Assembly: GCF_004341165.1 (NCBI RefSeq)
Contig: NZ_SLZR01000008.1
Span: 1 to 64,000 of the forward strand
Direction of reading: 5' to 3'
Origin: Reinekea marinisedimentorum
Lineage (GTDB): Bacteria; Pseudomonadota; Gammaproteobacteria; Pseudomonadales; Natronospirillaceae
Length of the DNA stretch: 64,000 nt
How positions within the stretch are numbered: the first letter of the stretch is position 1; every line of letters starts with the position of its first letter. The notes below the pieces were generated by a model, which had not been told where the DNA came from, ran no database searches, and saw only the letters and a list, made by a program, of their open reading frames with translations. Below are positions 1-64,000 of this stretch, piece by piece. Position numbers and translations under genes: made by a program.

Positions 1-91
1 TTTTCTGAGTCGTGTCAGAGGGTTCTACCCGTTAAAATCAGAGGCTGCAACCCTTTCAAAGAATCCCATTAATTTATTCCGGACAGTAGTG

Positions 92-149
92 CGCGAAGGC
101 GGGTATCCATCACTCTTAGCCACCTTAATAATAGATTTCCGCCTTCGCG
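92..149. repeat. Inverted pair of short palindromic-type intergenic repeats
   Basis: Two 19-base arms face each other at 92-110 and 131-149. The second, reverse-complemented, matches the first at 16 of 19 positions around a CGCGAAGGCGG core. Short intergenic repeats with this kind of core are common in proteobacteria, often as inverted pairs. The arms could fold into a long imperfect hairpin in RNA or single-stranded DNA. Confidence 0.6.
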
Positions 150-247
150 GAAATGACGCGGTGGTGTTTTTTATAAAGTGGTGAATGTCCAAATTCGATA
201 TAGCCTGGCCGCATAAACCATAAAGCCCCAAAATTAGATATGTACCG

Positions 248-562
248 GTGTTTGGAGAGGGCGCTGCTCCTTTCAATATAAGCCGAGATGGTAAAATTGG
301 AGATGCCGAAGGGTTCAGTTTAATTGGTCAGTCTTTTGTGCATTATGAAAGGGATCTGGAAGCTCAATGGACTTCTACGGTGGTTACCGGACAATACCTA
401 CCACAAGAAACCGATGAGGCCACTATTCAATCGTGGCTATCCGACAAGGCCCTAACTTGGAGTAAAAGTTATCCATCAGTTTCTGAGTGTGAAGGCGAAG
501 AAGGTGAGTTGATTCCAGAAATGCACGACCCATTGTTAAATGATCCGGATGTATTACAGTAG
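248..562 (+). CDS. Doubtful small hypothetical protein or gene remnant
   Basis: An open frame of 104 codons begins at GTG 248; the frame is open only from 224, after an in-frame TAA at 221-223. No convincing ribosome binding site is visible. The product is acidic, with no signal peptide, membrane segment or motif I recognise. It lies between two intergenic repeat pairs in DNA that otherwise looks non-coding. It could be a small real gene or the 3' remnant of a decayed one. No function is proposed. Confidence 0.3.
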   Translation: MFGEGAAPFNISRDGKIGDAEGFSLIGQSFVHYERDLEAQWTSTVVTGQYLPQETDEATIQSWLSDKALTWSKSYPSVSECEGEEGELIPEMHDPLLNDPDVLQ

Positions 563-895
563 ATTTGTTACCCATCGATAGATGTTAGAATTCGGGCTTA
601 AACCGGTGTTTTACCCAACTCGCTTTTGTCCAGTTTCTACATAGCCTCACAGCCCGAATCACCTTTGCCCCTTTTCGAGTTTCGAAGTGGTAATTCGATA
701 GGATTCTGTCGGCCTAAAGGCCCGACCTACAGAGACCGTAGAGCATTGTAGGTTGGGGCTTTAAGCCGACAGCTAAAATTATAAAACTGAAATGATCTAG
801 GCCAGCCTTTTATTCATTACTGTCAGATTACGTCTGAGCTAATACGAATAGTTGTACAGCAAATTCGACCAGCAATGTCACTGCCTTTAAAGTTA
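563..895. other. 333-base intergenic stretch downstream of the bat operon
   Basis: No credible gene is visible between the small ORF and the end of batD. The stretch holds the 706-772 inverted repeat and otherwise AT-rich sequence. No clear intrinsic terminator for the minus-strand bat operon was found immediately beyond 896. Confidence 0.5.
706..772. repeat. Inverted repeat with 26-base arms
   Basis: The arms are 706-731 and 747-772. The second arm reverse-complemented matches the first at 23 of 26 positions, with a 15-base spacer. Each arm carries a TGTCGGC...CCTACA type sequence. Such elements occur as dispersed intergenic repeats in many gammaproteobacteria. There is no T-run next to it, so it is not a typical intrinsic terminator. 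Confidence 0.65.
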
Positions 896-2526
896 CTACT
901 CGCCAAACATCACCGACAGACTACTAAGAGCTGGCTTATTTGACTTAGCCACTGAAGATTTCTGAGCACTCTTCGCCAGTGCAAGCAGAGCCTTATCATC
1001 CGGTGCGCTGTCGTTTCCATTAAATAAAAAGTTCTCCAATTTACCCAAGCTGTCCAGTTCATCGCTGGCCAACGCAGTACGGCTGATGCTCTTTTCATTC
1101 ATCAGTTTTAGCAACTCGTGATAGTAGCTGCCGTAGGCCTTTTCGCTGATCGCTTTTTTAAAGCTGAATGCCGCTGCATTCGGCTTTGTTTGAGCAGCGG
1201 CTACCGTATTGGGTTGATTACCTTTTTTTATTTTCAGCAGGTAGGCCAATGTGCCGACCCACAATACAAAGAACAGCGCGGTTAATGCCTGCCACAGCCC
1301 GTTGCCGCTCTGCTCGGTTGTTAGCTGCGGGCTTATGCTAGGTGGCGCTGTTTCAGGCTGCGGTGTGGGCGTTTGAACTGCCGGGCTGGCCGTAGCCGGG
1401 TTTGCCGCTGTGGCGGTGCTGGCCGCGACGTTGAGCGTACGCTGAGGAATCTCTGCCCATTCCAGCGCGTCTTTTTGTGTGTTCCACCAGGGAATACGAA
1501 CGGCGGGCAGTGTGACTGTACCAGCTTCAGTAAAGCTAAGCGCGGAAGGGTCGATGCGTTTGGTTTCATCCAGTTCCGCAGCGTTGCGGTAAATGCGTAC
1601 GCCACCGGTGAGTTGCGATTCAAAATTCTGCAACGGGTCGGGCAGGCGGTTTGCTTCGATGCCGTCTACCGTCATTAGGGTGAGCCAGTCGATGTAGTCA
1701 CCCTGACTGTAGGTTTTGCTGCTATCCAAGTCATCCACCAGGGTGAGTGATTTTGCTGGCAGCCAGTAGGCGCCTGCAGGGTAGTCACTCGGTATTTTCT
1801 TAACCTGAATGGTGGGTAGTTTGGCCGTGCGGGTGAAGCGTTCGCTCCTGCGGGTAGAGGGGTTTGTGTAGGCTGCGGTGAACACAACCTCGGGCACTTC
1901 AAACAAGCCGGCTTCATTCGGTGTGAGTTTAATTACCTGTTGATAGATGTTGTATTGCTGGCCGTTGCGGGTGGCGATGGTCTGCCCGCTGTCGATCTGT
2001 TCACTTTCAAAGTTATCCAGCTCAATGCCCTGTAGAGTGGCGTTCTGCATTTGTATCTTGAAGGCCACTTCTATGGTGAGGGTGAAGGGCTCGCTGATGT
2101 AAGGGTCGTTCTTGCTCAAACGGGCTGAAAGAATGACGGCATCTTCGGGGAGTGTATCCGGCCGTTGCTTGGCTTCATAAACGGTAACCTGCAGGGGTTC
2201 GCTGGTGTCGTTGCCAGATCGAAAAGCGGGTATCGTGAGTATGCCGGTTTGCTTTGGTTGCAGCGCAAACTGATAGGTGGTTTCTGCCGTGCGCTTACCG
2301 TTAGTGATGGTGGTGTTGCTGTACTGCCCGCGCTGCACAATATTAAACAGCGCCTGCAACGAGGCCAGATCACTCTGGTTAATTTCGCCGTTGGGTGTCA
2401 CCCGTATATTCAGTTGCAGGGTTTCATCGGAATACATTTCAAAGCGGTCTATGCGGGCGGTCACATCCGCCCAGCTGAAACAGGAAACCATCAACAGCAG
2501 TAATGTTATTAACTTTAAGTTGTTAG

Positions 2527-2533
<7 letters not shown>
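896..2533 (-). CDS. batD: BatD-like membrane-anchored protein
   Basis: The 545-residue product begins with a signal peptide (cleavage likely after SWA, about residue 22). A long periplasmic beta-rich region matches the BatD family in order and style. A Pro/Thr/Ala-rich linker, one transmembrane helix near residues 412-434 and a cytoplasmic tail follow. It is the last gene of the moxR-DUF58-DUF4381-batA-batB/C operon, and its ATG overlaps the end of batB/C by 7 bases. Bat proteins are linked to aerotolerance or envelope stress in some bacteria (family knowledge), but the biochemical role of BatD is unknown. It probably works as a periplasmic partner of the von Willebrand A proteins BatA and BatB. 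Confidence 0.85.
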
Positions 2534-4295
<1,762 letters not shown>

Positions 4296-4299
<4 letters not shown>

Positions 4300-5261
4300 G
4301 CGTTGCGCCCCCTGAGTGTTGAACGGTTAACTTGAGCAAAGCCCAGCAGTAGTAAAGAGGCTGTTAATGGCAGCCAGTACAGCTCGTTAATCTGGCGGAA
4401 GTTATCGATGTCTTTGTCGTCGGTTTCCAGCTGATCGATCAGTTCAAAAACCTGTTTGAGTTCACCAGCCGATGTGGCACGGAAGTACTGGCCGCCGGTT
4501 TGGTCGGCAATGCTTTTCAGTGTGGCTTCATCAATGCCGCTGCTGCGCATAAAATTGAAGAAGCTGCTGCTGGCCGAAGCATCGCCACCGAAGCCGATGG
4601 TATACACGCGTATGTCGGATTTTTGCGCGGCGGTAATGGCATCGCTTGGTGATACGCTGCCGGCGTTGTTTTCACCATCGGAGAGCAGAATAATAATTTT
4701 GTCCTTCGATTTTGAGGTGCGCAGTTGCTTCACCGATTGCGCCAGACCATCGCCGATGGCCGTCGATTTACCGGCCATACCGGGGATTAAATCAAACAGC
4801 AATGCCTGTACTGCGCCGGTGTCGGGCGTGAGGGGTGCCTGTACCGCAGCAAAGCTGCCGAATACCACCAGACCAAGAAAGTCGCCCTTGCGCTGTTCTA
4901 CAAACTCGCCGACCACTTCCTGAACGGCTTTATAGCGGTAGGTGCTTTGGCCGTTCCAGCGCATGTCTTCGGTGAGCATACTTTCCGATAAATCGACCGA
5001 TAAAAAGATACTGCGCCCGGCCTGGGTGTTGGTAATGGGTTCACCAATCCATTGTGGACGCATCAGTGCCAATACCAAGAACAGCCAGCTGAGCAGCCAC
5101 AACAGGGGTAGCTTGCGCTTGCCCGGCGTTGTCTGTTGTTGGTTAGCCAGTGTTGCAAGATAGGGGTGGTTCAACGCACCCTGCGAAGCTGAGGAGCGCG
5201 AGCGCGGTATCAGCCAGAGCAGCGGCAGGGCGGCCAGGAACCAGGGCCATGCAAAGCTCAT
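4296..5261 (-). CDS. batA: BatA-like von Willebrand A domain membrane protein
   Basis: The 321-residue product has N-terminal hydrophobic helices, a VWA domain with the intact metal site DLSES near residue 90 and a second conserved block LLSDGENNAG, and a C-terminal transmembrane helix (LPLTASLLLLGFA). This is the BatA layout. Its ATG region overlaps the preceding DUF4381 gene by 4 bases, and its stop overlaps batB/C by 4 bases, so the three genes are one tightly coupled unit. It is inferred to pair with BatB in the membrane, with the moxR ATPase as a possible chaperone. Confidence 0.88.
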
Positions 5262-5722
5262 AGGCGTGCCTCCTTTTTCCAGTGCTGTAGCAGGGTTTTA
5301 ACTTCGGCCCAATTGATGTCGCTCGATTTATCGGCCTGATAATGGCCGTTGACCCATTCCGGCAAGGTGCCCAGTGTGGCGGTTATTTTTTCGGCCAGAG
5401 CCTGCTCATCCATGCTCTTCGGTGCGCTCAAATGCGTGATCAGCAGCCAGCGCAGCAGCTGGTGTAATTCCGCATTGGGCTCGGCAAGGCGCTTAATGCG
5501 GGCGAGATGCTGTTGAATGTGCCGCCAGTGTCGGCCGCGATACCAGAGGTACGCAATCAGGCAGGCCATCACCAGCACGGCCATGAGTACCAGCCAGTAA
5601 CCTGGAGCCAGTGGCCAGGCCGAAGGCTCGGCCGGTGGCGTATTCGGTTCCAGCTGGCTGAGCAGTTGCTGCGGCACGCCGCCGGATAAGGCGGTGCTGA
5701 ATATCAGTGGTAGAGTGGCCAC
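5258..5722 (-). CDS. DUF4381 family membrane protein
   Basis: The frame opens at GTG 5740, but a perfect AGGAGG lies 7 bases before the GTG at 5722. The 5722 start, giving 154 residues, is therefore preferred. The product has a short N-terminal hydrophobic stretch, a Pro-rich segment and a clear transmembrane helix (YWLVLMAVLVMACLIAYLWY). A cytoplasmic helical domain rich in charged residues follows. DUF4381 proteins sit between DUF58 and VWA genes in moxR/bat operons; their function is unknown. The start overlaps the DUF58 gene by 19 bases and the stop overlaps batA by 4 bases. Confidence 0.8.
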   Translation of the reverse strand: MATLPLIFSTALSGGVPQQLLSQLEPNTPPAEPSAWPLAPGYWLVLMAVLVMACLIAYLWYRGRHWRHIQQHLARIKRLAEPNAELHQLLRWLLITHLSAPKSMDEQALAEKITATLGTLPEWVNGHYQADKSSDINWAEVKTLLQHWKKEARL

Positions 5723-6615
5723 GCCAGCACCTCCTGCCACTGAAAGCTTTCATTCAGGTGTTTATGGAATACACCACCACGTTGCCAGGCAAATTCCTGC
5801 AGCGACTGTTCTCGTTGCTCGGCCAGTGCCCGATAACTTTGCTGGGTTTGCTTGCCGGCGGTATCGATATAGCCGGTGATGTTTTTGTGCCTCACCGGCA
5901 GTGCACCGGCCTCGGGCAGTTTGCTGTCGAACGCATCCGCCGCCTGCAGCAGCGAGACTGAATTAAACAGGTTCACGGGTATTTCGGCGGTTAAGTTTTC
6001 TGCCGGGGTTTGCATAAAATCGGAAATAAACCACAGGTTGGGTTTGCCGCGCCAATGCAGAATGTTGGCACTGTTTGCTGGCTGCAGGCTGGCAAAGTTA
6101 TTGGCCAGGTATTGATGAGCGGTTGCGATGAGTTCGCAGGCGCGGGCACCGTCGCGTTGGTTGAGCAGGTTCAGTTCCTGTTGCCATTCACTGCCCACGC
6201 GCACCAGAAAGCGCACCGGGTGATGCAGATGCAGAAAACGCCAGACTAAAAATGCCGACCAATGACACGCCATGACGGATTTAAAACAACTGCGCGTGCC
6301 AAAGTAGCTGCTGGCGGTCAGGTCGAGCCAGACGGCCTGTTGGGCATGCCGGTCTTCTTCCATGATGCGCACAAAGGGGGTTTGCTTTTTTGCCGTTTGC
6401 CGCCAGTCAATCTGGCGGGCGTCGTCACCCGGCCAGTAATGCTTCATTTCCGCAAACTCGCGGCCCTGACCTTTAAAGACTGAGCGCTGGTCGCCCTTGC
6501 GGTAGCTGTGAACGCGTGATTTGCCGAGCGCCTGTAAGTCGTTCACCAGCAACTGCAGTTGCAGTAAATCGTTCAGTGCGACGTCAGTGCCTTTAATTTC
6601 CAAGCTCTGGTGCAT
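5704..6615 (-). CDS. DUF58 domain protein of the bat operon
   Basis: The 303-residue soluble product contains the DUF58 signature near residues 50-80 (GREFAEMKHYWPGDD, then RQIDWRQTAKK). The rest resembles a VWA-like fold whose metal site is weakly conserved (VWLDLTASSYFG). It begins 8 bases after moxR ends. DUF58 proteins almost always accompany MoxR ATPases, but their role is not established. They may be substrates or adaptors of MoxR. Identification is firm from the signature and the context; function is not. Confidence 0.85.
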   Translation of the reverse strand: MHQSLEIKGTDVALNDLLQLQLLVNDLQALGKSRVHSYRKGDQRSVFKGQGREFAEMKHYWPGDDARQIDWRQTAKKQTPFVRIMEEDRHAQQAVWLDLTASSYFGTRSCFKSVMACHWSAFLVWRFLHLHHPVRFLVRVGSEWQQELNLLNQRDGARACELIATAHQYLANNFASLQPANSANILHWRGKPNLWFISDFMQTPAENLTAEIPVNLFNSVSLLQAADAFDSKLPEAGALPVRHKNITGYIDTAGKQTQQSYRALAEQREQSLQEFAWQRGGVFHKHLNESFQWQEVLAWPLYH

Positions 6616-6623
6616 GTTTTGAA

Positions 6624-7580
6624 TTACCCGACGGCCACCGCTGAAATGATTTCTTCGACAATGGAATCGCCGGTGTAGCCCTTAGCCTGAGCCGGCAGGC
6701 TGAGTACCAGGCGGTGAGCCAGAACGCGGCCGGCCACCCACTGCACATGCGCGGGTGTGACAAAGTCTTTGTTTTCCAGCCAGGCGACCACGCGGGCGCA
6801 CAGATCCAGCGCAATGGTGGCTCGTGGTGATGCGCCGTAACTGATCAGGTTTGCCAGCGCATCGCTGTAATTTTCCGGCCGGCGGGTGGCATCGACCAGG
6901 CGCACAATATAGCTTTCTACCGCGTCAGACACATGAATGGCTTCCACTTCTTTTCGTGCTGCCAGAACATCGTCCATCGCCACCGGAACCAGATCGGGCA
7001 GGCTCTTGCTCTGCTGCTGGCGGGCCAGGTGCAGAATGCTGCGTTCTTCTTCAATACTCGGGTAATCCAGCGAGACCTTCATCAGGAAGCGGTCGAGCTG
7101 GGCTTCCGGCAGCGGGTAGGTGCCTTCGTGTTCAACCGGGTTTTGTGTGGCCATCACCAGGAACGGGTCCGGCAGGCTGTAGGTGGTGCCGCTGGCCGAT
7201 ACCTGGCGTTCACTCATTGCTTCCAGCAGGGCCGACTGCACCTTAGCCGGTGCACGGTTGATCTCATCGGCCAGCACCAGGTTGGCAAACACCGGGCCGG
7301 GCTGGAATTCAAAGCGGTGCTCTTCGGTGCGGTAGATGTCTGAACCGGTCACATCGGCCGGCATTAAATCGGGCGTAAACTGAATGCGTTTAAACGAGCA
7401 TTGCAGGCCATCCGCCAGGGTTTTAATGGCGGTGGTCTTGGCCAGTCCGGGGGCGCCTTCAACCAGCAGGTGGCCGTCGGCAAGCAGGCTGATGACCAGC
7501 GATTCGATAAGTTGAGCCTGACCAATGATGCGTGCCTGCAGGGCTGTTTTCAGCGAGCTGATAGCGTTTTGATTAACCAT
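6624..7580 (-). CDS. moxR: MoxR-type AAA+ ATPase
   Basis: The open frame extends to a TTG at 7592, but the ATG at 7580 (MVNQNAISSL, 318 residues) is more typical and is used here. Visible motifs are Walker A GAPGLAKTT, Walker B LVLADEINRA, sensor-1 region ATQNPVEHEGTYPLPEAQLD, and an arginine-rich C-terminal lid. This is the MoxR class of AAA+ proteins, thought to act as chaperones that help metal loading or maturation of VWA partners. It is the first gene of the six-gene bat operon; the promoter should lie in 7581-8057. Confidence 0.9.
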   Translation of the reverse strand: MVNQNAISSLKTALQARIIGQAQLIESLVISLLADGHLLVEGAPGLAKTTAIKTLADGLQCSFKRIQFTPDLMPADVTGSDIYRTEEHRFEFQPGPVFANLVLADEINRAPAKVQSALLEAMSERQVSASGTTYSLPDPFLVMATQNPVEHEGTYPLPEAQLDRFLMKVSLDYPSIEEERSILHLARQQQSKSLPDLVPVAMDDVLAARKEVEAIHVSDAVESYIVRLVDATRRPENYSDALANLISYGASPRATIALDLCARVVAWLENKDFVTPAHVQWVAGRVLAHRLVLSLPAQAKGYTGDSIVEEIISAVAVG

Positions 7581-8057
7581 AGTTCCATACAAATGAGCAG
7601 TTTAAGTGGTGCGGAATTTATAATATTTGGTTGCTCAGGCAAGACCTTTTACGCCTTTTCTTCAAAAGTTTGACTCAATAGTCATTCGTTTAATTCCGTC
7701 ATATTGGCAATAGGGTGCTACGCTCAAGTGATCGGCCATGCCATCATCGTGTATTTTATATTTTACGAAGGGTGTGGTTTTTAATCGGATATTGTCTGCC
7801 AGTAAATCACTTGCAGATGCATTTTTGTCCTTTGTAATAGATTTGAATGCCGGAATAACGGCAGTTGCAAGCTATGCTAGGAAAGTTAGTCTTGTGTAGT
7901 TGTGCTGGTGGTGAGTCAGGGGTGGAGTTTTTATTCGACATTAAAAAGTGGGATTTCCGCCTTTTTCTTTTAGCGCTGCCAGCTACTATGCTTGCTGTTA
8001 GATTATAACCTCGACAGCAGCCTCAGAAGAGCTGTGATTATTAAGGAGTCAATTGAT
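7581..8057. other. Divergent intergenic region between moxR and glgP
   Basis: About 480 bases without a credible gene separate the two divergently transcribed units, so both promoters should lie here. The sequence is AT-rich. A TATAAC element at 8004-8009 could be a -10 box for glgP, but no good -35 partner was seen 16-18 bases upstream. No riboswitch or terminator was recognised. Confidence 0.4.
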
Positions 8058-10532
8058 ATGTCTGGCAAAAAGTCAGCGGCACCAAAGCCTGATATGACCG
8101 TAAAGCAGTTTAAGGAAACGGTTATTAAACACCTGCGCTCTACCCTGGGCACATACGAGGAGAAGGCATCCAAGCAAGCCTGGAACCAGGCGATTGCAGC
8201 CTCAGTAAACGAATTTATTTTTGATGGCGTCAGCCGAACCCGTAAAACCCATGCCGGTAAAGATGCCCGTGCGGTGCATTATCTCTCGCTGGAGTTCCTG
8301 ATGGGGCGGTTGATGTCGAACAACCTTCAGAACCTCGGCCTGTATGAACTGGCAGATAAAGCCATGAAAGAGCTGGGTTTTGAGCTGGCCGATATTCTGG
8401 AAGAAGAGCCGGATATGGCACTGGGTAACGGTGGCCTTGGCCGTTTGGCGGCGTGCTTTATTGACTCTATGGCCACCCTGGCCCTGCCGGCCATTGGTTA
8501 CGGCATTCACTATGAGCACGGCTTGTTCCGTCAGGAATTCTTCAAGGGCCGCCAGGTTGAGCGCCCGGATCAATGGCGTGAGTTTGGCAGCCCATGGGAA
8601 ATCTGCCGTCCGGAATCAGAGCAGGTGGTAAAACTGTACGGCTATGTTGAGACCGTATACGAGAATGGCGGCTCTCATAAGGTTTGGCACCCGGGCCGCA
8701 CCATGCGCGCCATTCCGTGGGATATTCCAATTGTGGGCTACGGCGGCCACAACGTGAATGTACTGCGCTTGTGGGAGTCTCGTGCAGATAAGTTCTTCGA
8801 TTGGGATGTATTTAACTCCGGCGGTTATGTTGATGCCTATACCGAATCGGTTCAGGCTGAAACGGTATCCAAGGTGCTGTATCCAAACGATGAAACCGAT
8901 GCCGGTAAAGAGCTGCGCTTAATTCAGCAGTACTTCTTCAGTGCCGCCTCTATTGCCGATGTTATGCGTCGTTTCCGCAACGCCCATGGCAATGACTTCT
9001 CTAAATTTACCGCGTTAAACGCACTGCAGTTGAACGATACCCACCCGGCGATCGCTATTCCCGAGCTGATGCGCGTACTGGTCGACGAAGAAGGCATCAG
9101 CTGGGCCGAAGCCTGGAAGATGACCCGCGAAACGTTCTCCTACACCAACCATACTCTGCTGCCGGAAGCACTGGAGAAATGGCCATTGCGTATGATTCAG
9201 CATGTGCTGCCGCGCCATATGGAGATTATCTTCGAAATTAATGCCCGCTTCCTGAAAGACGAAGTGGAAACCAAATGGCCTGGCAATGACGGCATCAAGC
9301 GTAAGCTTTCCATCATTGAGGAAGCCAATGGTCAGATGGTGCGTATGGGCAACCTGTCTGTTGTTGGTTCGCACGCGGTGAACGGTGTGGCCCAGATTCA
9401 CTCTGACCTGGTGAAGAAAGACCTGTTCCCGGAAATGAACGAGTTGTGGCCGGGTAAATTCCTCAACGTGACCAATGGTATTACGCCACGCCGCTGGATG
9501 AAGGCCTGTAACCCGCGCCTGTCTACGCTTATTGAAAAGCATGTCGATGCCGACTGGCCACGTTATCTGGAAAAACTGACCGCGCTGAAACCACTGGCAG
9601 ACGACAGCAAGTTCCAGAAAGAATACATGGCTGTTAAGCACGCCAATAAGGAAGACTTCGTTAAGGTCATTAAAGAGCTGACCGATGTCGATGTCAGTGC
9701 CGATGCGATCTTCGATGTGCAGATTAAACGCCTGCACGAATACAAGCGTCAGCATTTGAACCTGCTGTACATCATGGCGTTGTATCGTCGTTTGCTGATC
9801 AACCCGGATTACGACATGCATCCGCGTGTGTTTATCTTCGGCGCGAAAGCAGCACCGGGCTACTATCTGGCAAAAGAGATTATCTTTGCCATCAATAAGG
9901 TCGCAGAGAAGGTCAACAACGACCCTCGCATCAAAGACAAGATCAAGGTGGTATTCCTGCCGAACTACCGCGTATCGCTGGCTGAAAAGCTGATACCGGC
10001 GGCGGATGTTTCCCAGCAGATCTCTCTGGCAGGTAAAGAGGCATCTGGTACCGGCAATATGAAGCTGGCACTGAACGGTGCCATTACTCTGGGTACGCTC
10101 GATGGTGCAAACATTGAAATCGCTGAAGAAGCCGGTGAGGAAAATGTCGTCATCTTCGGTATGGATGTTGATGAAGTGGTTGAGACGCGTGAACAGGGCT
10201 ATAACCCGGGCCACTACTACCAGAACAACGAAGAGCTGAAGGCCGTGCTGGATTGGCTGGACAGTGATTTCTTCACCCCGGGCGAGCCTGGCTTGCTGTC
10301 GGCGGTGAAACACAACCTGGTGGATCACGACCCCTACATGGTGCTGGCGGATTATCAATCGTACAGCGATGCTCAATCGAAGATTGACGCACTGTACCGA
10401 GATAAGAAAGCCTGGGCGCGAGCGGCGATTATCAACACCGCCAGCCTGGCGAAGTTCAACTCGGACCGCTCAATTCAGGACTATGCAGATACGATCTGGA
10501 ACCTGAAGCCGATTAAGGCCGCAGCGAAGTAA
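8058..10532 (+). CDS. glgP: Glycogen/maltodextrin phosphorylase
   Basis: This glycosyltransferase family 35 enzyme releases glucose-1-phosphate from alpha-1,4-glucans. The frame opens at 7992, but ATG 8058 is chosen because AAGGAG precedes it by about 9 bases and the family N-terminus begins there; this gives 824 residues, the usual length. Landmarks include ALGNGGLGRLAACFIDS near the N-terminal third, the TNHTLLPEALEKW block, and the PLP-lysine motif EASGTGNMKLALNGA in the C-terminal domain. It is monocistronic, with an intrinsic terminator just downstream. No other glycogen genes are in this window, so whether the substrate is glycogen or maltodextrin cannot be read from context. Confidence 0.95.
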   Translation: MSGKKSAAPKPDMTVKQFKETVIKHLRSTLGTYEEKASKQAWNQAIAASVNEFIFDGVSRTRKTHAGKDARAVHYLSLEFLMGRLMSNNLQNLGLYELADKAMKELGFELADILEEEPDMALGNGGLGRLAACFIDSMATLALPAIGYGIHYEHGLFRQEFFKGRQVERPDQWREFGSPWEICRPESEQVVKLYGYVETVYENGGSHKVWHPGRTMRAIPWDIPIVGYGGHNVNVLRLWESRADKFFDWDVFNSGGYVDAYTESVQAETVSKVLYPNDETDAGKELRLIQQYFFSAASIADVMRRFRNAHGNDFSKFTALNALQLNDTHPAIAIPELMRVLVDEEGISWAEAWKMTRETFSYTNHTLLPEALEKWPLRMIQHVLPRHMEIIFEINARFLKDEVETKWPGNDGIKRKLSIIEEANGQMVRMGNLSVVGSHAVNGVAQIHSDLVKKDLFPEMNELWPGKFLNVTNGITPRRWMKACNPRLSTLIEKHVDADWPRYLEKLTALKPLADDSKFQKEYMAVKHANKEDFVKVIKELTDVDVSADAIFDVQIKRLHEYKRQHLNLLYIMALYRRLLINPDYDMHPRVFIFGAKAAPGYYLAKEIIFAINKVAEKVNNDPRIKDKIKVVFLPNYRVSLAEKLIPAADVSQQISLAGKEASGTGNMKLALNGAITLGTLDGANIEIAEEAGEENVVIFGMDVDEVVETREQGYNPGHYYQNNEELKAVLDWLDSDFFTPGEPGLLSAVKHNLVDHDPYMVLADYQSYSDAQSKIDALYRDKKAWARAAIINTASLAKFNSDRSIQDYADTIWNLKPIKAAAK

Positions 10533-10553
10533 GCATTGCTCTGTTGGAATCTG

Positions 10554-10577
10554 AGGCGCCGGTATGGCGCCTTTTTT
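10554..10577 (+). terminator. Intrinsic terminator of glgP
   Basis: The stem AGGCGCC / GGCGCCT (10554-10560 and 10566-10572) has a 5-base loop and runs into a T-tract. Confidence 0.85.
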
Positions 10578-10663
10578 ATTTCAGAGGCATTGCTGGCACT
10601 GTACCCAGCCTCATGAAACGGTATTCTATCCGGGTGAAAGGCCTGAACTGACGGGAGAGCAGG

Positions 10664-11365
10664 GTGAGACAATCGATTTTCGATATTCGCTGTGAATGGG
10701 GCGAGCACGGTGTTCAGAAGCTGACCGATGAATGTGACGTTCTGGTGCTGATCGACGTGCTGTCATTTACCACCAGCGTGAGTGTGGCCGTAGAGCATGG
10801 TGCAAAGGTTTACCCGGCAGCGATTGGTGATACGCCGGAATTACCCAGTGGCGTCATTCAGGCGTCGCGGCGGGCCGAATGGCTCGAAAACTCCAGCCTG
10901 CGCAGCATGTCACCGCAATCACTGGGCCGGCTGGAAAGCGACCTGCTGTTGCCGTCACCCAACGGCAGTGCGCTGTCGCTAATGGCCGGTAATACGCCAC
11001 TGTTGGCCGGTTGCCTGCGCAATGCCCGCGCCACAGCCCGGGCTGCCATGCATTTGGGCACGACCATTGGCATTGTGCCCGCCGGAGAGCGCTGGGAAGA
11101 TCAGTCGCTCAGGCCCTCGTGGGAAGATCTGATCGGTGCCGGTGCCATTATTCAGGAGTTAAAAGGCGAGCGATCGCCCGAGGCTGCCGTCGCAGAGGTG
11201 GCCTTTTTAAGTGTGCTGGGTGAGGTTGAGCAGCGGATGAGCAAGTCGGTTTCCGGCCGGGAGTTAATCAAGCGGGGCTTTGCTGAAGATGTACATCTGG
11301 CCTGCCAGCTCAATGCCGATCATTACGCGGCGCGCCTGTATGACGGTGCTTATCGAAGAATTTAA
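10664..11365 (+). CDS. comB: ComB-like 2-phosphosulfolactate phosphatase family protein
   Basis: The 233-residue product starts at GTG 10664 with GGGAG upstream. It matches the ComB family in overall layout: an N-terminal LIDVLSFTTSVSVAVEHGA block (family form DVLRASTT), a central PNGSALS motif and a C-terminal LGEVEQRM...DVHLACQLN region. In methanogens ComB dephosphorylates 2-phosphosulfolactate on the way to coenzyme M. Bacterial members have no settled role, and no other coenzyme M or sulfolactate genes are visible here apart from a possible reductase convergent to it. The family call is good; the substrate is uncertain. Confidence 0.75.
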   Translation: MRQSIFDIRCEWGEHGVQKLTDECDVLVLIDVLSFTTSVSVAVEHGAKVYPAAIGDTPELPSGVIQASRRAEWLENSSLRSMSPQSLGRLESDLLLPSPNGSALSLMAGNTPLLAGCLRNARATARAAMHLGTTIGIVPAGERWEDQSLRPSWEDLIGAGAIIQELKGERSPEAAVAEVAFLSVLGEVEQRMSKSVSGRELIKRGFAEDVHLACQLNADHYAARLYDGAYRRI

Positions 11366-11380
11366 CGGCTTGTAAAACAA

Positions 11381-11408
11381 AAACAGCCGCGAAACGCAGC
11401 TGTTTTTT
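11381..11408. terminator. Bidirectional intrinsic terminator
   Basis: The stem AAACAGC(C)GCG / CGC(A)GCTGTTT with an AAA loop is flanked by A-rich sequence on the left and a T-run on the right. It lies between two convergent genes, so it can serve both. Confidence 0.8.
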
Positions 11409-11432
11409 ATCGGTTAAAGCCAGGGCTTTGGA

Positions 11433-12314
11433 TTACTTTTCCAGTTTAGCGAAGTAATCGAAGATAACCGGTACGTCGTGCTGAGCCAGGCCGGCGTCAA
11501 CCGCAGCTTGCAGGCTCTTAGAGGTCGCTTCAGCGATCAGAGACTCAGAGCCCAGATCTTCAACCATCTGAACGAAGTAGCCCAGGTCTTTATTCGCGTT
11601 GGCAATAGAGAAGCCCAGCTTTTCTTCACCGTCTACAGCGTAGAACTTACAGAACTGCATGAACGGAGAGTTAGAAGGACCTGCAGACATGATGTCGAAC
11701 AGTTGCTGGCCATCAACACCGGCTTTTTTCGCAACCGCGAACGCCTGAGACATGGTGGCAACCGTAGTCATACCCATGAAGTTGTTGATCAGCTTAGTGG
11801 TGTGACCGGCACCCAGTGCGCCCAGGTGGAATACGTTTTCGCCCTGCTCATCCAGCAGAGGCTTAACTTTTTCGAAGGTATCCTTGTCACCAGCAGCCAT
11901 GATGTTCAACAGACCATCTTTAGCGTGCGCAGGTGTACGGCCCAGAGGTGCGTCGATCATGCCTACGCCTTTCTCAGCCAGGTCAGCACCGATCTTCTTG
12001 GTAGAAGCAGGGATAGACGTACCGAAGTCAATCAGTACAGAACCTTCTTTCATGCCGGCGAGCAGGCCATCTTCGCCGTATACGATTTTTTCAACAACTG
12101 CGGAAGTCGTCAGGCACAGTTCAACGATGTCACTGGCAGCAGCCAGTTCTTTAGCAGAAGTGAATTGAGTTGCGTTGCCACGAGCAAGAACTGCATCAAC
12201 CGCTGTCTGGCTCAGGTCCATTACGTTTACCTGATAACCGCGTTTCTGCAGGTTTTCAACCATGTTGCCGCCCATCAGGCCCAGGCCAATGAAGCCAATT
12301 ACGGGTTTAGTCAT
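11433..12314 (-). CDS. NAD(P)-dependent beta-hydroxyacid dehydrogenase family reductase
   Basis: The 293-residue product belongs to the 3-hydroxyisobutyrate dehydrogenase superfamily. It has a Rossmann motif GFIGLGLMGGNM at residues 7-18, substrate-binding block DAPLGRTPAHA (family form P.GG/GRT) and the catalytic lysine in TTKLINNF. The GRT variant resembles sulfolactaldehyde reductase (YihU) more than the GGV form of hydroxyisobutyrate dehydrogenases, but this is weak evidence. TAGGAG precedes the ATG. It is separated from the upstream puuR-type gene by about 240 bases and has its own promoter region, which contains the motif shared with other polyamine-locus promoters. The substrate is not determined; succinate semialdehyde- or sulfolactaldehyde-type aldehydes are possibilities. 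Confidence 0.8.
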   Translation of the reverse strand: MTKPVIGFIGLGLMGGNMVENLQKRGYQVNVMDLSQTAVDAVLARGNATQFTSAKELAAASDIVELCLTTSAVVEKIVYGEDGLLAGMKEGSVLIDFGTSIPASTKKIGADLAEKGVGMIDAPLGRTPAHAKDGLLNIMAAGDKDTFEKVKPLLDEQGENVFHLGALGAGHTTKLINNFMGMTTVATMSQAFAVAKKAGVDGQQLFDIMSAGPSNSPFMQFCKFYAVDGEEKLGFSIANANKDLGYFVQMVEDLGSESLIAEATSKSLQAAVDAGLAQHDVPVIFDYFAKLEK

Positions 12315-12330
12315 TTTGTACTCCTAAGAT

Positions 12331-12349
12331 GTCCAAATTATATTTGTAT
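12331..12349 (-). promoter_or_regulatory. Candidate polyamine-regulon operator, copy A
   Basis: Read on the minus strand this 19-base element begins ATACAAATATAATTTGG, contains a TATAAT-like -10 hexamer, and lies 16-36 bases before the reductase ATG. It aligns with elements at 20058-20076 and 24911-24930. The known E. coli PuuR site also contains an AAATATAAT core (family knowledge, recalled). Binding is inferred. Confidence 0.35.
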
Positions 12350-12556
12350 TATTATATGTTCTCGGTGCGTGAAGAATATACACCTGAGCTGAGATAGGCA
12401 AATGATGTGGGGTTGATTTTCACTGAGACACAGTGGTTTAGGGGCTTTATCAGTGTTCGAGCGGGTGTCAACCACTGTAAAGCGAGTTTTAGAGCGTATC
12501 GGCACCTCACCGTCGCCTGCCAACGCCAGAGTGGCATGGTGTAAACGGGCTAACGG

Positions 12557-13099
12557 TCAGAAGGTCGGCGGGGTCGCCGCACTGATCAGCTCGCACTCAA
12601 CCTTGCCGATATTACGGAATCGATGTGGCTGGCGGGTTTCAAAATAGTAAGAGTCGCCGGGCTTCAGCACCTGTTTCTGGTTGCCGACGGTAATTTCGAT
12701 TTCACCGCGCAGGACAATGCCAATCTCCTCACCCTCGTGCTGCATAAAGTCGGTGCCGGTGTCGGCGCCGGGCGGGTAGGTTTCGCGAATCATTGCCAGC
12801 TTACGGTCTTTAATCTGACTGCCGACCAGCAACATGCTGATGGTGCTGTCGCCGATGTCTACCAGCTCATCACTGCTGAAGAAGATCTTATCTTTGGCTT
12901 CGATGTCGATGGTGAAAAAATCACCCATTGATATCGACATAGCATCGAGAATCTTCTTCAGTGAGCCAATGGACGGATTCACCTGATTTTTCTCAATCTG
13001 TGAAATCATGGCATTGGTAACACCACTCAGTTTGGCAAGCTCTCGCTGTGATATGCCTTTCATAGAGCGAATGGCTTTTAACTGTTTACCTACATCCAT
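12557..13099 (-). CDS. puuR: PuuR-like XRE-cupin transcriptional regulator
   Basis: The 180-residue product has an N-terminal Cro/CI-type helix-turn-helix (residues 7-61, with SQRELAKLSGVTNAMISQIE) and a C-terminal cupin domain (residues about 105-175, with HEGEEIGIVLRGEIEI and PGDSYYFETRQPHRFRN). This is the layout of PuuR, the putrescine-responsive repressor. It lies 29 bases downstream of potI, at the end of the potFGHI run, so it is probably expressed with the transporter. Its operator candidates are the AT-rich motifs at 12331, 20058 and 24911. Confidence 0.88.
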   Translation of the reverse strand: MDVGKQLKAIRSMKGISQRELAKLSGVTNAMISQIEKNQVNPSIGSLKKILDAMSISMGDFFTIDIEAKDKIFFSSDELVDIGDSTISMLLVGSQIKDRKLAMIRETYPPGADTGTDFMQHEGEEIGIVLRGEIEITVGNQKQVLKPGDSYYFETRQPHRFRNIGKVECELISAATPPTF

Positions 13100-13128
13100 T
13101 GGCGGTTCCCGGTATTGACTGGCATGGG

Positions 13129-13971
13129 CTAAGTTATTGAAGCCCTGATTTCCTGGCGGCGTCTCTTATCAGCTCTCGACATAAGCCACCAACCCAAGAA
13201 GGCTGCGAATGATACAATGAGTACCATAATAGTGGCCAGAGCATTGATTTTAGGGCTCAGGCCGAGGCGCACACTCGAGAACACGGCGATCGGCAGCGTT
13301 GTTGAGCTGGGGCCGGAAACAAAGCTTGAAATCACCAGATCATCCAGCGAAAGCGTGAAGGCCAGCAGCCAGCCGGCGACCAGTGCCGGTGCAATCATGG
13401 GCAGGGTGATCAGGAAAAATACCTTCACCGGCGCCGCGCCCAAATCCTGTGCGGCCTCTTCGATAGAATTATCCAGCTCTTGCAGCCGCGAGCTGACCAC
13501 GACCGTCACATAAGCGGTACAGAAGGTGACGTGCGCAATCCATATAGTGAGCATTCCGCGCTGAGCGAACAGATCAAAGAATTGCCCCAGCGAGATAAAT
13601 AGCAGGAGTAGCGAAAGCCCGGTAATCACATCCGGCATGACCAGCGGCGCTGTAATCATGAAGGCAAAGCCGGTTTCTCCGCGGAAGCTGGTAAAGCGCT
13701 GCATGATAAACGCGGAAATTGTACCCAGCACGACGGCGGCAGAGGCGGAAAATACACCAATGATCAGGCTGGTTTTGAACCCCTTCATCAGCAGCTCATC
13801 ACGCAGCAGCTCGCCATACCATTTTGTTGAAAAGCCGGACCATACCGTTACCAGGCGGCTCTCATTAAATGAGTAGATCATCAGCAACAGAATAGGGATA
13901 TACAGAAACGCCAGCACCAGCCCGATGATCATCCATTTCCACTTACTGTTGTATTCCGGAATCGCATTCAT
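13129..13971 (-). CDS. potI: Putrescine/spermidine ABC transporter permease PotI/SpuH
   Basis: The frame is longer upstream, but ATG 13971 (MNAIPEYNSKWKW) overlaps the potH stop by 4 bases and gives 280 residues, close to E. coli PotI. About six transmembrane helices are visible. The ABC-permease EAA loop EEAAQDLGAAPVKVFFLITL sits in the second half and is where the ATPase docks. It forms the inner-membrane channel with PotH, energised by PotG and fed by PotF. Confidence 0.93.
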   Translation of the reverse strand: MNAIPEYNSKWKWMIIGLVLAFLYIPILLLMIYSFNESRLVTVWSGFSTKWYGELLRDELLMKGFKTSLIIGVFSASAAVVLGTISAFIMQRFTSFRGETGFAFMITAPLVMPDVITGLSLLLLFISLGQFFDLFAQRGMLTIWIAHVTFCTAYVTVVVSSRLQELDNSIEEAAQDLGAAPVKVFFLITLPMIAPALVAGWLLAFTLSLDDLVISSFVSGPSSTTLPIAVFSSVRLGLSPKINALATIMVLIVSFAAFLGWWLMSRADKRRRQEIRASIT

Positions 13972-14876
13972 CTGGAGGCCTCCATTTCCCGTTTCTGATA
14001 GCGGTGAAACCACACGATCGGCACCATCAAAACCAACAGCATGACGATGGCGACGGCCGATGCGACCGGCCAGTCACGGTTGTTGAAGAATTCCTGCCAG
14101 AGCACGCGACCAATGAGCAGGGAATTCGGCCCGCCGAGCAGTTCCGGGATAATGACTTCACCGACCGCGGGGATGAATACCAGCATTGAACCGGCAATAA
14201 GCCCGGCCTTCGCCTGAGGAATCAGCACATTAAAAAGGGATACGGCCGGCCGTGCGCCCAGGTCGGAAGCGGCTTCCATCAGCGAGTAATCGACCTTCAT
14301 GAGTGCGGTGTAAATCGGCAGTACCATAAAGGGCAGGTAGTTATAAACAATGCCGATGTAGACGGCGATTTGGGTATGCATAATGTGCAGTGGCTGGTCG
14401 ATGAGGCCGATCGACATCAGCGCATTATTGAGCAGACCATTGTTTTTTAAGATGCCTATCCAGGCGTAGATGCGAATCAGAAAGCTGGTCCAGGAAGGCA
14501 GAATAATCAGCATTAATAAAACGTTACGCATGGAAGGCTTCGAGTGTACGATGGCCCAGGCGGTGGGGAAGCCAATCAGCAGGCAAAGCAGGGTAGAGAA
14601 AAATGCGATCCAGACCGACTGCAAGTAAGACGACACATAAAGGCTGTCTTCGATTAAATAAAGATAATTGCCAATATTGAGAAATATACTCAGTTGGTTA
14701 TCGACAAAACTGAACAGGCTGGAATAGGGCGGAATCGATATTTGTGCTTCCGCGAGGCTGATTTTAAATACGAAAAGAAACGGCAGTAAAAAAAACAATA
14801 ACAACCAGCTGTAAGGCACGGCAATGAGTGCATAGCGTTTCAGCGGTATCGATTTAATAGCGTTGAATAACTTCAT
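13968..14876 (-). CDS. potH: Putrescine ABC transporter permease PotH/SpuG
   Basis: The chosen ATG 14876 (MKLFNAIKSIPLKRY) overlaps the potG stop by 4 bases; the longer frame would run into potG. The product is 302 residues with six predicted helices. It has a permease EAA loop MEAASDLGARPAVSLFNVLI. It is one half of the membrane pore with PotI. Four-base overlaps on both sides mark tight translational coupling in potG-potH-potI. Confidence 0.93.
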   Translation of the reverse strand: MKLFNAIKSIPLKRYALIAVPYSWLLLFFLLPFLFVFKISLAEAQISIPPYSSLFSFVDNQLSIFLNIGNYLYLIEDSLYVSSYLQSVWIAFFSTLLCLLIGFPTAWAIVHSKPSMRNVLLMLIILPSWTSFLIRIYAWIGILKNNGLLNNALMSIGLIDQPLHIMHTQIAVYIGIVYNYLPFMVLPIYTALMKVDYSLMEAASDLGARPAVSLFNVLIPQAKAGLIAGSMLVFIPAVGEVIIPELLGGPNSLLIGRVLWQEFFNNRDWPVASAVAIVMLLVLMVPIVWFHRYQKREMEASR

Positions 14877-16066
14877 ATTTTCAGTACCACGGCGCTGTCC
14901 ATTTCCCAATATACATTGATGGGATCATTCCAGTTGGGCAGCTCTTCCTGCCGGCTGACATTTTGAACCGAGACCGTCACAAGCTTATTGCTCGGTAGCC
15001 GAATATAAAATATTGACTGGCTGCCCAGGTAGGCAATGTCTTCAACAATGCCGCTGCAGCTGTTTTCCTGTGGCGAAGAATCTGTGGTCAGGTAGAGTTT
15101 TTCCGGGCGAACAGCAACCATCAGTTTGCTGCCGGGTGTTGCGGTAATGCCGTGGCTGAGCGCGATGGGGTTGTCGATGCTTGGGCACTGAATAACTGAG
15201 CGGGCATCCGTGTTCGATTCCAGTGTGCCTTCAAAAATATTAACCGAGCCAATAAACTCAGCGGCGTAGCGCGAGTTGGGTGATTCATACAGATTTTTGG
15301 GTGAACCTATCTGCACGAACTGACCCCGATTCATAATGGCGATGCGATCGGCCATGGTCATGGCTTCCTGTTGATCGTGTGTCACCATGACGCAGGTTAC
15401 CTCTACCCGCTCAAGAATATCGACAATCTCGAGCTGCATTTTTTCCCGCAGGTTTTTATCCAGTGCGCCCATTGGCTCATCCAGCAGTAGCAGGGCGGGT
15501 TGCTTAGCCAGGCTGCGTGCAAGGGCGACGCGCTGACGCTGGCCGCCGGAAAGCTGGTGTGGCTTTCTGTTGGCGTATTCACTCATATGAACCAACTCCA
15601 GCTGCTCTTCAACCCGGCGTTTTATCTCAGCGCTGGAAAGCCGTTCCTGCTTCAGGCCAAAGGCAATGTTGTTGTAAACCGTCATGTGAGGAAACAGGGC
15701 GTAAGACTGGAACATCATATTGACCGGGCGGCGGTAGGGCGGAATGCCGGAAAGATCCTGGTTGGCCAGGATGATGTTTCCGGAGTCTGGTTTTTCGAAG
15801 CCGGCCAGCATTCGTAACAGGGTCGATTTACCGCAACCGGAAGCACCGACGAGCGCGAAGATTTCGCCCTGATAGATGGTGAGGTCCAGGTTATCGACCG
15901 CCGCGTGACCATCAAATGTTTTGGTCAGCCCCTGAATTTTCAGTAACGGCACTTTCTGGCTGTCATCGCTCAGTTCGCCCGCCTCTGCAGAATGGTCAGG
16001 TTCAGGGTTGTCATGGCCATTTGAATGGTGCCGCTGCGCAGCATTTTCTAAAGCAGTTTCGGTCAT
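14873..16066 (-). CDS. potG: Putrescine ABC transporter ATP-binding protein PotG/SpuF
   Basis: The 397-residue product has a polar 40-residue N-terminal extension, then the ABC domain. Walker A is GASGCGKST, the signature is LSGGQRQRVALARSL, Walker B is LLLLDEPMGALD, and the switch histidine is in VMVTHDQQEA. A C-terminal TOBE regulatory domain follows. The ATG follows AGAGAG at a short distance. It hydrolyses ATP to drive polyamine import through PotHI. The hairpin at 16092-16115 separates it from potF and may lower expression of potGHI relative to the binding protein. Confidence 0.94.
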   Translation of the reverse strand: MTETALENAAQRHHSNGHDNPEPDHSAEAGELSDDSQKVPLLKIQGLTKTFDGHAAVDNLDLTIYQGEIFALVGASGCGKSTLLRMLAGFEKPDSGNIILANQDLSGIPPYRRPVNMMFQSYALFPHMTVYNNIAFGLKQERLSSAEIKRRVEEQLELVHMSEYANRKPHQLSGGQRQRVALARSLAKQPALLLLDEPMGALDKNLREKMQLEIVDILERVEVTCVMVTHDQQEAMTMADRIAIMNRGQFVQIGSPKNLYESPNSRYAAEFIGSVNIFEGTLESNTDARSVIQCPSIDNPIALSHGITATPGSKLMVAVRPEKLYLTTDSSPQENSCSGIVEDIAYLGSQSIFYIRLPSNKLVTVSVQNVSRQEELPNWNDPINVYWEMDSAVVLKI

Positions 16067-16091
16067 TGCAACTCTCTCTTAAAAAGCAAGA

Positions 16092-16115
16092 GCCCCGGCC
16101 GGTGAAAGCCAGGGC
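16092..16115 (-). terminator. Hairpin between potF and potG, possible partial terminator
   Basis: On the minus strand GCCCTGGC (16108-16115) pairs with GCCGGGGC (16092-16099) with one G-U wobble and an 8-base loop. A broken T-rich stretch follows. It lies in the 61-base gap between the binding-protein gene and the downstream transporter genes, a usual place for RNA processing or attenuation. Confidence 0.55.
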
Positions 16116-16127
16116 ATAACGTCTTAA

Positions 16128-17261
<1,134 letters not shown>

Positions 17262-17273
17262 TCAGTGTTTTTC

Positions 17274-18617
17274 TTAAAGTGAATCTAAGGTTGTATCGAG
17301 GGCTTTCTTTGCTCGCTCAATGAGCAAGTCTATTTCTTTTTTGGTAATAATCAGTGGTGGCGAAACGATCATGGTGTCACCAACCGCACGCATAATGAGT
17401 CCGCTTTTAATGCAGTTGTCACGGCACTTCATGCCGACTTCGAGTTCTTTTTTGTAGCGGGTGTTGGTTGTCTTATCGCTGACCAGCTCAATGGCAGCCA
17501 CCATACCCTTAACGCGAGCTTCACCGACCAGCGGGTGCTCGCTTAGCTCCTGCCATTTCTCAGCAAAATAGGGTGCGATAGTTTCTTTCAGCTCGGCAAT
17601 GATATTGCGTGACTGCATTTCGTTGATGTTGGCAATGGCCACAGCGCAGGCAGCTGGGTGACCGGAATAGGTAAAGCCGTGAGCAAACTCAGAGTTGGCA
17701 CTGATCAATACATCGGCAACGTTATCGCGTACCATGACGCCACCCAGTGGCAGGTAGCCAGAGGTAATGCCTTTTGCCATGCACAGCAGATCGGGCCGGA
17801 TGTTGTAGGTTTCGCTTGCAAACCATTCGCCAGTGCGCCCGAAGCCGCAGATGACTTCATCAATCACCAGCAGAATTTCGTACTTGTCGCAAATACGCTG
17901 AATTTCCGGCCAGTAGCTTTCCGGCGGGATAATAACGCCACCTGCGCCCTGAATAGGTTCCGCGATGAAAGCGGCAACCTTGTCTTCGCCAAGCTCCAGA
18001 ATCTTCGCTTCCAGTTGACGCGCACGCTCCAGGCCAAAGGCCTGCAAGTCTCCATCTTCACATTCACCGAATCCGTAGGGTTGGTCTATGTGAACAATAT
18101 CCGGTACGACACCGGCGGTTTGTTTATGCATGGCGCTCATGCCGCCAAGGCTGGCCCCGGCAATCGTGCTGCCGTGATAGGCGTTCTTTCGGCTGATGAT
18201 GGTGCGTTTGTCTTCTTTACCCAGCGTGCTCCAGTAGTAGCGAACCATACGAATGACGGTATCGTTGCATTCAGAGCCCGAGCCGGTGAAGAACACATGA
18301 TTCAAACCCTCAGGAGTGATCTCGGCAAGCAGCTTGGAAAGCTTTGCCGCCGGTGGGTGTGTGGTCTGGAAGAACAGGTTGTAATACGGCAGCTTCTTCA
18401 GCTGCTCGGTGGCAGCCTCTACTAAGGGTTCGCAGCTGTAGCCAAGGTTGGTACACCAAAGGCCGGACATAGCATCTAACATTTCATGACCGTTTTCGTC
18501 ATACACATAAATGCCTTCGGCACGCTCAATCATTCGGGCGCCTTTGTTATTCAGATCGTGATAGTTGCTGAAAGGATGGAAGCAGTGTTCCGCATCGTAC
18601 TGTACCAACTGGCTCAT
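17274..18617 (-). CDS. spuC: SpuC-like polyamine/putrescine:pyruvate aminotransferase
   Basis: The 447-residue class III PLP-dependent aminotransferase has the cofactor-binding GSGSECNDT block, the IDEVICGFGRTG motif, and the PLP-lysine at residue 282 (MAKGITSGYLPLGG). In Pseudomonas, SpuC transfers an amino group from putrescine to pyruvate, giving 4-aminobutanal. Position between a glutamine-synthetase-like gene and potF repeats the Pseudomonas spu order and supports this function. It starts 15 bases after the synthetase gene ends, with AAGGAA before the ATG. Confidence 0.9.
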   Translation of the reverse strand: MSQLVQYDAEHCFHPFSNYHDLNNKGARMIERAEGIYVYDENGHEMLDAMSGLWCTNLGYSCEPLVEAATEQLKKLPYYNLFFQTTHPPAAKLSKLLAEITPEGLNHVFFTGSGSECNDTVIRMVRYYWSTLGKEDKRTIISRKNAYHGSTIAGASLGGMSAMHKQTAGVVPDIVHIDQPYGFGECEDGDLQAFGLERARQLEAKILELGEDKVAAFIAEPIQGAGGVIIPPESYWPEIQRICDKYEILLVIDEVICGFGRTGEWFASETYNIRPDLLCMAKGITSGYLPLGGVMVRDNVADVLISANSEFAHGFTYSGHPAACAVAIANINEMQSRNIIAELKETIAPYFAEKWQELSEHPLVGEARVKGMVAAIELVSDKTTNTRYKKELEVGMKCRDNCIKSGLIMRAVGDTMIVSPPLIITKKEIDLLIERAKKALDTTLDSL

Positions 18618-18632
18618 TATTTAATTCCTTCT

Positions 18633-19964
18633 TTAAACGTTTAGCAACAGGAATTCACGCTCCCAAGAGCTGATTACCTGGAAGAATGTTTTATATTCTT
18701 TGCGCTTTATTGCGATGTAGGCGTCGACGAAACGTTCGCCCAGAATTTCTTTCAGCTCTGCGCTGTTTTCCAGCAGAACCAAAGCTTCCTCGAGTGTATG
18801 GGGAAGGGTGTATGGATCTTCGCTGGTATCATCGGTGGCTCTTTTTGTCGGTTCCAGTTTGTTAACCATACCCAGATAGCCAGAGGCCAGTGTTACGGCC
18901 ATCGCCAGATAGGGGTTGGCATCTGCGCCGGCATATCGGTTTTCAACGCGACGCGATTCCGGACCGGAAGAAGGAATGCGAATGCCGACGGTGCGGTTGT
19001 CTTCGCCCCATTCAAGGTTGGTTGGTGCACTGTCACCGAACATGAGTCGACGGTAGGAGTTCACATTTGGGGCATAGATGGCAATGCCGGCCGGCGTGAA
19101 TTTTTGCAGTCCGGCGATGAAGTGGTAAAGCTGTTCGCTCTTGGTGCCATCTTCGTTGCTGAAAATGTTTTTACAGTCGCTGTCGAGAATGCTCTGGTGA
19201 ATGTGCATGGCAGAGCCGGGTTCATGCTCCATCGGCTTTGCCATAAAGGTTGCGTAGACATCGTGCTGGAGTGCGGTTTCGCGGACGGTTCTTTTAAACA
19301 GAAACGCCTGGTCGGCACACTCCAGTGCATTGCCGTGCTCAAAATTAATTTCCATCTGAGCCGCACCCGACTCGTGGATTAGGGTATCGACATCCAGACG
19401 CTGGGCATCGCAGTAGTCGTACATGTCTTCAAAGAGCGGGTCGAATTCGTTGACGGCATCAATGCTGTAAGACTGGCGTGCGGTTTCCGGGCGGCCATTG
19501 CGGCCAATGGGCGGCTCTAATGGGTAGTCTTCATCGAGGTTTTTCTGGACCAGGTAGAACTCCAGCTCTGGGGCAACAACCGGAGTCCAGCCCTTTTTGG
19601 CGTATAAATCCAGCACCTTGCGCAGTACGCTGCGTGGCGCAATGTCTATCAGGCTGCCGTCACTGTTAAAGCAGTCATGGATAACTTGAGCCGTTGGTTC
19701 TTTTGCCCAGGGCACCAGCCGAATACTGTGCGGGTCGGGCTTTAAAATCATGTCACTGTCGGTCAGGTCGATCATCTGGTCGTCGTCCGGCCATTCACCG
19801 GTAACCGTCTGAAAGAAAAGGCTCTCAGGCAGCCGCATCCCCTTGTCCTTGAGAAACTTACTGGCCGGGATGATCTTGCCCCGGGCGTTGCCTGTGATAT
19901 CGGGCACAAGGCACTCCACTTCTGTGGCGTTCTGCTCTAATAGCCATTCCTTGATGGTATTCAT
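18633..19964 (-). CDS. puuA: Glutamine synthetase-like gamma-glutamylpolyamine synthetase
   Basis: The 443-residue product shows glutamine synthetase signatures: the catalytic block ELEFYLV near residue 145, the glutamate-binding loop GSAMHIHQS, and the ATP-binding PNVNSYRR...NRTVGIRIP region. Lack of the adenylylation-site segment of GlnA and the polyamine context point to gamma-glutamylation of putrescine or another polyamine. It is divergent from a second paralogue at 20187, with 222 bases between the starts. It heads the minus-strand run synthetase-spuC-potFGHI-puuR. The exact amine accepted is unknown. Confidence 0.88.
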   Translation of the reverse strand: MNTIKEWLLEQNATEVECLVPDITGNARGKIIPASKFLKDKGMRLPESLFFQTVTGEWPDDDQMIDLTDSDMILKPDPHSIRLVPWAKEPTAQVIHDCFNSDGSLIDIAPRSVLRKVLDLYAKKGWTPVVAPELEFYLVQKNLDEDYPLEPPIGRNGRPETARQSYSIDAVNEFDPLFEDMYDYCDAQRLDVDTLIHESGAAQMEINFEHGNALECADQAFLFKRTVRETALQHDVYATFMAKPMEHEPGSAMHIHQSILDSDCKNIFSNEDGTKSEQLYHFIAGLQKFTPAGIAIYAPNVNSYRRLMFGDSAPTNLEWGEDNRTVGIRIPSSGPESRRVENRYAGADANPYLAMAVTLASGYLGMVNKLEPTKRATDDTSEDPYTLPHTLEEALVLLENSAELKEILGERFVDAYIAIKRKEYKTFFQVISSWEREFLLLNV

Positions 19965-20057
19965 TCGATGTTACGCCTTTTGTTGCTCTGTTTAGCTGAA
20001 TTCCGCGCTGAAGCGGTGTAATAGAAATGCCATGGCAATAGCGGGAAGTCAAGCTTA

Positions 20058-20082
20058 GGTGTTAATTATTATGTATTATAAT
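20058..20082. promoter_or_regulatory. Candidate divergent promoter/operator, copy B
   Basis: The element at 20058-20076, read on the minus strand, contains ATAATAATTAAC, identical over 12 bases to the copy at 24917-24928. It abuts TATAAT on the plus strand at 20077-20082, and the reverse reading also gives TATAAT at 20075-20080. A regulator bound here could control both divergent synthetase genes. No good -35 is visible, as expected for a regulated promoter. Inference only. Confidence 0.4.
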
Positions 20083-20186
20083 TTGCCATTGCATGTCACA
20101 ATTGTAGGTTTTTGATATTAAATACTTTACAGAAGAGAGGCTGTTCGAGTAGCCTGAAAGGACGAAAAATGTAAAGGACGGTATCA

Positions 20187-21560
20187 ATGCCTATCAACCA
20201 ATCAGCCTGGTTAACCGCAGAGCACTTACCGGAAGTTAAGCAATTTATTGACCAGCATCCGGAAATTGAGAGTGTTGACCTGATTCTTTTTGATACGAAC
20301 GGAAAAGAGCGCGGCAAACGAATTCCAGTTTCTTTGCTGCCTAAGGTTGTGGAGCAGGGAGTGTGCCTACCGGCTTCAGTCTTTGCGCTGGATATTCAGG
20401 GCGAAACCATTGAAGAAACCGGGCTTGGCTTTGACCAGGGCGATTCCGACCGGCAGTGCCGCCTGGTTCCTAATACGCTGTCTGTGATTCCGTGGAAGCC
20501 GGGTGTCGCACAGGCAATGCTGACCATGCTGTGCGCCGAAAGAGAGGTCGGTTTTTTTGCCGATGCCCGCCAGGTATTAAGGCGTCAGCTTTTGGCGATG
20601 AAAGCCCGTGGCTATCAACCCTGTGTTGCTGTTGAGTATGAATTTTACCTGCAGGATCTGGAGCCCGATGAACAGGGCATGCCTCAGCCGCCCATCATGC
20701 CGCTGAGTAAAAAGCGCATGAGTGAAACCCAAGTTTATTCACTGGATGAGCTCGACGAATTTAAAGACTTTATTGACGAGGTTATTGCGGTTTGTGAAGC
20801 GCAAAATATTCCGGCGGCGAACATTACCGCGGAATATGCACCGGGTCAGTTTGAGGTGAACCTGAAGCACAGTACCGATGTTTTACTGGCGTGTGATCAA
20901 TCTCTGCTGATGAAACGCGCAATACGTGCCGTTGCCAAACAGCATGGCTTTACTGCCAACTTTATGGCCAAACCCTATAGCGAATATGCCGGCAGTGGTT
21001 GTCACATTCATATCAGCCTGCTGGATGAAGAGGGTGACAATCTGTTCATAAAGAAACCGGAAATACTGCACCATTCTGTTGCCGGTGTGCTGGAAACCAT
21101 GCCGCAAAGCATGGCGGTGTTGGCGCCCAATGCCAACTCTTACCGACGCTTTCAGCCAAACAAGTTTGTTGCGCTTTGGCCGAACTGGGGTTGGGATAAC
21201 CGAACGGTTGCACTGCGAATTCCATCCGACAGCGAAGAGAACCGCCGCCTTGAGCATCGCCTGGCCGGAGCCGACTGCAATCCCTACCTGGTTGTTGCTG
21301 TCATTCTTGCGAGCATGCAGGAAGGCATGGATAAACAGCTTAACCCGCCTGAACCGATTACCGGCAATGCCTACGAAATGGCGGGGGAAAATCATTTCCC
21401 ATTGTCCTGGCCGGAAGCACTGGAAGCGTTTCGATCCTGTGAAGTGCTGTACCGCCATCTGACGCCCGAGTATTGCCATGTCTATCTGGAAAATAAATAC
21501 AGCGAGCAATTAACCTTTGCGGCTCAGGTGTCACCCCTGGAATACCAGTGGTATCTGTAA
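20187..21560 (+). CDS. puuA: Second glutamine synthetase-like gamma-glutamylputrescine synthetase
   Basis: The 457-residue product has VEYEFYLQDLEPDE (catalytic glutamates), SGCHIHISLLDEEG, PNANSYRRF and NRTVALRIPS, the same landmarks as the paralogue at 18633-19964, but the two are clearly diverged. PuuA joins glutamate to putrescine at the cost of ATP, the first step of the gamma-glutamylated pathway. Its immediate downstream neighbour is a PuuB-like oxidase, which strongly supports this assignment. The start at ATG 20187 has AAAGGAC at a short distance upstream. Confidence 0.9.
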   Translation: MPINQSAWLTAEHLPEVKQFIDQHPEIESVDLILFDTNGKERGKRIPVSLLPKVVEQGVCLPASVFALDIQGETIEETGLGFDQGDSDRQCRLVPNTLSVIPWKPGVAQAMLTMLCAEREVGFFADARQVLRRQLLAMKARGYQPCVAVEYEFYLQDLEPDEQGMPQPPIMPLSKKRMSETQVYSLDELDEFKDFIDEVIAVCEAQNIPAANITAEYAPGQFEVNLKHSTDVLLACDQSLLMKRAIRAVAKQHGFTANFMAKPYSEYAGSGCHIHISLLDEEGDNLFIKKPEILHHSVAGVLETMPQSMAVLAPNANSYRRFQPNKFVALWPNWGWDNRTVALRIPSDSEENRRLEHRLAGADCNPYLVVAVILASMQEGMDKQLNPPEPITGNAYEMAGENHFPLSWPEALEAFRSCEVLYRHLTPEYCHVYLENKYSEQLTFAAQVSPLEYQWYL

Positions 21561-21615
21561 TTAATGTTCAGTTGTCAGGGCGTCTGCACTTATAAATAAA
21601 TGAAGGAAAACAGTC

Positions 21616-22893
21616 ATGAAACAACCCCATGCAAATTCTTATTATGCCGACAGTGCAAACATCGAGTTTAACTTTCCGGAGTTGCAGGGTGAGCAACAGG
21701 CCGATGTTTGTGTCATCGGTTCGGGTATTACCGGTGCGTCGGCAGCTCTGGAATTAGCAAAACGGGGCTATAAAGTTATTGTTCTGGAAGCGCAGCGAGT
21801 GGGCTGGGGCGCTTCCGGGCGCAGTGGTGGTCAGGCGATTTTTGGTTGGGGGGCGGATCAGTACACCCTGGAAAAACTGGTTAATAAAGACGACGCAAAA
21901 AAGCTTTGGGATTTGTCGGTTGAAAGCCTGGACGTAACAAAAGGCTTTATTAAAGATTACAACATTGATTGTGACTGGCGCGACGGCATGGTTCACCTGG
22001 GCTTAAAGGACCGGCACGACCGCGAGCTGAAAGAATGGTATGAAGACATGACAAATGTCTACGGTTATCAGTCTCTGGAATTGTGGGATAAAAACAAGGT
22101 GCGTGAAAACATCGATAGCGATCGCTACAGTTCCGGCCTGTTTGATTCCAACAGCGGCCACTTGCACCCGCTTAACTATACACTCGGCCTGGTGAAGGCC
22201 GCAAAAGATCTCGGTGCAGAATTTTATGAAGGCAGTGAAGTCAACAATATCAAATACCAAGACCCGGCCGTGGTGGAAACAGAGCGGGGCTCGGTGAAGG
22301 CCAGCCATGTCGTGTTGGCCGGCAATGCCTATATGAAAGGTGTGAACTGGGGGCTCGAAAGCCGGGTGATGCCGGTGGGAACCTATGTTTGTGCAACCGA
22401 GCCCTTAGGAAAAGAGCGCGCATTAAAGCTGCTTAAAAATCACATATCTGCCTGCGACATAAATTTTGTTTTGGATTACTTCCGGTGCTCCGGCGACTAT
22501 CGCATGTTGTTTGGTGGCAAGGTCAGTTACTCCGGCATTGAGCCGCGACACCTTGCCGAGTCGATGCGCAAAAGCATGCTGAAGGTGTTCCCGCAATTAG
22601 CCGATGTGAAAATTGAATCGGCCTGGGGCGGCAATGTCGCCGTGACCATTAATCGCGGACCACACTTTGGCCGGCTGAAAGATAATATCTTTTATGCCCA
22701 GGGCTTTTCCGGGCATGGCATCGCCGCTGCCGGCCTTGCCGGTAAACTGATGGCCGAGGCGGTATCAGAAACCGCCGAGCGGCTCGATGTTTTTGAAAAA
22801 ATTAAACACCTGCCGTTCGATGGCGGCAAACTGTTCCGAACGCCTGCCATGGTGTTGGGTATGGCCTACTATCGCTTGCGTGACTACATGTAA
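21616..22893 (+). CDS. puuB: PuuB-like gamma-glutamylputrescine oxidase (FAD-dependent)
   Basis: The 425-residue DAO-family flavoprotein has the N-terminal dinucleotide fold VIGSGITGASAALELAKRG near residues 34-52, then GWGASGRSGGQAIFGWG. The C-terminal GFSGHGIAAAGLAGKLMAEA block closes the FAD site. PuuB oxidises gamma-glutamylputrescine to gamma-glutamyl-aminobutyraldehyde. It follows puuA by 55 bases, with AAGGAAA before the ATG. The agmatine deiminase begins on the very next base after its stop codon. Confidence 0.92.
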   Translation: MKQPHANSYYADSANIEFNFPELQGEQQADVCVIGSGITGASAALELAKRGYKVIVLEAQRVGWGASGRSGGQAIFGWGADQYTLEKLVNKDDAKKLWDLSVESLDVTKGFIKDYNIDCDWRDGMVHLGLKDRHDRELKEWYEDMTNVYGYQSLELWDKNKVRENIDSDRYSSGLFDSNSGHLHPLNYTLGLVKAAKDLGAEFYEGSEVNNIKYQDPAVVETERGSVKASHVVLAGNAYMKGVNWGLESRVMPVGTYVCATEPLGKERALKLLKNHISACDINFVLDYFRCSGDYRMLFGGKVSYSGIEPRHLAESMRKSMLKVFPQLADVKIESAWGGNVAVTINRGPHFGRLKDNIFYAQGFSGHGIAAAGLAGKLMAEAVSETAERLDVFEKIKHLPFDGGKLFRTPAMVLGMAYYRLRDYM

Positions 22894-23997
22894 ATGACTC
22901 ATCGAATAGACAGCCTGCCTATCCAGGATGGCTTTTACATGCCGGCTGAGCATCAGCCTCAATCAGAGGTTTGGATGGCATGGCCAATAAGGCCGGATAA
23001 CTGGCGATTAGGTGCAGCGCCAACACAGCGCGTTTTCGCGGCCGTTGCGAGCGCTATCTCCGAGGTTACGCCGGTGGTTATGATTGTCCAGCCTTCCCAC
23101 TACGAAGCCGCACGGGAGCAGCTTCCGGAGCGCATTAAGGTGCTCTCAATACCTTATGATGACAGCTGGATGCGTGATATCGGTGCCACCTATTTATTAA
23201 GCCCGGAGGGTCAGCGTCGCGGTATCTCCTGGCAGTTCAATGCTTGGGGTGGCGAGGTGGACGGGCTGTACCCACAGTGGGAGCGTGACAGTCGGGTTGC
23301 TGAGCAAATGTTAAGCCTGACCGGGGATGATTTTTATATCGCGCCTTTTGTACTGGAAGGCGGTTCAATCCATTGCGATGGTGAGGGAACGCTTTACACC
23401 ACGGAAGAGTGCCTGCTGCACCCCGGACGAAATTCAGAACTTGGTAAGTCAGATATTGAAGCGCTGCTGAGAATTTATCTGAACATCGAAAAGGTTATTT
23501 GGTTACCCGCGGGCCTTTATGAAGATGAAACCAATGGCCACATAGATAATATTCTTCATGTCGCAGGGCCGGGTGAGGTCTTGTTGACCTGGTGCGATGA
23601 TCCGGCTGATCCTCAATACCAGATAAGCCGCCTTGCATACGATGTGCTAACAACTGAAACCGACGCCAAAGGCCGGCCAATTGTGGTTCACAAGCTGCCC
23701 ATGCCCGGGCCGCTTTACATTACCGAAGAAGAAGCCCGCGGCATTAAACACAGCTCGATGATGGATCGGCAGCCGGGTACAAGGCTTGCGGCATCCTACG
23801 CGAATTTTTTGATTACCAATGGCCGCGTTATCTTCCCCCTGCTTGATGAACGCCATGATCAGCAGGCGCGTGCGGTATTGCAGCGGGTGTTTTCCGGTTA
23901 CGAAATCATCGGTATTGAGGCGCGGGAAGTGTTGCTTGGCGGTGGCAATATTCACTGCATTACGCAGCAGGTGCCCAGAGGCTCTGCCGCACCCTGA
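22894..23997 (+). CDS. aguA: Agmatine deiminase
   Basis: The 367-residue guanidine-modifying enzyme has the landmarks WMAWPIRPDNWR, SWMRDIGATYLL, EGGSIHCDGEGT, the His-containing ETNGHIDNILH block, and the catalytic cysteine in GGGNIHCITQQ near the C-terminus. AguA converts agmatine to N-carbamoylputrescine plus ammonia. Its ATG directly follows the puuB stop with no gap, so it is probably translated by coupling. The usual partner AguB, which finishes the conversion to putrescine, is not in this window. Placement implies that agmatine is channelled into the putrescine pathway encoded here. Confidence 0.93.
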   Translation: MTHRIDSLPIQDGFYMPAEHQPQSEVWMAWPIRPDNWRLGAAPTQRVFAAVASAISEVTPVVMIVQPSHYEAAREQLPERIKVLSIPYDDSWMRDIGATYLLSPEGQRRGISWQFNAWGGEVDGLYPQWERDSRVAEQMLSLTGDDFYIAPFVLEGGSIHCDGEGTLYTTEECLLHPGRNSELGKSDIEALLRIYLNIEKVIWLPAGLYEDETNGHIDNILHVAGPGEVLLTWCDDPADPQYQISRLAYDVLTTETDAKGRPIVVHKLPMPGPLYITEEEARGIKHSSMMDRQPGTRLAASYANFLITNGRVIFPLLDERHDQQARAVLQRVFSGYEIIGIEAREVLLGGGNIHCITQQVPRGSAAP

Positions 23998-24020
23998 GTG
24001 GTGTAGCTTTTGAATGTATG

Positions 24021-24041
24021 AGGGCTGTGCGTCGCAGCCCT
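24021..24041. terminator. Weak hairpin between convergent genes
   Basis: AGGGCTG (24021-24027) pairs with CAGCCCT (24035-24041) across a 7-base loop, between the ends of aguA and the convergent amidotransferase gene. There is no T-run on either side, so a terminator function is only suggested by position. Confidence 0.4.
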
Positions 24042-24082
24042 AAGTTGAATTCAAAAGCTTGGCAGCAGTGCGGTCTTTATTC

Positions 24083-24799
24083 TTATTGCGCTGGGTTGCG
24101 GTTGATCTGCAGGAAATTGGCTATCCATTTCATCACGGTATTTGAGTCCGCAGGGTCCTGCAGGCTTGTCATCGCTTTATGATAGTGCGCTTCACCCAAC
24201 ACCGTGTGTCTGGCCTCAATGAGACGTTGCACAAACTCCGGCGAAAATTCCGGGTGCCCCTGTACTGTTAGAATGTGCGCGTCTTTAGCGAACATAAAGT
24301 ACGGACAGAAATCACTGGCGGCCAGCAGGTTAACCTCAGCCGGAAGCTGGACGACCTGATCTTGGTGGCTGACCAGCAAGTTGAGGTTTTTTTGCTTCGG
24401 GGTCATCCATTCAGGCGTTGCTTCAATCTGGTTATAGCTCATGCCGATACCCCAGCCCCTGGATGATTTTTCAACCGTACCGCCCAAGGCAATGCTGATA
24501 ATCTGATGGCCAAAACAAATGCCAACGAGCGGCTTCTTTATTTCATCCAGTTGACGGATCCAGCTCGCCAGGTTGTGTATCCACGGCTCGTCCGCATAGG
24601 CATCATGAACGCTGCCGGTGATGATGTATCCGTCGCATTCGTCCGGGTTGGCGGGTAATGTCATATCCAGTGCGCTGTATAGGCTGTACGCAAAATCCCC
24701 ATGGGGTGACAGCGTGGCTTTGATCATGTCGGCATATTCGCCGAACTCTGGCACCAGCTTCGGGTTAACCAGCCCGCAAACAATAATTCCTATCTTCAT
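24083..24799 (-). CDS. Class I glutamine amidotransferase-like hydrolase, probable gamma-glutamyl hydrolase
   Basis: The 238-residue product has the class I glutamine amidotransferase triad: nucleophile cysteine in VGICFGHQI and His-Glu in VQGHPEFSPE. It is a stand-alone domain related to GMP-synthase amidotransferase-like proteins, not the PuuD/peptidase C26 form usually found in puu or spu loci. No PuuD homologue is visible here, so it is inferred to remove the glutamyl group from gamma-glutamyl-GABA. It is divergent from the puuC-type dehydrogenase. Alternatives are hydrolysis of another gamma-glutamyl amide. Confidence 0.75.
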   Translation of the reverse strand: MKIGIIVCGLVNPKLVPEFGEYADMIKATLSPHGDFAYSLYSALDMTLPANPDECDGYIITGSVHDAYADEPWIHNLASWIRQLDEIKKPLVGICFGHQIISIALGGTVEKSSRGWGIGMSYNQIEATPEWMTPKQKNLNLLVSHQDQVVQLPAEVNLLAASDFCPYFMFAKDAHILTVQGHPEFSPEFVQRLIEARHTVLGEAHYHKAMTSLQDPADSNTVMKWIANFLQINRNPAQ

Positions 24800-24910
24800 T
24801 TTTATTCCTGCAGTGACGTTCTGATGAAGGTTTTCTGTGACAGCGTGCCCGAACTTTTGTTCAGCTATACTTTACAAGCTTGGCTTTTTTAAGGTAAATA
24901 TGTGCCAAAC

Positions 24911-24930
24911 ATACAAATAATAATTAACGC
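24911..24930 (+). promoter_or_regulatory. Candidate polyamine-regulon operator, copy C
   Basis: The element ATACAAATAATAATTAAC lies in the divergent region between the amidotransferase gene and puuC, about 75-90 bases before the puuC ATG. It shares a 12-base exact core with the 20061-20072 copy (opposite strand) and the ATACAAATA start with the 12331 copy. Confidence 0.4.
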
Positions 24931-25001
24931 TTGCAAGTGCGCAACCCTTTCGTGAATGTGTGCTGATCGTAACATCAGCCAGGCTGAAACTGAGAGAGAG
25001 T

Positions 25002-26489
25002 ATGGAAAATAGTAATTGGATAGCGCAGGCAGATTCTTTGCAATATTCGACAGGTGCGTTCATCAACGGAGAGTTGACGGAGGCAAAAAGCGGGGCAACT
25101 TTCCCCTGTGTTAATCCGGCCAACGGAAAGCTGCTGGGCAATGTTGCCCGCTGTGATCAGGCGGATGTTGATCTGGCGGTGCGGGTTGCCCGCCGTGTTT
25201 TTGACTCGGGGGTCTGGTCAGCATTAGCGCCAACGCAGAGGAAGGCGGCCTTACAAAAATATGCAGCGCTCATAGAAAAAAATACTGAAAAGCTGGCGAT
25301 GCTTGAAACCATCGACGCCGGCAAACCCATTGCCGATACGCTCGGTTATGACGCCCCTGCAACCGCTCGTTGCATCGCCTGGAATGCTGAAGCCATTGAT
25401 AAACTTTATGATGAAGTTGCACCGGTCTCACAGGATTCCCTGGCGCTGGTGACGCGTGAACCTTTGGGTGTGGTTGCGGCCATTGTGCCGTGGAATTTCC
25501 CGGCGGTGATGATGTCCTGGAAGCTCGGCCCGGCGCTGGCGGCCGGTAACTCGGTGATCGTTAAGCCGTCTGAAAAAAGCCCGCTCTCGGCGATCTTTCT
25601 GGCAGAGCTGGCGCATGAGTCTGGTATACCAGCGGGTGTGTTTCAGGTGCTGCCCGGCTTTGGTCATGAAGCGGGGCAGGCGCTGGCATTGCATCAGGAT
25701 GTAGACTGCATCACCTTCACCGGTTCTACTGCCGTGGGTAAGAAGCTGCTCACCTTTGCCGGTGAATCGAACATGAAGCGCGCCTTTATGGAATGTGGCG
25801 GAAAGAGCCCGCACATCATTTTCAGCGATGTTAAGGATATTGATAAGGCCGTGAACACAGCCGCTGCAGCCATCTGTTATAACCAGGGTGAGGTTTGTAC
25901 GGCCGGCTCGCGCTTGTTGGTTCAGCGCGATATCTATGAACAGGTTATTGAGAAGCTCCTGGTGGCGATTAAAACCTGGCAGCCCGGTAACCCATTGGAG
26001 CCTTCGACCAATGTCGGTGCCATCATTGATCAGCAACAGCTCGACCGTATTCTGGACTATATCAACATCGGGCAGGCTGAAGGTGCCACCTTGCTCTGCG
26101 GGGGGCAGCAGGTGCTTACCGAAACAGGTGGTTTGTATGTTGAGCCCTGTGTGTTTACCGATGTCACGCCCGGCATGAGAATTTTTAAAGAGGAAATCTT
26201 TGGTTCGGTTCTGGCCGTGACGGTTTTCGATACCCTTGAAGAGGCGATTACACTGGCGAATGATAGTGAGTATGGCTTGGCCGCCGGTGTGTGGACCCGC
26301 GATATCTCAACAGCGGTGCGGTGCTCCAGAGCCCTGCGCGCTGGCACCGTATTTGTGAACAACTGGGATGGCGGCGATATGACCATGCCATTTGGTGGCT
26401 ACAAACAGAGTGGTAATGGCCGGGATAAATCGCTGCACGCCATCGAAAAATACACCGAGATGAAATCAACCTGGATAGAGCTGGATTAA
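25002..26489 (+). CDS. puuC: PuuC-like gamma-glutamyl-aminobutyraldehyde dehydrogenase
   Basis: The frame opens at 24960, but ATG 25002 (MENSNWIAQADSL) follows GAGAGAG and fits the family start, giving 495 residues. Aldehyde dehydrogenase landmarks are the VPWNFPAVMMSWK cofactor region, ITFTGSTAVGKK, glutamate in MECGGKSPHI, and catalytic cysteine 299 in NQGEVCTAGSR. PuuC oxidises gamma-glutamyl-GABA aldehyde, the product of PuuB, using NAD(P). It can probably also accept 4-aminobutanal made by SpuC. The location in the locus supports this; related dehydrogenases have broad substrate ranges. Confidence 0.9.
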   Translation: MENSNWIAQADSLQYSTGAFINGELTEAKSGATFPCVNPANGKLLGNVARCDQADVDLAVRVARRVFDSGVWSALAPTQRKAALQKYAALIEKNTEKLAMLETIDAGKPIADTLGYDAPATARCIAWNAEAIDKLYDEVAPVSQDSLALVTREPLGVVAAIVPWNFPAVMMSWKLGPALAAGNSVIVKPSEKSPLSAIFLAELAHESGIPAGVFQVLPGFGHEAGQALALHQDVDCITFTGSTAVGKKLLTFAGESNMKRAFMECGGKSPHIIFSDVKDIDKAVNTAAAAICYNQGEVCTAGSRLLVQRDIYEQVIEKLLVAIKTWQPGNPLEPSTNVGAIIDQQQLDRILDYINIGQAEGATLLCGGQQVLTETGGLYVEPCVFTDVTPGMRIFKEEIFGSVLAVTVFDTLEEAITLANDSEYGLAAGVWTRDISTAVRCSRALRAGTVFVNNWDGGDMTMPFGGYKQSGNGRDKSLHAIEKYTEMKSTWIELD

Positions 26490-26544
26490 GACCAGTAACG
26501 AGGCCGTGAGATAGCCGCCTATTTTTGGCGATTGAGTGACCACA

Positions 26545-27207
26545 ATGAATGACGCCAGCCCACAACAAGCCCAGCTGATAAATCAGGTTTTCAGCCGCTT
26601 AGAGACGCACTACGGTCGTTATGGCTGGTGGCACCTGGAAGAGCCTTACGAGGTGATGGTGGGGGCCATTCTTGTGCAAAATACCAGCTGGAAGAATGTC
26701 GAAAAGGCGCTGGCAAATCTGGCTGAGCATTTTAATCCGCATGCCATTGCGCAGATGCCGGTGGCAGATTTGGCGGAGCTGATCCGGCCGAGCGGCTATT
26801 ACAACCAGAAGGCCCTAAAGCTGAAGGCTATCACCAGCTGGTTTGCCCATTACCGCTACAGCATCCAGCAGGTGCGGCAGGTTGATCAGCAAACCCTGCG
26901 TCAGCAGCTGCTGTCGGTAAAGGGGGTTGGTAATGAAACCGCCGACGCGATACTGGTGTACGCCATTCGAAAGCCATCCTTTGTTATAGATGCCTACACG
27001 CGGAGAATTTTTACCCGTAATGGGCTGGCGGTACCGGCCAGTTACGATAAGTTTCAGGCTCTGCTGGAAAGTGTCATTCCACAGGATAACGATACCTACG
27101 CCTACTATCACGGGCTCATGGTGGATCATGCGCAGCAGTTCTGTCATAAAACCCCCAAGTGCAGTGGTTGCCCGCTGGCGCAGGATTGTTTAGGGGTTAC
27201 TGGCTGA
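26545..27207 (+). CDS. Endonuclease III-like DNA glycosylase (COG2231/MagIII type)
   Basis: The ATG at 26545 is chosen over the GTG at 26536. The product (220 residues) has the helix-hairpin-helix LSVKGVGNETADAILVYAIR, the catalytic aspartate in FVIDAYTRRIF and a C-terminal four-cysteine iron-sulfur loop (C-x5-C-x2-C-x5-C). The VMVGAILVQNTSWKNVEKAL block is typical of COG2231, which includes the 3-methyladenine glycosylase MagIII. At the place of the catalytic lysine of Nth there is an Asn-Glu pair, so this is probably a monofunctional glycosylase, not a lyase. It removes damaged bases, perhaps alkylated purines. Confidence 0.8.
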   Translation: MNDASPQQAQLINQVFSRLETHYGRYGWWHLEEPYEVMVGAILVQNTSWKNVEKALANLAEHFNPHAIAQMPVADLAELIRPSGYYNQKALKLKAITSWFAHYRYSIQQVRQVDQQTLRQQLLSVKGVGNETADAILVYAIRKPSFVIDAYTRRIFTRNGLAVPASYDKFQALLESVIPQDNDTYAYYHGLMVDHAQQFCHKTPKCSGCPLAQDCLGVTG

Positions 27208-27263
27208 ATCGTTTGTCGGCTCTGGCCGCTATTTCAGACCGGACGTTTTGTGAATCGAAAAAA

Positions 27264-27283
27264 AAAGCGCCACAGGGCGCTTT
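27264..27283. terminator. Bidirectional intrinsic terminator
   Basis: The AAAGCGCC / GGCGCTTT stem with a short loop is preceded by a run of A and followed by TTTCTT. It lies between the convergent glycosylase gene and deoB and can end both transcripts. Confidence 0.8.
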
Positions 27284-27313
27284 CTTCATTTCAGAGACCG
27301 CGAGCCAGGTCGC

Positions 27314-28531
27314 TTAGCTTTTCAGTTCAGCTAAAAAGCTGGTGCCGTAATCCATCGCTTCCAGACCGAAATAGTCGGCAATCGTTTGCCCGATATCGGC
27401 AAAGGTCTCGCGCTGAGCCAGATTAACCGGCTTGGCATTTTTACCATAAACGATCACCGGGATGTGCTCGCGGGTATGGTCGGTGCCATGCCAGCTCGGG
27501 TCGCAGCCGTGGTCAGCGGTGAAGATCACCAGATCGTCGTCGGCAACGGTTTCCAGCAATTCCGGAATGCGGCTGTCGAAGTATTCCAGTGCTTCGGCGT
27601 AGCCTTTTATGTCGCGGCGGTGGCCGTAGCTGGAGTCGAAATCCACAAAGTTGGTGAACACAATGGAGCGGTCTTCCGCGCCCTTGATGACATCCAGTGT
27701 TTTATCGAACAGCGCTTCCAGGCCAGTCGCCTTGTGCTTTTCGGTTATGCCGGTGTTGGCGTAAATATCGGCGATCTTGCCAATAGAGATGACACTGCCA
27801 TCGGCTTCTTCCAGCTTCTGCAACACCGTTTTTGCCGGTGGCTGCACGGCCAGGTCGCTGCGGTTGCCGGTACGTTCAAAGCTTTCTGCATCGGCACCGA
27901 TGAACGGACGGGCAATCACCCGGCCAATGTTGTATTCATTCACCAGTTCGCGGGCAACGCGGCACAACTCGTACAGTCGTTCCAGGCCAAAGGTTTCTTC
28001 ATGGCAGGCAATCTGGAACACACTGTCGGCACTGGTGTAGACAATCGGCTTACCGGTGCGCATGTGTTCTTCGCCCAGACGCTTCAGAATTTCTGTGCCG
28101 GAGGCATGGCAGTTACCCAGAATGCCCGGTACGCCGGTGCGTTCGATAAAGGCGTTCAGCAGCGATTCCGGGAATGAGTTTTCCAGTTGATCAAAGTAGC
28201 CCCAATCAAACAGAACCGGGACACCGGCAATTTCCCAGTGGCCGCTCGGCGTGTCTTTACCGCTGGAAAGCTCTTTGGCGTAACCGTAGCTGCCAATCGG
28301 GCTGTCGCATTGCGCCATGCCGGCCGGGGTTTCACCCTGGCTGCTTTCGGTCGCGGCGTTGACCAGGCCCAGTTTGGTCATGTTAGGTAATGACAATGGC
28401 TGGCCGCGGTCCTCAACGCACCACTTGGCAATGCTGCCCAGCGTGTTAGAACCGGCGTCGCCAAACTTCTCGGCATCGGCACTGGCGCCAATACCGAAGG
28501 AATCCAATACGCAAATATGTACTCTCTTCAT
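27314..28531 (-). CDS. deoB: Phosphopentomutase
   Basis: The frame extends to 28687 inside deoA, but the family start is at ATG 28531 ([20 protein letters not shown]), giving 405 residues, the usual length. Metal-site motifs of the alkaline phosphatase fold are LDSFGIG at the start, [10 protein letters not shown] in the middle and [20 protein letters not shown] near the C-terminus. It interconverts (deoxy)ribose-1- and -5-phosphate, linking nucleoside phosphorolysis to DeoC. It is last in deoC-deoA-deoB, 19 bases after deoA. Confidence 0.95.
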
Positions 28532-28550
28532 TTTTATAACCTGCCTTCTG

Positions 28551-29867
28551 TTAGGCGCTGATGGTTTCAAAAACCGGAACCAGTGATTCGCAAGGGCTGT
28601 CGCTAATGACAATGGCCTCGCGCAGCATCTGCTCAACCTGATCGAATTGCGCCTGATCTTGGACATGCACATAGAGCAGGGGTTCACCGGCTTTGATTGC
28701 TTCGCCCGGTTTTACAATTTTATCCAAACCGACAGCGTGATCGATTTTCTGATCTGCCCGTGAGCGGCCTCCGCCCAGTTTGACCACGGCAACGCCCAGT
28801 TCACGGGTCTTCATCTCTTTGATGAAGCCAGTTTGCTCGGAATTCAATGGCAACACCAACGGAGCTTTTGGAAGATAATCATCCATTTTTTCGATGAAGT
28901 CGGCCGGGCCGCCCAAGGCGGTGACCATGTCGGCAAATTTCTTCAGGGCAGAACCATCATCCAGCGCTGCCTGCAGTTTTTCGCGCGCCGCGTCCAGGTT
29001 GTCGGCCAGCTTGGCAGAAACCACCATTTCAGCGCACAGCGCCATGGTCACTTCATGCAGGGCTGCGTCACGGTATTCACCGCTCAGGTATTTAACGGCT
29101 TCGCGCACCTCAACGGCATTACCGGCAGAACGCGCCAGAACCTGATCCATATTGGTGATCAGTGCCGTGGTCTGCGTGCCGGCACCATTCGCCACCTTAA
29201 CGATGCTTTCGGCCAGGGCCTTACTTTCTGCGTAGGTGGGCATAAAGGCACCGTCACCGGCTTTCACGTCCATGACCAGCGCATCCAGGCCTGCGGCCAG
29301 TTTTTTGGACAGGATTGACGCGGTGATCAGATCGATGCTTTCCACTGTCGCGGTAACATCGCGGATGCCGTAGAAGCGTTTATCCGCCGGCGCCAGGTTG
29401 CCGGTTTGACCGATAATGGCCACACCCACCTCTTTAACGATTTCTTTAAAGCGTTCCGGGCTTGGGTAGGGGTCGTAACCGGGAATACTTTCAAACTTAT
29501 CCAGCGTACCGCCGGTATGACCCAGGCCACGGCCGGAGATCATCGGTACATAGCCACCACAGGCGGCCACCATTGGGCCAAGCATCAGCGAAACAACATC
29601 ACCGACGCCGCCGGTAGAGTGCTTATCAACGATCGGACCGTCCAGATCATCCCAGTTAAGCACGGTACCGGAGTCGCGCATGGCCAGCGTCAGGTGTACA
29701 CGCTCTTCAATGGTCAGGCCTTTAAAGTAGATGGCCATAGCGAAGGCACCGATCTGCCCTTCAGTAACATATTCATCGCGAATGCCTGCGACAAACCATT
29801 CAATTTCAGATTGGCTCAGTAGCCCGCCGTTACGTTTTTTACGAATAATTTCCTGCGGTAGATACAT
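28551..29867 (-). CDS. deoA: Thymidine phosphorylase
   Basis: The 438-residue product matches DeoA length and has the signature [20 protein letters not shown], phosphate-binding [13 protein letters not shown], and [11 protein letters not shown]. It splits thymidine (or deoxyuridine) with phosphate into the base and deoxyribose-1-phosphate, which DeoB and DeoC then convert. It sits 19 bases after deoC on the same strand. Confidence 0.96.
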
Positions 29868-29886
29868 GGTGTCTCCGAATATGGGC

Positions 29887-30660
29887 TTAGTAGCTGCCAG
29901 AAGTTGAAGAATCGCTGCCGTACCCTAAGGTGCTCAGCAGATTGCCCAGCAGGCTGCTGGCGCCAAAGCGGAAGTGCGCTTCGTTGACCCAGCTTTCGCC
30001 CATAATGTCTGCGGCAAGCTGAAGGTAGGTTTGTGCATCTTCAGCGTTACGTACACCGCCGGCGGCTTTAAAGCCAACGTCTTTTCCGCTGTCTTTGATC
30101 GCCTGAATCATAATTTTTGCGGCTTCAGGTGTGGCGTTAACCGGCACTTTACCGGTGCTGGTTTTAATAAAGTCTGCGCCTGCCTGAATGGAAATTTCCG
30201 AGGCCTGCTTAATCAGCTCAGCTGTTTTCAGCTCGCCGGATTCGATAATCACCTTCAGCTTAACTTCGTCACCGCAAGCCTGCTTGCACTGGCTAACCAG
30301 CTGCTGGCCAACCTCTGCATCGCCAGCCATCAGTGCTTTGTAAGGGAATACCACGTCGACCTCGTGTGCGCCTTCGGCAACCGCGGCGCGGGTTTCGGTA
30401 ACGGCAACGGCAACATCGGCATTGCCATGCGGGAAGTTGGTTACGGTGGCAACTTTGACATTGCTCAGGCCATTCTGGGCCAGCACCTTACGTGCAGTCG
30501 CAATAAAAGCCGGGTATACACAAACAGCGGCCGGGTTGCCGACGGGTGTATTTGCCTGCTGGCAAAGCTGGGTGATTACGGCGGTGGTATCGTCTTCGTT
30601 CAACGAAGTCAGATCCATCAGTTTCAGTGCCTGTTCGGCAACGGCTTTCAATTCAGTCAT
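29887..30660 (-). CDS. deoC: Deoxyribose-phosphate aldolase
   Basis: The 257-residue class I aldolase has the Schiff-base lysine motif [11 protein letters not shown] and the second conserved lysine in [14 protein letters not shown]. It cleaves deoxyribose-5-phosphate to glyceraldehyde-3-phosphate and acetaldehyde. It is first in the deoC-deoA-deoB operon, with a good sigma-70-type promoter about 35 bases upstream. No nucleoside transporter or DeoR/CytR gene is adjacent, so the regulator lies elsewhere. Confidence 0.95.
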
Positions 30661-30693
30661 TTACTTGTCCGGACGGTCAGATTTGGTGGGGGT

Positions 30694-30722
30694 ATTCTAG
30701 AATTAAAGCCGTGTTAACTCAA
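30694..30722 (-). promoter_or_regulatory. Predicted sigma-70 promoter of the deoCAB operon
   Basis: On the minus strand TTGAGT (30717-30722) is 17 bases from TAGAAT (30694-30699). The -35 hexamer overlaps the last bases of cheX. This gives the deo operon a start separate from cheX. Confidence 0.6.
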
Positions 30723-31183
30723 CGGCTCAGGTTCACTTCTATGTACATTTTACCCTGATCCAGCTCCAGCGGAAGGGTTAGCACCGGACCATTGCCGGGG
30801 TGGTTTATTTCATGGGGCTTGCCGGTGAGGATGGTTGGCCGTGTCAGGTCAAAATCGTATCCGCTGCTGGATAACCGCTGTTTGGCACCTCCGCAGACCA
30901 TGTTGGTGATCTCGCCGGCCAGATCGAGTGCGGAATCGTCCAGTTCGCTGAGCTTCTCGCCCAGCATGCGCTCGTAAACGGCCAGCAATGCCTCCTTTTC
31001 AAAGGTGATCGCCAGGGTGCCCTTGTGGGCCGGGCCGGAAAGCGCAATGAAGCCGGTCACCTCTCCGTTCGCCTGATTGCCTTTTTTTAACGCTGGTTTA
31101 CCCACTCTTGACTCCATATTGGCCATGGTGCGGGTAACTTCCAGCGTGGCTTCCAGAAAGGGGTTAATGATGCCTACATCCAT
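30719..31183 (-). CDS. cheX: CheX-like CheY-phosphatase family protein
   Basis: The open frame runs back to a TTG at 31258, but the CheX family start (MDVGIINPFLEATLEV) is the ATG at 31183, giving 154 residues; no strong ribosome site is seen. The conserved phosphatase helix is present: ALDLAGEITNMVCGGAKQRL, holding the E..N pair that acts on phospho-receivers in CheX/CheC. No cheA, cheY or cheW gene is near, so its target is probably a receiver in the adjacent cluster, such as the products at 34522-35856 or 36891-37670. It is divergent from the degenerate kinase gene at 31298. Confidence 0.85.
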   Translation of the reverse strand: MDVGIINPFLEATLEVTRTMANMESRVGKPALKKGNQANGEVTGFIALSGPAHKGTLAITFEKEALLAVYERMLGEKLSELDDSALDLAGEITNMVCGGAKQRLSSSGYDFDLTRPTILTGKPHEINHPGNGPVLTLPLELDQGKMYIEVNLSR

Positions 31184-31297
31184 AAACAGTTCGAAAAAAG
31201 TAGTTAATGCTAAAGTTAGTTTATATCTGGCAAAATGCCGAGCCAATTCATTAATCAAGATTAAAAAAGAATTCTCAAAGGTTTAAGGAACTTTTCA

Positions 31298-32296
31298 TTG
31301 AAAGAACAGAAGCGAATGAAACAGGTCGTCCTGGTGTTTTTTGTTATCTGGCTGCTGCTCATTGCGGTTGCCGGCTATTCGGTATATCTGGATGCAGGTG
31401 TGGGCTTGCCGGCCGGGGTACTGGTATTGTCAGTGTTATTCGGGCTGAGCGGCGTATGGATGTTCAATACCGGTCAGCAGCAGGTGGTTGAGCTCAATAA
31501 GAGCCATAGCCGCACCAAGCGGCAGCTGCAGGAGTTGCAGCTGAAGATAGACCGCTACGAATACGACGCTAAAAAGAGCAGTGAACTGCGCCGTATAGTA
31601 TTGAACTCTACGCAGGAAAAAGACCACGCCGTGCAGAATATGGCGCGGGCGTTGGATAAAGCCATGGATGAAATTCTGCTGTCTGTGGATGACCTGCAGA
31701 CAGAGCCGGCCGCCATTGTTAAAAGCAAAGCCATGAGCATGAAGCAGTACGCCGCAGATTTGCTGGTACTGGCCAAGCTGGAGCTGAAGTCGGAACTGCC
31801 GGAACCGGTCGAGATTGATTTCAATACCGAGATAGACCGGCTGATGTCTCAGTGGAACAGCATTGCCCGGTCACGGAAAATCAAAATCAAGCTAGATAAC
31901 CCGGAACACCAGATTTCCATGTACACCGATGTGAACTGGGTGGAAAACCTGTTAACCCGTCTGGTGCTGGCCCTGCTGCGTATGAACCGCGATACCCTGC
32001 TGCATATTGGCCTGATCACCTATACCGATGCAGAACTGGGTGATTCACTGCGCCTGGCCTTTTCCATTGAAGGCCGAACGCTTACGGCTAAACAGCTGGC
32101 TCATATCGCTGGCGACTATATCTCGGTGATCGACGAAGGTCAGGAGGTTGGCCCAGGGCTCTCATTTGTTGTTGGCCGCCGTGTTGCACAAATGCTCAAT
32201 GGCAGTTTTGAGGTGACGTCTTCAGAAAACGGGATTGAAGCACTGGTTGTTATTCCCCGTCGGGAAGACATCGAAGAGCAGGACACCTTCAGCTAA
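31298..32296 (+). CDS. Membrane-bound degenerate histidine kinase-like protein
   Basis: TTG 31298 is chosen because AAGGAA precedes it by 7 bases; ATG 31316 is an alternative. The 332-residue product has two N-terminal hydrophobic helices (about residues 8-50), a coiled coil, a dimerisation-like helical pair and a C-terminal GHKL-ATPase-like domain. The expected H-box (HE.R/NP) is missing. The N-box position reads ENLLTRLVLALLRM without the asparagine, and no clear DxGxG is visible; only a GPGLSFVVGRR glycine lid remains. It is therefore probably a catalytically silent scaffold or receptor. Position next to CheX and a GGDEF-EAL gene suggests a regulatory role. Confidence 0.7.
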   Translation: MKEQKRMKQVVLVFFVIWLLLIAVAGYSVYLDAGVGLPAGVLVLSVLFGLSGVWMFNTGQQQVVELNKSHSRTKRQLQELQLKIDRYEYDAKKSSELRRIVLNSTQEKDHAVQNMARALDKAMDEILLSVDDLQTEPAAIVKSKAMSMKQYAADLLVLAKLELKSELPEPVEIDFNTEIDRLMSQWNSIARSRKIKIKLDNPEHQISMYTDVNWVENLLTRLVLALLRMNRDTLLHIGLITYTDAELGDSLRLAFSIEGRTLTAKQLAHIAGDYISVIDEGQEVGPGLSFVVGRRVAQMLNGSFEVTSSENGIEALVVIPRREDIEEQDTFS

Positions 32297-32403
32297 GTTG
32301 TTGAAAAGCGGAGCATAATGCCTCGCTTTGAAATATCGGTTTGTTGTGATTCCATAGGCAGCGTCTACACTCTGGTGTAATAGCAATTTACGTTGAGAGC
32401 ATA

Positions 32404-34503
32404 ATGGAGTTCGATCTGGAGCCTGGTGAACGCCTGATATACGAGCAGTTGCGCCAATCATCGAATATGTACTATTTGGTTCTCGACCGGGAGCTGAAAG
32501 TAAAAGATGTAAGCCCCGGGCTGGTCGCAGCCCTGGGTCGCACATTGTTTGATCTTTACCAGGTGCATATTGCCGACCTGCCTTTAATCCCTTTGACCAC
32601 GGATTATGACGAGCTGGACTGGTCCGACCATCCGCTGCTGACGGAGTTTCTGTCGGCCAATCAATCCGGGCAAACGAGCCTGCTCATTAAAACCCTTGCC
32701 GGCACGCTACTGAACCTTAACGTCGATGTCACCTGCGCCGATGACCAGTTTGTACTGCTGTTTTCTCATCAAAAGGACATCGCGCCATTGCAGGACAGGC
32801 TGCAGCTGTTTGATGAGTTGTTTGCCTCCTGTTCCAACGCCATTGTCATTACCAACGATAAAAACGAAATTCTTCAGGTAAACCCGGCCTTCCATAAGAT
32901 AACCGGATACAGCGAACGAGAAGTTATTGGGAAAACACCCTCGGTTCTAACCTCGGGTGCGCACGGTGGTGAGTTCTACCAGGACATGTGGCAATCGCTG
33001 AAAAAGAAAGACTTCTGGCAGGGGGTGATGATAAACCGGCGTAAATCCGGTGAGCTGTGCTCCGATCATCTGAAGATCCGTGCCGTGCGCGGTGTGGATA
33101 AAAACATTATTTACTACCTGGGTGTTTACAGCGAGGTGGTACTTTCAGAGCAGGTCGAGGCCGATAAACAGCTGTTGACCGAGCTCGATGTGCTTACCGC
33201 ACTGCCGAAGCGCACCTTGCTGATCGACCGTCTGGAACAGGCACTGGCTTACGCGAAGCGGCATGACTATGGTGTTGCCGTGCTCTATATGGACCTTGAT
33301 CATTTCTCCAATGTTAATGATCAGTTCGGTAAAAACTTTGGTGACAGCGTTATTAAAAAGATCGCCGAGCGGTTGCACGATGTCATTCGCCAGGGCGATA
33401 CCCTTTCCCGCACCGGCGGTGATGAGTTTGTACTGGTGCTGCGCGATCTGGCTATGGATTTTGATCTGGAAAAATTTGTAGAGCGTGTCATTAATACAAT
33501 TGAGATGCCGATCTCGATCGATCAGCAGGACGTAGTGGTGACCACCAGTATTGGTATTTCCCGCTTCCCGGAAGACGATGCCTCGGCAGAAAAGCTGATA
33601 CGCCATGCCAACCACTCTATGGGCGTTGCCAAATCTTATGGCCGCGCCAGTTTTGTGCTGCATTCCGGTCAGCTCGAAGAGGAACGGAGCAAGAACCTGG
33701 TTGCCCGACAGCAGGCGTTGGATGCGTTAGAGCAGGGCCATTACGAACTGTACGTTCAGCCCCAGTTCGATCTGGAAAACCGCGCTATCTATGGTGCTGA
33801 GTTTCTGCTGCGCTGGAACTCACCGGATTTTGGCCTGGTAACGCCGGATAAGTTTCTGCCGAACTTAAAAGACAAGAACCTGTTGCTGAAGATCGATGAA
33901 TGGGTTGTCGGCCAGGCTATGGATATTATTGAAGATCATTTCTCCGATGATCTTTTCGAAAAGGTCAGCTTTGGTATCAACTTAACGCCGGTGAGCCTGC
34001 AGAGTGAGCGCTTTCATAAATGGCTGGAGGCGAAGCTGCTAACGGTGAGCCCACGCGTTACCCGGCGTCTGGAATTTGAAATTCTGGAAACCGATGCACT
34101 GCAGAACTTAGACTCGGTAAGAAGCCTGATATTCCGGCTGGATAAATTTAACGTCAGGTTTTCGCTCGATGATTTCGGCACCGGCTACAGTTCGTTGAGT
34201 ATCTTCAACCAGCTGCCGGTACACAGCGTAAAAATTGATAGGACCTTTGTGAATCAGATGGTCGATGATTATCGTAATCTGAGTCTGATTAAGGCCATCT
34301 GTGAAATGTCGAAGATCTTTAACCGCAACATCATTGCCGAAGGTGTGGAAAACAAAGAGCAGGCGCATTTACTGCTGAATATCGGCTGCTCAATCGTGCA
34401 GGGCTTTGGCTTGCATCGCCCCGGCCCGGCAGAGAAGGTGGCCAATAACCTGAAGGTTATGGACATCCCCTCTGACTGGACTCTGAATAAACAGGGCCAG
34501 TGA
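32404..34503 (+). CDS. PAS-GGDEF-EAL c-di-GMP signalling protein
   Basis: The 699-residue soluble product has a PAS-like N-terminal region, a second PAS domain (about residues 140-245, with NAIVITNDKNEILQVNPAF) and a GGDEF domain. The active-site motif GGDEF is intact and an inhibitory-site RQGD lies five residues before it. An EAL domain follows. Its signature reads EFL instead of EAL, but the other expected metal and catalytic residues are present: N in INLTP, LDDFGTGYSSL, K in VKIDRTF, AEGVEN and QGFGLHRP. It may both make and degrade c-di-GMP, with the balance set by PAS input. It ends 18 bases before the convergent receiver/HD gene. Confidence 0.92.
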   Translation: MEFDLEPGERLIYEQLRQSSNMYYLVLDRELKVKDVSPGLVAALGRTLFDLYQVHIADLPLIPLTTDYDELDWSDHPLLTEFLSANQSGQTSLLIKTLAGTLLNLNVDVTCADDQFVLLFSHQKDIAPLQDRLQLFDELFASCSNAIVITNDKNEILQVNPAFHKITGYSEREVIGKTPSVLTSGAHGGEFYQDMWQSLKKKDFWQGVMINRRKSGELCSDHLKIRAVRGVDKNIIYYLGVYSEVVLSEQVEADKQLLTELDVLTALPKRTLLIDRLEQALAYAKRHDYGVAVLYMDLDHFSNVNDQFGKNFGDSVIKKIAERLHDVIRQGDTLSRTGGDEFVLVLRDLAMDFDLEKFVERVINTIEMPISIDQQDVVVTTSIGISRFPEDDASAEKLIRHANHSMGVAKSYGRASFVLHSGQLEEERSKNLVARQQALDALEQGHYELYVQPQFDLENRAIYGAEFLLRWNSPDFGLVTPDKFLPNLKDKNLLLKIDEWVVGQAMDIIEDHFSDDLFEKVSFGINLTPVSLQSERFHKWLEAKLLTVSPRVTRRLEFEILETDALQNLDSVRSLIFRLDKFNVRFSLDDFGTGYSSLSIFNQLPVHSVKIDRTFVNQMVDDYRNLSLIKAICEMSKIFNRNIIAEGVENKEQAHLLLNIGCSIVQGFGLHRPGPAEKVANNLKVMDIPSDWTLNKQGQ

Positions 34504-34521
34504 ACCAACCATCCCTGGTGG

Positions 34522-35856
34522 CTAGCTTGTTTGTTCCAAGGCGTCTTCTTCCTGCTGGTCGTTTTCAACATAGAGCACGTATTTGTGTTGTTCTTTTGAG
34601 CCGATGTATTCCAGCTTGCTGATGATCTTTTCGGTTAGCACCGCACCGCGGGTCAGCATGATGATGCCACGCAGGTTGTACAGATCGCGCGAGAGCACCA
34701 TGCCGGGTTGGGCTTTTCCTAGTGCTACCATGGTTTCGTATTTGCCCTTCTTGGCGAACTCCTGTTTCACGCACTGCAGGAACGGCTCGACCAGTTCCGG
34801 GTCGACCTCCTTCCCGGCGATTGACCGTAAATACTTTTCAGCATCGTCATCGGAGTGATGACTGCCATCCGCAAGCCCGTTGCGAAACATAAAGAAGTGC
34901 ATGGCGACACCGATAATCCGTGCACCAATGGGAATGTCTTTGCCCGGCAGTTTATGCGGGAAGCCCTTGCCATCGTATTGCTCACAATGGAACTTAATCA
35001 GGTTGGATACATTGCTCAGGTGATCGAGACTCGCCATCAGCGAGTAGCCCTGCAACGGGTAAGACTTGTACTCGTTCAGGTCTGGCCCGCTTAAATTGAA
35101 GTAGGGTTTTACCAGGTTGGCGTCGGGGATGCGTATCTTGCCAAGCTCGTGCAGTTTTGCGGCCCGGTAGATGTTTTCCTGCTCCTGTTCATCAAGCTTC
35201 AGGTGTTTGGCCAGTGCCAGTGCGGTATCGGCAATATCGTTAAGGTGGTCCTTGGGGGCAACCGTTCTCAGTTGCAGTACCTGGGCGATCACATCAATAA
35301 AAACGCTGTAGCTGGATTTCAATTCCTGAAAACTTAAGTCGAGCATGTCTGCGGTTTGCTGCAGCTCCTGGGTTCTTGCGGCAACCTTTGCCTCCAGGTT
35401 TTTGTTTGCCTCTGCCAGTTGAATGGCCTGCTTCTTGGTCACATCGGCAAGGTGATCCCGTTCTTTGCGCACTTTAACAAACGAGGCTGCCTCTCGTATT
35501 TTGCTGAGCAGAACGTCATCGTCCCACGGCTTTTTCAGAAACTGGTGAACACCGCCATCATTGAGGGCCTGAATCATAGAGTTGAAATCAGAGTAGCCAG
35601 ACATGATAAAGCGAAACGAGTGCGGGCAAATCTCTCTGGCTTTGGTCATGAAAACATCGCCCATCATACCGGGCATTCTCATGTCGGAAATGATGATGTC
35701 GCAAGGTTGCTTGTTCAGAAACTCTATGGCCTTCTGACCGCTGGTGGCAAAGGCGCACTGGTAGCTTTCAAAGGTCATCAGTCGCTTCAGCGTTTTAAGA
35801 ATATTGACCTCGTCATCTACAAATAGAATACGAATGTCGTTGCTGGTTTCTTCCAT
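34522..35856 (-). CDS. Receiver plus degenerate HD-GYP domain response regulator
   Basis: Start ATG 35856 is chosen over TTG 35859; AGGTG lies just before it. The 444-residue product has a complete receiver domain (acceptor aspartate about residue 58 in IISDMRMPGM, lysine in KKPWDDD), a coiled coil (about 128-180), and an HD-GYP-like domain. The metal ligands of active HD-GYP enzymes are changed: HD reads HELGK, the GYP motif reads DGKGFP, HHE reads HCE, and the aspartate after ARI is a methionine (GVAMHFF). A C-terminal small domain follows. It is unlikely to hydrolyse c-di-GMP and may bind it or a partner. It is 4 bases downstream of the HDOD gene stop. Confidence 0.87.
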   Translation of the reverse strand: MEETSNDIRILFVDDEVNILKTLKRLMTFESYQCAFATSGQKAIEFLNKQPCDIIISDMRMPGMMGDVFMTKAREICPHSFRFIMSGYSDFNSMIQALNDGGVHQFLKKPWDDDVLLSKIREAASFVKVRKERDHLADVTKKQAIQLAEANKNLEAKVAARTQELQQTADMLDLSFQELKSSYSVFIDVIAQVLQLRTVAPKDHLNDIADTALALAKHLKLDEQEQENIYRAAKLHELGKIRIPDANLVKPYFNLSGPDLNEYKSYPLQGYSLMASLDHLSNVSNLIKFHCEQYDGKGFPHKLPGKDIPIGARIIGVAMHFFMFRNGLADGSHHSDDDAEKYLRSIAGKEVDPELVEPFLQCVKQEFAKKGKYETMVALGKAQPGMVLSRDLYNLRGIIMLTRGAVLTEKIISKLEYIGSKEQHKYVLYVENDQQEEDALEQTS

Positions 35857-35860
35857 CAAG

Positions 35861-36637
35861 TCACCTGATCAGTTTAATCAAATCGTTGCGTTCATCGCGA
35901 ATACCAAAAGTGATATCCGCTAACTCACTTGGCTTAAGGTTCAGTACCTGTAACTCAACGTCCAGGTTGTTTAGTTTTTTGAAGACGGCTTCTTTTTTCC
36001 CCTGAAGGACGATTGCCATGTTAAAGGCAAGCTTCAGTGCGCTGGTTTCTTTGCAGTGACGGCTTTGCTGATAGAGCTCAACAATGGCGTTGCTGATACG
36101 CTCAGGAAAGTTCATTTTGCTGAAAAGAATAGCACTGGCATCGTGCAGCAGGTTTACCGTCAGGAACTTTTCCAGACCGGGCTCATAGTTAATGAGTACC
36201 GGCAACAGGTGAAGCAGACCGGTTAAATAGCCGTTGTCTTCCGGCAAGCCCATCTTGCCGTAAAGTTCGCGGCAAATCAGGGCGGTTGTCAGGCTGTGCT
36301 TTACATAGCCGGCTAACTTTTCGTTACCGGCCGTGCCCATAACAACGCTGGTAAAAATAAGCGACTTCAGCTTTTTATAGCCCAGTAGCACGATGGTTTC
36401 TTCGATGTTTTCAATGGTTCTGGGAAAACCGAAGAACGGGCTGTTACAAATAAGCAGTAGCTTTGCACTGAGCAACGGCTCGGTTGCGATCAGGGCTTTC
36501 AGTGCGGCAGTATTCGGAGTGGGTTTTTCAATCTCCTGAATAATCGCGCTGGTGTTCTGGCTGATGATTTGTGCCTGGTCGAGTTTCTCTAAACTGCTTA
36601 GCCATTCAGCGCTTATACGACTTTTTTCAGCAGACAT
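35861..36637 (-). CDS. HDOD domain protein
   Basis: The 258-residue product shows the HDOD fold (about residues 20-215). It includes the LLSAKLLLICNSPFFGFPRTIENIEETIVLLGYK type block, shortened here, and the degenerate HD position LLHLLPVL. HDOD domains are non-catalytic relatives of HD domains that bind partners in signalling and motility regulation. It overlaps the upstream 93-codon gene by 25 bases and is followed within 4 bases by the receiver/HD-GYP gene, so the three are coupled. AAGGA touches its ATG. Confidence 0.87.
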   Translation of the reverse strand: MSAEKSRISAEWLSSLEKLDQAQIISQNTSAIIQEIEKPTPNTAALKALIATEPLLSAKLLLICNSPFFGFPRTIENIEETIVLLGYKKLKSLIFTSVVMGTAGNEKLAGYVKHSLTTALICRELYGKMGLPEDNGYLTGLLHLLPVLINYEPGLEKFLTVNLLHDASAILFSKMNFPERISNAIVELYQQSRHCKETSALKLAFNMAIVLQGKKEAVFKKLNNLDVELQVLNLKPSELADITFGIRDERNDLIKLIR

Positions 36638-36894
36638 TCCTTTAGTTCCCGCATTAGTTTACTGGCATGAGGCTCAAATAGAGTTTCAATAAATTTTCTT
36701 TGCTCATCAAGATTGGCTGAGTTGTCTGGTGCGTTGGCCTCATTAACCTCAACCTGCTGAATGTTTTGCTTTGTCAGTGCCCTGATTACAGCGCCGGTTA
36801 ATGCAATCCCGGCAGGTAGCAGGGTCGCGCCGGAAGCGCTGACAACAGCCTCCCGGGTCGTCATGCCTTCTGCTTTGCTGATATCAATTTTCAT
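36613..36894 (-). CDS. Small stand-alone HD-GYP-associated-like domain protein
   Basis: The 93-residue product has a conserved-looking core (ATLLPAGIALTGAVIRALTK then QNIQQVEV) which resembles the C-terminal tail of the neighbouring receiver/HD protein (MLTRGAVLTEKIISKLEYIG). Its ATG overlaps the receiver-PAS gene stop by 4 bases, and its end overlaps the HDOD start by 25 bases. I infer a regulatory domain that in other proteins is fused to HD-GYP or HDOD domains. It has no catalytic motif. Coupling on both sides supports it being a real gene. Confidence 0.75.
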   Translation of the reverse strand: MKIDISKAEGMTTREAVVSASGATLLPAGIALTGAVIRALTKQNIQQVEVNEANAPDNSANLDEQRKFIETLFEPHASKLMRELKECLLKKVV

Positions 36895-37670
36895 ACGACT
36901 GCCTGAATGGTGTAAAGCTGGCCAATATCCGTATTGTTGAGTGAAAGGTGTGTGGCACTGGCCTTGAACTCTTTTTCTCCGGTTATAAATTCTATCGTTC
37001 TGCCCGGCTCAAAGTGTTCGATCATGTGATGCATCGGCTCGGGAATGACCCGTTTATAGGGCCTGCCTTCAACGGCGCTGGAAAAATCAAAGTCTGTGCA
37101 GAACTGCTGGTTTGCCAGGACTACCATGCCGTCATGACTGATGCAGACAATGCCGATGGGCAGCTGTTCAACAATTTTTTCATAGCGCTGCAGCGACAGT
37201 ATGTTCATGTTGAGCACGCGGGTCTTGCGTTCGATATTTTCTTCCAGGTTAGCGTTAGCGGTAATCAGCTTGTCTTTTAGCTGCTGGTTCTCGGTGATCA
37301 GATCATAGGCCTGCATGCCATCCTCAACGCAGCTTAACAGTTCGTCATCATCCCAGGGCTTGAGCAGAAAGCGGAATATCTGCCCGGTGTTGACGGCCGC
37401 ACGGATCGATTCCAGATCGGTGTAACCGGTGATCAGAATTCTGCGTATGTTGGGGTAAGCGGCTGAAACGCGGGCGAACAACTCCGAGCCGGTCATCTTC
37501 GGCATGCGCTGGTCGGATATAACAACGCTGATATCCGGGTTTGCCTCAATGCAATCGAGAGCCTCCTGACCATTGCTGGCGGTTAGAACATCCATATTGT
37601 GCGTGTAAAGCAGGCGCTTAATGCTATTGGCGATGCTTTTTTCATCATCGACAACCAGTACTTTTGACAT
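36891..37670 (-). CDS. Receiver-PAS response regulator without DNA-binding domain
   Basis: The 259-residue product starts with an intact receiver (VVDDEKSIANS, acceptor aspartate in VVISDQRMPKM, lysine in LLKPWDDDELL). A short coiled coil and a PAS domain (about residues 165-250, with LPIGIVCISHDGMVVLANQQF) follow. There is no output enzyme or helix-turn-helix, so output must be through protein contacts. It is first in the run REC-PAS, small domain, HDOD, REC-HD. The KPWDDD motif is shared with the other receiver, suggesting they are related. Confidence 0.87.
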   Translation of the reverse strand: MSKVLVVDDEKSIANSIKRLLYTHNMDVLTASNGQEALDCIEANPDISVVISDQRMPKMTGSELFARVSAAYPNIRRILITGYTDLESIRAAVNTGQIFRFLLKPWDDDELLSCVEDGMQAYDLITENQQLKDKLITANANLEENIERKTRVLNMNILSLQRYEKIVEQLPIGIVCISHDGMVVLANQQFCTDFDFSSAVEGRPYKRVIPEPMHHMIEHFEPGRTIEFITGEKEFKASATHLSLNNTDIGQLYTIQAVV

Positions 37671-37835
37671 TTATTTGGTCCGTAAAACTCCGTATTTTGA
37701 TTATAGAAGCAGGGTGGTGATCCGCAAGCAGACCGCGCTTCACGAGCTGCAGCTAATTTGCTGCTGCAATAATTGCGCAGCCGGTGCAATTGTTACCTAT
37801 ATTAAAATGATGGGTGTTAATGTTGTGGAGTCCTT

Positions 37836-38939
37836 ATGGCTACGGCCTTTAAATGGAGCGCTGCATTCCTTACCGGGCAGAGTACGGTAGATGAGCAGCA
37901 TTACCAGCTGATTGACATTATTAATCAGTTTGGCAAAGAGTTTGAACTGGAAGAGATTGACCGCGCAGCCGTCGATGGGCTGTACCTGGATTTACTGGCC
38001 TATACCGAATATCACTTCGAGGAAGAAGAAGCGTTAATGCAGCAATGCCGGTTGGACGAGCGGCACATTGCCGGGCACAAGGAGGCGCACAAACGCTTTT
38101 TGGACGAGGTGCAATTAATTTATTCAGGCATGTCCTTTAACGACCGCAGTCGGGCGCATTCCTACCTGAAGTTTCTGATTCACTGGCTGGCCTATCATAT
38201 TCTTGGCAAAGACAAAGAAATGTCGGCGCAGATTGACGACATCAGAAACGGAGCAACGCCGGAAGCGGCCTACCTGAAGCACAAGCCGAATGACGACACC
38301 AAGGAGCCATTGGTTGAAGCACTGGATGGCCTGCTGGAGCAGCTTTCAAAACGCAACGCAGAGCTGCGGCAGCTCAACGCCGAACTGGAAGATAAGGTTC
38401 AGCAACGAACTCAGCAGCTGCTTGCTGCTAATCAAAAGTTAGAGGTTCTGTCGCTGACTGATATTCTGACCTCGCTGCCCAACCGGCGCCATGCCATGAA
38501 AAGCCTGCAGCTGCTATGGGAAGAGTCCGAACAGACTGGCAGCCCACTGAGTGCGCTGATGATTGATGCCGATAACTTTAAAACCATTAACGATACTTAC
38601 GGCCACGATTCCGGTGATAAGGTGCTGATAAAGCTGGCGACCATGCTTCGCGATTCGTTCCGCAATGATGATCAGGTCTGTCGGCTGGGCGGCGATGAAT
38701 TCTTTGTCATCTGCCCAAAGACGCCGCTGGACGATGCCGTGGAGCTGGCCGAAAAGGTGCGTCAGCAGGTTGCCGCCATGGTGGTTTCGGTTCCGGGTGG
38801 CCAATGGCAGGGCAGCATCAGCGTGGGTGTGGCCGCGAAAGATGCCGCCATGGCCAGCAAGGAAGAGTTGATACAGAAGGCTGATCAGGGCGCTATAGCC
38901 GCCAAGCAGGCTGGCAAGAACAATGTTCAGGCGGTATAG
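37836..38939 (+). CDS. Bacteriohemerythrin-GGDEF diguanylate cyclase
   Basis: The 367-residue product has an N-terminal hemerythrin domain (residues 1-130) with a full diiron set: DEQH, HFEEEE (HxxxE), HIAGH (HxxxH) and HILGKD (HxxxxD). A coiled coil (about 165-205) then leads to a GGDEF domain with intact GGDEF and an inhibitory-site RNDD five residues earlier. It is predicted to make c-di-GMP in response to oxygen or redox state of the diiron centre. TGGAG precedes the ATG. It lies between the receiver cluster and two histidine kinases. Confidence 0.93.
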   Translation: MATAFKWSAAFLTGQSTVDEQHYQLIDIINQFGKEFELEEIDRAAVDGLYLDLLAYTEYHFEEEEALMQQCRLDERHIAGHKEAHKRFLDEVQLIYSGMSFNDRSRAHSYLKFLIHWLAYHILGKDKEMSAQIDDIRNGATPEAAYLKHKPNDDTKEPLVEALDGLLEQLSKRNAELRQLNAELEDKVQQRTQQLLAANQKLEVLSLTDILTSLPNRRHAMKSLQLLWEESEQTGSPLSALMIDADNFKTINDTYGHDSGDKVLIKLATMLRDSFRNDDQVCRLGGDEFFVICPKTPLDDAVELAEKVRQQVAAMVVSVPGGQWQGSISVGVAAKDAAMASKEELIQKADQGAIAAKQAGKNNVQAV

Positions 38940-39000
38940 CCGGGTGGCAAAAAACAGCTACTTTGCTAATTTTAAATGAAAGTATTCAGAGGTTGTTTTC

Positions 39001-40584
39001 TTGCACTGCTATTTGACCCTAAATGATGAAACTCAAACAGCTTCTGTTCTTGATGCCCACGGAGAGCCTGGCGCGTTACTGGGTGAAACACTCAGTTTCA
39101 GTGACGCCAGTCAGTTGCTTTCTGTTGCTGAAAAAACCGGTTACTTTGTTTTCAAGGGCTTGAGGTTCAGCGTTAAGCCGCTGCTCTCTAAAGCCGGCGC
39201 TTCCTGCTATCTGGTTTTTCAGGAATCTGATATCGATTATGAAAAGACCCGCAGCCTGACCCGGGCGCTGGAAGTTCTTCGCAACATCTCTCAGGATCTG
39301 GATCAGTGCAAAACCCTCGATGAAATCTACTATTGCTCGGTGAATGGGGTCTTGCATTACCTGGATTTCGACCGGGCGGCAATTTTTCTGTTAAACCCCG
39401 ATGGGGAATCCATCGTAGGAACCTGGGGTACGGATTGCAATGGTGCCATTCGCGATGAGCACTCCCTGGTGGAGCGGCTGCAGGATTCGCCCTGGTATCA
39501 GGGCGCGGTTAATGCAGCCGGCAAGGTGTATGTTCAGCAGAACGCCAGCCTGTTCGAAAATCATGAGGTGGTCGGTCATGGCTGGCACGCTGTTGCTGCC
39601 ATTCGTTACAGCGAAGACACCGTTGGTTGGCTGGTGGCCGATAACCTAATTCATAGCCGGCATTTTTCGCCCAACGACCAAACCCTGATGCTGCTGTTCA
39701 GCCAGACCATCGGTCAGTGGATTGCTCGCTTTAAGGCCGAACAAAACCTGAAAGAGTTGAACGAAAGCCTTGAACAAAAGGTAGAACAAAAAACCTCTGA
39801 GCTACAGGATATTATTCACAGCCTGGCCACCACGCGGGAAAATCTGGTCAGTACCGAAAAGGCGCGTACGCTGGCGAACTTTACTGCCGGTATCGCGCAT
39901 GAGATCAATAATCCGATTGGCTTTATTCGCAGCAACCTGAGCTTTATCGGTAAGGTCAGCGGTAAGGTGGTTGAGTCGGTCAGTCAATTGGATTCTGCGT
40001 TGGTCGGTCATTCCATTGAACACTTAAAAGAAGTGGAAGAGGTGATTGAAGAGTCGGTGCAGGGGCTCGACCGGGTGACCCATATCATCAGCCTGTTGCA
40101 GCCGTTAAATAATCTTTCCGATGAGCAGCACCAGTCGTTCGATGTGATTCAGTCTATCGATTTTATTATTTTAAGTCTGGAGAAAAACGCCGACTGTATT
40201 TCGGTTATGCAGCCGGAAAACCCGATCACCGTTGAATTGCCCATGCAGGTTTTCACACTGGCGCTGGAGAACGTACTCACCAATGCGCTCGAGGCCGTTC
40301 AGGATAATCCGGGACCGGCCATCACCGTCAGAGTGATCGAACAGGATGACCATATTGCGGTTGAGGTCACCGATAACGGCATTGGTATTTCTGCAGCCAA
40401 TTTGAATTCTATTTTTGATCCGTTCTTTACCACCAAAGCGGTTGGCGATGGCGTTGGCCTTGGCCTGTCGCTGAGCGAAAATCTGGTGAAGATGATTAAC
40501 GGCTCTATCAAAGTTACATCAACTGAAGGAAAGGGAACCTCTATGACGTTGGTATTTCCAAGAGGGATTAAACTGAATGGCTAA
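39001..40584 (+). CDS. Soluble GAF-domain sensor histidine kinase
   Basis: TTG 39001 is chosen because AGAGG lies 8 bases upstream; no in-frame ATG fits. The 527-residue product has an N-terminal region of unknown type, a GAF domain (about residues 95-245), and a coiled coil. The phosphoacceptor motif is GIAHEINNPIGFI. The ATPase domain has N-box ALENVLTNALEAVQD, DNGIGIS, and GDGVGLGLSLSENL. No membrane segment is visible. It overlaps the following kinase gene by 8 bases. It probably phosphorylates one or both receivers encoded at 34522-37670. Confidence 0.9.
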   Translation: MHCYLTLNDETQTASVLDAHGEPGALLGETLSFSDASQLLSVAEKTGYFVFKGLRFSVKPLLSKAGASCYLVFQESDIDYEKTRSLTRALEVLRNISQDLDQCKTLDEIYYCSVNGVLHYLDFDRAAIFLLNPDGESIVGTWGTDCNGAIRDEHSLVERLQDSPWYQGAVNAAGKVYVQQNASLFENHEVVGHGWHAVAAIRYSEDTVGWLVADNLIHSRHFSPNDQTLMLLFSQTIGQWIARFKAEQNLKELNESLEQKVEQKTSELQDIIHSLATTRENLVSTEKARTLANFTAGIAHEINNPIGFIRSNLSFIGKVSGKVVESVSQLDSALVGHSIEHLKEVEEVIEESVQGLDRVTHIISLLQPLNNLSDEQHQSFDVIQSIDFIILSLEKNADCISVMQPENPITVELPMQVFTLALENVLTNALEAVQDNPGPAITVRVIEQDDHIAVEVTDNGIGISAANLNSIFDPFFTTKAVGDGVGLGLSLSENLVKMINGSIKVTSTEGKGTSMTLVFPRGIKLNG

Positions 40585-41764
40585 ATTTGTGGTGGTGAGC
40601 TCATCTCTTGGATGCTCAGAAGACAAACTAAACGAAGGCTGGCAGCTTAAAACCGCTGATGACAGTCAGCAGCTGCCAGCACTGGTGGAAGATGCGCAGC
40701 TGTGTGTCGTAGACAGCAACAGCGCCGGCAATACTGAATCTAAAAGCAAGATGTTTGCTCTATTGGCTGAAAAAAACATCCACAGCCTGGTGGTTGTTCG
40801 TGACCCGGCAGACTATCCGTTGCTTAAGCCCTTTATCTCGGAAAGGCTGGAGGCCTATCCTGCTGAATTGCTTGACCAGCTATACGGCCGGGTTAGCAGT
40901 CTCTGCACGGCGTTATCCGCTGAAGAGCAGCTTACCGAGATGCAGAATCAGCTGGTGCGCTCCGAAAAAATGGCCGCGCTCGGGCAACTTGCTGCAGGCG
41001 TTGCGCATGAAATTAATAACCCGCTGGGCTTTATTTCTTCCAACATGAACTTGCTGGGCAGGTACTCCTCCATGATCAGAGATGAGATGACGTCTCTGGA
41101 AGAGTTTCTTGCCAAGGAAGAAACCGGTATGGCGGTGCTGCAATACAATATCTGGAAGTCTGAATCCAAATTCACTCAGTGCATGGAAGATGTCGACGAG
41201 GTTATCGAGGAATCCAAAGATGGCCTAGTGCGTATGCGCGAGATCGTCAGAGACCTGAAGGAATACACCCATATCGGCAACCAGTCGTTTGAAGCAACCG
41301 ATATAAACAAGCTGTTGAATTCGACCGTCAACCTGTTGCGCAACGAAATAAAGTACAAAGCCAATGTGAATTTCGATCTGGAAGAGGTTGGGGTGATCGA
41401 TGCCATTCCATCGCAGCTGAGTCAGGTATTTGTGAATATTATTATGAATGCCTGTCAGGCCATCGAAGATTTTGGGGATCTGACCATTGCCACCGAAGCG
41501 TCTGGTGACAGCGTTGAAATTTCAATTAAAGATACCGGCACCGGCATCGAAAAAGAACAGCTGGAAAAGGTATTCGAACCCTTCTTTACCACCAAGCCGG
41601 TTGGCAAGGGCACCGGTATCGGGCTGGCGATTACCCGTTCTATCGTCGAGCGTCATGCCGGTTCAATTCGGGTGTACAGCATGGTTGGTGAAGGCACCAC
41701 CTTCGTGGTTCGCTTGCCCATCCATCAACAGCAGACAGATGAAGCAAGCGTAGAGTTCGAATGA
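40577..41764 (+). CDS. Soluble histidine kinase with a pseudo-receiver-like N-terminus
   Basis: The 395-residue product overlaps the upstream kinase by 8 bases (ATGGCTAA). The first 110 residues look like a degenerate receiver: a beta strand KFVVVSS, an Asp-containing strand LCVVDSNSAG and a third strand SLVVVRDP, but without the acidic pair or conserved lysine. Then come the phosphoacceptor GVAHEINNPLGFIS, N-box VFVNIIMNACQAIED, DTGTGIE and GTGIGLAITRSI. It closely resembles the partner kinase. Its stop codon abuts the end of the convergent M16 protease gene with no gap. Confidence 0.87.
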   Translation: MAKFVVVSSSLGCSEDKLNEGWQLKTADDSQQLPALVEDAQLCVVDSNSAGNTESKSKMFALLAEKNIHSLVVVRDPADYPLLKPFISERLEAYPAELLDQLYGRVSSLCTALSAEEQLTEMQNQLVRSEKMAALGQLAAGVAHEINNPLGFISSNMNLLGRYSSMIRDEMTSLEEFLAKEETGMAVLQYNIWKSESKFTQCMEDVDEVIEESKDGLVRMREIVRDLKEYTHIGNQSFEATDINKLLNSTVNLLRNEIKYKANVNFDLEEVGVIDAIPSQLSQVFVNIIMNACQAIEDFGDLTIATEASGDSVEISIKDTGTGIEKEQLEKVFEPFFTTKPVGKGTGIGLAITRSIVERHAGSIRVYSMVGEGTTFVVRLPIHQQQTDEASVEFE

Positions 41765-44683
41765 TCAGTCGGTAATGTTGTTGAAGGCCGGGGTAATCCA
41801 GGTGATGTCTTCCGGCCACTCTTTTGGCTCATTCAGCGGGTACAGGCCAACCAGGTTGACCGCGTGTTCGGTGTAGTCGTCCTTCATATCCGTGCTCACC
41901 TGATGCATTGAAACCGAACGGGCCAGGTCACCGTTAATTTCATTGTCAAAGAACCGACGGAAGCCATCCAGGCTGATCTTTTCAATTTCATGCGACAGTC
42001 TCACCCGGGTATTGAAGTGTTTGTTACCCTCAATAATGTTGTCCCAATAACGGCTGCTCAGCTCGTACAGGTTTTTATCCGGCTGCGTTAGGGTGGTCAT
42101 CAGCCCCTGTTTGTACTTCAGGAACTGCTGCTCGTTCATGCTGGCCAGTTGATGGGTGTAGCGGCTTAAGAAGCGGTTGGAATAGAGCTGTAAAAGCGCC
42201 GCATCGGTATTGGGCGACTGCACATAAAAGATAACGCCCGGCAGGCCATCTAACGCATAGGCGCGCGCCATCACAATATAACCCAGCTGTTCTTCGGTGC
42301 GCAGCTCGGCAAAATATGGCGCGTTGATGGTTTCAGCCAGCAGGCTGTACAGGGCTCGTTCGCGCAGACTGCTGTTGTCACCCTGATAAAACTGCAGGAA
42401 AGCCGAGTCTGAGTGATCAATGGAAACGGTATCGAGGAATGTCTTCTGTGGCAGCTTAGCCATCGTTCTGCGCTTAGATTCGCTCCCCTGTTGTGGAATC
42501 ACGGCATCGACACGCTCAGCCAGCTGTGTTGCCTGGGCTTTGGTGAGGTTGCCGTGCAGCAGCATGGTCAGGTAGGCGTTGTCGAACAGCTCGCTGCGAG
42601 CAGCAACGAGGTCTTTTACCTCCAGTTTATCAACGGCGGCGATGAGTGCTTCGGTGGTAAAGCTGCTCGATACCAGCCAGTTGTTCAGGGTGCGTATCAT
42701 CTGATTCAACACCGGGTCTTCCGAGCGGTTTTTCAGTGCGCGCAAATACTCTTCTTTTTCCAGCTGGAAGCGTACCGGGTCGATTTCGTGACTGGTCAGC
42801 TCAACAATCAGCGCATCCATGAGCAGGCCGAGCTTTTCCTGATAGCCGTACAGGCGAACCTGCACGCCGTTTTCAGCCAGGCCGATGCCGTAACCGGAGC
42901 CGGCAACACCGGCCTGATAGCGAATTTCCTGCAAACCATTGTTGACCAGCGTTAAGTAGAGGTTAACTGCGGCCATATTGGCTGCACTGGCATTGGTGTA
43001 CTGGCTTTCCAGCAGCAGGTGAATATCGACTTTCGGGGTCTGGAATTCATCATCCTGCTCAAACCAGACGGTTTTGTGATCATCCTGGGTGATGATGTGA
43101 GGCGTGTTTTTATACAGCTCGGAGGCCGGCTGTTCCAGCGGCTGAACCGTCAGCTCGGCGGGAATAAAGGGGTTGGCTTCCGGCAGTTTTAACTCGCTGT
43201 TCAGCGCTGCATTGCGCCATGCAGCCACACGGTTGCCGGTCAGCGGGCCAGCGCTGTAGCCGGTTCTGTAGTACTGACTGGTCTTGTTGGTTTCGGCTTC
43301 CGGGTAGGTGAGGATTACCAAGGCGTTATCCGGCTTGAGCTGGTTGAGCACCGTTTCCACTTCCAGCGGGTTGAAACCGGGCAGACGGTACAGCCCGGAA
43401 AGCAGCTTTTGCGGCTCCAGGTATTGCAGGCGCTCGGCCAGGCTTTGAGCCGTGGCATCGGCAGAGACCTTTTCGGCAAACTGGAAGGCAATCTCGTTAA
43501 TCTGCTGCTGTTCGTCGTAGTACCACTGCTGAACGCCCTGCTGGCGGATGAGCTCAATCTCGCTGAACAGCATTTCGGTAACGGTTTGCCAGTGCTCCAT
43601 GCCTTCCGGTGTTAATGCGAGGGTAACATTGAAGGTGGTGCTGGAATGGGTCAGGCCTCCATCATCAACGTACAGGCCTTCCAGCCAGCCTTTTTCTTTC
43701 AGCACTGAATAGAGTGAGCCGGTGGAGCGCTGACCAATCAGCGAGGCAACATAGCCAGTCGGGTTGGAGGCGAGCATGGGGGTGTCTGCCGTCAGCGGGA
43801 AGCGCAGCTGCAGCTGGCGCATTTCACGGCGCGGCTTCACTTCAACCAGCTGTGGCAGTGACGCGGGCTCGAATTGTGGCTGGCTGTAGCTGACGGTGTT
43901 GCTTTCGGCATCGCGGATACCGTTGAAGTAGTCTTCGGCCCACTGTTCCAGGGTTTCAATACTTTGAGGGCCATACACCGCCAGAGCCATGTTGGAGGCG
44001 ACGTAATGCTGCCGGAAGAAGGCCTGCAGTTGCTGCTGCAGGTCGTCTACGTGCAGTGTGTCCAGATTGCCGATGGCCAGGCGCGATGCCGGGTGGTTCT
44101 GGCTGGTCAGCTCACGCACTGCATCTTCAATGCGGCGGCCATCGTGCTGCAGAGAAGCCGTGTATTCGGAGTGAACGGCGTTGATTTCGCGCTGGGTAAA
44201 GTCGCTGTCGAACAGCGGGGCAATAAAGAACTGCGAGAAACGATCCAGCGCTTCCTGGTACTGGCCGGCATTGATGTTGAAATAGTACAGCGTGTTTTCA
44301 GCGCTGGTATAGGCGTTATCACTGCCACCGTTGGTCTGCATGAAGTTGCTGTATTCATCGGCTGCCGGGTATTTTTCGGTACCCAGAAACAGCATGTGCT
44401 CCAGAAAGTGAGCCAGCCCGGGTACTTCCGGTGGGTTTGCCCAGGAGCCGGAGAATACGTTCATGGCTGCAGCGGCCTTGTCACTGGCCGGGTCAGACAC
44501 CAGAATGACCTTGAGACCGTTTTTCAGCGTCAGGCTTTTAAATACGCGGGTTTCGTAATCACTAATTTCGATGTTAGATGGGTTTGTCGCTTGCTGGGGC
44601 GCATAGTGCTGCCAGTAAAGCACGCCGGCAACAATCAGAATGACGAAACCTGTGAAAACGGCAATGGCTTTGCCATGCTTCAT
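41765..44683 (-). CDS. M16 (pitrilysin/insulinase) family metalloprotease
   Basis: The 972-residue product has an N-terminal hydrophobic anchor (residues 8-27) and then the M16 fold with inverted zinc motif HFLEHMLFLGTEKYP and the downstream glutamate in the NAYTSAENTLYYF region. The length and four-domain arrangement match protease III (PtrA). It is anchored in, or secreted across, the inner membrane and probably degrades peptides in the periplasm. It is divergent from the thioredoxin gene at 44843 and convergent with the kinase at 40577. Confidence 0.92.
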   Translation of the reverse strand: MKHGKAIAVFTGFVILIVAGVLYWQHYAPQQATNPSNIEISDYETRVFKSLTLKNGLKVILVSDPASDKAAAAMNVFSGSWANPPEVPGLAHFLEHMLFLGTEKYPAADEYSNFMQTNGGSDNAYTSAENTLYYFNINAGQYQEALDRFSQFFIAPLFDSDFTQREINAVHSEYTASLQHDGRRIEDAVRELTSQNHPASRLAIGNLDTLHVDDLQQQLQAFFRQHYVASNMALAVYGPQSIETLEQWAEDYFNGIRDAESNTVSYSQPQFEPASLPQLVEVKPRREMRQLQLRFPLTADTPMLASNPTGYVASLIGQRSTGSLYSVLKEKGWLEGLYVDDGGLTHSSTTFNVTLALTPEGMEHWQTVTEMLFSEIELIRQQGVQQWYYDEQQQINEIAFQFAEKVSADATAQSLAERLQYLEPQKLLSGLYRLPGFNPLEVETVLNQLKPDNALVILTYPEAETNKTSQYYRTGYSAGPLTGNRVAAWRNAALNSELKLPEANPFIPAELTVQPLEQPASELYKNTPHIITQDDHKTVWFEQDDEFQTPKVDIHLLLESQYTNASAANMAAVNLYLTLVNNGLQEIRYQAGVAGSGYGIGLAENGVQVRLYGYQEKLGLLMDALIVELTSHEIDPVRFQLEKEEYLRALKNRSEDPVLNQMIRTLNNWLVSSSFTTEALIAAVDKLEVKDLVAARSELFDNAYLTMLLHGNLTKAQATQLAERVDAVIPQQGSESKRRTMAKLPQKTFLDTVSIDHSDSAFLQFYQGDNSSLRERALYSLLAETINAPYFAELRTEEQLGYIVMARAYALDGLPGVIFYVQSPNTDAALLQLYSNRFLSRYTHQLASMNEQQFLKYKQGLMTTLTQPDKNLYELSSRYWDNIIEGNKHFNTRVRLSHEIEKISLDGFRRFFDNEINGDLARSVSMHQVSTDMKDDYTEHAVNLVGLYPLNEPKEWPEDITWITPAFNNITD

Positions 44684-44842
44684 ACTAAACTCCGGTAATA
44701 CAGTGAATTATGAACGGCTAGTTTACTGGTGGTGGTAGCGCTGCACCAGTCAGGGGTAGGGATTTGTCGAACTGCCCCCATATGGTTTACCAAATACATT
44801 CAAGCAAACGGCACGCTGGCGCCGGATAAAGACGAGGTTGCA

Positions 44843-45709
44843 ATGGAAAGTTTGGCTGTAAACGTTATTGATGTTACTGAACAGAATTTTCAGCAGGTAC
44901 TGCTGGAGGAATCGACGCGGCGGTTAGTACTGGTCGATTTCTGGGCTGAATGGTGCTCACACTGCAAGGTGCTGACGCCACTATTGGAAAAGCTGGCCGA
45001 GGAATACAACGGCCAGATCCTGCTGGCCAAGGTGAATGCCGATGAGCAGCAGGCGATTACCGCTCAGTTTGGTATTCGCAGCTTGCCCACCGTTGCCATC
45101 ATGAAAGACGGTCAACCGATTGATGGCTTTGCCGGCGCAGAGCCGGAAAGCGCAATCCGCGAGCGTCTGAATGCGCACCTGCCGGCCCCTTGGGAAGCTG
45201 CGGTTAAAGATGCCATGGCGCTGATGGCGGAAGGCCGTCCCGATGAAGCTCTGTCGCTGCTGCGTGAAGCCTATGTGCTGAGCAATGAAGAATTTGCCAT
45301 TGGTTTGCTCATGGCGGAATGCTACCTGGATTTGAAGCGGGCCAACGAGGCGGCGACGATTCTGGATGCGGCAACCATGGAGCAACAGCTGGAGCCGAAA
45401 TACAAAGAGTTGTTTGCCCGCCTGGAGTTGATGCAGGAGGCGGCGGATACGCCGGCAATTTTAGAGTTGCAGCAAAAGCTGGAGCAGGACCCTGACAACC
45501 TGGAATTAAAAACCGAACTGGCGGTACAGTTCAGTCAGGCAGAGCGGGTTGAGGAATCGCTGCAAAGCATCTTTGAAGTACTGCAGAAAGACAAAAACTT
45601 TCAGGACGGTGGTGCGCGCAAAACCATGCTGGATATCTTAAATTCATTGCCGAAAGGTGACCCGTTGGCGGTTAAATATCAGCGTAAACTGTTTACGATT
45701 CTGCATTGA
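44843..45709 (+). CDS. cnoX: CnoX/YbbN-like thioredoxin-TPR chaperone
   Basis: The frame opens at 44729, but ATG 44843 (MESLAVNVIDVTEQNFQQV) with GACGAGG upstream gives the family N-terminus and 288 residues. A thioredoxin domain (about residues 8-110) has WAEWCSHC as its redox motif and a cis-proline in RSLPTVAIM. TPR-like helices fill the rest. CnoX proteins protect substrates from oxidation and pass them to chaperones (family knowledge). The CxxC dipeptide SH differs from the GP of classical thioredoxin. Confidence 0.9.
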   Translation: MESLAVNVIDVTEQNFQQVLLEESTRRLVLVDFWAEWCSHCKVLTPLLEKLAEEYNGQILLAKVNADEQQAITAQFGIRSLPTVAIMKDGQPIDGFAGAEPESAIRERLNAHLPAPWEAAVKDAMALMAEGRPDEALSLLREAYVLSNEEFAIGLLMAECYLDLKRANEAATILDAATMEQQLEPKYKELFARLELMQEAADTPAILELQQKLEQDPDNLELKTELAVQFSQAERVEESLQSIFEVLQKDKNFQDGGARKTMLDILNSLPKGDPLAVKYQRKLFTILH

Positions 45710-45719
45710 TCTTTATTGT

Positions 45720-45762
45720 GCGGTTCATTTTGGTTTGCTTAAAAATATTCAAAATGAATCGC
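45720..45762. repeat. Long-looped inverted repeat upstream of the chemoreceptor gene
   Basis: GCGGTTCATTTTG at 45720-45732 pairs with CAAAATGAATCGC at 45750-45762, 12 of 13 positions, across a 17-base AT-rich loop. It lies just after cnoX and 160 bases before the chemoreceptor start. It could be a terminator without a strong T-run or a dimeric operator. The rest of 45763-45924 is AT-rich; a GCCGCTAA at 45836-45843 resembles a sigma-28 -10 element but no -35 sits at the right distance. Confidence 0.5.
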
Positions 45763-45924
45763 ATAAATTAGCCGCTCTTTTTACTATTGAACTTTTCCGC
45801 TTTTAAGCTGCTTTAAATCATTTATTCTCATTTTTGCCGCTAAATAATCCTGCATTCCGGCCGCTCTAAACTACAGTTACAAAGCTAAAAAAATACAAAA
45901 GCTCGTTGTTTGGAGGTACCCCCC

Positions 45925-47598
45925 TTGAAGCTGAAAAGTCGCGGCAAATTACTACTAATTTCGATCGTCCCACTCATATTGATTACCACGCTGGTCAGCG
46001 CAGTTTTTTACTGGAATGGCATCAGCAATCTGACAAAGCAGGCGGAGTTTTACCGCAACGATCTGCTTGAAGCCCGTAAAGCTGAGTTGCAGGCGCATCT
46101 GCGTATGGGCAGAACGGCCATTAAGGCTCTGTACGAATCTGATGTTGCCGGAGAAAACAAAGAGCAGGCCAAAGTGATTCTGAAAAACATGCGCTTTGCC
46201 GATGATGGTTACTTCTTCGCGTACGACTCTTCCGGTGTGAATACGCTGCACGCCATTAAACCGGAGCTGGAAGGCCAAAACCTGTATAACCTGAAAGATG
46301 ACAACGGTGTGGCAGTGATTGCGGGCGTTATTAATCAGGCTAAATCCGGCGACGGCTTTTTAAACTTCGCCTGGCATAAGCCTTCCATTAATGCTGTAGC
46401 GCCTAAGCTGGGCTATTCCGAATATCTCTCCAAGTGGGATTGGTCCCTCGGCACTGGCATCTACATTGACGATGTTGACGAAGCGGTGACGGCCTATGTC
46501 GGGCAGCGCAGAAGTGACATCACCAAAGATGTCTGGTTCGCCGTTTCGATAACGCTCATTGGTTTGGCGGTAACCGTTGTTATTGTGGTGTTCTTTGTTG
46601 CCCGGTTTATTGCGCCGCTGCGCAACATGGTGGATAAGCTGACCGAGATCTCTCAGGGTGACGGCGACTTAACCAACCGTCTGGAAGCATCCGGTCATGA
46701 TGAAATTGCTGAGCTTGGAAAGTCATTCAACAGCTTTATGGATAAGTTGCAGTCGATGATGAAAGAGGTGAAAGAAAATTCAGCGACGGTTTTGAATGCT
46801 TCGCAGCGACTCGACAGGCAAACCTCTCAGGCCAACAGCACCATGCAAAACCACAGCGCAGAGAACGAAAAGGTTGTTTCTGCGGTAACTGAAATGGCCG
46901 CCACCTCGCGCGAAGTTGCCAATATTACCAGCGCCACATCTGATGCCATTAACGAGGCCTATCAGGAACTCGACGACGCTAAAAAAGGCATGCTGGAAGC
47001 AACTGAAAACATCAACAAACTGGTTGAAGAAGTGAACGGCACTGCTGAGGCTATCGGCTTGCTGAACGACCACACCCAAAAGATTACCGGTGTGATTGAA
47101 GTGATTGGAGGCATCGCAGAACAGACCAACCTGCTGGCGCTGAATGCGGCGATTGAAGCGGCGCGCGCCGGTGAACAGGGCCGTGGCTTTGCTGTGGTTG
47201 CCGACGAAGTGCGCTCACTGGCCAGCCGCACACAAAACAGCACCCATGAGATTAACGATATGCTCATGGCTTTGCAGCAGGGCGTGAAAGCCGCCGTCAC
47301 ATCCATGGCCGAGAGTAAAGGTCGCGGCGAGGCGACGGTGGCAAGTTCCGCGCAGGTGCAGCAGCGACTCGATGGTGTATTGAGTGCGGTGAATACCATG
47401 CAGGAGATGGGGTTGCAAACCGCTTCAGCGGCGGAAGAGCAGTGTGCGGTCAGTGAAGAGATCAGCAGCAACCTGATGGCGATTCAGGAGATCGTGCATC
47501 AGCTCAGTCATGATATTCATGAATCCGAACAGATCAGCTCATCGCTGGCGGCGTCCGGCTCCAAGGTTCAGGAGTTGGTGGGGAACTTTAAGGTTTAG
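45925..47598 (+). CDS. Methyl-accepting chemotaxis protein with a Cache domain
   Basis: TTG 45925 is chosen because GGAGGT ends 8 bases before it; an upstream TTG at 45910 would overlap that ribosome site. The 557-residue product has a transmembrane helix (residues 9-30), a periplasmic Cache domain ([38 protein letters not shown]), a second helix (about 208-230), HAMP, and a signalling domain with the conserved hairpin [20 protein letters not shown]. No C-terminal pentapeptide for CheR/CheB is seen. Such Cache domains bind small organic acids, but the ligand is unknown. Confidence 0.93.
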
Positions 47599-47626
47599 CG
47601 TAGATACAAAACAGAGCATAAAAAAC

Positions 47627-47660
47627 AGCGGCAGCTCGTGAGAGTCTGCCGCTTTTTTTT
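47627..47660. terminator. Bidirectional intrinsic terminator
   Basis: AGCGGCAG (47627-47634) pairs with CTGCCGCT (47646-47653), with A-run before and T-run after. It separates the convergent chemoreceptor and uvrA genes and ends at the uvrA stop. Confidence 0.88.
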
Positions 47661-50488
47661 TACTGTTTTTCCAACAGCGGCTTCAGGTACTTGCCGGTAA
47701 TTGACGCCTTGTTGGCTGCGAGCTGTTCTGGCGTGCCGGTGGCGACAATCTTGCCGCCTTTGACGCCGCCTTCCGGCCCCAGGTCGACCACCCAGTCGGC
47801 TGTTTTCACAACATCCAGATTATGCTCGATGACCACCACCGAGTTGCCGTTATCGCGCAGCCTGTGCAGAACTTCGAGCAGCATTTTAATGTCGTGGAAG
47901 TGCAGGCCGGTGGTCGGTTCATCCAGAATGTACAGGGTGCTGCCGGTATCGCGCTTGGAAAGCTCACGGGCGAGCTTGACGCGTTGTGCTTCACCACCGG
48001 AAAGGGTTGTCGCACTCTGGCCTAATTTGACATAAGACAGCCCGACGTCGGCCAGTGTTTGCAGTTTTCGCTGTAACGCCGGAATGGCATCGAAGAAGCC
48101 CAGGGCATCTTCAATGGTCATATCCAGTACTTCGTGAATGTTTTTGCCTTTGTAGCGAACCTCCAGGGTTTCGCGGTTATAACGCTTGCCGGAACAGACA
48201 TCGCAGGGCACGTAGATATCGGCCAGGAAGTGCATCTCAACCTTGATCAGGCCATCGCCCTGACAGGCTTCACAGCGCCCGCCCTTGACGTTAAAGCTGA
48301 ACCGGCCCGGTGCGTAACCGCGTGAGCGAGATTCCTGCGTGCCGGCAAAGAGTTCACGCACGGCGGTAAAGATACCGGTATAGGTGGCCGGGTTAGAGCG
48401 TGGGGTTCGTCCGATCGGGCTCTGGTCAATATCGACCACCTTGTCGTAAAACTCGAGCCCTTCAATGGCTTTATGGGGCGCCGCCTTCAGCGTGGTGGCC
48501 TTATTCAGGGCGGTGGCCGCCAGCGGGTAAAGCGTGCGGTTGATCAGTGTCGACTTACCCGAGCCAGAAACACCGGTAATGCAGGTAAACAGCCCCACCG
48601 GAATGCTCAGGTTGACGTTCTGCAGGTTGTGCCCGGTTGCCCCCTTAACCACCAGTTGTCGTTTCGGGTCGGCCACCGCGCGTTCTGTCGGGACATCAAT
48701 CTTCAGCTTGCCGCTCAGGTATTTACCGGTGAGCGAGTCCTTACTTTTCATAATCTGCTGCGGAGTGCCACTGGCGATAATCTCGCCGCCATGTACGCCG
48801 GCACCGGGGCCGATGTCGAGCACCCAGTCAGCGGTGCGGATGGCGTCTTCATCGTGCTCCACCACCAGTACCGTGTTGCCCATATCGCGCAGGTTGGTCA
48901 GGGTTTGCAGCAAGCGGTCGTTATCGCGCTGGTGCAGGCCGATGGACGGTTCATCCAGAATGTACATCACCCCGACCAGGCCGGCGCCAATCTGACTGGC
49001 CAGACGGATGCGCTGAGTTTCGCCACCGGAAAGGGTGTCGGCGCTGCGGTCGAGCGTCAGGTAATCAAGGCCGACGTTTTCCAGAAAGCTGAGCCGCTGA
49101 ATGATCTCGCGCAGAATTTTTTCTGCAATCTGAGCCCTGCTGCCGGTCAGCTGCAGAGAGTGGTAGTAACGTACCGCATCGACGATCGACATGCGGGTGA
49201 TTTCCGGCAGTGTAACGCCCTCAATGAAGACATTGCGGGCACTTTCTTTCAGGCGACTGCCATGACAGCCGGGGCAATCCTGCTCGGCCAGGTATTTGGA
49301 CAGCTCTTCGCGAACCGAGTTGCTGTCGGTTTCGCGGTAGCGGCGCTCCATATTGGGCACAACGCCTTCAAAGGTGTGCACGCGGCTGTACACCGCGCCA
49401 CGGCTGTTAACGTAGTTGAATTCAATCTCGGTGGTGCCACTGCCGTTGAGCACGGCATCCTGAAACTTTTTCGGCAGCTTTTTAAACGGCTTGTCGATAT
49501 CGACATTGAAGTGCTCCGCCAACGAGGTCAGCTGACTGAAGTAATAAACCGCGCGCCGGTCCCAGCCGGAAATAGCGCCCTCGGCGATGGTCAGGCTGGG
49601 GTCGCGGATGACCTTACTGCGGTCAAAGTATTGTTTTAAGCCCAGGCCATCGCATTCTTCACAGGCACCGGCCGGGTTGTTGAACGAAAACATGCGCGGT
49701 TCCAGCTCGGCAATGGAATAGCCGCAGACCGGGCAGGCAAATTTATTGGAAAACAGAATGTCTTCGCCATCGCCATCCATCCAGGAAACCTGAGCGATGC
49801 CACCGGCCAGCGTTAAGCAGGTTTCGAACGATTCCGCCAGGCGCAGCTGTAAGTCGTCGCGCACCTTGAAGCGGTCGACCACGGCTTCAATGCTGTGCTT
49901 TTTGCGTTTGTCGAGTTCCGGCACTTCGTCTAAATCCATCACCGTGCCATCGACCCGTACGCGCACAAAACCCTGGGCGCGCAGCTCGTTGAAGACATGC
50001 AGGTGTTCACCCTTACGGTCGCGGATCAGCGGTGCCAGCAGCATTAGCTTGCTGCCTTCCGGCAGTGCCAGCACGGTATCGACCATCTGGCTCACCATTT
50101 GGGCTTCCAGCGGCTCGCCGTGTTCCGGGCAGCGGGGCTCGCCAATGCGGGCAAACAACAGGCGCAGGTAGTCGTAGATTTCAGTGGTGGTGCCCACGGT
50201 TGAGCGCGGGTTGTGGCTGGTGGTTTTCTGTTCAATGGAGATGGCCGGTGACAGACCTTCAATGTGGTCAACATCGGGCTTTTCCATCATCGATAGGAAC
50301 TGCCGGGCATAGGTTGAAAGTGATTCAACATAGCGGCGCTGGCCTTCGGCATAGAGCGTATCGAACGCCAGAGACGATTTACCTGAGCCGGAAAGACCGG
50401 TGATGACCACCAGTTTATCGCGCGGAATATCGATGGTGATGTCTTTCAGGTTGTGGGTACGGGCACCCTGGACGGAAATTTTGTCCAT
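47660..50488 (-). CDS. uvrA: Excinuclease ABC subunit A
   Basis: The 942-residue product has the two ABC modules of UvrA: Walker [13 protein letters not shown] near residue 31 and [12 protein letters not shown] near 640, each with a signature ([12 protein letters not shown] and [12 protein letters not shown]). Two zinc sites are visible (CPVCGYSI...CEECDGLG and CEACQGDG...CDVCSGKRY). UvrA recognises bulky DNA lesions and loads UvrB. The promoter 140 bases upstream carries a LexA box, so it is SOS-controlled. It is divergent from the MFS gene, as in Pseudomonas. Confidence 0.98.
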
Positions 50489-50633
50489 GAAATCCTCAAA
50501 CTCGGAAAAAGCAAAGGCTCAAAGAAAGCATAAATTAAAAAGAAGTTCCAGCAGCTCTTAGGCCCAGACTGGGGAACCTGCACCCAGAGCTGCCGGAAAA
50601 GCTTTTCAAGTGTGTGGATTAAAAAGCGGGTTA

Positions 50634-50662
50634 AATCTACTGTATGAATATACAGATTGCAA
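50634..50662 (-). promoter_or_regulatory. uvrA promoter with LexA box in the spacer
   Basis: On the minus strand TTGCAA (50657-50662) and TAGATT (50634-50639) are 17 bases apart. The spacer holds the SOS box CTGTATATTCATACAG (50640-50655), matching the LexA consensus CTGT-N8-ACAG. LexA bound here would block RNA polymerase directly. The 5' leader to the uvrA ATG is about 140 bases. Confidence 0.85.
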
Positions 50663-50735
50663 TGCTTTTTAATGATTCGCCGCAACCGGATTCGCTCTGA
50701 TATTATGGCGGTCTTTTTTACTTGTGATGATACCG

Positions 50736-51920
50736 ATGGCGTTTAATAAACTTGAAACCAGGGCGTTGACGGGCCTAGCGGTGCTTTATGCAAGCCGCAT
50801 GATGGGCCTGTTTATGGTGTTCCCGATTCTTACGCTCTATGGCTACTCGCTGACGGGCGCAAATGCACAAACGCTGGGTATGGCGCTGGGCATCTATGGC
50901 CTGACACAGGCCCTGTTGCAGATCCCGTTTGGTGCGGCATCGGATCGCTTTGGCCGTAAGAAGCTTATCTTTATTGGCCTGCTTATCTTTTTGGCCGGCA
51001 GTTTGATGGCTGCGCTGGCGAGCAACGTTTATCAGCTGATCATTGGCCGCGCGCTGCAGGGTGCCGGCGCCATCAGTAGCGTTATTTTGGCGCTGCTGGC
51101 GGACTACACGCGTGAATCGCAACGCTCAAAGGCGATGGCGGTGATCGGCGCGGTGATCGGCGGCTCTTTTGTTGTCGCTGTTGTGCTGGGGCCGTTTATT
51201 GCCGGCTGGGTTGGGCTGAATGGACTGTTCTGGTTTATCGCCGCGCTGGCGCTGATCGGCCTGCTGGTACTGGCGCTGTTGCCGGAAGTGCCGGAAAACA
51301 GCGCCCCGAACGAGCGGCGCATTCGCCGCGACCTGCTGTCTTCGGTGTTTGCTAACCGTGAGGTGATGCTGCTCAGCTTGGGTATCGGCATGCTGCACCT
51401 GACCATGACGGCGCTGTTTGTCGCCTTGCCCAATATACTGGTGGCTTATGGTCTGACGGAAAATCAGCTGGGTGCTGTTTATGCGCCAACAATGTTGCTG
51501 GGCTTCATCGGTATGATTCCGTTAATGATCAAAGCCGAGCGCGGCCTGCTGCATGTTCGCTATTTGCGTTTGGCTGCCCTGTTAGCGGTTGCGGCGCTGT
51601 TGATTATTGGCTTAGTCGCTCATGCCTGGCTGGTCGCCGTGGCACTGATGATCTTCTTTATCGGCTTCAACTTTTCCGAGGCCAGCCTGCCTTCGCTGCT
51701 CAGCCGTAAGGTTGGCGTTGAATCGCGCGGTACCGCCATGGGGGTGTTTTCAACCTGCCAGTTCCTTGGTGCCGCTGTGGGTGGTATTGCCGGAGGCTGG
51801 TTGTTCAGTACCGGTAGCCTGTGGCCGTTGGTGATGATGGGGGTTGTGGTTCAGATGATTTGGGTGCTGTTGCTTTCTGCGGTTGAGCCACTTGCAGAGC
51901 AGGAAGTCACCGCAGCCTGA
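50736..51920 (+). CDS. MFS transporter, YajR-like efflux pump
   Basis: GTG 50724, ATG 50727 and ATG 50736 are all possible starts; none has a strong ribosome site, and 50736 (MAFNKLETRAL) fits best, giving 394 residues. Twelve hydrophobic helices are visible, with the MFS motif A GAASDRFGRKKLIF in the loop after helix 2. Position between uvrA and ssb is the arrangement in Pseudomonas, where the gene is an uncharacterised drug-type transporter. The substrate is unknown. Confidence 0.88.
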   Translation: MAFNKLETRALTGLAVLYASRMMGLFMVFPILTLYGYSLTGANAQTLGMALGIYGLTQALLQIPFGAASDRFGRKKLIFIGLLIFLAGSLMAALASNVYQLIIGRALQGAGAISSVILALLADYTRESQRSKAMAVIGAVIGGSFVVAVVLGPFIAGWVGLNGLFWFIAALALIGLLVLALLPEVPENSAPNERRIRRDLLSSVFANREVMLLSLGIGMLHLTMTALFVALPNILVAYGLTENQLGAVYAPTMLLGFIGMIPLMIKAERGLLHVRYLRLAALLAVAALLIIGLVAHAWLVAVALMIFFIGFNFSEASLPSLLSRKVGVESRGTAMGVFSTCQFLGAAVGGIAGGWLFSTGSLWPLVMMGVVVQMIWVLLLSAVEPLAEQEVTAA

Positions 51921-51949
51921 CCAAACGCTATTCAATCGTTGAAATCGGC

Positions 51950-51978
51950 TTGAAGTTAGCGGTCAACTCATAGATAGT
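51950..51978 (+). promoter_or_regulatory. Possible ssb promoter
   Basis: TTGAAG (51950-51955) and GATAGT (51973-51978) are 17 bases apart and about 35 bases upstream of the ssb ATG. There is no LexA box here, unlike E. coli, where ssb shares an SOS promoter with uvrA. Confidence 0.4.
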
Positions 51979-52013
51979 TTGCGGCTAGCAAAAATATTCG
52001 AATAGGAAACACT

Positions 52014-52577
52014 ATGGCAAAGGGCACAGTAAACAAGGTCATCATTTTAGGACGTTTGGGTCAGGACCCGGACGTACGCACAACGGCTTCCGGTACTCAG
52101 GTGGTTAACCTGAATGTTGCGACAAATGAAATTGGCCGTGCCGATGAGCAAGGGAATCGCACCGATATTACCGAATGGCACCGCATTGTGCTGTTCGGAC
52201 GCACCGCAGAAGTGGCTGCACAGTACCTGCGCAAAGGCTCTCAGGTGTACGTTGAAGGCCGTCTGCAAACCCGTAAGTGGCAGGACCAGAACGGTCAGGA
52301 CCGTTACTCAACTGAAATCGTTGGTAACGAGATGCAGTTTATTGGTGGTCGTCAGGAAGGTGGTCAGCAAGGTGGTGGCTTTGGTCAGGCACCGGCACAG
52401 GGCTTTGGTCAGCCTCAGGGTTACCAGCAACCGGCTCAGCAGCCACAGCAACCATACAACCCGCCACAACAGGGCGGTGGTTTTGGCGCCCCACAGCAGC
52501 CACCAAAAGCACCAAGCCAGCCTGCTCAGCCGGCTCCGGGTGGTTTTGATGATTTTGATGACGACATTCCGTTCTAG
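52014..52577 (+). CDS. ssb: Single-stranded DNA-binding protein
   Basis: The 187-residue product has an OB-fold at residues 1-110 ([39 protein letters not shown]). A long Gln/Gly/Pro-rich linker then leads to the conserved acidic tip DFDDDIPF that recruits repair and replication partners. TAGGAAA precedes the ATG. It is followed by a strong hairpin at 52586-52613. Confidence 0.97.
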
Positions 52578-52585
52578 CTCTCCCA

Positions 52586-52627
52586 AGTGGTGCCTGATGA
52601 CTCAGGCACCACTCTCTGACTTTTTTT
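52586..52627 (+). terminator. Hairpin terminator of ssb
   Basis: AGTGGTGCCTGA (52586-52597) pairs perfectly with TCAGGCACCACT (52602-52613), 12 pairs with a 4-base loop. A T-run follows 7 bases later at 52621-52627. Confidence 0.75.
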
Positions 52628-52778
52628 ACCACCCCCTTTTCACCGCCCCCTTCGTTTCACACTGCTCAGCTCCGCCAAACCCTTACATTCCCCATTCACA
52701 TTACATCTCTCCTCTGCCTGTTTTCCAGCTACAGTATTGATTGCCGTTCTAAAAATAACTTTAAAGGGAGTGATCAAC

Positions 52779-53033
52779 GTGACCGATTTGACTGCAAAAT
52801 TTGAACAGGCCGCACTGGATGTAAAGACGATCAGTAAAAAGCCCGGCACCGATGTGCTGTTAAAGCTCTATTCGTTGTACAAGCAGGGCAGTGAAGGCGA
52901 TGTGCAAGGGAAAAGGCCGGGCATGACCGATTTTAAAGGCCGCGCCAAGTACGATGCCTGGGCGTCGCTTAACGGTGTTTCAAGCGACCAAGCGAAGGCA
53001 GAGTACATCGCGCTGGTGGAAGAGCTCATGTGA
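52779..53033 (+). CDS. Acyl-CoA-binding protein
   Basis: The start is GTG 52779 with GGGAG about 11 bases upstream; the frame opens earlier at 52737. The 84-residue product has the ACBP four-helix layout: LTAKFEQAALDVKTI, then LLKLYSLYKQGSEGDV, then KGRAKYDAWASLNGVS, then AKAEYIALVEEL. ACBPs bind long-chain acyl-CoA esters. The family is mainly eukaryotic and sporadic in bacteria. It has no clear operon partner, lying between ssb and the LysE-type exporter. Confidence 0.87.
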   Translation: MTDLTAKFEQAALDVKTISKKPGTDVLLKLYSLYKQGSEGDVQGKRPGMTDFKGRAKYDAWASLNGVSSDQAKAEYIALVEELM

Positions 53034-53068
53034 GCGTTCTCCGGCCTGAAATCAGACGGGTCTGATGA

Positions 53069-53098
53069 AAGCCTCGCGTTTAAGCGGGGCTTTTTTTT
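53069..53098. terminator. Intrinsic terminator between acbP and the convergent LysE gene
   Basis: AAGCCTCGC pairs with GCGGGGCTT (one G-U wobble), followed by eight T. It ends the acyl-CoA-binding protein transcript and may also serve the convergent gene. Confidence 0.75.
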
Positions 53099-53115
53099 GT
53101 GCAACCAGCAACGGC

Positions 53116-53727
53116 TCAGCCGATCAGCGTGCTGCCTAGCTGAAAGATTGCAAAAGCCATCAACAGTGTGCCGGACAGGTAGTTCACCGCCCGCTGAACC
53201 TTTGCGCTGATGCGGTGACGGATAACGGCAACGGTGCCTGAAAGCGTGAGCCACCAGAGCGCCGAACCGGTAAAGATTCCTGTGACCAGAATAGCGCCGA
53301 CCAGGGCTGAGCCCTGAATACCGGTCATCAGGGTGGCATACACCGCCAGGAAGGAGAATATAGTCAGGGGGTTGGTCAGGGTAAGCAGCACCGTACTGGC
53401 AAAGGCCCTGAACAGAGAGGCTTCCTGCGCTTTAAACGCTGTATCGGCGGCGGTGGTTTTGCGCAACAGATCAATCGCCATCCAGCTCAGGAAGATCGCG
53501 CCGGCAATCGAGAGCGGCAGCTTAATGCTCACCAGCCAGTGGGTGAGCGCGACCAAACCCAATGCGCCAATGAAGCCAAAAAACGCATCGGCACAAGCAG
53601 CGCCTAAGCCCGTCACCAGGCCGGTTTTTAAACCCGATTGCAGCGTGCGCTGCATACAGAGCAGCCCGATAGGGCCGACGGGGGCCGCGATTAGAAAACC
53701 GATCGCCATTGCCTTGAAGAACAGCAT
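53116..53727 (-). CDS. LysE/RhtB family amino acid exporter
   Basis: The 203-residue membrane protein has about six helices and the family N-terminus (FLIAAPVGPIGLLCMQRTLQ, then GLGAACADAFFGFIGALG). LysE-type proteins export amino acids or related small molecules. It is divergent from an Lrp/AsnC-type regulator; the 126-base gap (53728-53853) is AT-rich and probably carries the operator. The pair resembles many exporter-regulator pairs. The substrate is not determined. Confidence 0.9.
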   Translation of the reverse strand: MLFFKAMAIGFLIAAPVGPIGLLCMQRTLQSGLKTGLVTGLGAACADAFFGFIGALGLVALTHWLVSIKLPLSIAGAIFLSWMAIDLLRKTTAADTAFKAQEASLFRAFASTVLLTLTNPLTIFSFLAVYATLMTGIQGSALVGAILVTGIFTGSALWWLTLSGTVAVIRHRISAKVQRAVNYLSGTLLMAFAIFQLGSTLIG

Positions 53728-53853
53728 AGGGTCATTCCTGTTAAATAATTGGGTTAATTATCTAATGGCTTTTGGTCTCTTTGAATGCTATTTATTTTGA
53801 ATATTGGCTATTTTCTTTAATTAATCAGGTTAATTTCGATAGGGCTTTAATTT

Positions 53854-54312
53854 ATGAAAGTGGATGCAATTTCCTGGAAAATCATTGAGGCACTGCAGGC
53901 CGATGGCCGGCAGTCTCTGAAGGCATTGGCTGAAACCGTAGGTCTGTCTTTGCCTGCCGTGTCTGAAAGGGTTAAGCGCCTGGAAGAGGCTGGCGTTATT
54001 GAGGGCTACAGTGCGCACATTAATACCGAATCGCTTGGTTATGGCGTTGAAGCGGTGATCGGCATCACGACCTCGCGGGCCGACAAACCCAGGCTGATGG
54101 CACTGCTGCAAGCACGAAATGAAGTAACAGAGTGCCTGCATGTCACCGGTGCCGATTCCTACCTGATTCGCGTTGTTACCATTAACCTGAAGCACCTGGA
54201 GAGTTTTGTTGGCTATATCAATCATCTGGGTGAAACCAGAACCTCCATCGTGATGTCGCACCCAATCCGGCGCAGGGCGGTGAAACCATTGAATGATGAG
54301 TTCCCGGACTAA
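53854..54312 (+). CDS. Lrp/AsnC family transcriptional regulator
   Basis: The 152-residue product has an N-terminal helix-turn-helix (residues 20-45, LKALAETVGLSLPAVSERVK) and a C-terminal effector-binding RAM domain. The family EVTECLHVTGADSYLIRV block is present. It is divergent from the LysE-type exporter and is inferred to switch it on when a cognate amino acid is abundant. Confidence 0.92.
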   Translation: MKVDAISWKIIEALQADGRQSLKALAETVGLSLPAVSERVKRLEEAGVIEGYSAHINTESLGYGVEAVIGITTSRADKPRLMALLQARNEVTECLHVTGADSYLIRVVTINLKHLESFVGYINHLGETRTSIVMSHPIRRRAVKPLNDEFPD

Positions 54313-54474
54313 TCTACCCGGTGTTTTTTCAGCGCAGTTGACCAATAGAATTCGGCAGATATTTGCCAATCTTCTATAGTAAGTGAACGGAATCAGAAGC
54401 ATGAAGAGATTATTCCATCCTGCAGTACTTCAAAGCTGATGCTTATACCTTTGCCAGGAGGCCCGACGAGCATT

Positions 54475-57400
54475 GTGAAACTACTTTTCAGGTCATTAAA
54501 GTACGTACTGTTTATTCTGTTCTGTGCATTTGCAGCGCTGAATGCCTGGGCGGAAGCCGGCATTATTGAGCAACTGATTATCGCCTACCGCATAGACAGT
54601 GCTCCGGTTCAGTACCGCGGGGCTTCCGGTGAGCCGGAAGGGGTGTTGATCGACTACTGGCGCGCATGGGCCTTGGAGGCGGGTATTGATCTGTCGTTTG
54701 TTGGCGGCACCAATGAACAGACTCAGCAGTGGCTGCAACAGGGCCGGGTCGATCTGATCGCCGGGCTGTTTGCTAATGACCGGCGTTCGGACCTGTTCGA
54801 TTTTTCAGCCCCGGTTGTGTATGGCCAGTATTTTCTGTTTTTTAACCCGGCGGTTCATACGGTTCGCTCGGCCGAAGAGATAGCCGAACTGCCGGTTGGT
54901 GTTGTCGATGCAAGCTATCACCACGACTGGCTGCTGGAAAACTACCCCGCTACCGAGATTCACACTTACAGCGATTATGAGCACCTGTTTGCTGCCTACG
55001 GCAACAACGAGGTGACCTCCTTCATCACTCAGGCTTCGTATCTCGGTGAGTACCTGAACGGGAATAACCTAACCCTGTCGCTCGATGTGCTGCCGGAAGC
55101 GCTCTATTCGCGGCCTTATCGGGCAGCGGTGAGAAAGGGCAATACGCTGCTTCTGGAATTGCTCAATGACGGCATTGAGAATTTATCCGCCAGAAACAGG
55201 GCGGAGATCAGTCCGCAGTGGAATAAATTTATCTGGGCCGGCGTTGAACAGCAAACCAGTGCTGTCGATCTGCAACTGACCGAACAGGAGCAGACATGGC
55301 TGGCTGAACACCCTGTGGTTGAGATCGCGGTCGATGGCAACTGGCCGCCTGTCGATTTTACCGACGCTGCTGGCCAGCAAACCGGTATTCTTGGCGACTA
55401 CCTGAATCTGCTGGAAAAACGCACCGGCATCGATTTTGTGCCAGTGCGTTATGGCAGCTTTAACGAGATGGTCACCAAGGTTCAGCAGGGTGTGAATAAA
55501 GTGGGCGCCACCATCGTTAAAACGGAAGAGCGGTCTAAAAACCTCTGGTTCACATCCCCCTACTTTGGCGCGGTTAAGGTACTGGTCAGTAATATTGAAG
55601 GTGAGCATTTTACTTCCTTTGACCAGCTGGCCGGCAAAACGCTGGCCATCGAAGACGGCTACTATCTGATCGATGAGCTGCGTGCCGACTACCCGGACGT
55701 TATTCTGAAAACCTATCCTGCAACGGCCGATGCGCTCAAGGCATTGTCATTCAGTCAGGTGGATGCCTATGTTGGCAATCAGGCCGTGGTGGCCTGGCTG
55801 AGTCAGGATTTACAGCTGTCTAACCTGCTGGTAACCGGAGACCCGGGCATCGATGTTTCGTTGCAGCGTTTTGCGGTATACCGGGACGATGACTGGCAAC
55901 CGCTGGTATCTGTGATCAATAAAGCCATGGCCTCTATTACCACACAGGAACGGCGGCAGATTTTAAGCCGATGGGTTAATAACGCGGATCAGTTTGCCCG
56001 CAGTGCGCCGCTGGTGTTAAGCCCGGCGGAGATGGACTGGCTGAATGAGCACCCGGTTTGGCGTATCGGTGCCGATCCGTCATTGCCACCGCTGGAGTTT
56101 CTCGATAAACAGGGTGATCTCTCTGGTCTGTCTGCTGAAGTGCTGAAGTTAATTCAGTCCGATATCGGCGTTGATATTGAAGTCGTCTCTGATCAAAGCC
56201 GCGCCGAATCGTTGCGGGCATTGCGCAGTCAGCGGGTGGATATCTTACCGCTGGCCAGCTCGAATACTGTGGATATCGTTGATATGCACTTCACCAAGCC
56301 CTACCTGATCAGCCCTTATATGATCATGGTTGAGGATGAAACCAATTACGTTGCCAGTATTAAAGACCTGGAAGGCTTTACTGTCGGTGTCATTCAGGAT
56401 TACTCCATTCAGTACCTGCTGCAGGAAGACTTTCCCGATTTGAACGTGGTGGCCTTTAAAACGGCAGAGGCGGCGCTGAACAGTTTGAGCCGCAATGAGA
56501 TCGGCGCCTATATTGGTGAGTTGAATTCTTCCACCTGGAGTTTAAAAGAGCTGGGTATCCGCAACGTTAAAATTGCCGCTCAGACCGATTATGTTTTCGA
56601 GAAATCCATTGCGGTCCGGAAAGACTGGTCAGAGCTGGTGCCCATACTAAACCGCGCCATTGATCGCATTAGCGAGGCTCAGCTGGCGCGTATTCAGAGC
56701 CAGTGGTTTGCGGTGAAGGTTGAACAGCAGGTTGATACCGCGCGAATTTGGCTGGCGGTGGTGGTCACCTGCCTGATATTGCTGCCTATTCTGATCGTCA
56801 GCCTGTACTGGAACAGAAGGCTTACGCAGGCAAAAAGATCGCTGGCAGAGAGTCAGTCCAGCCTTACGGAAGCCAAGCAGGCCGCGGAGCAGGCTAATCA
56901 GTTCAAGAGTCAGTTCCTGGCCAATATGTCACACGAAATCCGTACCCCGATGAATGCCATCGTCGGTATGACGCACCTGCTGCAATCGACCGAACTGGAC
57001 GAACAGCAAAAGGATTACGCCGGCAAGATTACCCGCGCTTCTATCTCGCTGCTGTCGATCATCAACGACATTCTGGATTTCTCCAAGATTGAAGCCGGCA
57101 AGCTGGATATAGAAACCGCCGAATTTGAGTTGAATGACCTGGTGCTGAGCTTAACCAATCTGTTTGCGCTGAAGGCGGAAGAAAAGGGCATTGAGGTGCT
57201 GTTTGATGTCGACAGCAATATTCCGCAGCGACTGGTGGGTGACGCGCTGCGCATCGAACAGGTGATGATCAACCTGATTCAGAATGCAATTAAATTTACC
57301 GAGAAAGGCCAGGTTATTGTGCGTCTCCGCCTGCTGCGTCAGCAGAGTGCGGTCAGTGAGGTTCAGTTTTCGGTGATTGATACCGGCATGGGCATAGAGC

Positions 57401-59073
57401 CACAGCAATTGCAGCGGCTGTTTCAGCCCTTTACCCAGGCCGACGCCAGCACCACGCGTGTGCACGGTGGTACCGGGCTGGGGCTGAGCATCTGCCGGCA
57501 GCTGGTCAGCCTGATGGGCGGTGAGCTGACGGCCTCCAGTATGCTGAATTACGGCAGCACCTTTACCTTCTCTGTTAATTTATCAACAGCGGAAAACCAG
57601 CAGACCAAAGCCAATATGCTGGTCGGCGAGGCGCTGAAAGGGATGCGCGTGCTGGTGGTTGATGATAACGACGCGGCCCGTGAAATTAATTCCGAGCTGC
57701 TGGTTGCCTTTGGCTTTGAGGTCGATTGTATCGAAAGCGGTTATCAGGCTTTGGAGCTGCTGTCTGAGCAAAACAGTCAGACTCAAAAACCTTACCGGCT
57801 GATCCTGATGGATTGGAAAATGCCCGGTATGGACGGTGTCTCGGCAGCGGCAAAGATCAAAGCCATGTCGCTGGCTGTGATGCCTGCCATTATTCTGGTA
57901 ACCGCCTATGGCCGGGAATACTTCCAGAACCAGCCATCCTCCGGCAGTGTCGATGCCTTTCTGATTAAACCGCTCAACAGCTCGCTGCTGTTTGATTGCA
58001 TCATGAAGTTATTCCATCAGCAGAATATGGCTCCGGAACAACGCCAGCCAGAACCGGCGATGAAGCTGAAAGGCCGGGTATTACTGGTCGAAGACCACTC
58101 CATCAATATGGAGGTTGCAGAAGCCATGCTCACGCAGCTGGGGCTGAAAGTTGCCACTGCCACCAACGGCCAGGAAGCGTTGAAAAAGCTGGCAATGGAG
58201 AAATTTGATCTGGTGATGATGGATATCCAGATGCCGGTGATGGATGGTTTTACCGCAACCCAAACACTGCGCAAAATGGAAGAGTTTCAGCAGCTGCCAA
58301 TTATTGCCATGACCGCCCACGCCATGAAGGAGGACCGGCAGCGTTGTCTGGATGCAGGCATGAATGATCACCTGGCTAAACCGATTGACCCGGCACGACT
58401 GCAGGAGGTGCTCAGCCACTGGCTGGAGCGGGCACCGGTGCCATCCCCCGCTGATATGAAGTCGGATAAGCGGCAAAAAGACAGCAAAGCTGTTGATGGC
58501 CTGGATGAGGCCTGGGGCGTGGTGCGGGTCGGAAATAACCGGGAACTTTATTCCAGACTGGTTGCAGAGTTCTTTGTAGTGCATCAAAATGACCTGTTTG
58601 AGGTCAAGCATGCGCTGGATCAAGGCGAAACCGACACCGCTGAACGTATGGTTCATACCCTCTGTGGTGTTGCCGGAAATATCGGTGCCTTTGCTTTGAG
58701 CGACGCAGCTGGTGAGTTGTGCGCCCAAATTAAGCGTGATGCAGATACCCTCAGCAGCCACGGTTGGCGGCAGTTCAGTAAAGAATTTCAGCGTTTATTT
58801 GAAGCGTTGGCGACCAGCCAGTACAGCAAGGTGATTGTTCAGAAAGAGGTGGATCGTCTTCAGCCTAAGCCCAGAGTCGAGGGGCAGCCGCCGAAATCTG
58901 CAATTGAATCTTTATTGCAGGCGCTTAACAGCGGCAACCCGGATGCCCGCAGCTATGTTGCTGAGCTGGAGGGTTATTTGCCCAGACACCAGTATGAGAA
59001 ACTGAGTGCAGAGATACAGAAATTCGAGTTTGAAGATGCTGTAAAAACATTGACGGAAAGTGTACGGCAGTAA
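54475..59073 (+). CDS. BvgS-like hybrid histidine kinase with three periplasmic binding domains
   Basis: The frame opens at ATG 54439, but GTG 54475 with AGGAGG upstream leads into a proper signal peptide ([15 protein letters not shown]...NAWA), giving 1532 residues. Three bacterial solute-binding family 3 (Venus flytrap) domains lie in tandem (about 25-265, 268-510 and 514-750), then a transmembrane helix (about 756-778), a coiled coil, phosphoacceptor His820 in [12 protein letters not shown], an ATPase domain ([15 protein letters not shown]), a receiver with Asp1113, a second receiver with Asp1250, and an Hpt domain with His1394. BvgS usually has two flytrap domains. The phosphoryl group can pass to the HD-GYP regulator encoded next. 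Ligands are unknown. Confidence 0.93.
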
Positions 59074-59089
59074 ATGAGAGGCCAGGGAG

Positions 59090-60175
59090 ATGTCGGAAGA
59101 GAAAGAAAAGCTGCTCATCGTTGATGACGAGGTGTTTTATATCGATATCCTCGTCGATCTGCTGGCCAAAAAATATACCGTTTCAGTGGCCAAGAATGGC
59201 CAGCAGGCGCTGGACCGGATTGAAAACGGATATTGTCCAGACCTCGTTCTGCTTGATGTATTAATGCCGGATATGAATGGCTACGAAGTTTGTCAGTTGC
59301 TGAAAATGCATGAAAGCACGCAGGATACGCCGGTTATTTTTCTGACCGTTAAGAGTGATGTTGAATCTGAAATAAACGGTTTTGAGATCGGCGCTGCAGA
59401 TTACATCTCCAAACCGTTCAGCATGCCTATTGTGAAGGCCCGTGTTGAAACCCATCTGGCGCTGGCGCGTACCCGAAAACGCCTCGAATACGAAAAATCA
59501 TTGCTGGAAGTTAAGATCAGAGAGCGCACCCAAGAGATTTCCCGCACGCAGGATATCGCCATGTATTGCATGTCTACCGTGGTTGAGGCTCGCGATAACG
59601 AAACCGGCGCACATATCCGCCGTACCCAGCACTATATAAAAGCGTTGGCCGATCGCCTGCGCAAGCACCCCGAATTTGCCGAGACCTTAACGCCCGACTA
59701 CATCGACATGCTCTATAAGTCGGCGCCGTTGCACGATATTGGTAAGGTTGCTGTACCCGATGCCATTCTGCTGAAGCCCGGTAAGCTCACACCAAAAGAG
59801 TGGGAGGAAATGAAAAAACACACCACCTACGGGCTGCAGGCACTGGAGCGAACAGAAGTGGTGTATGGTTCTTCCAGCTTTCTGAAGATAGCCAAAGAGA
59901 TTGTGTATTCGCACCACGAACGCTGGGATGGCACCGGTTATCCTGAAGGCTTGTTTGGTAAAAAAATTCCGCTTTCAGCACGGTTGATGGCGCTGGCCGA
60001 CTGTTACGATGCACTGATTTCCCGCCGTGCCTACAAAGAGCCGTTCAGCCATGAAGAGGCCCGCCGAATTGTTATAGAGGGTCGCGGTACGCACTTTGAC
60101 CCCTACATTGTTGATGCCTTCATTCAGCTCGAATCGGCATTTGTCAGTATTGCGAATCAGTTTGTTGATGAGTGA
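59090..60175 (+). CDS. HD-GYP response regulator, c-di-GMP phosphodiesterase
   Basis: The 361-residue product has a receiver (VDDEVFYID, acceptor aspartate in VLLDVLMPDM, lysine in ISKPF), a coiled coil and a canonical HD-GYP domain. It keeps ARDNETGAHIRR, HDIGKVAVP, the histidine in MKKHTTYG, HHERWDGTGYP and ALADCYDAL, i.e. all metal ligands seen in active enzymes. It is 16 bases downstream of the hybrid kinase and probably is its output: phosphorylation would control c-di-GMP breakdown. It ends 3 bases from the convergent MFS gene. Confidence 0.94.
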   Translation: MSEEKEKLLIVDDEVFYIDILVDLLAKKYTVSVAKNGQQALDRIENGYCPDLVLLDVLMPDMNGYEVCQLLKMHESTQDTPVIFLTVKSDVESEINGFEIGAADYISKPFSMPIVKARVETHLALARTRKRLEYEKSLLEVKIRERTQEISRTQDIAMYCMSTVVEARDNETGAHIRRTQHYIKALADRLRKHPEFAETLTPDYIDMLYKSAPLHDIGKVAVPDAILLKPGKLTPKEWEEMKKHTTYGLQALERTEVVYGSSSFLKIAKEIVYSHHERWDGTGYPEGLFGKKIPLSARLMALADCYDALISRRAYKEPFSHEEARRIVIEGRGTHFDPYIVDAFIQLESAFVSIANQFVDE

Positions 60176-60178
60176 CCG

Positions 60179-61558
60179 TTAGGGCACTGGCTTATCGTGC
60201 CCTGACGTTTTATCGCCAACGTTTGGTTCTGCCTGCGTTTCTTCTTCATCTTCCACGTCTGGCTCTGCACTGAACACGACTTCTGTTGTAAATTCCACGT
60301 CGCTTTCGTGCCGCTCCTGTTCATCAGACCTTGGGTCGAGCACAAAGGCTTCCTGTGTGGTCATGCCGGCAACGGCCTGGAAATCTTCGTTGCTGGTGGC
60401 GACCACCGGCAGTACGTGCGACTTGCGGCGAACAATCAACACACCACAGAACGACGCAAAGCTCAGCGCCATAAAGACGTACAGATATTCGTGACCAAAG
60501 ACCGACATAAATGCCGAGGCAACGGGCGCACCAATAGCAGAACTGATGCCATAGGTGATCAGCATGGAGCTGCCGATATCGACAAAGTCTGCACTGTCGG
60601 CATTGTCATTGGCATGCGCCAGGCAAATGGCGTACATGGTCATACCAACGCTACCCCATAAGAAGGCCAGCCCGGTGGAGACCGCACCGGCGTAAAAACT
60701 CTGGAACGAGGTAACGAAAATAACGGCTGAAATGATCGCACCGGCCAGCGCAATAAAGGTGAGAATCAGGCGGCGGTCATAGCGGTCTGAAAATCGGCCC
60801 AGTGGAATCTGGAAGATGGCACCACCCAAAACCACGGCCGACATAAAGTTGGCAATCTGAAAGGTCGTCAGGCCGCTATCTTTTGCGTAAATCGGCGCCA
60901 GCGACCAGAACGAACCGGTAATCAGGCCGGTAAAGACGGAGCCGAGTATGCCGATGTGCGAGTGCTTCCATACCTTGGAAAAGTTGACATGAATCTTCTT
61001 CACCGGCGCCGGCGCCAGCGTCAGTGTCAACGAGACCGGCACGATGGACAGCGACAGAAAGATGCCGGCAATGGTAAACAGCATGGGAATGTTGTTGTTG
61101 CTCAGGTTCAGCAGCTGTTGCGCCAGCGTGATCATGGCGAGGTTCATCATGGCGTAGAACGACAGGATCGAGCCACGGTTTTTGGCGTCGGCGCGTTCGT
61201 TCAGCCAGCTTTCAATAATCATATAGATGCCCGAGATAACCGCGCCGATCATAAAGCGCAGCAGCATCCAGCCAATAAAGCTTTGGCTCCAGGCAAAGAA
61301 CAGAATGAGCACGGTATAGAGTGCTGCCAGAACCGCGAAGGTTCGTATATGACCCACGCGCTTCAGGATGATTGGCGTGGTAAAGCAGCCAACTACAAAG
61401 CCGACAAAATAACCGGAGCCGGTTAAACCAATTTGCAGATCAGAAAAGCCGAGCAAGCTTGCTGAAACAGGCAGCAGCGTGAGTAGCAAGCCGTGACCTA
61501 AAAGTACCAGGGCATCGGAAATAAGCAGTGCTGCAAGCGGGACAAGATGGGGAATCAT
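60179..61558 (-). CDS. MFS transporter, YcaD-like
   Basis: The 459-residue membrane protein has about twelve helices (SDALVLLGHGLLLTLLP, GYFVGFVVG, ...). A polar, acidic C-terminal tail of about 70 residues (EDEEETQAEPN) follows the last helix. The layout resembles the YcaD/UPF0226 branch of the major facilitator superfamily, with an ESWLNERADAKNRG loop. Substrate unknown. It is convergent with the HD-GYP gene. Confidence 0.87.
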   Translation of the reverse strand: MIPHLVPLAALLISDALVLLGHGLLLTLLPVSASLLGFSDLQIGLTGSGYFVGFVVGCFTTPIILKRVGHIRTFAVLAALYTVLILFFAWSQSFIGWMLLRFMIGAVISGIYMIIESWLNERADAKNRGSILSFYAMMNLAMITLAQQLLNLSNNNIPMLFTIAGIFLSLSIVPVSLTLTLAPAPVKKIHVNFSKVWKHSHIGILGSVFTGLITGSFWSLAPIYAKDSGLTTFQIANFMSAVVLGGAIFQIPLGRFSDRYDRRLILTFIALAGAIISAVIFVTSFQSFYAGAVSTGLAFLWGSVGMTMYAICLAHANDNADSADFVDIGSSMLITYGISSAIGAPVASAFMSVFGHEYLYVFMALSFASFCGVLIVRRKSHVLPVVATSNEDFQAVAGMTTQEAFVLDPRSDEQERHESDVEFTTEVVFSAEPDVEDEEETQAEPNVGDKTSGHDKPVP

Positions 61559-61680
61559 GACATACCGGAAGGCTAAAAATTATGCCTGCTAGACTACCTT
61601 AACTGGCGCTAACTTGCTAAACCGTATGAGCGATAAAAATCGGTAAAGTTGATATCGGGCAGCTGATGGTTACCGGCATA

Positions 61681-61703
61681 AAAAAAGCGGCCCGAAGGCC
61701 GCT
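61681..61703 (-). terminator. Intrinsic terminator of cstA
   Basis: On the minus strand AGCGGCC, a TTCG tetraloop, GGCCGCT and a T-run form a strong terminator directly after the cstA stop. Confidence 0.9.
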
Positions 61704-61725
61704 GAAAGTTAGAGTTGCTTACGCT

Positions 61726-63159
61726 TTATCCCGCCGTAGAGGATTCTGTTTCAGCTGCTGGTGAAGCCTTGAATTTAATCAGGAATACAGCCAGCGCAGC
61801 GATTGCAGCGCTGATACCGATGACGTTAGCGATCTGCATAGACAACCCAAAGCCAATCTGTGCGTTTGCCAGGTAGGTAAAGGTTACCGCAGTCATGAAG
61901 GTAGCTGGCAGTGAGCAGATCCAGTGGAACTTGCCTTCTTTCGCCAGGTACGCAGCCGCAGCCCACAGCATAACCATTGCAGTGGTCTGGTTGGCCCAGC
62001 CAAAGTAACGCCAGATAACACCGAACTCCGCTTTAGAGATGATGAAGCCGATTACGAACAGTGGAACAGCAATCATCAGACGCTTAGGCAAGCCCTGCTG
62101 AGGCAGCTTGAAGAAGTCAGCCAGGATCAGACGGGCAGAGCGGAATGCGGTATCACCGGAAGTGATTGGCAGAACGATGACACCCAGAACAGCCAGCAGA
62201 CCACCGAATGCACCCAGCAGAGAAGTCGAAACTTCATGAACAACAGCCGCAGGGCCACCGTTAGCCAGAGTTGCGTTCAGTGCTTCAGTAGACTCGTAGA
62301 AAGACAGACCCAGAGAACACCAGATAAGCGCGATAACACCTTCACCGATCATTGCGCCGTAGAAGATGAAGCGACCAGAAGATTCATTCTGCATGCAGCG
62401 AGCCATCAATGGAGATTGCGTAGCGTGGAAGCCAGAGATTGCACCACAGGCAATGGTGATGAACAGCAGAGGCCACAGCGGCAGTTCTTTAGGGTGCAGG
62501 TTAGCAGTGAAGTCCAGACCCTGAGAGTAGAAGCCGTGATCGCTGACCGCCAGACCGATTAACAGGCCAACAGACATGAATACCAGCAGGCCACCGAAGA
62601 ACGGATACAGACGACCGATGATTTTATCAACCGGTACAATGGTCGCGATGATGTAGTAAACAAAGATGATGCCTACCCACATGGCAACGTTCATTTCCAG
62701 CAGGTTAGCCAGCAGTTTTGCAGGGCCTAATACGAATACGACACCTACCAGCATGAGCAGTAAAACTGCAAAACCATTCATGAATTGCTTTGCAGCATTA
62801 CCGAGGTGTTCACCGACAACGGTTGGTACCGAGGCACCGTTAGCGCGTACGGAAAGCATGCCGGAGAAATAGTCGTGTACGGCACCGCCGAAGATACAAC
62901 CGATAACAATCCACAACATGGCAACAGGGCCATAAAGTGCACCCAGAATCGGACCGAAGATTGGGCCAAGGCCGGCGATGTTCAGAAGTTGAATCAGGTA
63001 AACTTTTTTGTTGGATAACGGAACATAATCCACACCATCAGCCATCGTCATTGCCGGAGTGGCACGTTCTGGTTTTGGGGAAAAGATGCGTTCAACGATC
63101 GCACCGTAGAAAAAATAACCGGCAATTAATGCGCCGAGACAAATTAAGAACCAAAGCAT
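61726..63159 (-). CDS. cstA: CstA-family carbon starvation/pyruvate-type transporter, short form
   Basis: ATG 63159 is used, since AGAGG lies 6 bases upstream; TTG 63165 is an alternative. The 477-residue membrane protein has CstA landmarks QLLNIAGLGPIFGPILGALY near residue 60, GAVHDYFSGMLSVR, and ACGAISGFHATQSPLMARC. About a dozen helices are visible. E. coli CstA and BtsT exceed 700 residues; shorter members like this one exist and lack part of the C-terminal half. The family imports pyruvate or peptides during carbon starvation. The gap to 63441 upstream should hold its promoter. Confidence 0.9.
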   Translation of the reverse strand: MLWFLICLGALIAGYFFYGAIVERIFSPKPERATPAMTMADGVDYVPLSNKKVYLIQLLNIAGLGPIFGPILGALYGPVAMLWIVIGCIFGGAVHDYFSGMLSVRANGASVPTVVGEHLGNAAKQFMNGFAVLLLMLVGVVFVLGPAKLLANLLEMNVAMWVGIIFVYYIIATIVPVDKIIGRLYPFFGGLLVFMSVGLLIGLAVSDHGFYSQGLDFTANLHPKELPLWPLLFITIACGAISGFHATQSPLMARCMQNESSGRFIFYGAMIGEGVIALIWCSLGLSFYESTEALNATLANGGPAAVVHEVSTSLLGAFGGLLAVLGVIVLPITSGDTAFRSARLILADFFKLPQQGLPKRLMIAVPLFVIGFIISKAEFGVIWRYFGWANQTTAMVMLWAAAAYLAKEGKFHWICSLPATFMTAVTFTYLANAQIGFGLSMQIANVIGISAAIAALAVFLIKFKASPAAETESSTAG

Positions 63160-63441
63160 AATCAACCTCTGTTTTTATTTTAGGGTTCGGAGTTATTGTA
63201 TGTAGAGTGTCAGCAATGCACGGACTGCAACATTGCGAGTGGCGCTATAAAGTGGTGAGCGGTATGAAATAACCAGTGAGTGGTTGCCGTATGATTGCAG
63301 GGCGCAGCAGCCATGGCAGCGCTGAATAAGAACCGGTTTTATTTGGCTGTTTCAGGCGGTCAAAATGACGCTGACGTTGTTGGTGTGATGGGTCGTTATG
63401 ACCCGTATTTCCGGTGCCTTCCGGTCAATTCAGAAAATGTT
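63160..63441. other. Intergenic region between the GGDEF gene end and cstA start
   Basis: No credible gene is present. A 5-base inverted repeat GGGTC...GACCC at 63390-63404 lies 40 bases after the GGDEF gene end. It lacks a T-run. The promoter for cstA should be here, but no clear -35/-10 pair was seen. Confidence 0.4.
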
Positions 63442-64000
63442 TTAGCGTTCTATATAGTGGGGTTGCTGGCCGGAAACACAATAGCCGTTGCGGCCATTCT
63501 GCTTAATTAAATACATGGCGTCGTCTGCCTTTTTCAGCAGCTCGCTCTTTTCAATACCATGCTCTGGGGTGCAGGCAACCCCCAGGCTCGCGCCGATAGA
63601 AACAGATCTGGAGCGGCCAATATCAATCGGCTGAGTCAGTGCATCCAGAATAGCTCTGGCGGCAGGCTCAACCTTTAGGTCTTCACGGCCCTGACGCAGC
63701 ACAATGAGAAATTCATCGCCTCCCCAGCGGCACACAATATCACCGCGCCGAACGGACTCGCGCAGTCGCTTGGCACTTTCTATTAAAACAATGTCACCGG
63801 CATCGTGGCCGTATTTATCATTTACCGGCTTGAAGTGATCAAGGTCTATGACAATCAGTGCACACTGCCGGCCCTGTGTTTTGGCGTCATCCAGTGCAGC
63901 ACTGATGCGTCTTTCGGTGGCTCTGCGGTTATACAGCATGGTGAGCGAATCGTACTCGGCCTCAAACCGATACTGCTTTTCACGCATAGCGCGTTCAGAG
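63442..64000 (-). CDS. GGDEF diguanylate cyclase, partial at the window edge
   Basis: The frame is open through the right edge: codons before the first Met at 63987 continue as S-E-R-A, so the 5' part lies outside the window. The visible 186 or so residues form a GGDEF domain with intact motif (WGGDEFLIV), inhibitory-site RRGD five residues before it, and the DLDHFKPVNDKYGHDAGD block. It should synthesise c-di-GMP. The sensory N-terminus is not visible. Confidence 0.93.
   Translation of the reverse strand, partial: SERAMREKQYRFEAEYDSLTMLYNRRATERRISAALDDAKTQGRQCALIVIDLDHFKPVNDKYGHDAGDIVLIESAKRLRESVRRGDIVCRWGGDEFLIVLRQGREDLKVEPAARAILDALTQPIDIGRSRSVSIGASLGVACTPEHGIEKSELLKKADDAMYLIKQNGRNGYCVSGQQPHYIER

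Follow-up and report, generated by a model that had tools for sequence, protein, structure and literature searches.

A putative multi-input c-di-GMP signalling array around a degenerate NosR-family regulator in Reinekea marinisedimentorum

Ten consecutive genes for signalling proteins lie at positions 30719-41764 of the window (the whole stretch of DNA analysed, 64,000 nucleotides of contig NZ_SLZR01000008.1), and raise the question of whether they form one system and how a signal might pass through it. The ten ORFs listed in the first-pass annotation are all there, its domain assignments hold against Pfam and NCBIfam scores, and CheA and CheW are absent among the ten genes, as it stated. On balance we lean towards reading the island as an array that resembles NosK/NosR and Hno, feeds several inputs into c-di-GMP signalling and works by the mechanism proposed below, in which a regulator that looks like an enzyme but is dead would tune c-di-GMP, probably under the control of free kinases.

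The regulator (34522..35859, minus strand) consists of a receiver domain (REC, Asp59), an HD-GYP domain and a tail domain, and passes the NCBIfam NosR model NF053512 with 436.7 bits (cut-off 400) over residues 11-431 of 445. Its receiver is intact and its HD-GYP site is degenerate. Active HD-GYP phosphodiesterases have six metal ligands, supplied by HD, a distal His, HH and Asp; here two are kept and four lost, whereas four of four control HD-GYP proteins examined from this genome keep all six. The site is also degenerate in 11 of 11 relatives. Five of 89 NosR-type proteins retain the full set of ligands, and the family is thus not uniformly degenerate. These losses and their recurrence argue against NosR making or breaking a nucleotide, or binding c-di-GMP as a receptor, with effector binding rather than enzyme regulation as its output. 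Such a role would be consistent with the GYP-like motif, kept as GFP, and with a fold that appears retained in a high-confidence model (pLDDT 91.1), whose nearest solved fold is 4r8z and whose nearest solved structures include c-di-GMP-bound DvhD; we consider it rather unlikely.

The regulator's own operon encodes the NosR tail domain a second time, as a stand-alone protein of 93 residues (36613..36894, minus strand; model pLDDT 77.4). Its profile, built from stand-alone ORFs only with NosR tails left out, matched the NosR tail at 97-98% in hhalign, compared with less than 4% for four control domains; Foldseek returned no PDB match for it at E 0.001 or better. The same operon encodes an HDOD protein (35861..36637, minus strand; PF08668 87.2 bits, cut-off 22.9), found in an equivalent position in five of 11 relative loci (L023-L027), and a REC-PAS response regulator with phospho-acceptor Asp53 (36891..37670, minus strand), assigned from Pfam, motifs and reciprocal search, in which domain searches found no DNA-binding or enzyme domain. 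The order REC-PAS, small protein, HDOD, NosR agrees with the definition of the array used here, namely REC-PAS then HDOD on one strand, together with a kinase and NosR. Convergent with this operon is a gene for a PAS-GGDEF-EAL enzyme (32404..34503, plus strand; Pfam) with intact motifs: GGDEF is accompanied by an RxxD I-site, and EAL is spelled EFL with the other catalytic motifs present. Its orthologue adjoins NosR in congener G005, and its neighbourhood suggests that it may be the target of NosR.

A divergent intergenic region of 165 bp (37671..37835) has the two island operons on either side. The plus-strand operon encodes a hemerythrin-GGDEF protein of the Bhr-DGC type (37836..38939; TIGR02481 89.3 bits, cut-off 51.75), one of two hemerythrin matches in the genome, in which the seven positions that we take to be iron ligands are present and GGDEF and I-site are intact. 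It is followed by a GAF-like histidine kinase, HK1 (39001..40584, plus strand; PF01590 24.5 bits, cut-off 22.4; HATPase_c), and a NosK-like histidine kinase, HK2 (40577..41764, plus strand; Pfam, hydropathy and orthologue alignment). HK2 has 395 aa, HEINN and no known sensor domain; a decayed receiver seems to make up its first ~110 residues, where its orthologues at L023, L024 and L026 retain a full one. Both kinases have intact HEINNP boxes, and none of the eight proteins encoded at 32404-41764 has a 19-residue window above 1.6 on the Kyte-Doolittle scale, which bears out the earlier description of two soluble kinases. Genes in the island do overlap or nearly abut, as first described, with spacings of 1 bp (NosR/HDOD), -25 bp (HDOD/small protein), -4 bp (small protein/REC-PAS), -8 bp (HK1/HK2) and 0 bp (HK2/ptrA).

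In the mechanism that we propose, HK1 and HK2 would pass phosphate to the receivers of both NosR and REC-PAS. HK1 would respond to a GAF-type signal, and HK2, in which no sensor is recognised, to an associated protein. Phosphorylated NosR would cleave no c-di-GMP; it would probably alter the activity of the adjacent, convergently encoded PAS-GGDEF-EAL enzyme through contact, and the 93-residue tail-domain protein and the HDOD protein would take part as competitors or bridges. The hemerythrin-GGDEF protein might raise c-di-GMP as O2 falls, on the precedent of Vibrio cholerae Bhr-DGC, for which the passages cited give a reduced form ~10x more active than the oxidised one (PMC9388753); the output would be a choice between motile and sessile life. 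On a more tentative reading of the array, set out further below, the degenerate HD-GYP protein, the HDOD protein and the loose tail-domain protein would constitute a phosphorylation-controlled scaffold, in which the HDOD and HD-GYP pair may act like two halves of one pseudo-enzyme assembly.

Several parts of this mechanism have published counterparts. In the passages cited for the Burkholderia NosR-NosP-NosK system, NosK phosphorylates a degenerate NosR, and NosR signalling is presented as the work of an operon of three genes, with no target known for its degenerate HD-GYP output (PMC12570481). The island is similar in its soluble HEINN kinase without a known sensor domain and in its degenerate HD-GYP regulator. 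Unlike that system, as presented there, it has two kinases, lies in a genome without a NosP (FIST) match, and adds REC-PAS, HDOD, the tail-domain protein, GGDEF-EAL and hemerythrin-GGDEF. In Shewanella oneidensis, according to the sections consulted, the kinases HnoK/HnoS act on HnoB, HnoC and HnoD; the two kinases converge, and HnoD, a degenerate HD-GYP protein, inhibits the phosphodiesterase HnoB through direct contact (PMC6335343). Both networks have two kinases and several regulators, one of them a degenerate HD-GYP protein that acts by contact in Hno and probably does so in the island. In these same accounts one Hno output is a transcription factor (PMC6335343) and the NO sensor is the H-NOX protein HnoX (PMC8846402), whereas the island has REC-PAS and HDOD, and its GGDEF-EAL protein carries PAS rather than REC. 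The island hemerythrin protein shares with Bhr-DGC, as described in part, an N-terminal hemerythrin and a C-terminal GGDEF, and differs in being encoded in an array with kinases (PMC9388753). As in the Burkholderia pseudomallei HDOD/cdpA pair, an HDOD gene adjoins a c-di-GMP phosphodiesterase gene; motility is affected in mutants of both B. pseudomallei genes, and the portion of that report cited deals with an HDOD protein of greater size, in which residue 358 is named, and mentions no kinase (PMC9040570). The earlier suggestion that the signal is carried by binding rather than catalysis appears to fit both the lost HD-GYP ligands and, by analogy, the HnoD and NosR precedents. The view that the combination is not a described system stands in so far as the array as such was not found in the literature searched; its parts are known, and NosR-NosK and Hno, from the portions cited, are close published relatives.

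The two remaining genes encode a CheX-type CheY-P phosphatase (30719..31258, minus strand; PF13690 79.2 bits, cut-off 27) and its divergent partner, a conserved pseudo-histidine-kinase (31298..32296, plus strand), recognised from motifs, hydropathy and congeners. Glu116 and Asn119 of CheX are invariant in eight of eight aligned sequences, and its true start may lie near 31183, because the ORF opens on TTG and six of seven aligned relatives start within five residues of Met26. The pseudokinase scores 13.7 bits for HATPase_c, under the Pfam cut-off of 26.4; in six of six orthologues the H-box His is not conserved and an invariant Arg221 stands in place of the N-box Asn. It looks membrane-anchored, with 28 windows of 19 residues above 1.6 on the Kyte-Doolittle scale.

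Comparison with congeners places the insertion at 32404-41764, eight genes between the pseudokinase gene and ptrA. Four of the five congeners with CheX (G001, G004, G005, G006) have the order deoA-deoC-CheX|pseudokinase-ptrA with no island between, and in G004, G005 and G006 an island lies at another site, without CheX or pseudokinase. Since congeners keep both genes there without an island, CheX and the degenerate kinase are, judging by gene order, residents of the deo-ptrA locus and bystanders of the insertion. The fifth, G002, the nearest relative, has a reduced island at deoC/ptrA that keeps NosR and both kinases; the REC-PAS, small-protein, HDOD, GGDEF-EAL and hemerythrin genes were not found at this locus, and are therefore dispensable there. 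A ten-gene system, in which CheX dephosphorylates both receivers and the pseudokinase takes part, would explain why all ten genes are neighbours in the window, why G002 also has CheX and pseudokinase beside NosR and kinases, and why the Glu and Asn of CheX are kept; moreover, all four congeners with NosR (G002, G004, G005, G006) have CheX somewhere in the genome, so that CheX could act in trans. Against it stand the gene orders just described, the presence of CheX without NosR (E 1e-60) in G001, and its detection in none of 80 named loci by a profile built on few hits, which may miss divergent members. We regard this system as improbable, and dropped CheX as a member after the empty-site comparison; the earlier proposal of CheX as the reset enzyme finds no support. 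The signalling island of the first-pass annotation thus stands for eight genes, which recur as a set beyond chance, and falls as one unit of ten, with CheX and the degenerate kinase left outside.

Passage of the NosR model, the likeness of HK2 (size, solubility, HEINN, no known sensor domain) to the described NosK, and FIST genes inside two related arrays (L044 and L099) would also suit a nitric-oxide pathway, in which HK2 would be NosK proper and a haem protein that has escaped recognition would replace NosP. We think this quite improbable: a search for NosP encoded elsewhere gave no PF08495 match at E 0.001 in the whole genome (62 contigs, 99.95% estimated completeness), and the array in the window carries hemerythrin instead. 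FIST as the usual sensor of such arrays was likewise rejected, since tblastn with four FIST queries located it within those two of 91 array loci only; it occurs somewhere in the genome in 35 of 60 genomes (50 of the 80 named loci and 10 relatives).

The array that we favour was followed through 80 named loci, for which similarity to the REC-HD-GYP protein was the sole criterion of choice. Gene content was scored with home-made profile HMMs on stop-to-stop frames, which replaced longest-ORF calling with clustering, an approach that antisense ORFs had led astray where loci were GC-rich. Seeds for the HMMs came from the window and from relatives, and the profiles were extended on the same loci; the 80-locus counts depend on them and take in anything within the fetched stretch, array member or not. 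The HMMs for CheX, FIST, HKdegN and DUF6901 are based on 2 to 6 hits, and divergent members may escape. Raw counts place a kinase in 76 of the 80 loci and GGDEF-EAL within 42, FIST and DUF6901 counts being equally raw; an HDOD protein was found in 47 and a REC-PAS protein in 46. REC-PAS then HDOD on one strand occurs in 38/80 loci, and in 12/17 in a reciprocal search from REC-PAS. The pair is missing from 37/80 loci, 25 of the 80 being < 18 kb long, and REC-PAS is missing from six of 11 relative loci. Base rates, which cover HDOD and hemerythrin only, give 1.58 expected loci with HDOD near NosR versus 19 of 29 observed, and 0.52 versus seven of 29 for hemerythrin; the P values of this test are too small, as the genomes are related. 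That common signalling genes came together by chance, in a genome with many REC, HDOD and GGDEF-EAL genes, is scarcely credible given these excesses and the recurring pair, the reciprocal search also speaking against an artefact of query choice. The core of kinase(s), two receivers, HDOD and degenerate HD-GYP protein was thus found together rather than scattered.

The array recurs in beta- and gammaproteobacteria. It is conceivable, and we propose it tentatively, that it is a widespread, undescribed type in which a mostly degenerate NosR and the REC-PAS/HDOD pair form the hub, with the scaffold outlined above, and the sensor varies from array to array: FIST for NO, hemerythrin on a kinase or a cyclase for O2/redox, a DUF6901 protein rich in Cys, or GAF. 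Such an array would bring NO-linked and O2-linked sensors together at a common hub, and would offer a short list of candidate targets or partners of NosR, namely GGDEF-EAL, HDOD, REC-PAS and the tail-domain protein.

Hemerythrin is present in 15 of the 80 named loci, 14 of these with a hemerythrin-kinase fusion; the one at L043 is unfused and distant. Other arrays thus carry hemerythrin mostly on a kinase, not a cyclase, and the arrangement in the window is therefore its own variant. Together with the intact hemerythrin of the island, the fusions are consistent with the oxygen or redox input suggested earlier, which we consider likely from the domain content. The characterised hemerythrin sensors named in the review passages cited are MCP, DGC, HD-GYP and P-type ATPase proteins, with no kinase among them (PMC9388753); hemerythrin-histidine kinases would add a sensor class to that list. 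On a tree of 92 NosR-type rows, built by a quick method, hemerythrin presence needs seven changes (shuffled mean 15.0), six of them forced by starred branches, and there are thus several gains or losses of hemerythrin.

DUF6901 is a further candidate sensor. As the missing sensor of the island it was rejected, the sole homologue found in the genome being on another contig. To the eye, the gene preceding this homologue resembles one for an ABC-type ATPase.

All ten ORFs that the first-pass annotation had joined into one signalling unit (30719-41764) are present where it placed them, and its domain calls (CheX, PAS GGDEF-EAL, REC HD-GYP, HDOD, REC PAS, hemerythrin GGDEF, and two kinases) are backed by Pfam and NCBIfam models. 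The unit itself, however, comprises eight genes (32404-41764) instead of ten, as CheX (30719-31258, minus strand) and a degenerate histidine kinase or pseudokinase (31298-32296, plus strand) occur independently of the island. A CheX match at E 1e-8 or better is present in 9 of 38 genomes (including that of the window), and the surroundings of CheX were compared in all eight others (G002 and seven further). Four congeners (G001, G004, G005, and G006) show deoA-deoC-CheX followed by a divergent pseudokinase and ptrA, with the island absent from the site; in G001 the pseudokinase and ptrA are only 67 bases apart. The island sits between these two genes in the window and in G002, and at a separate site, without CheX or pseudokinase there, in G004, G005, and G006. 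Given the empty deoC-ptrA sites and the islands elsewhere that lack CheX, CheX and the pseudokinase are residents of the locus and do not depend on the island. CheX lies in different surroundings, without pseudokinase or deoC, in three genomes (G008, G010, G013). NosR, the REC-HD-GYP protein of the island, was not found in G001 at E 1e-60 or better, and in the congener G003 neither NosR (E 1e-60) nor CheX (E 1e-8) was found. The degenerate state of the pseudokinase is shared by all 6 proteins compared, and Glu116 and Asn119 of CheX are kept in 8 of 8, a conservation suggesting that CheX may remain able to act on any of the cell's receivers. The divergent pair of CheX and conserved, membrane-anchored pseudo-histidine-kinase stands beside deoC in 5 of 6 congeners (window 30719-32296; loci L131, L132, L133, L134).

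Within the island, RecPAS, a small protein (36613-36894), HDOD, and NosR (34522-35859) follow one another closely on the minus strand, with gaps of -4, -25, and 1. A 165-bp divergent region parts this operon from the plus-strand genes for hemerythrin-GGDEF, HK1 (39001-40584), and HK2 (40577-41764), which are spaced by 61 and -8. In the motif check of the island proteins, the acceptor Asp and KPW motif are intact in both receivers (NosR and RecPAS); HEINNP is present in both kinases, the I-site is retained in both GGDEF domains, and the catalytic motifs of the EAL domain are present, with EFL instead of EAL. Hydropathy detected no membrane stretch in any of the eight island proteins (32404 onwards), in keeping with the description of both kinases as soluble.

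NosR passes its NCBIfam model, and the view of its HD-GYP site as degenerate holds: 2 of 6 metal-ligand positions are kept, versus all six in four control HD-GYP proteins of this genome (which has more). The relative loci keep two in 10 of 11 cases and one in the eleventh; among 89 proteins of NosR architecture, all six are present in 5, and the last Asp is missing from 83. The predicted structure (pLDDT 91.1) retains the HD-GYP fold, its nearest structure being PA4781 (4r8z). Profile comparison relates the 93-residue small protein to the C-terminal tail of NosR at 97-98% probability (four control domains, <4%). Elsewhere in the window (54439-60175), a gene for a 1544-residue hybrid kinase-type protein with kinase and receiver matches is followed by a REC-HD-GYP with all six ligands (the L003 control), apparently an active counterpart to the degenerate NosR.

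With the window's genome included, 12 of 38 genomes have a NosR match at E 1e-60 or better. Co-occurrence of the island genes in related genomes, as the first-pass annotation had envisaged, is borne out in part. The set of kinase(s), RecPAS, small protein, HDOD, and NosR recurs in five: G004, G006, G005, and G015 have HK2-HK1 opposite RecPAS-small-HDOD-NosR (the loci of G004 and G006 being near-copies of each other), and G008 has the same four-gene operon with a single kinase. The remaining 6 of 11 relative loci contain NosR with one or more kinases, and REC-PAS of the island type is absent from them. In the nearest relative, G002, whose genome is smaller, the same site contains only three of the eight genes, those for NosR, HK1, and HK2.

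Six aligned NosR proteins served as the query for a scan of the genome_contigs collection, one genome per species (84,980 species), which yielded at least 549 confirmed loci, of which the best 80, chosen by NosR similarity alone, were analysed with home-made HMMs. Among these best 80 of at least 549, a kinase occurs in 76, HDOD in 47, and REC-PAS in 46 (both in 43, consecutive on one strand in 38), a single REC in 43, the small protein in 22, hemerythrin in 15 (14 with a hemerythrin-kinase fusion), DUF6901 in 3, FIST (the NosP family) in 2, and CheX, by these HMMs, in none. Fifty-five of the best 80 are at least 18 kb long, and 31 of the 55 hold both REC-PAS and HDOD. Of the 29 among the 80 whose genomes were counted, 19 have HDOD (1.58 expected) and 7 have hemerythrin (0.52 expected); the P values overstate the significance, as sizes are rounded and genomes related. 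Reciprocally, 34 of 274 genomes from the same class, that of the window among them, gave a match to a REC-PAS profile, often via the receiver alone; of 29 further loci from this search, 17 have REC-PAS, with HDOD within 1.5 kb in 12. In a tree built from 92 NosR-type proteins, the distribution of hemerythrin requires 7 changes, of which starred branches force at least 6; thus, hemerythrin came or went several times across NosR arrays. L044 and L099 have FIST, kinase, hemerythrin-kinase, and the REC-PAS/HDOD/NosR set in one row.

Most likely, the kinases would pass phosphate to the receivers, the degenerate NosR would act by contact on a c-di-GMP enzyme, and hemerythrin-GGDEF would provide a direct O2 or redox input. 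This scheme is backed by published work on NosK/NosR, a precedent for the kinase-to-regulator step (PMC12570481), on HnoB, suppressed by HnoD with two kinases converging (PMC6335343; also PMC8846402), and on the hemerythrin cyclase Bhr-DGC (PMC9388753). The preferred target of NosR would be the neighbouring PAS-GGDEF-EAL protein, since only this and the hemerythrin cyclase have intact turnover motifs in the island, since G005 has its orthologue in the same convergent position (best match in the window's genome, 527 bits vs 366 for the next), and since, as a raw count, 42 of the best 80 of at least 549 NosR loci include a GGDEF-EAL protein. The first ~110 residues of HK2 (40577-40910) align with true receivers of its orthologues (L023, L024, L026), and the acidic pair and Lys are lost in the window and in G002; this N-terminus is therefore best read as a decayed receiver, with a phosphorelay step perhaps lost in this lineage. 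NosK, as published, has ~130 residues without recognised domain in the same place (PMC12570481).

The remark that this combination is not known as a described system stands for the whole array, of which full-text searches found no description in the open-licence text covered, and fails for its parts, as NosR/NosK, Hno, and Bhr-DGC are already known. Hemerythrin-histidine-kinase fusions lie close to NosR or REC-PAS genes in L044, L050, L052, L065, L067, L075, L078, L080, L096, L099, L103, L105, L106, and L117, and also in L144; the available part of a review lists no characterised sensor of this kind. The position of hemerythrin-GGDEF is occupied in G005, G015, and G008 by a DUF6901 (PF21842) protein with invariant Cys residues. 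Such proteins occupy the sensor slot, or a place close to it, in several arrays (L025:6653-7300, L026:6834-7520, L027:6747-7514; L038, L053, L057). They share the pattern C..CPL...CP and a later C, and are candidates for a redox or metal sensor that has gone unrecognised.
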